Below, piece after piece: positions 1-33,736 of a DNA stretch of 33,736 bases. The notes under the pieces are model-generated. The model saw only the letters and a list, made by a program, of their open reading frames with translations, did not search any database and was not told the DNA's origin. This DNA comes from Lachnospiraceae bacterium (lineage in GTDB: Bacteria; Bacillota; Clostridia; TANB77; CAG-508): the NCBI GenBank assembly GCA_031262685.1, contig JAISHG010000025.1:1-33736 (forward strand). Reading direction: 5' to 3'. The translations under genes were made by a program, and so were the position numbers. The stretch's first letter is position 1. Every line of letters begins with the position of its first letter.

Positions 1-309
1 TTCTCCCATTACAATATCACTCCAAATGATTTTTTCAGTTTCGTTTTGTGATTTAGAATATGTATTAAAATATGGAATAATAAGTAAAATTGCAATTATA
101 TATAAGATAGTGTTAATACCTTTTTTGGGTTCTTTTATAACATTTGCTTTCATAAGATATGTCACTATAAATGCTCCTGTCATTACTAAAGCAATTATTC
201 CCGCAATTACTCTTTCATTCTTAAAAGCTACATTGCATAGTATTACAGAAAAAATCGTAAAAATTATTGTTAATACCTTACTAAAACCGTTTTTATTTTT
301 TTCTTCCAT
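1..309 (-). CDS. Membrane protein, 3' end cut off by the window edge
   Basis: The minus-strand frame opens at an ATG at 309 and stays open to base 1, giving 103 codons without a stop. An AGAGGA ribosome site lies about nine bases upstream; a second in-frame ATG at 318 sits too close to it. The visible part has three hydrophobic segments (about residues 11-30, 35-55 and 63-80) and then a polar segment that begins an extracytoplasmic part (SKSQNETEKIIWSDIVMGE). That junction faintly recalls DUF6591-type clostridial membrane proteins, but too little is visible to assign a family. The next gene upstream (342-881) is also a small membrane protein on the same strand, so the two may share a transcript. 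A plus-strand open frame over the same bases has no ribosome site and is a shadow. Confidence 0.6.
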   Translation of the reverse strand, partial: MEEKNKNGFSKVLTIIFTIFSVILCNVAFKNERVIAGIIALVMTGAFIVTYLMKANVIKEPKKGINTILYIIAILLIIPYFNTYSKSQNETEKIIWSDIVMGE

Positions 310-341
310 AAAATTCATTTCCTCTACTTAAATTTTTTACT

Positions 342-881
342 TTATTTATTACTTTTCATTTTATTATTTTTTCTATCTTTTACTATTGTTATAATAATCG
401 AAATCAACATAACAACTGCTGCAATTGGATACAAGTAATATGAAATACCATATGTATATCTACTTGATGGCATTACTCCACGATCAACAATATCAGCATT
501 CATAAGAAGTGAACTTCCTAATAACAATATACTGAATATAATACTCAAGATTTTTTTATTACGTAATATAAATATTAAAATAAATGCAGTAGAAGCAACC
601 AAGATTATTATTAACATAACATTTATAATGGACGTGCCTCTTATAAAATCGCTTTGATCATCATTCATAGCATAAGAATATACTTTAAAATTTTCAATTA
701 TTGTAACATCTATTGCATCTTCATTAGTTATATCTACTTCTTTTACATTAAACCTATCTGGATTTTCTTGCAAATACTCTCTGTATTCTCCTATTGATTT
801 TTGATAAGGTAATAATAACCCAATAAATGATATTACACACATAAGTATTATTATCATTTTAAATATGTCTATCTTTTTCAA
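342..881 (-). CDS. Small membrane protein of unknown function, TTG start
   Basis: About 179 residues. I place the start at the TTG at 881 because a GGAGGTG ribosome site lies eight bases upstream; the farther in-frame ATG at 932 has no site and would run through a palindrome. The protein has an N-terminal membrane segment (MIIILMCVISFIGLLLPY), an extracytoplasmic loop of about 60 acidic residues, two adjacent hydrophobic segments (VMLIIILVASTAFILIFIL, then IIFSILLLGSSLLM) and a last one near the C-terminus before a Lys-rich tail. This is a four-helix layout with a positive cytoplasmic end. I do not recognise a family or enzymatic motif. The intergenic sequence upstream holds a long perfect palindrome that could control it. 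Confidence 0.65.
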   Translation of the reverse strand: MKKIDIFKMIIILMCVISFIGLLLPYQKSIGEYREYLQENPDRFNVKEVDITNEDAIDVTIIENFKVYSYAMNDDQSDFIRGTSIINVMLIIILVASTAFILIFILRNKKILSIIFSILLLGSSLLMNADIVDRGVMPSSRYTYGISYYLYPIAAVVMLISIIITIVKDRKNNKMKSNK

Positions 882-919
882 TATTCTCACCTCCAAACAT
901 TTTTTATTCACTAATACAT

Positions 920-951
920 ATAAGGTTGTCAAACTAGTTTGACAACCTTAT
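920..951. repeat. 32-bp perfect palindrome
   Basis: The 32 bases are identical to their own reverse complement. The centre is CTAG, and each arm contains TTGTCAAA/TTTGACAA, so a TTGACA -35-like hexamer is present on both strands. It lies 39 bases upstream of the TTG start at 881 and directly abuts the stop codon of the decayed frame at 951-1061. It could be an operator, a terminator for the lost gene (no T run follows on either strand), or the end of an inserted element. Confidence 0.8.
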
Positions 952-1061
952 TATACTGTAGTGTAATAAGCATTTTGCGGTGTTTTTTGCTCTTTTAAAT
1001 TTTCTACAAGTCCCCCCATTACCAATAAATATGTGCTTATATAAGTCTTTTGAAAAATTTC
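951..1061 (-). pseudogene. Decayed 3' end of an unidentified gene
   Basis: A minus-strand frame of 36 codons ends in TAA at 951-953 and reads like natural protein (its last residues are KTPQNAYYTTV). It contains an internal ATG at 1019 but no ribosome site, and a stop at 1062-1064 closes it upstream. It is more G/C rich than the adjacent genes. Together with the palindrome that touches its stop codon, it looks like the truncated tail of a gene lost when the neighbouring plus-strand lipoprotein cassette arrived. It could also be a functional 22-residue peptide, but the missing ribosome site argues against that. Confidence 0.3.
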
Positions 1062-1095
1062 TTATTCCAATAAAATATCAAAAAATTGCCCAAAA

Positions 1096-1124
1096 TTGAA
1101 ACTACTTATATTTCATGTTATAAT
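1096..1124 (+). promoter_or_regulatory. Sigma-A-type promoter of the lipoprotein gene
   Basis: TTGAAA (1096-1101), a 17-bp spacer and TATAAT (1119-1124) form a near-consensus promoter facing the plus-strand gene at 1236. The implied leader is about 105 nt and contains a small hairpin (CTATC ... GATAG, around 1170-1190). I recognise no known riboswitch in it. Confidence 0.75.
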
Positions 1125-1235
1125 GGTTACATAACACTTTATTAGGACAAAACCCCATTTCCTTTGTTATCTATCTAGCAATAGATAGTTCATATATATA
1201 ACTGCATCTCAAAATATTTTTTGGAGGAAAAGAAA

Positions 1236-1640
1236 ATGAAAAAAATCGTATCAGTAACATTGGCTTGCATACTCGTCTTGGTTGGGATATTTACTCTTAC
1301 AGGTTGTGATCAAGCCGATAAGGTTTCGCAGAACATTTCTAAGGAAGCAGATAACTTTAACGTTATTCGGCGGTTAACTGTAATCAACTTGAGGTCAGAC
1401 AAACCAGTATTTGAACTGGTTGCCGCATTTTCTATCGTAGTTGATAACGCAGACCAACAATTGGAAGTTACCTGTGAAGTAGGCGAAGGCACCTACAGAA
1501 AACATTTTATTGATATCCATCCAACCGAAATAATGTATTTTGTTGAGGATGTCAGTGAGTCTTCTGTAAGCAAATACCACTACGAGGTCAATTTCCAACC
1601 GCAATCAATACTTCCTGTTATACTTACTGTAGACGATTAA
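1236..1640 (+). CDS. Beta-sandwich-type lipoprotein
   Basis: 134 residues from the ATG at 1236, chosen because GGAGGAA lies nine bases upstream; the TTG at 1221 is inside that ribosome site. The N-terminus is a lipoprotein signal: Lys-rich start, hydrophobic core, then LTGC with the lipidated Cys near residue 24. The mature part begins DQADKVSQNISKEADNF and continues as a small predicted beta-rich domain. I recognise this as a short lipoprotein type found in phages and mobile elements of Firmicutes; its function is not known to me. It is the only clear plus-strand gene here and is visibly richer in G/C, with codons such as CGG and GCC that neighbours avoid, so recent transfer is likely. It has its own promoter and terminator, making a self-contained cassette. 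Confidence 0.8.
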   Translation: MKKIVSVTLACILVLVGIFTLTGCDQADKVSQNISKEADNFNVIRRLTVINLRSDKPVFELVAAFSIVVDNADQQLEVTCEVGEGTYRKHFIDIHPTEIMYFVEDVSESSVSKYHYEVNFQPQSILPVILTVDD

Positions 1641-1645
1641 ATTTT

Positions 1646-1677
1646 AGCATACCGCCATATATGGTGGTATGCTTTTT
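1646..1677 (+). terminator. Rho-independent terminator of the lipoprotein gene
   Basis: A 14-bp stem with one G-T pair (AGCATACCGCCATA paired with TATGGTGGTATGCT, 1646-1673) is followed by a run of five T. It begins five bases after the stop codon. On the minus strand it may also end the MerR transcript, though the T run on that side is broken. Confidence 0.85.
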
Positions 1678-1698
1678 ATATAAGGATAATTATAATTT

Positions 1699-2511
1699 TT
1701 ATTTGCTTTCTATTGGGAATTGTATTTCTGTCAACCATTCTTCTTCTGTATCTTTATTCCATATTCCATCTATATAGCTTTCTCTTGGTGAATCTGATAA
1801 TTTATAATTATTTTCTTCGCACCACTTTACTAAATATGCATATGCTTTATTTAGTGTAGTATATGCACCTTGGTGCATTACACATACTGCTTTTGCTCTT
1901 TCTATTTTCTTAAATTTAATACTTTCTGTTTCTTTACCTATTTTATCTACTGCTTGGCAATACTCTAAATGAATGTCTGTTTCTTTGTACTCTCCATCTA
2001 GATATCGTGTAAAGTTGTAGTCTGGGATGATACATTTTAATGTTGGATTTGCTTTAGCTACTTCTTCGCCTATTTCTGGTATGACCGCAAAATACCCATC
2101 CAAATTTTTAACATTCATTTCTTTTGAGTAAACAATACATTCTGGCAATTCTTTTACTACTGGTTTATAGTTCATTATAAAACCCTCTTTCCTCTCTTTT
2201 AAGAGATAATTTATTTGTGAGAGTTGCTTTTCGGTCTCATTTTTTGTATCAATTAGTTCTATTTTCTTTTCATTCAAAACATCTTCAATACTCTTATTTC
2301 CTAAAACAATTTCTTTTATTTGTTTTATAGATAATCCTATTTGTCTATAAGAAATTATTTCGTAAATTCTAAATATTTGGTCCGTACTGTAATATCGATA
2401 TCCCGTGAAAGTATCTATTTCGGTTGGTTTTAACAAACCTATTTCATCATAGTATCTTAATGTTTTAATTGTTGTTTTTGTAATCTCCGAAAATAGCCCT
2501 ATTCTATACAT
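1699..2511 (-). CDS. MerR-family regulator with GyrI-like effector-binding domain
   Basis: 270 residues. The N-terminal MerR winged helix-turn-helix covers residues 1-70 (TTIKTLRYYDEIGLLKP, then GYRYYSTDQIFRIYEI), followed by a coiled-coil dimerisation helix (about 75-112) ending in a KERK segment. Residues 114-270 form a GyrI/BmrR-like ligand-binding domain (PECIVYSKEM, AVCVMHQGAYTTL and a terminal TEIQFPIESK strand). Regulators of this build bind small hydrophobic or cationic compounds and activate efflux or detoxification genes by untwisting promoters with long spacers. No target gene is adjacent, and the only promoter of the right type is its own, so it is probably autoregulated. The start at 2511 has a modest AGGCGG site. 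Confidence 0.9.
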   Translation of the reverse strand: MYRIGLFSEITKTTIKTLRYYDEIGLLKPTEIDTFTGYRYYSTDQIFRIYEIISYRQIGLSIKQIKEIVLGNKSIEDVLNEKKIELIDTKNETEKQLSQINYLLKERKEGFIMNYKPVVKELPECIVYSKEMNVKNLDGYFAVIPEIGEEVAKANPTLKCIIPDYNFTRYLDGEYKETDIHLEYCQAVDKIGKETESIKFKKIERAKAVCVMHQGAYTTLNKAYAYLVKWCEENNYKLSDSPRESYIDGIWNKDTEEEWLTEIQFPIESK

Positions 2512-2540
2512 GTTTTCCGCCTCACTTTCTCACTACTCAA

Positions 2541-2571
2541 ATTATAAAGTCTCCCTTAACAGCAGAGTCAA
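2541..2571 (-). promoter_or_regulatory. MerR-type promoter with 19-bp spacer
   Basis: On the minus strand TTGACT (2566-2571) and TATAAT (2541-2546) are separated by 19 bp. The spacer region contains the imperfect dyad ACTCTGCTG-TTAAGGGAGACT typical of MerR operators. The long spacer is the hallmark of promoters activated by MerR proteins through DNA distortion, and it lies just upstream of the MerR gene itself. Confidence 0.85.
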
Positions 2572-2644
2572 GCATTTTTTACTACTTTTTTTCTATTTAA
2601 TTATATTTTCCAATATTCTATCCTCAATATATCATAAAAATGCC

Positions 2645-2690
2645 AAAATTTAAAAGATGGAATAGATAACACTAAATTATCTGTTCCATC
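2645..2690 (-). terminator. Terminator of the LPQTG surface protein gene
   Basis: A 14-bp stem with one wobble pair (GATGGAAYAGATAA and its complement, 2656-2690) has a seven-base loop and is followed on the minus strand by CTTTTAAATTTT. It starts 30 bases after the stop of the surface protein gene and ends that transcript before the MerR promoter. Confidence 0.8.
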
Positions 2691-2719
2691 ATAAATAAGT
2701 TCCGTCTTCACATCAAAAG

Positions 2720-3886
2720 CTATTTTATGTCTTTATATTTTTGATACTTAACCGCAGTTATAATCAGTACTATAATTACTATTACTATAAATCCAATAAT
2801 TGTGTCATTTATACCTGTTTGAGGTAATTTAGTTTGTGAAGCAGTAGTATCTTTTTGTGTATTATTACTATTAACATTAGAATTCTGGTTTTCGGAATTA
2901 TCATTACTCTCATCTATCACTACATTTGGGCTCTTTGCTTTTTCTTTATCTATTGTAATTCTAACAAAATCACTATAATTACTCCCTAACAAAGTGGTTT
3001 CCATATCATCTTTAGTAGGATTAACTTCTATTTTAAATCCAATAAATTCTTTATTTCCTTGTGATAAGCTTGAATATTCACTTTGAAAATAATCTGCCAC
3101 ATCTTTTTTATCAAACATAACTTCTAGAACGGATAAAACAGATTTGTAAGTTTCTTCTGTAAGATTGTCTTTTTCGCCTATTATAATAGTAGCCTCTGTA
3201 TCATTAGTTTTTGTATGCAGTAGTAATTTCCCTTTATAATAATTATATGAGCCATCCATTATATAGTCCTTGCCATTTTCTAAGTCCGAATTTTCTATAT
3301 AAGTAGTAGAGTTATATTCTGGTATTGGAAACTTTTTACTTAAATCTACTTGTATTTGTATATCACTATTCGTACTACCTTGTATATACTCTAATCCTTC
3401 ATTTGCAAGAGTATAATTTTTTGTTTCCTCTGAATTTAAAGCATGTATAGTTGCATTTTGAGCATATCCATGTAATTGTCCAATGGCATCTAGTGCAATA
3501 CCCGCTGAGACAGTTTTTGATACCAGTTCTCCCAACGCCTTTAAAGCATCTTCCGTTGAATTTTCTGTGTTTCCATTTGCATTGTTTAGACTTTCCGTAC
3601 TAATTACGGTAGAAAGTATTGTTCCATTAAGATTATAAACTACTTCTACTGAATTTGGTGTACCATTATCATCCCATTCTGTCGAAATAATCAACTCATT
3701 TTCGGTAGCAGTCGCACTAAAGACTGAGTTATTCAACAAATCACTATAATCACTAGAATTAATTTTGTCTGCTATTTGTTGTAATGTGATTGTATTAACT
3801 GCTAAAACAGGTGTTATCATTAAATTTATTACTAACATGATAACAAATAGAATTATTGATATTTTTCTTATGTATTTATTCATCAT
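2720..3886 (-). CDS. LPxTG-anchored surface protein of unknown function
   Basis: About 388 residues. The start at 3886 is chosen because AAAGG lies nine bases upstream; the ATG at 3895 overlaps the ribosome site. The N-terminus is a signal peptide (MMNKYIRKIS, a hydrophobic stretch, then TPVLA at the likely cleavage site). The C-terminus carries a sortase signal: LPQTG, a hydrophobic segment (IIGFIVIVIIVLIITAV) and a positive tail (KYQKYKDIK). A low-complexity Asn/Ser-rich linker (about residues 332-352) precedes the LPQTG. The mature domain has a conserved-looking block near TVSAGIALDAIGQLHGYA but matches no family I know. No sortase gene is in the window. It has its own promoter and terminator and is followed upstream by a second anchored protein. 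Confidence 0.85.
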   Translation of the reverse strand: MMNKYIRKISIILFVIMLVINLMITPVLAVNTITLQQIADKINSSDYSDLLNNSVFSATATENELIISTEWDDNGTPNSVEVVYNLNGTILSTVISTESLNNANGNTENSTEDALKALGELVSKTVSAGIALDAIGQLHGYAQNATIHALNSEETKNYTLANEGLEYIQGSTNSDIQIQVDLSKKFPIPEYNSTTYIENSDLENGKDYIMDGSYNYYKGKLLLHTKTNDTEATIIIGEKDNLTEETYKSVLSVLEVMFDKKDVADYFQSEYSSLSQGNKEFIGFKIEVNPTKDDMETTLLGSNYSDFVRITIDKEKAKSPNVVIDESNDNSENQNSNVNSNNTQKDTTASQTKLPQTGINDTIIGFIVIVIIVLIITAVKYQKYKDIK

Positions 3887-3920
3887 TTTTCCCATCCTTT
3901 ACATTGTTATTTATTACATA

Positions 3921-3949
3921 ATAATGTCATATTTTATAAATTTCTGCAA
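3921..3949 (-). promoter_or_regulatory. Likely promoter of the LPQTG protein gene
   Basis: TTGCAG (3944-3949), a 17-bp spacer and CATTAT (3921-3926) read on the minus strand. They lie 35 bases upstream of the start at 3886 within the only intergenic space available. Confidence 0.55.
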
Positions 3950-3988
3950 TAGTTTTTATTAAATTATCTACTCCGTCTTAACTATTAC

Positions 3989-6502
3989 TTATTTCTTTTT
4001 ATTCTTTACTCTCTTTGCTGATATTAAAATTACAAATATTGATATTAAAGTAGTGACTATTACAAGTGATATATTTATATCTCCTGTTTTTGGACTGTCT
4101 GTACTTTGATTTGTTGAAGTGTCAGGTGTTGTAGTAGGGTCTTGTGGTGTCGGACTATTTGTAACTTCCGGTGTTACGGTAGGTACTTGTGGTTCTGGAC
4201 TATTTGTAACTTCAGGTGTTATGGTAGGAACTTCTACTTCTGGGCTATTGGTAACCTCAGGTGTTATGGTAGGTACTTCAATTTCTGGATTATCTTCATT
4301 TTGCAAAATACCTGTTATTGCATAATCACTTAAATGTGTTACTTCAAACTCTATAAAATCTTCATTTACAGTCGTAGAAACATGTTCTACATCTCCATCA
4401 TCATCTATATATACTATTTGTAGGTTTTCATATTCCTTAAGTTCATCTGTTAAAGGTATTTTTATTGTGGCTCTAAAATCTTGAAACTCTGTTATTTTGG
4501 CATTTGTGCTTTGTAAATATAGGCTTATATCAAATAAACTAATGATACTATTTCCTTCTATAATTTCATTTATCTTTGCATTTGTCTGACTTTCAAAATC
4601 TTCTTCCATATCTTCTTCTATTACCATTAAATAATGTCCATCAAATGTAGTTTCATCCATTCCTTCTATTATAACATCATTATCTGTTAGTGATGTTACA
4701 GGTTCAGGATCGACGCTAAAACTTACATTAAATGTTTTAGTGCCTACATTTATTCCGCTAACTGTAACTGTTGCTGTATAATCTCCTACAGAAAGGTCGT
4801 TATTTGGATTAACGGTAAAAGTATCTGTTTCATCTGGTTCAAGACTATTTATAGTAGTTTTCGAAATAGTAAATGCGCTTGCATTTGTTCCGGTTAAAGA
4901 GATTGTCAAATCTCCTGTTTCTTCATCTCCAATATTTTCTACAGTTAAAGTATAAGCTGTTTGTGCTTGATATTCTTCTATAACTGTACCAAAATCTTTG
5001 TTACTTCTAGGTGTAAGATCTATCTCATACTCTGGCATTGCAACGAAATCAGCAAATGCAGTTGAAGATTCTGGTAGGTCTTCTGCGTCACCTTCTATAA
5101 GTGAATAAATAAGCTCATTCGCGTCAGAATTATAAATTTCGAAAGATATTTCTTCACTATGCTCTCCTTCATCGAAATATATTTCTACACTAGTTCCTCT
5201 TAAGGCGTCAAATTCATATGTAGAATCCGTTCCATATTCTAACGTTATTTCATGCTCTACTTCATCTACAACAATAATCAGTTTATTCCCATTCCATCCA
5301 TCTCCGAAACCATCATGCATATCTACAGAATATGAAACAATACTCGGTTTACTTTCTATATCTCCACACCATTCTCTAGTTGCGCTACTTATGTTTCCTG
5401 CATTATCAATAGCACGAGCATATACATATGTTTCGCTATCTACTGCTACTTCAGACGTATAATTTGTCCAAGCTATATCATTGTATAGCTTATATTGATA
5501 TTTTTCGAGCTCACTACCTCCAGTATCTGTTGAACCACCGACTGTAAATCCATCGTCTGTTATAGTAATTGTAGAAGCTGATGGTGCAGCATTATCTTGT
5601 TCATATTCATTACTAAAGCTTAATCCATCAGAAACATATTCATTAGATACATACCATTCTTTTAGTGTTATTTCTTGCGAAGCTCCACCAGTTGAAGCCG
5701 TAAATCCAATATGGTATGTTTCGCCTGCATAATCTGCTAAGTTAATTGTATATTCTGCAAGAGGTTCATTAGGTCTATTTTCAGTTAAACTAAGATAAAA
5801 ATATAATTTATGTTCTTCTGCATCATATTCAGCCCAGCCATAAAGATGGTAATTTTCTCCACCACTATATTTATTGTGTGTTCCTTTCAGTACAGCCATA
5901 TCTGCAACGGGCGTATATATTGTACTAGGAAAATTCACATCATTGTGTGCAACTCCATTTCTTGCAAGTTCAATGTGTGGTGCTAAAGTAGGATGGTTTT
6001 GCGATCCCCATCCGTCACCACCCAAGAAATCTTGATTTTCAAAAGTATCATATTCTATTGCGATACTGTTGGTAATGCCCTCATATCCTAGTCCTCTTCC
6101 ATCTCCACCTATTGCATTGGTATCATGAGCAACTACTAATGTAAATCCATCTGCCGCCTTTGGAGCACCATCTCCTCCTCCACCTTTTGCACCCATATAC
6201 ATATGGAACGCAGTAGAAAACCCAGTATTTTGGCTAAGCGGTCTAGTCAAAAACACTCCGCCTTTTTGACTATTTGCAGTAGATACTAATTCGACCCCTC
6301 CATCGATAACCCTGGCATCCTCTGATATTTTTATTGGTTTGCTATCATCATTAGAAACATTAGTATTTGAAAAACTATCAGCTGATAAAAATAAATATTC
6401 TGTACTATTTGCCTCTACTGGTTTTGGGAAATATACTATAACCCCTAATATGATTATTATTATTAACAGCATACTTGTGAAATTTCTTATATTCTTTTTC
6501 AT
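3989..6502 (-). CDS. Large lectin-domain surface protein with SPKTG sorting signal
   Basis: 837 residues from the ATG at 6502, which follows AGAGGA by six bases; ATGs farther out lack a ribosome site. A signal peptide covers about residues 1-32 (ends PVEA). Residues about 35-300 form an L-type (legume-like) lectin domain, shown by ADGFTLVVAHD, NSIAIEYDTFEN and YHIGFTASTGG with a following W. Next come an Ig-like segment of the 'TGGSELEKYQYKLYN' kind, a beta-rich domain with Asp-rich strands, and a module resembling the choice-of-anchor D or ASH type (DFGTVIEEYQAQTAYTLTV, then DYTATVTVSG). A Pro/Thr-rich stalk of 15-residue repeats leads to SPKTG, a hydrophobic segment and KKK. It probably binds carbohydrate on host or diet material; the ligand is unknown. 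SPKTG is an atypical sortase motif. Confidence 0.88.
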   Translation of the reverse strand: MKKNIRNFTSMLLIIIIILGVIVYFPKPVEANSTEYLFLSADSFSNTNVSNDDSKPIKISEDARVIDGGVELVSTANSQKGGVFLTRPLSQNTGFSTAFHMYMGAKGGGGDGAPKAADGFTLVVAHDTNAIGGDGRGLGYEGITNSIAIEYDTFENQDFLGGDGWGSQNHPTLAPHIELARNGVAHNDVNFPSTIYTPVADMAVLKGTHNKYSGGENYHLYGWAEYDAEEHKLYFYLSLTENRPNEPLAEYTINLADYAGETYHIGFTASTGGASQEITLKEWYVSNEYVSDGLSFSNEYEQDNAAPSASTITITDDGFTVGGSTDTGGSELEKYQYKLYNDIAWTNYTSEVAVDSETYVYARAIDNAGNISSATREWCGDIESKPSIVSYSVDMHDGFGDGWNGNKLIIVVDEVEHEITLEYGTDSTYEFDALRGTSVEIYFDEGEHSEEISFEIYNSDANELIYSLIEGDAEDLPESSTAFADFVAMPEYEIDLTPRSNKDFGTVIEEYQAQTAYTLTVENIGDEETGDLTISLTGTNASAFTISKTTINSLEPDETDTFTVNPNNDLSVGDYTATVTVSGINVGTKTFNVSFSVDPEPVTSLTDNDVIIEGMDETTFDGHYLMVIEEDMEEDFESQTNAKINEIIEGNSIISLFDISLYLQSTNAKITEFQDFRATIKIPLTDELKEYENLQIVYIDDDGDVEHVSTTVNEDFIEFEVTHLSDYAITGILQNEDNPEIEVPTITPEVTNSPEVEVPTITPEVTNSPEPQVPTVTPEVTNSPTPQDPTTTPDTSTNQSTDSPKTGDINISLVIVTTLISIFVILISAKRVKNKKK
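4120..4285 (-). repeat. 45-nt tandem repeats encoding the cell-wall stalk
   Basis: Three full copies and one degenerate copy of a 45-nt unit encode the 15-residue motif ExxVPTxTPEVTNSP just before the sortase signal. The unit boundaries fall near 4285, 4240, 4195 and 4150. Repeats of this type make a flexible wall-spanning stalk and can change copy number by slippage. Confidence 0.85.
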
Positions 6503-6608
6503 AAGCGCTCCTCTCATAAACATCTCTTTCATTGTATCACATAATAAGAAGAAGAAATATTACTTTTGTATTACATTTATCATATCTTTCAGTTATATCA
6601 CGAAACGC

Positions 6609-6644
6609 ACAAAAAACGACTGTAAATATATTTTACAGTCGTTT
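6609..6644 (-). terminator. Terminator of the hsd operon
   Basis: A perfect 13-bp stem (AAACGACTGTAAA and its complement, 6614-6644) with a five-base loop is followed on the minus strand by TTTTTT. It lies about 120 bases after the hsdR stop codon and is the first terminator met by transcripts from the restriction operon. Confidence 0.85.
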
Positions 6645-6765
6645 ATCATAGGTAACCTACTTGTCCATATCGAACTCGCTTTCACAGAGTTTTATATAAA
6701 GTGCAATCGGGTATTTGTTAGTAGTATCAGTTAAGTATTATGTTTCAATTATATAAATATAAATG
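6645..6765. other. Intergenic tail of the hsd operon with a possible gene remnant
   Basis: Between hsdR and its terminator the sequence is less AT-rich than the flanking genes. A minus-strand frame without start reads about 27 codons ending CESEFDMDK and a stop; it looks like the tail of a lost gene. I see no promoter or RNA gene here. Confidence 0.3.
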
Positions 6766-9700
6766 TTACTTTTCAATATCACATACACCGTGCAAAACAA
6801 ATTTTTCTAACATTTCATCTATTTTTAAGCTCACTGTAAAATTGTCTAAAGTTTTGCCACATTTGACTTCTAAAAATTTTTTTACTCTATCTTTATCAAC
6901 TGTTTTTCGTAGTTCATCAAATCTACCAAATTCATTTATATTGCTTTTATTTGCTTTTATACTCATCAAATTTTTTAACATAATTTCATCTACTCCAAAC
7001 ACATTTACAAACTTGCGTATATTATTATTTTCGCTATTTACCATATACTCTGTAATATAGTCCCTAAAAGTCTTTCCAGAATCTAATTTAACATCTCCAC
7101 TCTCTATTTCATGCAAAAATATTTTTGCATATTTTTGTTCTTCTTGTGTTAGATGCAAATAAGATTTGTGTAATTCATTTAGAGTATCTTCTAATTCTGT
7201 TGGAGTTATATTCTCTTGTTTTAGCGCTTTTATATATTTTTCAAATTTAGTATTCATATAATCTGCATCAATTTTCCCTGTATCTATTTGTGTTATGTAA
7301 GAGTCTAAATCGTATATTGCCTCTTCTTCGTTTGTTTTACTCTCTTTTTTCTGCTGCATAGAATACAATTCTTTATATCTTGAAACTAAAACATTGTATA
7401 AATGCTCTTCGATTTGTGAATTTTCCCACTTAAATCCTTGTATTTTAGCTGATTCCAACGCCCTATTAAACTCTTTAAAAAGCTTAGCGAACTTTGCTTT
7501 TTCTGTCTTTTCAGCTGGCAATTTTTCGAAGTCTGAAATTTTTGCATTTTCAAAAAGGACTTTAATATCTGTATATATTTGATTTAGTTTTTGTACATTT
7601 TCATCTAATTTACTAACAAATAGTCCTATAGGGCAATCTCCTGAGAATTTTTTGAATGCTTCTACTATGCTTCGCTCCATTGTGTGTGGTTTTCTATAGT
7701 ATTTTATTGTACCGAATGGTTTTTCTTCTCCAAATAATCGATTTGTTCTTGAAAAAGCTTGGATAAGCCCCTCATATTTCATCATTTTATCTAAATACAA
7801 TGTATTTATCCATTTGGAGTCAAAGCCTGTAAGCATTTGGTCTACTACAATTAGTAAATCTATTTGCTCATCTTTGCTAATATTTTTATAACCTTTTTTA
7901 TGTGCAAATCTTAAAGATAAATCTTTTTTAAATTTAGAATATGTTGATAAGGTATAGTTTTGTTTATATTGTTCATTGTAATCTGTAAGTAGCTCCACCA
8001 AAGCCTCTTCTTTTGGAATTGCCTTTTCATTGTTATCTATATTGGGATCAAATAGTGCTGTAACATTTAAGTTGTGTACTCCTTCATGTTTCTTATTCTG
8101 TAACATTTTATAATACTCTATTGCTTCATCTATACTACTTGTAGCAAATATTGCAGAAAACTTTTTATTTCTACTTAAAGTTACCCAGTTTTCCAATATG
8201 TCGTTTATAACTGCTTGTTTGTGCTCTTCTGCCTTATATTGTGCTTTCGGAATATAGTCTTCTATTCCCTTTATAAAATTCCCCTCGTTATTTTTATAGC
8301 CATACATTTTCATTTCTTGTATAAATTTATAATATATTTTACTTTTTTGCAGGTCATTTATTGCCTCTTGCTCTGTCTTTGCTTTTGCCTCATGTAGTGC
8401 AACTTCTTTTCGTATATCCATATCTTTAAATGTTAATACTTTATATGTATCAAAGCCCAAAACATTTTTGTCTTTTATTCCATCTGCTATTGTATAACGG
8501 TGAAGCTCACCACCAAAAACATCTACTGTTGTATTTCCATTTTTCTCAATTCCTTCTAATATAGGTGTTCCACTAAAGCCAAATAGTATAGCTTTAGGAA
8601 ATGTTTCTTTTATGGTAAGTAGCATATCCCCAAATGTAGAACGATGACATTCATCCACTATGAATACAATTCTTTTTTTATTTATAATATCTATGTCATT
8701 AGAGTTTAGTCCATCTTCCTTAATTCTGCTCATTTTTTGTATTGATGTAACAATTAGCGTATCTGCTACATTATTACTTTTAAGTTTGCTTATAAGTTCA
8801 TAAGTGCTTTCTGTATCTTGCACAGTTTCATCATCATCCGCAAACCCTCTATATTCTAATACGGATTGTGTCCCTAGCTCTATTCTATCAATTAGAAATA
8901 TAACTTTGTCTGCATCTTTTGAAGTGGCTATAAGCTGAGCTGATTTAAAACTTGTCATTGTTTTGCCTGAACCTGTAGTATGCCATATGTATCCACCGAG
9001 TTTATTTGTATCTTCCCAGTCTTGCTTTTTTAGTTTTCCCACTTTGTCGGATATTGCGCTTACTGCATAATATTGATAGCTCCTCATTACCTTTAGTGTT
9101 TCGTCTAAATTATCTGCCACCGTGTAAAAGCCTATAAGTTGATGTGCCATAGGAATAGATAATAAAGATGAAGCAATATGTTTCCAATTATTCATCTTTT
9201 CGTTGTTAAAATTTGCCCAATTAAAATAGTAATCTCTATTAAATTTGTTTCCTGTTCCCGCGTTTGCAAAATATACTGTTTCATCTGGCGTCATTGCTAC
9301 AAAAACTTGTACAAGTGAAAATAATCCCGAAAAAACTCCTTCATGTGAGTATTTTTCTATTTGATGATAGCTTTCACTTACTGGTATTCCGCTTTTTTTT
9401 AGTTCGATATGTATAACTGGCATACCATTTATTAAAAGCATTATATCTCCACGTCGATCATTTAATATTCTATTTTGATTAGTGAATTGTGGTTGCTGTA
9501 CAATTTGATATCTGCTTTCTCCTGCTGCAATTTCTTGTCTATCATATATTTTCAGCGATATCTCTTTCCCTAAATGTGCTATATCCTTGGGGTTATCCCT
9601 TACTATTGTAATTGTTTTTCCATTTATAAATCCGTTTAGTTTTAGAGGAGTTTTTAATGTATTTATTTGTTCTAATATTTGTGCCATTTCTCCATCTGTA

Positions 9701-9873
9701 AGAGAAATGTTGTTTAGTCTATCTATTCCTTTGTTGTTATTAAATAAAATATCTGCCCAGTTTTTTATTAGGTCTTTTTCTGTAGGGTATTTTATAACTT
9801 CTGTTTCCCAACCTTTTGTGCCTAATAATTTTATTAGAGCTTGTTCAAAATCTGATTCTTTAATAAATGTCAT
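6766..9873 (-). CDS. hsdR: Type I restriction enzyme R (motor and nuclease) subunit
   Basis: 1035 residues, close to the size of the EcoR124I R subunit. HsdR translocates DNA using ATP and cuts it at a distance from unmethylated target sites, in complex with HsdM and HsdS. The PD-(D/E)xK nuclease is at the N-terminus: D143 then E157-L-K159 in HIELKKSG. Superfamily 2 motor motifs follow: Walker A HTTGSGKT at 298-305, DECH at 407-410, then FGFSGTPI and a C-terminal helicase half containing DQMLTGFDSKW and QAFSRTNR. The C-terminal helical domain contains FDELRKTVDKDRVKKF, typical of the EcoR124 type. The start at 9873 has AGGAGG seven bases upstream. It is the last gene of the operon, 14 bases after hsdS. 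All catalytic residues look intact. Confidence 0.96.
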   Translation of the reverse strand: MTFIKESDFEQALIKLLGTKGWETEVIKYPTEKDLIKNWADILFNNNKGIDRLNNISLTDGEMAQILEQINTLKTPLKLNGFINGKTITIVRDNPKDIAHLGKEISLKIYDRQEIAAGESRYQIVQQPQFTNQNRILNDRRGDIMLLINGMPVIHIELKKSGIPVSESYHQIEKYSHEGVFSGLFSLVQVFVAMTPDETVYFANAGTGNKFNRDYYFNWANFNNEKMNNWKHIASSLLSIPMAHQLIGFYTVADNLDETLKVMRSYQYYAVSAISDKVGKLKKQDWEDTNKLGGYIWHTTGSGKTMTSFKSAQLIATSKDADKVIFLIDRIELGTQSVLEYRGFADDDETVQDTESTYELISKLKSNNVADTLIVTSIQKMSRIKEDGLNSNDIDIINKKRIVFIVDECHRSTFGDMLLTIKETFPKAILFGFSGTPILEGIEKNGNTTVDVFGGELHRYTIADGIKDKNVLGFDTYKVLTFKDMDIRKEVALHEAKAKTEQEAINDLQKSKIYYKFIQEMKMYGYKNNEGNFIKGIEDYIPKAQYKAEEHKQAVINDILENWVTLSRNKKFSAIFATSSIDEAIEYYKMLQNKKHEGVHNLNVTALFDPNIDNNEKAIPKEEALVELLTDYNEQYKQNYTLSTYSKFKKDLSLRFAHKKGYKNISKDEQIDLLIVVDQMLTGFDSKWINTLYLDKMMKYEGLIQAFSRTNRLFGEEKPFGTIKYYRKPHTMERSIVEAFKKFSGDCPIGLFVSKLDENVQKLNQIYTDIKVLFENAKISDFEKLPAEKTEKAKFAKLFKEFNRALESAKIQGFKWENSQIEEHLYNVLVSRYKELYSMQQKKESKTNEEEAIYDLDSYITQIDTGKIDADYMNTKFEKYIKALKQENITPTELEDTLNELHKSYLHLTQEEQKYAKIFLHEIESGDVKLDSGKTFRDYITEYMVNSENNNIRKFVNVFGVDEIMLKNLMSIKANKSNINEFGRFDELRKTVDKDRVKKFLEVKCGKTLDNFTVSLKIDEMLEKFVLHGVCDIEK

Positions 9874-9887
9874 ATGTATCGCTCCTC

Positions 9888-11030
9888 CTATATAAACATT
9901 TTCGATAATAACGCGTTTTTGATGTTTTTTAATTTCTCATATTTTTTGTTTTCTAATTCTATAAGGTTGGCTAATTTACTGAATACTGTACCGATTTTAT
10001 TTTGTTCTTCTACAGTAGTTGTTAACACTTTTGTAGGTTGTACTACTGATATGTAATGACGTGCATGACCCAATATATTAAACTTTGTCAATTTTAATAA
10101 TTCATAATTAAATTTTAGTTTATCATCATTTCTATTTTTTATCGTTAAAATCTTAAGTGCTGAAGAATTTAACATATATGGAAAATCTATAAATTTTGTG
10201 TCCAGTGTAAAATCGTCAAAAAGTATACTCTCCCTTTCTGTCTGATATGTATTTTGTTCATCTGTATATCCTAAAATAAAAGCTTTATTTGCAGTCAATA
10301 CTGGTGTTTTCGCATTTTCTATATATTTATCGGATTTTATAATATATTTATCTGGACGCTCATAATTAAAGACCTCTCCAAATGTCCTATCTTTCCATTC
10401 ATTTTTAAACCCTTCAAATCTTATTTGTGGCTTTGTTTCGTTCGCTTTAGGAAACATTTTATATAGTAATGCTTTTTTTATGTTTTTTAGTTTTGTGTAT
10501 TTTTGTTCTTGCAATGTGATAAGGTTATCTAGTTTGCTAAATATTGCACCTATTTTATTTTGTTCAGAAATAGAAGGATAATAATTTCTATATTCTTTCA
10601 TATCCTCCAGTGATAAATTAATTTGTTTAACCCCATCATCGAATCGCAAAAAATACTTATTTCTATTCATTGTTATAGCTAAATATTTAGTATTAATATC
10701 ATATTTGGGCATAATTCCAGCTATTCTTTGATTTAATGTGTATTTATCTGATTCATCAATAATAAAAGTTTTAGCTATTGCTTTACCATTTGGAACATCA
10801 CTTAATACAAATGTAATTTCATTTTTATATAACGGTTCATTTTGTTTATTTGAATATTTTTTTACTTTTCCATCTGTTGAAATAAATTTTGAATTTACAA
10901 CAATAAATTTACCTTTTTCATTTATATCTCTTTCATGTGCTTTTCCATTTTTATATGTTGCTACCTCAAATAACTTCTTTTCTTTCCATTCATCTTCATA
11001 GCCTTCAAACCTTATTTGTGGTTTATTCAT
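9888..11030 (-). CDS. hsdS: Type I restriction-modification specificity subunit
   Basis: 380 residues. HsdS reads the bipartite DNA target and holds two HsdM copies. The protein is built as two half-repeats. Each starts with a KPQIRFEG(Y/F) box, carries its own target recognition domain (about residues 15-150 and 215-335), and ends with a conserved helix: EQNKIGAIFSKLDNLI... and EQNKIGTVFSKLANLI..., each running to ALLYKMFP or ALLSKMFI. The two recognition domains are unlike each other, as expected for an asymmetric site. The ATG at 11030 overlaps the end of hsdM (ATGAATAA), giving translational coupling. An in-frame ATG at 11042 is less likely. No inverted partial hsdS copies are visible, so there is no sign of phase variation by recombination. 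Confidence 0.95.
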   Translation of the reverse strand: MNKPQIRFEGYEDEWKEKKLFEVATYKNGKAHERDINEKGKFIVVNSKFISTDGKVKKYSNKQNEPLYKNEITFVLSDVPNGKAIAKTFIIDESDKYTLNQRIAGIMPKYDINTKYLAITMNRNKYFLRFDDGVKQINLSLEDMKEYRNYYPSISEQNKIGAIFSKLDNLITLQEQKYTKLKNIKKALLYKMFPKANETKPQIRFEGFKNEWKDRTFGEVFNYERPDKYIIKSDKYIENAKTPVLTANKAFILGYTDEQNTYQTERESILFDDFTLDTKFIDFPYMLNSSALKILTIKNRNDDKLKFNYELLKLTKFNILGHARHYISVVQPTKVLTTTVEEQNKIGTVFSKLANLIELENKKYEKLKNIKNALLSKMFI

Positions 11031-13593
11031 TATCCCCACCACCTAACAACGTTTTTAGTTCTTCTAATCCTTGCAAATCGAACTCATTTCCCACAAGTTC
11101 ATCTAAAAGTCCCGCCAAATCCTTACTTATAGAATCTATTTGTTCATCTAAACTTGATAGTGTTACATCATATTTGTGGACTTTTGCATCTACTTTTTTT
11201 ATAAACTCATCCACAACCTCGTTTGCAAGATTATCTATTTTTGTGCAAATAGGCTCTACCCATTTTATTGTTAAAACTATTTTTATTTCATTATCTGTTA
11301 AATTACTAATAAACTCTATTGTCTTTTTTTCTAGCTTTGCGTTTTTCTCTTTCACATCTTTATTTAACTTTTTCTCTTCTAGTACTAAGTCATCTACTTC
11401 AATAATTATATCCGCTATGTATTTTTCTACTACATCGGCGTCTTTTTTAATGCTTTTTGCCAACTTTTGCACGCCAGATTTTAAAAACTCTGTATTATCA
11501 TTATTTACTGCAATTTTTATATTTTCCTTCTCTTCTTCAGATAATTCTTCAAAAATTTCCACATATCTCGCAGATATGTCTTCTAATCTGTTATTTATAT
11601 TTTGTATTTCTTCAAGTTCATCTTTTAATTTATAATTCTGCATAAGTTCAAATGGCACAATTCTACCTTGCCATCCTGTTTGTACCTCTTCATCTTTTCC
11701 ATTTCTCTTTTTTATTTCAAGTTTTGGGTCAACTTTGCGTATTGCTTCCATTCCTTCCGTCTTTAATATTTCCAAATCTGCAGATATTTTTGTCCACTCA
11801 TCATCTAATACTTGATATGCATTATATTTATCTACAATTGGGATATTCTCTATTCGTTTAAATATCTCACTGGAAAGAATTTGCTCTGCAATATTTATAT
11901 TTACATCTAATGGATTTTGTACAAGAGCACCACTTAAATATGCAGAAAAATCATTAAATTCTTTCCTAAAGTTTTTTATGTAATTTTGTACATCTCTATG
12001 TTCTTTTATAAAATTTGCTACATCTTTGTGTTCTGTGCAATAATACTCATCATTTAATTTTTTAAATAACTCATTTTTTAAATTCGCAAACACACTAAAA
12101 TAATTATTTAATTTGTTTAATTCTACGCTTGGTATTCCGCCATGCATACATGCATACATATCAAAACTTTCTCTTTCTCCTTCTGAATCTACATACCTTG
12201 GAATGTTTAGGTTATATCCATTTGCTCGTATTTCTTCTATACTTACTACTTTTGCAAATTTTTCTTGTGATTTTCTTTCTATAAGTGTATCTACTATTTT
12301 CTTTATATCGCAAGCTCTTAGTTTGTTATTTTTACCATCTTTTATAAATCTTTTTGATGCATCAATTATTTGAATATCTGTATTTTCTTTTTGTTTTTTT
12401 AATACCATTATGATTGTAGGTATTCCAGTGCCAAAAAATATATTAGCTGGCAAACCTATTATTGCATCTATTTTATTTTTTTCTATTAAGTTTTTGCGTA
12501 TTTCGCCTTCTTCTCCACTTCTAGAAAGCACTCCATGCGGTAATACTATTGTCATTATTCCATCATTTTTTAAATGATATAAATCATGCAACAAAAATGC
12601 AAAATCTGCTTTGGATTTTGGCGCCATTCCATATTCTTTGTATCTTGGGTCAGATTCTTTATCTTTCGGATTCCAGTTTTGTGAGTATGGTGGATTAGAT
12701 ACTACACTATCCACATATAGCGGTGAATACTCGTGACTTTCATCAAAAAATGGCCAGTCATCTTCCAGCGTGTCCCCATTTCTTGTAGTTATATTATCTG
12801 GAAGTATTCCACGCATTACTAAATTCATTCTAGTTAAGTTGTACGTGTTTTGTTTTAGTTCTTGTGCATAATACTTTATTTTATTAGGATTTTCTATATA
12901 TTTTGCTGTAGCAGTACCAATATTTATAAGTAGGGACCCTGAACCACTTGTAGGATCATATATCTCTATATGATCTCTATTTTTTAAATGATTTGCTACT
13001 ATTTCAGACATAAGTAATGAAACTTCATGAGGTGTATAGAATTCTCCTGCTTTTTTACCTGCATTTGCTGCGAAATTACTTATTAGATATTCATATATAA
13101 ATCCTAAGACATCGTAATCTTGATTTCCATCCATTGGAATATCTTTTATTAAGTATATTACATCACTAACGGCTTTTGTTTGTGCTTTTGAATTTTCTCC
13201 AAGTTTACTTAAACCTGTTTGGAGTGTATCTAATATATTTTCGAACACTTTTTTATGACTTGCATTTATTAATCTATTAAAAGCAGATAATGCATCTCTA
13301 ACATTAGATACATCAAAATCACTTTTCTTTGCTATCCATGTAGAAAATAAGTTTTCATAAGCTATAAAATAGCCTATTCTTTTTTGCATTGATTCTACTA
13401 TTTCTGCATTCTCTTCTGTAACTATCTTTAGGTCTTCTAACCCCATTCCTTTTAAAACATTTTCCTCTTTATTTGATAAAAATTTATAAAAGATAAATCC
13501 CAAGATATAATCTTTGTACTCATTTGCTTCTATTTTCGAACGCATTTTATCCGCAGATTCCCATATTTTTGATGCTAATTGTTGTTTATTCAT
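11023..13593 (-). CDS. hsdM: Type I DNA adenine methyltransferase subunit, long form
   Basis: 856 residues. HsdM adds the N6-methyl group to adenine in the target named by HsdS. The N-terminal HsdM bundle starts QQLASKIWESADKMR. The methyltransferase fold has motif I DPTSGSGS (213-220) for S-adenosylmethionine and the catalytic NPPY motif at 300-303. Residues about 430-855 form a long, highly charged helical extension with coiled-coil character, much longer than the roughly 520 residues of classical type IC HsdM. The last part (LDEQIDSISKDLAGLLDELVG) may contact HsdS or HsdR. AAAGGAGA lies six bases before the start at 13593. The promoter is not obvious in the 61-base gap upstream, so it may be read from the 14432-14459 promoter together with the peptidase gene. 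Confidence 0.95.
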   Translation of the reverse strand: MNKQQLASKIWESADKMRSKIEANEYKDYILGFIFYKFLSNKEENVLKGMGLEDLKIVTEENAEIVESMQKRIGYFIAYENLFSTWIAKKSDFDVSNVRDALSAFNRLINASHKKVFENILDTLQTGLSKLGENSKAQTKAVSDVIYLIKDIPMDGNQDYDVLGFIYEYLISNFAANAGKKAGEFYTPHEVSLLMSEIVANHLKNRDHIEIYDPTSGSGSLLINIGTATAKYIENPNKIKYYAQELKQNTYNLTRMNLVMRGILPDNITTRNGDTLEDDWPFFDESHEYSPLYVDSVVSNPPYSQNWNPKDKESDPRYKEYGMAPKSKADFAFLLHDLYHLKNDGIMTIVLPHGVLSRSGEEGEIRKNLIEKNKIDAIIGLPANIFFGTGIPTIIMVLKKQKENTDIQIIDASKRFIKDGKNNKLRACDIKKIVDTLIERKSQEKFAKVVSIEEIRANGYNLNIPRYVDSEGERESFDMYACMHGGIPSVELNKLNNYFSVFANLKNELFKKLNDEYYCTEHKDVANFIKEHRDVQNYIKNFRKEFNDFSAYLSGALVQNPLDVNINIAEQILSSEIFKRIENIPIVDKYNAYQVLDDEWTKISADLEILKTEGMEAIRKVDPKLEIKKRNGKDEEVQTGWQGRIVPFELMQNYKLKDELEEIQNINNRLEDISARYVEIFEELSEEEKENIKIAVNNDNTEFLKSGVQKLAKSIKKDADVVEKYIADIIIEVDDLVLEEKKLNKDVKEKNAKLEKKTIEFISNLTDNEIKIVLTIKWVEPICTKIDNLANEVVDEFIKKVDAKVHKYDVTLSSLDEQIDSISKDLAGLLDELVGNEFDLQGLEELKTLLGGGDNE

Positions 13594-13654
13594 AACTTTC
13601 TCCTTTGTTATTTCTTTAGCTATTTATATCACAAAAATCGTTTTAATTCTACAA

Positions 13655-14389
13655 TTAGTACAATATCATATTTCTGTTTTTCTTTAACCATCTATTTATG
13701 TTTTTATAATCCGGTATATATTGTTCTACTAAATCGTAAAAGTCTTTACTGTGATTTGCATGTATTATATGGCACAATTCATGTACTATTACTGCATCTA
13801 TCACATTTTCTGGTAGCATTATTAATCTACTACTAAAATGCAATGTTTTACTTTTAACCTCACAGCTACCGTATCTTGCCTTTGCATCTTTTACACTAAA
13901 TTTGCTATAAGGAATTTTCGTAATGCTATTCCAATATGGCAATCTTCCCTGTATTAGAGCCGTTGTAGCCTCTTTAAATAGTTTCTTTACCGTTTTACTT
14001 ATTGTAGCATTTATATCTTGTTCATTTATACCGATAGGTAAAGTCACTCTTATTTGTTTATCGGTTTCCGAAATAGAGACATAACATCTTTTTCCCTGTT
14101 TTAGTTCTCGTACAATTTCAAATTCTTCACCTTTATAAAATATTGTTTCTCCAGTTTGCCATGTGCTTGTATTACTTTTTGTCTTTTCTATTCCAAGCAT
14201 ATAGGTGTTGTAAATAAACTGCTCATTTTCCTTAATTACTGGTATTATGCGTTTAATACTCAGCCTTGTGGGCTTTGTTATTACTATTTTATTGTTTCTA
14301 AAAAATATTTTTATACTTTTAGATGTCCTAAAACTTTTTATTACTATAGGTATTTGTATATTTTTTATACTAACCAATTGCTCCATCAT
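13655..14389 (-). CDS. YgjP-like zinc metallopeptidase
   Basis: 244 residues with the DUF45/YgjP domain. The catalytic zinc motif is VIVHELCHIIHANHSKDF (about residues 202-219): HExxH plus a third His four residues later. ARYGSC and the strand LHFSSRLIMLPENVIDAV, both typical of the family, precede it. The N-terminal half is beta-rich (ISETDKQIRVTLPIG). No signal peptide or membrane segment is present, so it acts in the cytoplasm. Genes of this family are frequently found beside type I restriction genes; the substrate is unknown. Here it is 61 bases upstream of hsdM on the same strand. AAAGGA lies nine bases before the first of two consecutive ATGs. Confidence 0.88.
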   Translation of the reverse strand: MMEQLVSIKNIQIPIVIKSFRTSKSIKIFFRNNKIVITKPTRLSIKRIIPVIKENEQFIYNTYMLGIEKTKSNTSTWQTGETIFYKGEEFEIVRELKQGKRCYVSISETDKQIRVTLPIGINEQDINATISKTVKKLFKEATTALIQGRLPYWNSITKIPYSKFSVKDAKARYGSCEVKSKTLHFSSRLIMLPENVIDAVIVHELCHIIHANHSKDFYDLVEQYIPDYKNINRWLKKNRNMILY

Positions 14390-14431
14390 TCTATTTTATC
14401 CTTTAAAATTAGTTTTCTTTTTTTTAAAATA

Positions 14432-14459
14432 ATTTTAACAGATGATATGAATAAAGCAA
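14432..14459 (-). promoter_or_regulatory. Probable promoter of the peptidase-hsd operon
   Basis: TTGCTT (14454-14459), a 16-bp spacer and TAAAAT (14432-14437) read on the minus strand, 43 bases upstream of the peptidase start. It lies just after the terminator of the preceding gene, which fits the start of a new transcript. Confidence 0.5.
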
Positions 14460-14484
14460 CTCTTTTCTTCTAATTGTCTTCACT

Positions 14485-14521
14485 AAAAAAATGAGAAGTA
14501 TTTATATAATACCTCTCATTT
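14485..14521 (-). terminator. Terminator of the 107-aa gene
   Basis: A 14-bp stem with one wobble pair (arms 14489-14502 and 14508-14521, five-base loop) is followed on the minus strand by a run of T (A at 14485-14490). A run of A on the other side could let it work in both directions. It lies 33 bases after the stop at 14554. Confidence 0.85.
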
Positions 14522-14553
14522 GCAAAAAAACATTTCGCCATTTGCCCTTAATT

Positions 14554-14877
14554 TTAACCATATAGTTCTTGCAGAATTATGAATTCTCCGAGTGTATAAT
14601 CGTCTGCACACTCCTGGTGATTCTGTAGCCAAATCGAACTACAAATGCACTTGATAGTACCTGTCGAGTTATTTTCGAAGGCACCTTCGAAAATACACTT
14701 TTCATCTTCCTTTCCGGTACACAAAAAGTTGTACTTTCCATTACTGTATATGTGCATAACTTCTATGGTGTCTGTAGATAGGATTCTCACTCGATAAAGA
14801 TCATTAGGAATTTTTGCCGATTTTCCTATCCGAACTTTCTTGGGCACTCCGAAGTGTTCTTTTCTATTTTTTGCCAT
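14554..14877 (-). CDS. Cys-rich 107-aa protein of unknown function, atypical base composition
   Basis: 107 residues from the ATG at 14877, which follows AGGGAGG by eight bases. I do not recognise it. The first 30 residues are basic (AKNRKEHFGVPKKVRIGKSAK). The rest is a beta-rich core with Cys and His in a pattern that could bind metal: C-x8-C, then C-x-C, then H-x3-C (FLCTGKEDEKC, KCICSS, NHQEC). Residue spacing and length suggest one compact domain. The gene is visibly richer in G/C than its neighbours, and it has its own promoter, an upstream near-palindrome and its own terminator. It sits alone between the restriction operon and the six-gene operon. This looks like an independently acquired gene; an inhibitor or accessory role in defence is speculation. 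Confidence 0.7.
   Translation of the reverse strand: MAKNRKEHFGVPKKVRIGKSAKIPNDLYRVRILSTDTIEVMHIYSNGKYNFLCTGKEDEKCIFEGAFENNSTGTIKCICSSIWLQNHQECADDYTLGEFIILQELYG
14671..14694. repeat. 11-bp-arm inverted repeat inside the 107-aa gene
   Basis: ATTTTCGAAGG, CA, CCTTCGAAAAT: perfect arms with a two-base centre, within the IFEGAFENN codons. It would form a tight hairpin in the mRNA or a protein-binding dyad in DNA. Confidence 0.75.
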
Positions 14878-14910
14878 GTTGTTTTCCTCCCTAAATTTAG
14901 TATTTATATA

Positions 14911-14930
14911 ACTAGCTAGCGCTAGATAGT
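14911..14930. promoter_or_regulatory. Near-perfect 20-bp palindrome in the leader of the 107-aa gene
   Basis: ACTAGCTAGC facing GCTAGATAGT pairs at nine of ten positions. It lies between the promoter at 14973-15001 and the start at 14877, where a repressor could block elongation. Confidence 0.5.
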
Positions 14931-14972
14931 AAAAAGGAATTTTATATAACGGCATAATACCTTAACTAAATA

Positions 14973-15001
14973 ATAATATCATAATTTACGTAATCTGTAA
15001 A
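14973..15001 (-). promoter_or_regulatory. Probable promoter of the 107-aa gene
   Basis: TTTACA (14996-15001), a 17-bp spacer and TATTAT (14973-14978) on the minus strand. The implied leader is about 90 nt and includes the palindrome at 14911-14930. Confidence 0.6.
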
Positions 15002-15041
15002 CATATTTGTATTCAGTCCATTCTCTACTACGTTTGCACTA

Positions 15042-16523
15042 TTACAAATCACAAATTTCTTTTAATTTTTGCCATATTTTAACCATAGCCAAAGTATCTA
15101 ATTTACAATATTCTAGTAACCCATATCTTATTTCGGCAATTTCTTCTTTACTCATGTTTTGCATTTTAGGAAATGCATCCATCGCTTCTCCACCATTATG
15201 TATTAATGGTAAGCTATGGTAATCTAGTTCTTCATCATTTGGAAATAGTGTTGGTAATACTTGCTTTATAGAATACGACCCTGCTAACTCTTTACTATAG
15301 AAATTCCTCTTTTGAAATGGTATCATCAAATCTTTAATATTATTGTGTATGTCCATTAAATGAGAGGATAAATCTTTGTAAATTGCAGCTAATTCTCTTA
15401 TTCTTGTTTTTTCAAAGCTCATATTATATGCAATAACACAAGAATTTGTAGGTATATCTTGAACTAACCTTTCTGCTAAAGCTCTTCTTGGATCTGTACC
15501 TTCTTTTGCTAAAAATTCTTTATGTTTTAACTCGTCGCCTTCTTTTTCTATGTAATGAAGAGAATATTGAAATGGCACTTGCATATATGGTCTAATACCA
15601 TCATATTCAGGAATTGCTGGCTGATATGTTTCAAAATCTAAAAAATATAATGGATAATATAGTTCATCTAAAAAATATTTAATTTCATCCTTTTCTATTT
15701 TAGTAGGCTTATCATTTACTTCAAAATCAATCTGTTCCAAAATTCTTTCATTCAATTTTTCGTTTATTAAATCTTCGAAAGTATATTTACCGCTGTAATA
15801 CATTTCAAACTTTTTTTGACTTTTTAATCTTCTTAAATTAAATACACTCTTTTCTGGAAGATGTTTGCTACAATATTTCCAATAAGCGCAGCCATACGGT
15901 TTTTGGCAATGAATTCCAATATCCTTCGTAGGTTCTTCCTCATTTTGCATATACTTATTAATTTCAATTATTTTTTTATGTACTTCATCTTGTTTATGTT
16001 CAACTATTTCGGTTACATCTTCTATTTTAAAAAGTCTGTTTAAATCCAACTCTCCTTTTCTTATGTACTTATTATTCAAATATATAAGATTTGCACTTTG
16101 CACTTCATATCCTAATTTTTTTAACACATATACTTGATAAGAAATATCCTCTATGTATATATCTTTTATTTCTGTAGAACTTTTTACTTCGTATATATCT
16201 AACTTACCTTCATTGTTTTTTAGAATATCTACACTACAGAAATTATTATCATATGCAAAAGATGCTTCTGTTATAACGCTACTGCCAGCTTCTAAATACT
16301 CTTTTGTTTTTTGTAGCATTTCATTTAAATTTTGGCTAAATTCTACATCTGAGTATTCACCGAATAGTCCCTTTGCAAGCTCTCCAACTTCATGTCCAGT
16401 TTCAAATCTAGATTCTAACGCCAATTCAGCCCTTTCTTCTGGTTTAAACTTATCTAACCATAATATTTTATTACATTGTATGCTTTTACAGTATTTAGAT
16501 TTTGACAATTTTACACTATTCAT
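15042..16523 (-). CDS. DUF2779 protein: Cas4-like Fe-S nuclease joined to a DnaQ-like exonuclease
   Basis: 493 residues from the ATG at 16523 (GGTGGAGA five bases upstream). The N-terminal half looks like a Cas4/RecB-type PD-(D/E)xK nuclease: an early CxxxxxC(NKILWL), GHEVGELAKGLF, SVDIL and LDIYEVKSS (metal-binding D, E and K), the YQVYVLKKLG helix, and then a Cys cluster CQKPYGCAYWKYC, consistent with a [4Fe-4S] cluster using the N-terminal Cys. The C-terminal half is the DUF2779 RNase H-like domain with DEDD-type motifs: LDFET, AYNMSFEKTRI and YCKLDTLAM. Two nuclease centres in one chain suggest strand processing of DNA. It is the last gene of a six-gene operon, two bases after its neighbour, and could be the effector. 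Motif assignments are from reading the sequence. Confidence 0.8.
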   Translation of the reverse strand: MNSVKLSKSKYCKSIQCNKILWLDKFKPEERAELALESRFETGHEVGELAKGLFGEYSDVEFSQNLNEMLQKTKEYLEAGSSVITEASFAYDNNFCSVDILKNNEGKLDIYEVKSSTEIKDIYIEDISYQVYVLKKLGYEVQSANLIYLNNKYIRKGELDLNRLFKIEDVTEIVEHKQDEVHKKIIEINKYMQNEEEPTKDIGIHCQKPYGCAYWKYCSKHLPEKSVFNLRRLKSQKKFEMYYSGKYTFEDLINEKLNERILEQIDFEVNDKPTKIEKDEIKYFLDELYYPLYFLDFETYQPAIPEYDGIRPYMQVPFQYSLHYIEKEGDELKHKEFLAKEGTDPRRALAERLVQDIPTNSCVIAYNMSFEKTRIRELAAIYKDLSSHLMDIHNNIKDLMIPFQKRNFYSKELAGSYSIKQVLPTLFPNDEELDYHSLPLIHNGGEAMDAFPKMQNMSKEEIAEIRYGLLEYCKLDTLAMVKIWQKLKEICDL

Positions 16524-16525
16524 TG

Positions 16526-17566
16526 CTATCTCCACCTTTTTACATCCTCTTCATTTAATCCTGCTAGTTTTAGTCCTTCGTCTGTAAACCAACACATATT
16601 GCTTTTACAGTCTTCTTCCTGTTTTATTATATCGTAAACATGTATAAATGTCATTATATCTATTTCATCTTTTATTAAATTACTAATCCCTCTTAATATT
16701 CTATGTCTACCTTCCAATTTACCTTCAAAATATTCAAATGTGTCATAATTCCAACAATGATCTGCATATAAAGAATCATCATCTATATAATATCCATATC
16801 CATTCATATCTGAACTGTCATAATTTCCTTCTGCCCTGCGCTTATCAAAATCTTCATACCATGTAATAATATCGCTTAATACAAAAACTTTTTTAGGAGG
16901 CGAGTCTTTAAAATACTCTTCTTGTGAAGTAAGAAGATCTCCTTTTTTAAATGGAGTAGGTATTTTTATAAATATATCGGAAATACTGCCATTAAACCAG
17001 TATATATAATCATCATATATTTCTAATAGTTCAAACTTATTATTACGAACTCTGTATTTTGCATTTATTTTTTGTATTTGTTTTTCTTTAATTTCTGTTA
17101 TTTCTCTTTCGATTTCATTTATATGTTTTTTATAAAGTAGAAACTCACCAATATCATTATTTTCCTCGTTTTTCTTAGAAATGCTCTCGAACAAATCGTT
17201 TATATTAGTAAATATGTTACTTATTTCGTTATCATCATAACTATCTGCAGATATGTAATATGGATTGTAATAATATATATAATTTTCTTCCTCCGTTTCA
17301 AGTTTTTTTATGTCATTTTTTACTCTTTCTATCTCTTGTTTTATCAGCCCTTTCACAGTACCATATTCTTTAGAATAGTTGTGTTGTGTTACTTCCATAT
17401 CTGGATAATTTTCTAATATCTCCTCATATGCCAATATTTTTTCATCAACCGTCATATTTTTATTTCTATAAATTAAAACTGCAACTTCTTCTGTGTTAAA
17501 TTTATGATTAATCTCCTTGCAATGTTTTGCAATTGCCTTTGAGCTTATTAAACTATATTCATCCAT
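16526..17566 (-). CDS. Unrecognised 346-aa protein with coiled coil
   Basis: AGGAGG lies six bases before the ATG at 17566. No family is recognised. Residues 1-80 look helical, about 80-175 is a long charged helix pair with coiled-coil character (EIERVKNDIKKLETEEENY; EIEREITEIKEKQIQKI), and residues about 176-235 form a small beta-rich unit (KYRVRNNKFELLEIYDDY, then IFIKIPTPFKKGDLL) that looks like an SH3-like barrel. An acidic Tyr/Asp-rich segment follows, and the end is a short helical domain finishing MCWFTDEGLKLAGLNEED. It is intracellular, with no membrane segment. It overlaps nothing but sits 10 bases after the 517-aa gene and two bases before the DUF2779 gene, so all three are made together. 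A scaffold or adaptor for the nuclease is possible but only inferred from context. Confidence 0.7.
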   Translation of the reverse strand: MDEYSLISSKAIAKHCKEINHKFNTEEVAVLIYRNKNMTVDEKILAYEEILENYPDMEVTQHNYSKEYGTVKGLIKQEIERVKNDIKKLETEEENYIYYYNPYYISADSYDDNEISNIFTNINDLFESISKKNEENNDIGEFLLYKKHINEIEREITEIKEKQIQKINAKYRVRNNKFELLEIYDDYIYWFNGSISDIFIKIPTPFKKGDLLTSQEEYFKDSPPKKVFVLSDIITWYEDFDKRRAEGNYDSSDMNGYGYYIDDDSLYADHCWNYDTFEYFEGKLEGRHRILRGISNLIKDEIDIMTFIHVYDIIKQEEDCKSNMCWFTDEGLKLAGLNEEDVKRWR

Positions 17567-17576
17567 TATAAACCTC

Positions 17577-19130
17577 CTAATTATTTAAAAAATTCATTTT
17601 ATTATATTTTACATACTTCGTTTTAGGGTCAAATTGTCTAATAAAAACATTCAAATTTTCCTGTACCGATAGTAGTTTATTATTCTTTACTTTATTACCA
17701 ATTATTTCTGGCATAATTCTTATACCATTGTATTTTGCAATAATATTTTTGTTTTCATCAAAATAATTAATTTGATTATTCTCACAAATCAAAATATATT
17801 TTTCTCTATATTTTTTACACAAATGAAATATTTTCTCTTTATTTTGTTCACTTAATAATATAAAATACGATAATCTTGTAGATTCTCTCCATACCCCACA
17901 TATTTTGCTATACCAATATCCTCGAATGGGTATATAGTTTAGTCCATTTTCTAATAATTCCTCTACTAATTCTTCATTCCACTTTTCTTGAACACTTAAA
18001 ATTGCAAACTTTGAATCTTTATAGAAATCTATTAATGTAGTAATATCGTTTTCTAAAATATCACTCAAAAAATTTTTTTGAATTCTAGTTTTTAGCCTAT
18101 ACTTATGAGTTATTTCCCTATACCATTCAGTCTCCAGTGTTATGTCTGGCAATTTAGCTTTACTACTTAATCCTTCTTTTATTGCTTCAGTAGATATATC
18201 CTCTATTTTATTGTGCTCTTTTACTTCACCTTTTCCGTCACATAATAGCAATGGCATACCATAATTATTACTTAAGGTTACAAATGTATCACAATGTTTT
18301 TTATAATTTTCTTCATCTAAAACGATAAAAAAATAATCATTTTGTGAAATTCTTGTATAACTATACCCTAGTTTTATCAATTCATTTTCTTGAAACCCTT
18401 TACTTTCTTTGCTAAATGGTGCACTTTTTATAATAGCAAAAGGACTTATTTTATATGGTTTTTCTATTAATTCTTTTACAAATTCTTTATATACATCTTC
18501 TTTAAAAACTCTCCTGCATCGCCATTTTAATTGTGTATCTTGGAGTGCCATTCCCATCCAAATATTAGACACAGACTTTCCATAGCATCTAACATCATCA
18601 TCGCTATTTATATCAATTTCAAATTTTATAAAATTAGTTTCTTCTTCCCTTTGCAATTGCGAAATAGATTCTAATATTAATTCGTCATTACAATATATTC
18701 TACTTTTTATTGGTTCACTATTAGTGCTGTTATATAAATAAAGTTCTTCTTGCGAAGGAATACAAATTATAGCATTTTCTTGTGCGTAGGTGGCAGTAAT
18801 ATCTTGAATTGCTTTAACAAATTCTTCTTCTTTCCACTGATAGTTTTTACTAATTGATAAAACATAAAAAATTTTTTCTATTTTATCGCTATAAATACCC
18901 TTTAACTTTAAATATCCAAACTGTGATATTTTAATTTTATTTTTAAACATATTTTTAGATACTTTATTAAATAATTCGTATTCTTTTTGAAGTTCTGAAA
19001 GTGGCTTTTTTATTGTATTTTCCATACTGTTTTTATTTATGTGATACAAATAATTTTTCAAATCAAGTTCTACACACACTATTGCAAAATACTTAGTTTT
19101 TAAAAATTCCGTAATATTATAATTACTCAC
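17577..19130 (-). CDS. Protein with three DUF3293-like repeats, GTG start
   Basis: 517 residues from the GTG at 19130, preceded by GGAG nine bases upstream; a TTG at 19145 has no ribosome site. Three segments share one pattern: a strand FAI(V/L/I), an acidic helix, a (L)GYxYxxI or LNYIPIxG turn, a hydrophobic (Y)F(F)I(V/L) strand and a Tyr-containing helix before a final strand. They lie at about residues 14-130, 228-300 and 372-460. The pattern resembles DUF3293 domains, whose function I do not know; the match is by eye. No catalytic motif or membrane segment is visible. The position inside the six-gene operon, between two unrecognised proteins, suggests a structural or sensor part of the same complex. 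Confidence 0.65.
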   Translation of the reverse strand: MSNYNITEFLKTKYFAIVCVELDLKNYLYHINKNSMENTIKKPLSELQKEYELFNKVSKNMFKNKIKISQFGYLKLKGIYSDKIEKIFYVLSISKNYQWKEEEFVKAIQDITATYAQENAIICIPSQEELYLYNSTNSEPIKSRIYCNDELILESISQLQREEETNFIKFEIDINSDDDVRCYGKSVSNIWMGMALQDTQLKWRCRRVFKEDVYKEFVKELIEKPYKISPFAIIKSAPFSKESKGFQENELIKLGYSYTRISQNDYFFIVLDEENYKKHCDTFVTLSNNYGMPLLLCDGKGEVKEHNKIEDISTEAIKEGLSSKAKLPDITLETEWYREITHKYRLKTRIQKNFLSDILENDITTLIDFYKDSKFAILSVQEKWNEELVEELLENGLNYIPIRGYWYSKICGVWRESTRLSYFILLSEQNKEKIFHLCKKYREKYILICENNQINYFDENKNIIAKYNGIRIMPEIIGNKVKNNKLLSVQENLNVFIRQFDPKTKYVKYNKMNFLNN

Positions 19131-19152
19131 TATACCATTCTCCAATCTACTT

Positions 19153-19830
19153 TTATCTTGTAAACCATCTGTCTTTTATTTCTCGAAATCCCCATTTTTT
19201 AAAGCCTTTTTCAATTCTATTGTAATCTGCAATTTCAGAATTTGTTAATTTTTTAGGATAATAACAGTTCCTCTTTTCGTTATATACTCCATCTAATGCA
19301 AAATACTTTTTCGATAGATATAGTATATTCGATTCTCCGCTACCGCCACCCCCTCCAATCCTTACTCCTCCTGTAAAATTTCTAAAACCAAATGATAGCA
19401 ATCCTCTGCAGCCTTCATCTTCTACGTTTGTATCTATAAATTCCGGAATTTCATTGCCTTGTTCATCGTAAGCCAATACCTTAAATCCGTTATCTCTTAA
19501 AATATCCCATCCACAGTATTTAAAACCTGATAACGCTGCAATAGTTATACTTCCTTTGGGTCTTCTAGAAAAATCCTGATACATTATTTGTACTTTTTTG
19601 TTTAAGTTTCGCGCAATTTTTTTTACTACTGATGAATCATATATAAATGCTATTTTTCTACTATTTTTAACTTTAAACATTACTAAATGCAATCTTCCAG
19701 CCCATTCTATAATCTTTTCAAATTCCTCATCGGAAACATCATCAATAATAGAGACAGTTGGATTTGCTTTTATTTTTGCAAATGATATGAAATCATTTAA
19801 ATCTTCTTTGAAAAACTTTTTTTCTTCCAT
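19153..19830 (-). CDS. Unrecognised 225-aa protein with Gly-rich loop
   Basis: The start at 19830 is chosen because AAGGAAGG lies five bases upstream; an ATG at 19878 overlaps the upstream stop but has no ribosome site. No family is recognised. The first half alternates helices and strands (FISFAKI, HLVMFKV, KIAFIYDSSVVKKIARNL). A central part has GFKYCGWDILRDNGFKVLAYDEQG. A strongly Gly-rich loop follows (TGGVRIGGGGGSGESN), then YLSKKYFALDGVYNEKRN and a basic C-terminal segment (KGFKKWGFREIKDRWF). The Gly loop lacks the K-S/T of a P-loop, so it is not a classical nucleotide site. It is the third gene of the six-gene operon, after the ADP-ribosylglycohydrolase-like gene. Confidence 0.65.
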   Translation of the reverse strand: MEEKKFFKEDLNDFISFAKIKANPTVSIIDDVSDEEFEKIIEWAGRLHLVMFKVKNSRKIAFIYDSSVVKKIARNLNKKVQIMYQDFSRRPKGSITIAALSGFKYCGWDILRDNGFKVLAYDEQGNEIPEFIDTNVEDEGCRGLLSFGFRNFTGGVRIGGGGGSGESNILYLSKKYFALDGVYNEKRNCYYPKKLTNSEIADYNRIEKGFKKWGFREIKDRWFTR

Positions 19831-19870
19831 ATAAACCTTCCTTTCTATTCTAACTTTTCTCGCTTTTTCT

Positions 19871-21349
19871 TTATCCATATGTTTTTAAATTTGGCAGGTG
19901 CTTTTTTAAGCATTCCTCTTCTTTTTTGGTAATATTTTGCGTTATTAACTCTAAGTGTACCAAATTTTTTAAATTTAAAAGTTCTTGGAAATTTATACAT
20001 TTAAAAGACATTATTGTTAAATGTTTTAAGTTTGTAAAATCTTTTATCATACTTAAATCAAATGGTTTCCCATTTGGCATCTCACTGCCATCACAGTGAA
20101 TACTAATGCTTTCTATCTGCTTTACATCTTTCAAACAACTTATATCTATATATTCAAAACCAAAATCCAATTCTAATCTCTTAAGTTTCTTGAGCTCCTG
20201 AATCCCTTGTTTTAAACTATTTATCTTACTTTGATGATTAATATCTACTTTTAATTCCTCTATATTTTTAAATTCTTTAATTGCCGAATAAGCCTTTATC
20301 CTATTATCTTTTCTATATCCATTTAGTAAGTACAAAAATTTCACTTTTGAAAATATTGTATATAGATGCAAATCCCAATTCAAATCACCATAAAGTATCA
20401 ACGATGTTGCATTTGTATTGCAAATGTGAGTAAAACATTCCTCTCCATGTAGAACGTCTTGTAGGAGCACCAATTTGTTTTTTTCTTTTGTTATTTGTTT
20501 AATTCCATATAATTGACCTGCGAGTGCTCCAACTAGCACAGTTATAATTGTTGAATTTCCAAGATATATCCCTCTTGCAATTGAATGTTCAAGACTGTCT
20601 GCATTCAAAAAGCACCAAAGTGTGGCTTCTAATGTATCCACTACATTTTCTGTGCTCTTTATACTACTTTCTTCATATTTGAAAATATCCTTATCTATAA
20701 TTCTGCTAAAAACCTTATTGTACTTATAATTTTCTTTTATATATTTTTTTAATTTTTCATATGCTACAAATTTATCGGATGTTTCTATTAAAAACTTAAA
20801 ATACATAACATAAATAAAACAAGCAAAAATACTTATTTGATTTCGATGTGTCAAACTACTTAAATCTTCTACCAATTTATAAATTTCATCATTTTTCGTT
20901 TTATGACCTAAAGCATAATACACAATTGGAAATATTCTTGAAAGAGAGGTGTTGGTATTATCTTCTTCATTGCCACTTCCTGCTTCTATTGCAGTGCAAT
21001 CAGTTTTTAATCTATTTTCTAAAGCATTTCTAGTTACTCTATCTAATTCAAAACTTCTACGAAAAGCAGTAAATCCACCTTGTTTATAGAAATATATAAA
21101 GTTTTCCATTATGTGTTCATAATCTATTAGTATTGTTTTAGAAATGCTGTTTATAGTAGCCCAAACCATAGATGTATTATTTCCCCAGACGCCTATTAAA
21201 GAAAGGTAATCATCGCATCTATTAAAAAATCCATACCTTAACAAACTTCCGTCTTTATATTTACTAAAATCTTTTCTTTTTAAATAATATCCTCCCGCTG
21301 CCTCTCCAAACACATATCCAATTAGCGCACTTCTAAAATTGGCTCTCAT
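19871..21349 (-). CDS. Degenerate ADP-ribosylglycohydrolase fused to leucine-rich repeats
   Basis: 492 residues. Residues 1-285 have the landmarks of ADP-ribosylglycohydrolases (DraG/ARH): the opening ALIGYVFGEAAGG, GVWGNNTSM, NTSLSRIFPI, SLTHRN, and DTLEATLWCFLNADS running into LGNSTIIT and GALAGQLYGI. Active members have GD in the first box, DDT in the second and a DTDT-type box near the end; here these read GY, NNT (57-59) and NST (265-267). All metal-binding acids are therefore replaced, so it probably binds ADP-ribose or a modified partner without hydrolysis, or has lost function. Residues about 330-490 are irregular leucine-rich repeats, a protein-binding module. The ATG overlaps the upstream stop as ATGA, with AAAGGGGG before it, so it is translationally coupled to the 126-aa gene. 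Confidence 0.78.
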   Translation of the reverse strand: MRANFRSALIGYVFGEAAGGYYLKRKDFSKYKDGSLLRYGFFNRCDDYLSLIGVWGNNTSMVWATINSISKTILIDYEHIMENFIYFYKQGGFTAFRRSFELDRVTRNALENRLKTDCTAIEAGSGNEEDNTNTSLSRIFPIVYYALGHKTKNDEIYKLVEDLSSLTHRNQISIFACFIYVMYFKFLIETSDKFVAYEKLKKYIKENYKYNKVFSRIIDKDIFKYEESSIKSTENVVDTLEATLWCFLNADSLEHSIARGIYLGNSTIITVLVGALAGQLYGIKQITKEKNKLVLLQDVLHGEECFTHICNTNATSLILYGDLNWDLHLYTIFSKVKFLYLLNGYRKDNRIKAYSAIKEFKNIEELKVDINHQSKINSLKQGIQELKKLKRLELDFGFEYIDISCLKDVKQIESISIHCDGSEMPNGKPFDLSMIKDFTNLKHLTIMSFKCINFQELLNLKNLVHLELITQNITKKEEECLKKHLPNLKTYG

Positions 21350-21726
21350 TTCTTAGCCCCCTTTAATTTGTACATATACTTATCCATTTCATCTATCGTA
21401 AGCGAATAGTATTTATCGGCAATTTTTTTAATTACAATAATATCTCCATATATATCCACACCATCTATTTGTCTATTTTCTTCTACAGGATAACCATCAT
21501 AATATCTATTTTTGTCTTCGTCACATGCTAAGAATTTAGGGTTTAAACATATTGCAAAAATATACTCTTCCAATTGTATAAACTTTAACTCCCTATTACT
21601 TTCTAGCAATTCCATCTTTTCTAATTCTGACCCTCTGTCATTTTTCATATAACAAATACTATCTAATACTTCAATTTCATCCAAAACCGGTGCCTCATAT
21701 GGCTTTATTTTAAGTATTCGCAACAT
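21346..21726 (-). CDS. Small DUF3846-like protein, first gene of the six-gene operon
   Basis: 126 residues from the ATG at 21726, which follows GGAGG by five bases; an upstream ATG at 21750 would include the ribosome site. It starts MLRILKIKPYEAPVLDEIE, has a central FIQLEEYIFAICLNP strand pair, then a block YPVEENRQIDGVDIYGDI and a C-terminal helix. The order (strand, acidic helix, a 'CN/CDEDK' turn, an NR-x-gly block and a terminal strand) resembles DUF3846 proteins of phages and mobile elements, by eye only. Function is unknown. It leads the operon, directly behind a promoter with an operator-like dyad, and overlaps the next gene by four bases, a position typical of regulators or small partner proteins. 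Confidence 0.65.
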   Translation of the reverse strand: MLRILKIKPYEAPVLDEIEVLDSICYMKNDRGSELEKMELLESNRELKFIQLEEYIFAICLNPKFLACDEDKNRYYDGYPVEENRQIDGVDIYGDIIVIKKIADKYYSLTIDEMDKYMYKLKGAKK

Positions 21727-21749
21727 ATTCCCTCCAAACAAAAAAATCA

Positions 21750-21775
21750 CTATATACTTTAGTAATAGTATATAG
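21750..21775. promoter_or_regulatory. Operator-like dyad over the -10 of the six-gene operon
   Basis: CTATATACT (21750-21758) and AGTATATAG (21767-21775) are perfect 9-bp arms eight bases apart, and one arm covers the TATACT -10 box. On the minus strand a run of seven T follows, so the same hairpin might also stop read-through from the WYL gene. A repressor site is the simpler reading because of the -10 overlap. Confidence 0.6.
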
Positions 21776-21795
21776 CAATTCCTTTGTTACAGCAA
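21767..21795 (-). promoter_or_regulatory. Promoter of the six-gene operon
   Basis: TTGCTG (21790-21795), a 17-bp spacer and TATACT (21767-21772) on the minus strand, 41 bases before the start at 21726. The TTG of the -35 is also the last three bases of a 28-nt element (21793-21820) that recurs at the AAA+ gene promoter. Confidence 0.65.
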
Positions 21796-21820
21796 TCGCC
21801 GTGGTCATATTTGGTTGTTG
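21793..21820 (-). repeat. 28-nt shared promoter-upstream element, copy 1
   Basis: This element matches 24575-24602 at 21 of 28 positions, with an identical 13-base core (ACCAAATATGACC on the minus strand). It ends on the TTG of the -35 box of the six-gene operon. It also contains the stop codon of the WYL gene. Confidence 0.65.
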
Positions 21821-22795
21821 TATCGTTTAATTGCTTCTTGCAGTATAGTTAGTAATTCTTCTTTTAATATTTTGGGTGTTAGTACTTCCACAAATTCTAT
21901 GTACTGCATTATCCACATTTTTAATCCTTTTAAGTTGACTTCTAACTTTGCTTTAAAGTAATCATCGTTTAGTTTTTGTATTTCTATATTCTTGCCGAAT
22001 TTTTCTAATACACCGTCTAATATCCTAATGTCACACTTTAGTTCTACTTTTTCTTTTTCTCCTCCAAACATATATACACTAGATTCTATAAATTCTTTTA
22101 TTGGCTGTTTAGGTTTTATATATGCTGCTTGCATATGTTTTATATTCTTTATTCTGTCTAATCTAAAAAATGAATAATCGTTATATCGTTCATTATAGCC
22201 TATTAAGTAATAAAATTCATTTTCACATAGTATTCCATATGCACTTACTCTGTTTTCTCCTTGTTTATGTAGTCGTTTATCTAATCCATATTTGTAATAA
22301 TCAAATTCTATTTTTTCCTTACGCCTCATGCTTAGCGAAATTTCTTCTATATTATGTAGTACTTCTTGATTTATTGTTTTTGTATTTTTATCAAAAATCG
22401 GATAATGCTCATTACTTTGTATTACTTCTAATTCGTATTGATTTAATAGTAGTTTTAATTTGTCTACTATTTCTTTTGAAAACTCAACTTCCATAAATTT
22501 AGAATATGTAACCAGATCCATAAGCATTTTTACTTCACTTAATTCAAATTCTTTTGTGCGCAAATAATAACCTTTCCTATTTTCATTAAAGCCAGAAATA
22601 TCTATTCCGCAGTTTTTCTACTAAAACAGCAAGATTTCTTCTAACTGTTCTATCTTCTATTTGTTCACCATATTCTTGTTTTACTAATTCTATAATTTGT
22701 TTTGTGCTTAAAATGTGGTCTATATCTGAATACTTTTTTAGTACCTCATATATGTAAAAAATATTTCCTAAGTTTGTATGTAATATATCTGGCAT
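21805..22795 (-). pseudogene. WYL-domain transcriptional regulator broken by a frameshift
   Basis: The first frame (22795 to 22586) encodes a helix-turn-helix of about 60 residues (LSTKQIIELVKQEYGEQIEDRTVRRNLAVLVE) and then stops. The second frame continues the same protein: GIDISGFNENRKGYYLR, a WYL domain (ENEFYYLIGYNERYNDY, FRLDRI) and a C-terminal WCX region. Removing one base from the A5 run (T at 22613-22617) joins them as LVEN-CGIDISGF, a natural sequence, giving about 330 residues. WYL regulators such as BrxR and CapW repress defence operons. This gene stands between the AAA+ gene and the six-gene operon, so it is the likely regulator of one or both. If the frameshift is real, repression is probably lost; an assembly error is equally possible. 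AGGAGGG precedes the ATG at 22795. Confidence 0.85.
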
Positions 22796-22818
22796 GTTTT
22801 AGCCCTCCTACTGCGAAA

Positions 22819-22847
22819 ATAATATCACAATTATTTTCCTATTTCAA
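22819..22847 (-). promoter_or_regulatory. Promoter of the WYL gene
   Basis: TTGAAA (22842-22847), a 17-bp spacer and TATTAT (22819-22824) on the minus strand, 24 bases before the start at 22795. Confidence 0.7.
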
Positions 22848-22862
22848 TAAATGTGTTTAATA

Positions 22863-22884
22863 GGGCACCTGTGGACAGGTGCCC
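22863..22884. repeat. REP-like palindrome
   Basis: GGGCACCTG, four-base loop, CAGGTGCCC: a perfect 9-bp G/C-rich stem in an AT-rich gap. On the minus strand it is preceded by TTGTAG-like sequence (TTGTAGGGGCACC), a form common to dispersed palindromic repeats in clostridia. No T run follows on the side that would end the AAA+ transcript, so it is a weak terminator at best. The rest of the gap 22885-22952 holds nothing I recognise. Confidence 0.6.
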
Positions 22885-22952
22885 CTACAATGCAACTATA
22901 TGGGATTACTACCTACAAAGACCTAATTTTCCCGATATGCTATGCGATAAAA

Positions 22953-24515
22953 TCAGCTTGCGAATCCAATATTTCTTTTTAGAGATGTTGTTTTTATTTT
23001 TTCTGTAACACATGAAATATCGTCTACTGTAATTAAATCATAATCTTTTCCATCTTGATTTACTAATCTTAATGCTTGTTCAAATTTGATTTTTTCGAAT
23101 AAGTTTCTTACTAAACGCCCATTGCCAAAGCTTTCTTTCTTGTTATCAATTTCATTTTTGAAATATTCAATTACTACTTCTTTTCCGCCATCTTCTATTA
23201 CAAATTTTTCTTGTTTTACTTTAAGCATAAATATTTCATATAATTCTTCTTCTGTATAATCTGGAAAGTCTATATAAAACTGTATTCTACTTTCAAACCC
23301 TGTATTTGCTTCTATTAGATTTTTCATTTCTTCTTTATAACCTGCTAAAATCACGCACAACTCTTGTCTGTTGTTTTCCATTTCTTTTATTAAAGTAGCT
23401 ATACATTCATGTCCAAAATCATTTTTTCGTTCATCTACGCCAAGTACCAATGAATAAGCTTCATCTATAAATAAAACTCCTCCCAAGGCAGAATCTATAA
23501 CTTCTTTTGTTTTTAATGCAGTCTGACCAACATAACCTGCAATCAAATTATCTCTAGAAGCTTCTAAAAAATTACTCTTATTGTCTAATACCTCTAATTC
23601 CGAAAATATTTCTCCAATAATTCTTGCAACGGTTGTTTTCCCTGTTCCTGGGTTCCCTGTCATACACATATGAAGAGTAGGCATACTTCCTCTTTCTTTA
23701 TGTATTTTCACATATGCCATTATTTTTTTTACTTGCTCTTTAACTGAATCCAAACCAATGAGTTCGTCCAATTTTTGCATTGCTCTTTTTTCGTTTTTTG
23801 GCTTAGATTCTTCTTCCATATTAAAATACTCTTCTTTTAAGACTTTACTTCTATGGAAATCCGCATTTACCATGCCAGCAAAAAGTGTTCTTTCTATTTC
23901 TACAATAGGCTTAGTACACAAATATTCTATAGTTCTTTCTTCATTTTCAAATTTGAAGCTATTTTCTTCTACTACTTTTGCAATTTGTTTTCTCTTTTCA
24001 GTATCTGTTAATTTTTCTAGTACTATATCCCAATAAAACCAGTTGCCAGTATATTTTCTTATAGATTTTATTTTTTCACTTTTGCTAACCAAAATGTATA
24101 CATTGTTTGGGTATTCTTCCATAATTCTTACTAATTTCGAAGCTTCATATCTAAGTGATGAATCATCCATTTGAAATACATATACTTCACTGCCTTCAGT
24201 ATTCTTGACCGAGTTGTAATTTTGTATCTTAGTATATTTTCCTTTTACTATTTTTTTTGCAATCAAAATATCATTTATTATAGATATAATTGCATCATAT
24301 TCGTAACTTTCTTGGGTACAGTCAATTATCATATTCAAATTTCCAATATTAAACTTGTTTTTACGATACTGTCCTGCATACTTATTATATAGTTTTATGG
24401 TTTCTTTTGCTGTTTGGTATCCAAGTATTTCGTCCAATCTTTGAATTATGCCTGATTTTCTAGGTTTCTTTTCTTCCAATTTTTCTTCAAAATCTTCTTC
24501 CTTAAATTGTTCCAT
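22953..24515 (-). CDS. CbbX/SpoVK-like AAA+ ATPase with a dead N-terminal AAA copy
   Basis: 520 residues. The C-terminal AAA+ module (about 240-515) is complete: LDELIGLDSVKEQV entry helix, Walker A GNPGTGKT (287-294), pore-type GYVGQTALKT, Walker B VLFIDEA (347-353), sensor 1, an arginine in FESRI and sensor 2 in NGRLVRNLFE. Residues 20-205 align with the same fold: LDEILGYQTAKETI, a strand ending in DCTQESYEYD where Walker A should be, VYVFQMDD for Walker B, then YPNNVYILVSKSEKIKSI and an LTDTEKRKQIAKVV lid. The first copy therefore lacks the ATP-binding residues. Members remodel protein complexes in the cytoplasm. AGGGGG precedes the start. It shares an upstream promoter element with the six-gene operon. 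Confidence 0.88.
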   Translation of the reverse strand: MEQFKEEDFEEKLEEKKPRKSGIIQRLDEILGYQTAKETIKLYNKYAGQYRKNKFNIGNLNMIIDCTQESYEYDAIISIINDILIAKKIVKGKYTKIQNYNSVKNTEGSEVYVFQMDDSSLRYEASKLVRIMEEYPNNVYILVSKSEKIKSIRKYTGNWFYWDIVLEKLTDTEKRKQIAKVVEENSFKFENEERTIEYLCTKPIVEIERTLFAGMVNADFHRSKVLKEEYFNMEEESKPKNEKRAMQKLDELIGLDSVKEQVKKIMAYVKIHKERGSMPTLHMCMTGNPGTGKTTVARIIGEIFSELEVLDNKSNFLEASRDNLIAGYVGQTALKTKEVIDSALGGVLFIDEAYSLVLGVDERKNDFGHECIATLIKEMENNRQELCVILAGYKEEMKNLIEANTGFESRIQFYIDFPDYTEEELYEIFMLKVKQEKFVIEDGGKEVVIEYFKNEIDNKKESFGNGRLVRNLFEKIKFEQALRLVNQDGKDYDLITVDDISCVTEKIKTTSLKRNIGFAS

Positions 24516-24531
24516 ATATAATCCCCCTTAC

Positions 24532-24564
24532 AAATATTTAACGATATAAATATACTAAATATTT
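24532..24564. promoter_or_regulatory. Dyad around the -10 of the AAA+ gene
   Basis: AAATATTTA (24532-24540) and TAAATATTT (24556-24564) are perfect 9-bp arms with a 15-bp centre that contains the -10. The arms are pure AT, so chance occurrence is more likely than for the other dyad. Confidence 0.35.
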
Positions 24565-24577
24565 TGCAAAGGCTCAA
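24549..24577 (-). promoter_or_regulatory. Promoter of the AAA+ gene
   Basis: TTGAGC (24572-24577), a 17-bp spacer and TATATT (24549-24554) on the minus strand, 34 bases before the start at 24515. Confidence 0.55.
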
Positions 24578-24602
24578 ACGGTGCGGTCATATTTGGTGCT
24601 TG
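24575..24602 (-). repeat. 28-nt shared promoter-upstream element, copy 2
   Basis: Second copy of the element described at 21793-21820, with the same ACCAAATATGACC core and the same placement: its last TTG is the start of the -35 box. It lies just after the mcrC stop codon. Confidence 0.65.
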
Positions 24603-24609
24603 ACCAGTC

Positions 24610-25968
24610 TTAAGTTTTTATATTAAAATTGTCCCAAATACTATCATGCAACTCTGTTTCACTCTCTTCCATTTTCTTTCTAAAAGTCTTATATTCATTT
24701 TCATATGTGTCTTTTTTGGGGATATTAAAACTACATTTTTTCACTATATCATCTCTAATTCCTTCACCCTTTTTTTCATCATATGTTGTACCTGTCTCTA
24801 CGCACAACTCTGAATTTTCTGGATTTTCTAGATTATCTTTTTCTGGATATATGTATATTCCTTTTTTAGCTTCAAACCTAAACATGTATGCTAAAATTTG
24901 CAAATAATCTTTACCATGTATATTTTCAAATGGTTTATATTTCGCATCAATAATAATACGATTAGAACTATCCTTACTGATAAAATCCGGATAAATCCAA
25001 CCAACTCTATGTTCTTTAAATAAATATTGTTTTCCTTCTGACTTTTTATTTCTCGGATGATAGAATTTTTCTCCTATTAATAAGTTAACATACTCTTCCC
25101 AAAGCCATGCACCATCAAACAAAATACCTTTAATTTTATCATTACTCTCATGCATTTGATGCTTTTCATGTCGCAAAATCATAATACATAAGCGTTGCAA
25201 TGCTCTATATTCGTAATAAAAGGCATGTCTTAATGGATTGCTAATATTTTCAAATATAATTTTATCTCTATCATAATATTTATAATTATCTGTTGCTGCA
25301 ATAATTGCCATAACTTCATCTTTAGTTTTTTGTAAAAATTCATATCCGTGTGGTTTGCTTTTAATAAATTCAATCGTATGGCGAATTAGCTCCATTAAAC
25401 TATTGTCATACGAAAATTCACGTACATTGTAAGAAAATTTTCCAACAAAAGGGGTGTTTTCCCTAAAATGCCTAGAAAAATCTATACTACCTCTTACATT
25501 TTCATTATTATAATGTTTTACAATATATGTTTTATAAAGACCTTTTCTCATTGCTAATTTTAGATAGTATGGAAACATAAAAAACAATAAGTCAAATACT
25601 TGATTATCATTATTTGAAGTAGTAACTAATTCAAATATATTGGGTAAATCTAAAACTTTTTCCAATAAGTATTGAAAAAAGAAATCCGAGTCACTTTCAG
25701 AAAATCTTGACTTAATTATTAGCTGTTCCTCACCTAATCCTATAAATCCCATAACATTGCTCGAACAATAACGATTATCTACACTTTTTATAACCACTTG
25801 TTCTTTTGTAATATCGTCAGATTCCTTTAATATTTCCGGAAAAACAAATAACCCGTCTTCTTCAAGTTGTCCCAATGTTTTATTAGCAATCTTTTCAATA
25901 AGATTGCTAATATCATTAAACTCTTTTTTTTTCTTCTTTGAATTATCATTCATTACTATCGGTTTCAT
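24610..25968 (-). CDS. mcrC: McrC-type nuclease subunit of McrBC
   Basis: 452 residues from the ATG at 25968, with GGTGGAGG six bases upstream; an ATG at 25992 would overlap that site. McrC is the endonuclease partner of McrB in modification-dependent (type IV) restriction. An N-terminal beta-rich McrB-binding part (about 1-140) is followed by the conserved block VKHYNNENVRGSIDFSRHF and REFSYDNSLMELIRHTIE, and then the PD-(D/E)xK nuclease: YPDF (about 326-329), IIIDAKYK (catalytic D341 and K343) and the helix YLQILAYMF. It is about 100 residues longer than E. coli McrC. It overlaps the end of mcrB by 23 bases, which ties their synthesis together. The nuclease residues are intact. Confidence 0.92.
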   Translation of the reverse strand: MKPIVMNDNSKKKKKEFNDISNLIEKIANKTLGQLEEDGLFVFPEILKESDDITKEQVVIKSVDNRYCSSNVMGFIGLGEEQLIIKSRFSESDSDFFFQYLLEKVLDLPNIFELVTTSNNDNQVFDLLFFMFPYYLKLAMRKGLYKTYIVKHYNNENVRGSIDFSRHFRENTPFVGKFSYNVREFSYDNSLMELIRHTIEFIKSKPHGYEFLQKTKDEVMAIIAATDNYKYYDRDKIIFENISNPLRHAFYYEYRALQRLCIMILRHEKHQMHESNDKIKGILFDGAWLWEEYVNLLIGEKFYHPRNKKSEGKQYLFKEHRVGWIYPDFISKDSSNRIIIDAKYKPFENIHGKDYLQILAYMFRFEAKKGIYIYPEKDNLENPENSELCVETGTTYDEKKGEGIRDDIVKKCSFNIPKKDTYENEYKTFRKKMEESETELHDSIWDNFNIKT

Positions 25969-27832
25969 TTTGTTCCTCCACCTTATTTTCATATGCTACT
26001 TTCTTATTGTAATATGCTACTTTGAATTTTTCCATAATATCTTTAGTATTATTTAATCCTCGAACATAGTCTTGCAATAGTGGTTCTAGTTGATCTTCCC
26101 ATAAGTCCTTAAATGTTAATTCTTCTAATTTTTTAAAATAAGCAGCACCAATGTGATAGTTTTCATTTAATTCTGGTACATCAGATATTTCTTTATTCAA
26201 ATTTTTCATACGTGTAATTATTTCTTCTTTATTTTCTAAATTATTAAGCATATCTGTGTTTTCATTTGCTTTAATTTCAATAAATCTAAAACGACGACGC
26301 ATTGCAAAATCGAAACTATCTACAGAACGGTCTATATCGTTCATTGTCCCAATAATATATACATTGTCTGGTATGTAAAAATTCTTTCTATCTTCTTCAT
26401 TTTCATATAGTTCTTGATATTGTGTACTAACTGCTCCTTTGGGTCCTACGTATACAGGATCTATTCCTCTGTATTCAGGATCTATACTGAAAAATAGTTC
26501 CCCAAAAATTTTAGAAATTTCACCTCTGTTAATTTCATCAATTATAAAAACATAATTTTTCTTTTTCGTCTTTACGTCTTTATTTTGTACTATATTCGCC
26601 TTATTCTTTCTATTTTTCATTTCTTTATACAAAGCAAGATAATATGAATAATGTTGGTCTTCAGACTTTTTTTCAACAATTTCTTTTAGATCCATTGCTT
26701 TTGTGAATTCTTTATCACTTATCAACATTTTTTTAAGAACATCTATCTTCAACTTTATCTCATTATACCTAGCATTATTTGGAATGAAAATATAAATATC
26801 TTTATCATCTGTATTTGTTATACAGAACTCATTTCCACTAGCTATCTTAAACCTCTTATTTTCTATTTCTGCATTTTCTAAGTAGTCATCAATTATGCTT
26901 TGTGCTGTATTCTCTTTTTTAATAGTTTCTTCTGTCTTATCTGAATCCTCCAAATTTTTTATAGCACGTTCAACAAATTTTTTAAATTTACCCTTTTTAA
27001 CCTCAAATTCCATGTTTCCATCTGTGTTTAGTTTTGGACGTATCCCTTCAACAAAATCTGAATAATCATAATTTGGATGAAACTGTACAAATTCTATTTG
27101 TTCTTTTTCTGTAGAGTCAAGACCCTCATATTTTTTTTTACCATTACTAATTATATCAGCTGCTATTTCTTGTGCTAAATATGTTTTCCCAGTACCAGGA
27201 GCACCTCTTAAAATTATATTTTTTGATTTTTTTAATTTATTCGAATATTCATTTTGATAGTCAATTGTAGTGTTTTCTTCATTGGTTATTTCTGTTTCTC
27301 CCTTAGTATCACTAATAGTTTCTCCATCGACTGTTTCTTCTTCATCACCTGCATTCGTTTCTGTATAAGTTAAAATAAATTTATCTTCATCTTCTCCAAA
27401 ACGATTTAAACACTCTTGTACAAAATGAATTGTAGAAAAAACATTATAACAAGAAAACATAAATATTTTATTATCATATTCATATTTCATAAATCCTACT
27501 TTATTGTCTTCTTTTCTTGTAAAAATACCTCTATAAACTTTTCCCTTAGATGTATATTTACAAATAGGAAAATTCATTTTCTCCTCATCAGACAATTTAT
27601 CAAGTTGCTTCTCAAATATTCTACAAGCGAGTTTAGGCATTGTTCTATTATTCACTTCCTCGTTATTATCCTCTATACTACAAATTTTCTTTCCATTTTT
27701 TTCAAAACAAACTTTTTTTGGCACATAGTTATCTCCTAAATTTAGATTATCCATTGTAAAACGCTCATCAGTTGATTCTGGTACTTTGCCTTTAGTGATA
27801 GTTAAAATATACTCTTCCTTTTTATTTTCCAT
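25946..27832 (-). CDS. mcrB: McrB-type AAA+ GTPase subunit of McrBC
   Basis: 628 residues. McrB uses GTP to translocate on modified DNA and drives McrC to cut. The motor domain carries Walker A GAPGTGKT (210-217), Walker B VFIIDEINRG (428-437), the MNDIDRS motif (497-503, McrB signature is MNxxDRS) and RRRFRF (512-517). Residues 1-150 form the target-recognition part: a KGKVYRGIFTRKEDNKVGF beta-rich unit and then HFVQECLNRFGED. It does not resemble the E. coli McrB DNA-binding domain, so the recognised modification is unknown. An acidic linker (about 160-195) joins the parts. GGGGA lies nine bases before the ATG at 27832. The gap to ybjQ upstream is only 72 bases; I could not fix a promoter in it. 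Confidence 0.92.
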   Translation of the reverse strand: MENKKEEYILTITKGKVPESTDERFTMDNLNLGDNYVPKKVCFEKNGKKICSIEDNNEEVNNRTMPKLACRIFEKQLDKLSDEEKMNFPICKYTSKGKVYRGIFTRKEDNKVGFMKYEYDNKIFMFSCYNVFSTIHFVQECLNRFGEDEDKFILTYTETNAGDEEETVDGETISDTKGETEITNEENTTIDYQNEYSNKLKKSKNIILRGAPGTGKTYLAQEIAADIISNGKKKYEGLDSTEKEQIEFVQFHPNYDYSDFVEGIRPKLNTDGNMEFEVKKGKFKKFVERAIKNLEDSDKTEETIKKENTAQSIIDDYLENAEIENKRFKIASGNEFCITNTDDKDIYIFIPNNARYNEIKLKIDVLKKMLISDKEFTKAMDLKEIVEKKSEDQHYSYYLALYKEMKNRKNKANIVQNKDVKTKKKNYVFIIDEINRGEISKIFGELFFSIDPEYRGIDPVYVGPKGAVSTQYQELYENEEDRKNFYIPDNVYIIGTMNDIDRSVDSFDFAMRRRFRFIEIKANENTDMLNNLENKEEIITRMKNLNKEISDVPELNENYHIGAAYFKKLEELTFKDLWEDQLEPLLQDYVRGLNNTKDIMEKFKVAYYNKKVAYENKVEEQNETDSNE

Positions 27833-27904
27833 ACTTAGTTTCCCCTTTTCATTATTTTATTTAAATCTACAACTCTATACTAAATTAGTAATACAACCAG
27901 ATTT

Positions 27905-28222
27905 CTATTCTGTTACAACTGCTGTTCCGCTTGCTGTAACCATTAGCATATTTCCTTGTCCTAATACTTCATAATCAATATCTACGCCTACAACTGCATT
28001 TGCTCCTATGCTTTCTGCCCTAGCTTCCATTTCCCTAATCGCATTTTCTCTTGCTTCAATTAGTTCTCCTTCATATGAACCAGAACGACCTCCAAAAATA
28101 TTTGTAAGCCCTGCTGTAAAGTCTTTAACAAAATTCACTCCATTTACAACTTCTCCAAATACTATGCCTTTATATTCTACAATTTTCTTACCTTCAATTT
28201 GCGTGGTTGTTGTTATTATCAT
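27905..28222 (-). CDS. YbjQ/UPF0145 family protein
   Basis: 105 residues, the normal family length. Typical features are the [24 protein letters not shown] opening strands (only part cited: [11 protein letters not shown]), the central helix [15 protein letters not shown], and [15 protein letters not shown] in the form [15 protein letters not shown], then [11 protein letters not shown]. The fold is a small beta-alpha barrel-like unit, often labelled heavy-metal-binding, but its role is not established. The start at 28222 follows AAAGGTAGG. It is 34 bases after the TPM-domain gene and may be part of the lemA-TPM transcript. Confidence 0.92.
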
Positions 28223-28256
28223 ATAAATTACCTACCTTTCTATTTATAAATTAATT

Positions 28257-29018
28257 TTAAAACCTTCGCGTACTTCCGTCCGTCCACCTGATGATCCTCC
28301 ACCTCCAGAGAAACCGCCGTCTGCCCGACGAACCACCGCTTCCTCCACCGCCGTGGGAAAAAAGCCAAAGCAATACCCATCCATTACCAGTTTTTATTAA
28401 CACAAAAATTATTATAATCATTATTACCGCAACAATTATATTAAAAAGTGGACTAACATCTTGAACCTTTACACTATTTACAATAATATCTTCTGTTGAT
28501 ATTCCATATTCAGAACATACCTCTTTATAAAAAGCATTAAATCCATTTAATACTCCTTCATCCCATTTGTTTTCCTTTAAATATGGAATTATATATTCAT
28601 CTTGAAACCTGCCTGTTTTACCATCTGGCAGTATTCCTTCTAGTCCATAACCTACTTCCACTCTAAATTCTCGTTCTTCCAATGCAAGAAGTAATAATAA
28701 CCCATTATTTTTCGTTTTATTACCTATTTCAAATTTTCTAAACAACTCTGTACTATATGATTCTATATCTCTTCCTTCTAAATTTGGAACAGTAACAACA
28801 ACTATTTGTGCTCCTGTTTGAGATTGTAAATTTATGTTTTTTTGTATAATATGCTCCTTAGTATTATCACTTAATATTCCTGCATAATCATTCACATAGA
28901 AATCAGAAGTAGGTGTAACTACTCCATATACTGGAAATGCGAATAATAACACTATTACAAATAGTAATAATGTTATTATTGTTTTAAACTTTTTCTTAGA
29001 ATTCAACATTTGGTACAC
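28257..29018 (-). CDS. TPM-domain (YgcG-like) membrane protein with a scrambled Gly tail
   Basis: About 253 residues. I place the start at the GTG at 29018 because AAGGAG lies six bases upstream inside lemA; the ATG at 29009 is the alternative. A signal anchor (ITLLLFVIVLLFAFPVYG) is followed by a TPM domain (VNDYAGILSD, GAQIVVVTVPNL, NNGLLLLLALEEREFRVEVGYG, LPDGKTGRFQDEYIIPYL), a second membrane segment (IIVAVIMIIIIFVLI) and a Gly/Ser tail. TPM proteins are commonly paired with LemA in membrane-quality or stress functions. The tail is odd: between GGGGSGGSSG and GSTRRF, codons 28278-28322 read RRRFLWRWRIIRWTD, whereas another frame reads GGFSGGGGSSGG there, as the family tail should. It overlaps lemA by 23 bases. 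Confidence 0.85.
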   Translation of the reverse strand: MYQMLNSKKKFKTIITLLLFVIVLLFAFPVYGVVTPTSDFYVNDYAGILSDNTKEHIIQKNINLQSQTGAQIVVVTVPNLEGRDIESYSTELFRKFEIGNKTKNNGLLLLLALEEREFRVEVGYGLEGILPDGKTGRFQDEYIIPYLKENKWDEGVLNGFNAFYKEVCSEYGISTEDIIVNSVKVQDVSPLFNIIVAVIMIIIIFVLIKTGNGWVLLWLFSHGGGGSGGSSGRRRFLWRWRIIRWTDGSTRRF

Positions 29019-29559
29019 TATTTGCTCCTTCGCTAGCTTCAAAGTATTCCTTTGATTCAAATCCAAACATATTTGCCATTAAATTTGATGGGAATTTCTT
29101 TATAGATGCATTAAAATCTTTTACAGCATCATTATAATCTTTTCTTGCTACCGCTATTCTGTTTTCTGTTCCCGCTAGTTCATCTGATAATTGTATAAAA
29201 TTAGCCGATGATTGTATTTGAGGATAATTTTCAACAACTACTAACAACTTATTTAATGCAGTTGTTAATTCACCATTTGCGTTTGCTTTATCTTCTAATG
29301 TACTTGCGCCTGCAAGCTTTGTTCTAGCTTCAGTTACACTATCTATTATTTCTGTTTCATGCGCTGCAAATCCTTTTACTGTATTAACCAGATTAGGTAT
29401 TAAATCTAATCTTCTTTGTAACATTGTATCAATATCTGCGAGCTTGTTGTTTGCCGCCTCTTCTTTGGTTACAAGACTATTATATGTCCCTGCAAATGTT
29501 GATATAATTATGCCTATAAGTATTACTGCCCCTATTACCATTATCAATGATTTTTTCAT
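28996..29559 (-). CDS. lemA: LemA family membrane protein
   Basis: 187 residues, the usual LemA length. An N-terminal transmembrane helix (MVIGAVILIGIIISTFAG) is followed by the conserved helical bundle: YNSLVTKEEAANNKLADID, LQRRLDLIPNLVNTVKGFAAHE, then a paired long helix with ENYPQIQSS and FIQLSDELAGTENRIAVARKDYNDAVKDFN (cited in part), and the family ending FPSNLMANMFGF with KEYFEASEGA. The helical part faces out of the cell. AGGAGG precedes the ATG at 29559. It overlaps the TPM gene that follows it, an arrangement common in Firmicutes. A 41-base gap to the PNPOx-like gene holds no clear terminator. Confidence 0.95.
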   Translation of the reverse strand: MKKSLIMVIGAVILIGIIISTFAGTYNSLVTKEEAANNKLADIDTMLQRRLDLIPNLVNTVKGFAAHETEIIDSVTEARTKLAGASTLEDKANANGELTTALNKLLVVVENYPQIQSSANFIQLSDELAGTENRIAVARKDYNDAVKDFNASIKKFPSNLMANMFGFESKEYFEASEGANSVPNVEF

Positions 29560-29600
29560 CTTTTTCCTCCTAAATTTTTATAATATAAAATATTTTATGT

Positions 29601-29993
29601 CTAAAATTCTATTACTTTTGGTTCATCATCTACAAAATTATAAAATCTTGCAACTGCGTCTTTTAAATAGTACACTGCATTGCAGTCGCTACCTTCATAC
29701 ATTGGCTTTAATTCAGGATATGCATCCATCATACTAGTTATTGCTTCAGGTGTGCTGTTATCTATTAACGTAGTCTTTACTCTTAACCATGTTTCTCCGT
29801 CAAACGCACATATTTCAACTTTTCCATTTTCTTTTACTTGTTTCGCAAAATCTTTTTTATGACTACTTTGAATATATAGTTTTCCTTCAAATAAATTTAT
29901 TGTACCAAAAGGTCTAACTCGTGGCTGATTCCCTTCTACTGTTGCAATATAATATGTCCCCGTTTTCTTTAAAAATTTTAATACTTCTTCCAT
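29601..29993 (-). CDS. PNPOx-like split-barrel flavoprotein
   Basis: 130 residues. The pyridoxamine 5'-phosphate oxidase-like split beta-barrel is shown by YYIATVEGNQPRVRPFGTI, LYIQSSHKKDFAKQV and VEICAFDGETWLRV. The family binds FMN or F420 or heme; here FMN is likely in a clostridial host. Compared with true PdxH it is short and lacks the C-terminal substrate motif, so vitamin B6 synthesis is unlikely and a general flavin reductase or redox role is more plausible. GGGAGG lies eight bases before the start at 29993. It is 78 bases downstream of the RsgI-like gene, without a recognisable terminator between them. Confidence 0.88.
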   Translation of the reverse strand: MEEVLKFLKKTGTYYIATVEGNQPRVRPFGTINLFEGKLYIQSSHKKDFAKQVKENGKVEICAFDGETWLRVKTTLIDNSTPEAITSMMDAYPELKPMYEGSDCNAVYYLKDAVARFYNFVDDEPKVIEF

Positions 29994-30071
29994 AATAAAT
30001 TCCTCCCTTTCTTTTTATAACATATATTTTAGCTAATATGTTCAATTCCTTCTAATTGCCTGTCATTCGCT

Positions 30072-31271
30072 TTAATCATCAATTTCTTTATAATTTTTAA
30101 TTATTTTTCCTGTAATAGCATTTATATCGTATTCATATTCGTAATTACCTGCTTTAAAATTAACTTCATAAATTCTTACTCCAGCCTCATAATCAAAATC
30201 TATTTCCATCTCTCGTGCCAAACTTTCAGCAACTCCTGCATGTGTAAGTGCTATGCTTTTAGCTTGGACATTTGAGATATAGCTATCTGTTGACATAGTG
30301 ACATTACTTGTATTTGTGCTTGTGTTAGGACTAGTCTGTATATCTGAATTACTATTCGTATTGTTTTGAAAATACTCATTGTCATTTTCTACATCATATT
30401 CCATTATATCTCCTGTTTTTGCATCTATTTCATAATCATACTCTTTACCTTCTGATTTAAAACTGATATCGTATGTCATTGCATTATAGTCATAATCGAA
30501 ATCCATTCTGAAGTTTTTAACCATACCAGAATTTACTTTTGAATGATTGATCACAATTTCTCTTGCTTTTTCCTCTCCTATATATCCCTTAACGCTTGCT
30601 GTTCCTTCAGTTTTGATAGCAGTATCTTCACCTTTATAAAGTAAATTCAATTCTGTTATGCTTAATTTTGCTAAATCTACCTCATTTAACAAACTGTTTT
30701 GTTTAACAATACTTTTAATCAAATTAGCTTTTCCTTCGGAGATTGTGTAGTTTGCAGCCATATCTTTTATTTCAGAATTTTCTACAATTGTCTGACTTAC
30801 TATTGATCCATGAATTATGTCCGAACCTAAAAAAGTGTTTATTTCTTCGGTCAATTTTTTTCTTAATGTATCTGCTTTTGCAATATCTTCATTTTCAACA
30901 GTAACCAAAATTGAATTTGTTATTTCGTTAATATAACCATTTTTCAACAAAGAGCCAATAAGTGCATTTACTGTTACATTTAAGTCTGTATCTTTCAACT
31001 TCATTCCATCAAGAACCTTTTTTGCATCCTCATTTAAAGCATTTACTTCTACAACTTTTTCTTGCTCATTTACTTTTATTTCAATGCTTGGATTCACATC
31101 AAGTGTTACTGTGGATACATTTCCTGATGTTAATAAATCAATATTCTTGTTCTTGTTCAGTGCGCTATATCCCGTCAATCCTAGAATTATCATTATAAAT
31201 ATGACAGAAAGTAACAACCACTGTTTTTTTATCCATGATGATTTTAATTTGTACTTCTTTTCATTTTCCAT
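30072..31271 (-). CDS. RsgI-like membrane protein with two PepSY domains
   Basis: 399 residues. A cytoplasmic Lys-rich start is followed by one membrane helix (about 17-37, LLSVIFIMIILGLTGYSAL). The outer part begins with the RsgI-type block VTLDVNPSIEIKVNEQEKVV and LNEDAKKVL, a hallmark of anti-sigma-I factors, and then carries two PepSY-like repeats (about 228-295 and 333-397), each with A(R/K)xIxxxH and a final D-x-x-TG(D/K)I pair. An Asn/Ser/Thr-rich linker joins them. Classic RsgI has a cytoplasmic anti-sigma segment; here only about 16 residues precede the helix, and no sigma-I gene is adjacent, so a true anti-sigma role is doubtful. PepSY domains often inhibit peptidases or sense peptides. 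GAGGAGG precedes the ATG. Confidence 0.8.
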   Translation of the reverse strand: MENEKKYKLKSSWIKKQWLLLSVIFIMIILGLTGYSALNKNKNIDLLTSGNVSTVTLDVNPSIEIKVNEQEKVVEVNALNEDAKKVLDGMKLKDTDLNVTVNALIGSLLKNGYINEITNSILVTVENEDIAKADTLRKKLTEEINTFLGSDIIHGSIVSQTIVENSEIKDMAANYTISEGKANLIKSIVKQNSLLNEVDLAKLSITELNLLYKGEDTAIKTEGTASVKGYIGEEKAREIVINHSKVNSGMVKNFRMDFDYDYNAMTYDISFKSEGKEYDYEIDAKTGDIMEYDVENDNEYFQNNTNSNSDIQTSPNTSTNTSNVTMSTDSYISNVQAKSIALTHAGVAESLAREMEIDFDYEAGVRIYEVNFKAGNYEYEYDINAITGKIIKNYKEIDD

Positions 31272-31291
31272 TCAAATAAAACCTCCTCTCA

Positions 31292-31975
31292 CTACTTTAT
31301 TCTCATACTTCGCAATACACTTTTCTGTTCATCTGTAATTCTATAACTATCGCATAGTTTACTAATAGTTTTGTTATGAGTAAACTTGTCTAAATTGTTT
31401 TTGCAAAAGTATGTCATGAATTTATCGTTAAATTTTATTCCAATTTCAGCCATGCACCACGCGATTCCCATTTTCACATAATAGCCTTCGTGTTTAATGC
31501 TATCTAATATTTTTATTACTCTATCTACGTATTCGTCTACAATAAACGTGTCTAACATACATATTATTGCAAAGCGGACTTCAAATTCTTTATTTGATTT
31601 TACATATGGCAATATAAAGTCATATACTTCTGCAAAATCTGCATGTTTGAATTTTAATGTAGCGCAAAAACTATCGCATATGCCCCAACCATCTATAAGT
31701 GGAATAAAATCTTTTATTAGTTCTAATCTCTCTTTTAGACATTTCTTTGTATAACCTATTACAAAGCCTTTAAGCATAACTTCTTCGTAATATACCGGTT
31801 TAAATTTGTCTAAAAACTCTTCTGCATTTTCTTTTGCAATATTTTTAGCCATTTGTCTTAAATCAGGTAGACGTATTCCTAATATTTTATATTTTGTATC
31901 TGGAGATGTTTTCTTGCAAAATGCTGCAAGTTCTTCATTTTTTAAGTTTTGTAATTCTTGCTTAATTTCATCCAT
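31292..31975 (-). CDS. AlkD-like DNA alkylation repair protein
   Basis: 227 residues of HEAT-like helical repeats matching the DNA alkylation repair (AlkD) family: an opening with TKYKILGIRLPDLRQMAK, YYEEVMLKGFVIGY, the signature LIDGWGICDSFC, and VRFAIICMLDTFI with EGYYVKMGIAWCMAEIG. AlkD removes N3- and N7-alkylated bases by holding the lesion without base flipping; the WGICD block supplies the DNA-facing Trp and Asp. The gene is 19 bases after the alcohol dehydrogenase gene and 20 bases before the RsgI-like gene, so it is likely transcribed with both. An ACGAGG site lies a few bases before the ATG at 31975. Confidence 0.9.
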   Translation of the reverse strand: MDEIKQELQNLKNEELAAFCKKTSPDTKYKILGIRLPDLRQMAKNIAKENAEEFLDKFKPVYYEEVMLKGFVIGYTKKCLKERLELIKDFIPLIDGWGICDSFCATLKFKHADFAEVYDFILPYVKSNKEFEVRFAIICMLDTFIVDEYVDRVIKILDSIKHEGYYVKMGIAWCMAEIGIKFNDKFMTYFCKNNLDKFTHNKTISKLCDSYRITDEQKSVLRSMRIK

Positions 31976-31994
31976 ATTATACCTCGTTTAGCTT

Positions 31995-33164
31995 TTATAA
32001 TGCTAGCTTATATACTTTTTCCATATCTTCTGGCTCTAGTTTTACAAAGTTACCCACTGAACTACAATATAGTAATATTTTTTGTATCATAGCTGGTATA
32101 TCTTCTTCTTTTGCGTCTATATCTTTAAATCTAGTAGGCATTCCAATAGATTTTAAAAACATTTCATACTTAGCTATTCCTTCTTTTGCAGTTTCTTCTG
32201 GATTTTCTTCATTCATTTTACATCCCCACACTCTAACTGCGAACTGTGCAAATCTATTAACATCATGATTCATTACATACTTCATCCATGCTGGAAACAT
32301 TACTGCAAGACCTGCGCCATGTGCTACATCGTACATTCCAGATAGTTCATGCTCTAGTCTATGTGAAGCCCAATCTTGCCCTCTACCAACACCACAAATA
32401 TTATTGTGTGCAACCATTCCTGCCCACATTATATTGCTTCTAGCCCCATAATCTTCGGGGTTTTCTATTGCAACTGGAACTTCTTTTATCATTGTAAGAA
32501 GAACAGCTTCGCAGAATCTATCTGTTATTTCCACATCCTCTGTATTTGTAAAGTATCTTTCAAATACATGTGCCATAATGTCTACTGCTCCACAAGCTGT
32601 TTGATATTTAGATACTGTATATGTAAGTTCTGGATTCATAATTGAAAATTTTGCTACCGGAACATCATAACATGAAGAACGTTTAAGCATACCGTTCTCA
32701 TTAGTTATAACTGAGCCTCCTGAGCCTTCGCTTCCTGCTGCCGCAATTGTTAGTATTGTGCCTAGTGGCAGACTTTTTTCTACTTCTTTGCCTTTATCGT
32801 AGAAGTCCCAAACATCGCCATCATACACCGCTCCTGCTGCTATTGCTTTTGCAGAATCGATTACGCTTCCTCCACCTACGGCAAGAACAAAGTCTACATT
32901 TTCTTTTTTACAAAGCTCTACTCCTTCATATACAAGTCCAAGAATTGGATTTGGTTTAACACCACCTAATTCAATAAACGAAATATTCATGTTAGTTAGT
33001 TCAGTTTTAACTTTATCTAGCAAACCGCTTCTTACTACAGAACCGCCTCCATAATGTATTAAAACTTTACTTCCTCCAAATTTTTTAACTAATTTACCTA
33101 CTTCTTTTTCTTTGCCTTTTCCAAATGCAAAATATGTAGAACTACAAAAATCAAAATTGTTCAT
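31995..33164 (-). CDS. bdhA: Iron-dependent alcohol dehydrogenase, butanol-dehydrogenase type
   Basis: 389 residues, typical for group III iron alcohol dehydrogenases of the BdhA/YqhD type. The dinucleotide-binding half shows VLIHYGGGSV, VKPNP and AVGGGSVIDSAKAIA. The iron site is supplied by D and H in GAVDIMAHVFE and His in ASHRLEHELSG and VAHGAGLAVMFPAWM. These enzymes reduce butyraldehyde and other aldehydes using NAD(P)H in fermentation. AAGGAAGG precedes the start at 33164. It sits 28 bases after the nitroreductase gene, suggesting a redox-related transcript. The exact aldehyde and cofactor choice cannot be told from the sequence. Confidence 0.93.
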   Translation of the reverse strand: MNNFDFCSSTYFAFGKGKEKEVGKLVKKFGGSKVLIHYGGGSVVRSGLLDKVKTELTNMNISFIELGGVKPNPILGLVYEGVELCKKENVDFVLAVGGGSVIDSAKAIAAGAVYDGDVWDFYDKGKEVEKSLPLGTILTIAAAGSEGSGGSVITNENGMLKRSSCYDVPVAKFSIMNPELTYTVSKYQTACGAVDIMAHVFERYFTNTEDVEITDRFCEAVLLTMIKEVPVAIENPEDYGARSNIMWAGMVAHNNICGVGRGQDWASHRLEHELSGMYDVAHGAGLAVMFPAWMKYVMNHDVNRFAQFAVRVWGCKMNEENPEETAKEGIAKYEMFLKSIGMPTRFKDIDAKEEDIPAMIQKILLYCSSVGNFVKLEPEDMEKVYKLAL

Positions 33165-33192
33165 TATACTTCTTTCCTTCCTTAAACTTATT

Positions 33193-33708
33193 CTAGTCTA
33201 TCCAAGTTACTTTTTCTTCTTCATAAAATCCTCTTGAACCAAATTCTTCGGCTGGTTTTCCTACTGCTATTACATTAAAAGGAACTATGTTTTCTGGTAA
33301 ATTAAATAGTTTACTAAAACTTGCAACTTTATCTTCCTTTGGATATACTCCGCACCAACATGTTCCAAGTTCTAATTCTGTTGCTTGTAAAAGCATGTTT
33401 TCTGTTACAGCGCCGCAATCTTCAGGAAAATACCCTTCTGATATTTCGTTTTGTAAGTTTAAATCTGCACACACAATTATTGCCAAACTTGCTGTTTGAA
33501 GCATTTGTGTGTATGAATGTATTTTCATTATTTCTTCTAATTTTTCTCTATTTCTTACAACAATAAACTGAAATGGTCTTGAATTACAAGCAGATGGCGC
33601 TAACATTCCAGCCTCTAATATAGTTTTAATTTGTTCTTCGGTTACAACTGCACCTTTTTCGTATTTTCTAATACTCTTTCTTTTTTTGATAATTTCATTA
33701 ACTGACAT
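33193..33708 (-). CDS. Nitroreductase-family FMN oxidoreductase
   Basis: 171 residues, a short form of the nitroreductase family. The FMN phosphate-binding arginines are in RKSIRKYEKG. LAPSACNSRPFQFIVV is the conserved flavin-facing segment, and DCGAVTENMLLQATELELGTCWCGVYP is the family's second landmark (cited in part: AVTENMLLQATELELGTCW). The end, PFNVIAVGKPAEE, is also typical. Enzymes of this type are homodimers that reduce nitro compounds, quinones or flavins with NAD(P)H. AAAGGAGG lies seven bases before the ATG at 33708. It is the first gene visible on the right, and its promoter is likely outside the window; 33709-33736 holds only its leader. Confidence 0.93.
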   Translation of the reverse strand: MSVNEIIKKRKSIRKYEKGAVVTEEQIKTILEAGMLAPSACNSRPFQFIVVRNREKLEEIMKIHSYTQMLQTASLAIIVCADLNLQNEISEGYFPEDCGAVTENMLLQATELELGTCWCGVYPKEDKVASFSKLFNLPENIVPFNVIAVGKPAEEFGSRGFYEEEKVTWID

Positions 33709-33736
33709 AAAACCTTCCTCCTTTTTTAATATTTCA

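Follow-up and report, generated by a model that had tools for sequence, protein, structure and literature searches.

In a 33,736-nucleotide stretch of DNA from a Lachnospiraceae bacterium (hereafter, the window), a 28-nt repeat lies directly upstream of the −35 box of two promoters, one for an AAA+ gene and one for a six-gene operon. We put the probability at roughly three in four that this repeat is a shared operator through which a WYL-domain protein activates both units. In the proposed mechanism, both promoters are of the sigma-A type and belong to one cluster, and the repeat would be their dedicated operator, placed a little above the −35 at about −57 to −42. A WYL protein switched by a ligand would dock RNA polymerase at both promoters and so turn on the AAA+ gene and the operon jointly. 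Each promoter would carry a second lock, a hairpin around the −10, by which read-through RNA would be terminated (copy 1) or would hide its ribosome site (copy 2), and the proteins would be made mainly from the regulated start.

All features of the cluster are on the minus strand, in the order element copy 2, AAA+ gene, WYL gene, element copy 1, and six tightly packed genes. The first target gene (22,953–24,515) encodes a CbxX/SpoVK-type AAA+ ATPase with an N-terminal extension. It shares the AAA core and AAA_lid_6 with the CbxX/CfxQ, SpoVK, and EccA ATPases, but all of its NCBIfam scores are well below the cut-offs and its gene context is different; its N-terminal 240 aa have no family match. 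The candidate binder (wHTH, WYL, and WCX; 21,805–22,795) gave domain scores of 2.6e-11 for WYL and 1.8e-5 for WCX, and the wHTH match was weak (HTH_12 in the L158 orthologue). A search of the PDB with the WYL profile returned only two isolated WYL-domain entries, with E of about 0.004. The window copy is interrupted by a frameshift near 22,607, giving ORFs at 22,586–22,795 and 21,805–22,563; its orthologues are single intact ORFs of about 330 aa. This frameshift may be an assembly error (the genome is in 136 contigs) or may mark a dead regulator, and if it is real, the regulator is dead in this genome and the window sites are relics.

The six-gene operon begins with a gene of no known family (21,346–21,726), which starts from an ATG at 21,726 after GGAGGG and encodes 126 aa from that ATG. 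It is followed by a gene with an ADP-ribosylglycohydrolase domain and a weak leucine-rich-repeat match (19,871–21,349), a p241-family gene, whose family also occurs beside the AAA+ gene in other loci (19,153–19,878), and a gene without a family (p522; 17,577–19,145). The fifth gene belongs to the p346 family, whose domain other species carry in fusion with DnaB-like or PolC-like pieces (16,526–17,566). The sixth encodes a DUF2779 protein with a Cas4-like nuclease region and has its own element in other loci (15,042–16,535). An open literature search returned no paper naming DUF2779 with WYL. The locus adjoins McrBC and a type I restriction system, neighbours in keeping with a defence island.

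The original prediction of one element abutting the −35 of two promoters 2.8 kb apart was confirmed on the minus strand. Copy 1 (21,793–21,820), with the conserved core TATGACC at 21,809–21,803, lies in the promoter of the six-gene operon, at about −57 to −42, and overlaps the WYL stop codon. Copy 2 (24,575–24,602), with TATGACC at 24,591–24,585, lies upstream of the AAA+ gene and starts 8 bp past the McrC stop codon. Between the minus-strand spans 21,820–21,793 and 24,602–24,575, our own count gave 22 identical positions of 28 instead of the 21 first reported, and the identical 13-base core stands: ACCAAATATGACC is exact in both copies (21,815–21,803 and 24,597–24,585). The minus strand reads CAACAACCAAATATGACCACGGCGATTG at 21,817–21,790 and CAAGCACCAAATATGACCGCACCGTTTG in the region of 24,599–24,572. 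As had been claimed, TTG begins the −35 and the spacer is 17 bp at both promoters. Promoter 1 (21,767–21,795) has TTGCTG at 21,795–21,790 and TATACT at 21,772–21,767, spaced as in other species, and promoter 2 (24,549–24,577) has TTGAGC at 24,577–24,572 and TATATT at 24,554–24,549. The element itself shows no clear inverted repeat or strong dyad; ACA/ACC triplets 10 bp apart are present.

A search of the whole 1.15-Mb assembly, proposed with the original prediction, found the exact 13-mer only twice, both times in the window and at the promoters, and the reversed control pattern not at all. Matches with at most two mismatches numbered 21, versus 32 for the reversed control. A dispersed repeat of the REP or MITE kind is thus ruled out, since there are only two exact genome copies and near copies stay at the control level. 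Searches of plasmids, Rfam, and viral contigs gave no match bearing on the element. A full 58-nt model run against the same genome was flooded by AT-rich promoter matches, and the sole better-scoring match that covers the element (C5:4632) is opposite a gene judged from its sequence to be serine-recombinase-like. The AT-rich window contains 202 repeated 13-mers, and 28 of 100 window shuffles yielded at least two matches at up to two mismatches. Because 13-base repeats are so common here, window statistics are insufficient, and it is the phylogenetic footprint that decides.

Relatives were found by searching with the AAA+ and p346 proteins, their neighbourhoods were fetched, and the intergenic gaps were read. 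About 50 loci from further species within the family and order, which are related and hence not independent, carry the same kind of cluster with the element in the same position. The element is spread over many genera and at least two bacterial families; a search among the contigs of named relatives gave one distant locus only. The cluster is conserved but shuffled, the typical order being DUF2779, a nuclease-like gene in some cases, WYL, variable genes, and a CbxX-type AAA+ gene. Comparison of the upstream regions of these homologous loci showed the element at the same distance from the −35 and −10: ATACAWTATRTGACCA-N6-TTG-N17-TATAAT recurs in front of the AAA+ gene, DUF2779, or whichever gene follows WYL. 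Within intergenic gaps, TRTGACC words occurred 65 times on the cluster strand versus twice on the opposite strand; within genes the numbers were 24 and 29. Seven selected positions of the element are conserved by construction, and the flanking C, the TTG, and the −10 were not used in picking sites. C was found at −5 in 56 of 60 sites and T at +14 in 58 of 60; TTG stood at +14 in 29 sites and at any other offset in at most two. Among 57 sites taken from 36 loci of other species, 45 had a −10 at +37 that matched at five or more of six positions.

We trained a 25-position profile without the window. The two window sites ranked first and second in the window (19.5 bits for copy 1 and 12.6 bits for copy 2; the next scored 8.2), and scores of at least 12.6 bits occurred twice in 740,652 opposite-strand positions. 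When each locus was left out in turn, all 35 WYL-bearing loci, the window included, had a same-strand site that scored 17 bits or more. With the threshold at 13 bits, there were 88 sites on the cluster strand versus one on the opposite strand. Pattern matches within 12 kb of the AAA+ gene were on the same strand in 38 cases and on the opposite strand in none. Few sites of WYL-bearing loci are weaker than those of the window, and both window sites deviate from the consensus identically at −4 to −2, which speaks for a joint change, not decay. Co-evolution of the copies within a genome was tried as a test of a shared factor and dropped, as similarity within loci was not in excess of that between loci (0.516 vs 0.509; p = 0.38). 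The footprint supports the claim of one regulator site common to the AAA+ gene and the six-gene operon, with the same −35 and −10 distances in the roughly 50 loci of other species.

Across the element sites, the −35 is weak (median 4 of 6 matches) and the −10 is near consensus. These properties, together with a site just upstream of the −35 at a fixed distance, make activation the most likely action of the WYL protein, and we regard it as likely on this sequence evidence. The WYL activators DriD, PafBC, and SiwR act at −35 to −26 (PMC12340889, PMC11804915, PMC10693628), and the ligand of the characterised activators DriD and PafBC is single-stranded DNA. DriD of Caulobacter and PafBC/SiwR of mycobacteria, which are DNA-damage-response WYL activators, are likewise wHTH-WYL-WCX proteins with a fixed site near the −35, weak −35 boxes, and several promoters per regulator. 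Here, too, a regulator with WYL domains is encoded (frameshifted in the window copy) and the distance to the −10 is fixed, but the site neither overlaps the −35 nor lies at −26. The DriD site, ATACGAC(N7)GTCGTAT, is centred on the −35, whereas the present element is non-palindromic and wholly upstream of it. PafBC/SiwR use a −26 motif, in contrast to the site at about −57 to −42. Most characterised WYL dimers recognize inverted repeats, and the element is not clearly one. In the window, the WYL gene's own promoter-like site (TTGAAA-17-TATTAT, 22,819–22,847, minus strand; a consensus match only) lacks the element, which fits a regulator that is present ahead of the signal.

The same operator and WYL binder could instead work by repression, released by a signal in the manner of BrxR or CapW, and we consider this unlikely. 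The characterised defence-linked regulators of the BrxR family do repress (PMC9122601), and BrxR/CapW are likewise WYL regulators encoded in a defence-like locus, which they control as the present protein would. They repress through boxes that form inverted repeats and are located either at the promoter or downstream of it. The element contains no such repeat and no strong dyad; it lies upstream of the −35, at about −57 to −42, and accompanies a weak −35. The element thus differs in position or symmetry from the sites of both groups of WYL regulators, and the system may be likened to either group in how it would work.

The link between the element and WYL was assessed in 390 genomes of the family with the pattern RCAWWNTRTGACCRN6TT. 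The pattern was present in 44 of 57 genomes with this WYL family versus 60 of 333 without it (p = 3e-18), and among genomes lacking the AAA+ gene, in 8 of 12 with WYL versus 58 of 327 without (p = 4e-4). Several of the matches in WYL-negative genomes that were opened proved to be in-gene or palindromic, and others were at cluster genes. All ten tested genomes that have the element at the AAA+ locus but no adjacent WYL gene encode WYL elsewhere in the genome, and all four tested genomes with an AAA+ locus but no element there have no WYL. Since genomes with WYL on another contig are included, the correlation holds in trans and is not explained by linkage alone.

These results suggest, with high probability, that the cluster's own WYL protein binds the element. 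A different binder, such as a global regulator, an RNA polymerase alpha-CTD contact, or an alternative sigma factor, with WYL as a passenger of the cluster, appears rather improbable. A site just above the −35 could be a UP-like or class-I contact, and some genomes with the element beside cluster genes gave no WYL match (e.g., G380, G218, G189, and G205), these being mostly incomplete assemblies. Two nearly complete genomes (G019 and G042) have an intergenic element-like site and no WYL match, and in G352 and G221 the sole WYL protein is a divergent one. Against such a binder, the element is largely confined to this cluster and its satellites, it tracks WYL on another contig and in genomes without the AAA+ gene, its GACC core is unlike an AT-rich UP element, and the −10 is that of ordinary sigma-A promoters.

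The dyads with 9-bp arms that had been noticed around the −10 are present, but the one at copy 1 is larger than claimed. Hairpin 1 (21,737–21,788, minus strand) has a 22-pair stem over the spacer and −10 of promoter 1, with a T-run in the 3′ arm (−22.4 kcal/mol, z = −6.97), and is read as a predicted terminator of the upstream WYL transcript that overlaps the promoter. In hairpin 2 (24,525–24,572, minus strand), CCTTTGCAAA... pairs with ...TTTGTAAGGG and covers the Shine-Dalgarno sequence of the AAA+ gene (AAGGGG, 24,529–24,524). The unpaired probability of this sequence was 0.01 in the predicted read-through RNA versus 0.71 in its own transcript, and over 22 AAA+ sites the predicted folds gave 0.25 versus 0.69. 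When copy 2 was shortened so that the outer arm was missing, it folded poorly, which indicates that this arm matters. Hairpin scores of at least 10 were reached by 44% of sites versus 3% of shuffles. Strong hairpins occur at many promoters of AAA+ genes and of the genes that follow WYL; DUF2779 promoters, usually the first of the cluster, stay at background level.

A secondary idea of the original prediction, that the dyads over the −10 and not the upstream element are the operators, probably does not hold and is given a very low probability. Both window promoters have dyads, and palindromes over a −10 would suit a repressor. Yet the arm sequences vary between loci with the pairing kept, the 3′ arms coincide with T-runs or Shine-Dalgarno sequences, and DUF2779 promoters have the element without a dyad. 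Because of the latter, and because the dyads fold into a terminator or a hairpin hiding the Shine-Dalgarno sequence, they are probably blocks to read-through, and read-through RNA should be silent. The leaders of T4 gene e (lysozyme), soc, 49, and I-TevI offer a precedent: a hairpin that contains the late promoter and, in read-through RNA, masks the ribosome site (PMC3014915). As in gene e, the promoter here is in the 5′ arm, and the Shine-Dalgarno sequence is predicted to be paired in read-through RNA and free in its own transcript. Unlike gene e, the promoter is a bacterial sigma-A-type promoter with a probable upstream operator, and copy 1 has a predicted terminator in place of occlusion of the Shine-Dalgarno sequence.

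That the repeat is due to chance, or is a recombination scar or target-site duplication around a 2.8-kb AAA+/WYL insertion, has a negligible probability: 13-base repeats are common in the AT-rich window and the segment between the two copies holds precisely the AAA+ and WYL genes, but the same element, strand, and −35/−10 spacing in about 50 other loci with differing gene orders refute it.

In other species, cargo genes between WYL and AAA+ join the p346 domain to DnaB-C and PolC pieces, and the cargo also comprises separate genes for FtsZ-like, DnaJ-C-like, macro-domain, and metallo-beta-lactamase proteins. The element is found, too, at an RNase J-like gene of 406 aa located elsewhere. Two PolC-like pieces have PDIEIY or PDIELY in place of the PDIDLN motif. 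The p346 domain has no detected relative of known structure; its fold model is of medium confidence (pLDDT 77) and had no significant fold match in the PDB. The resemblance of the cargo to core machinery suggests, as a hypothesis only, that these proteins are decoys for phage takeover proteins.

Tentatively, the element may act as the master switch for a modular, so far undescribed bacterial immune locus, in which a WYL activator would turn on the AAA+ ATPase, the Cas4/DUF2779 nuclease, and a changing set of decoys (DnaB, PolC, FtsZ, DnaJ, and RNase J, along with ADP-ribosyl hydrolases and macro domains), some fused to p346. Phage takeover proteins would be sensed as they attack these copies, and the promoter-in-hairpin lock would silence each internal unit against read-through.

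How defence-like loci stay off until they are needed is a question of current interest. In this uncharacterised cluster, a single short DNA word connects several transcription units with a WYL regulator, and the internal units have a second, predicted lock at the RNA level. The element can be used as a search key for unlinked members of the regulon, and it provides testable predictions in organisms that are represented here by small draft genomes.

On either side of the cluster containing the WYL regulator and the CbxX-type AAA+ gene lie a type I restriction-modification system (3989-14389) and McrBC (24610-27832), and the window therefore looks like a defence island. A protein with a legume-lectin-like domain is encoded at 3989-6532.

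In the WYL regulator gene, a frameshift near 22607 leaves two separate ORFs (22586-22795 and 21805-22563), whereas each orthologue of the gene is one uninterrupted ORF. This frameshift may be either a genuine lesion or an assembly error. An intergenic site resembling the 28-nt promoter element was common to loci L245 and L246, upstream of unrelated small genes; the respective genomes, G042 and G019, are nearly complete and both lack the WYL regulator. The gap between the AAA+ and WYL genes harbors a perfect palindrome, GGGCACCTGTCCACAGGTGCCC (22863-22884). This palindrome was found at 8 places in the genome with up to three mismatches and the reversed control at none; it is a small dispersed REP-like repeat.

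The p346 protein, encoded by the fifth gene of the six-gene operon (16526-17566), had no significant match in Pfam, NCBIfam, or PHROG, nor did its predicted fold (pLDDT 77) match any PDB structure significantly. Two p346-like genes lie on a viral contig (L264:33-4438), shortly downstream of a PolC-like C-terminal piece; the element is absent from this contig. The p346 domain may move with phages.

In other species, pieces of DnaB, PolC, FtsZ, DnaJ, and RNase J are encoded under or near the element (L158:4115-8662, L071:2725-7042, L226:4672-5892), and some are fused to the p346 domain. These pieces have the look of decoys that copy core cellular proteins.
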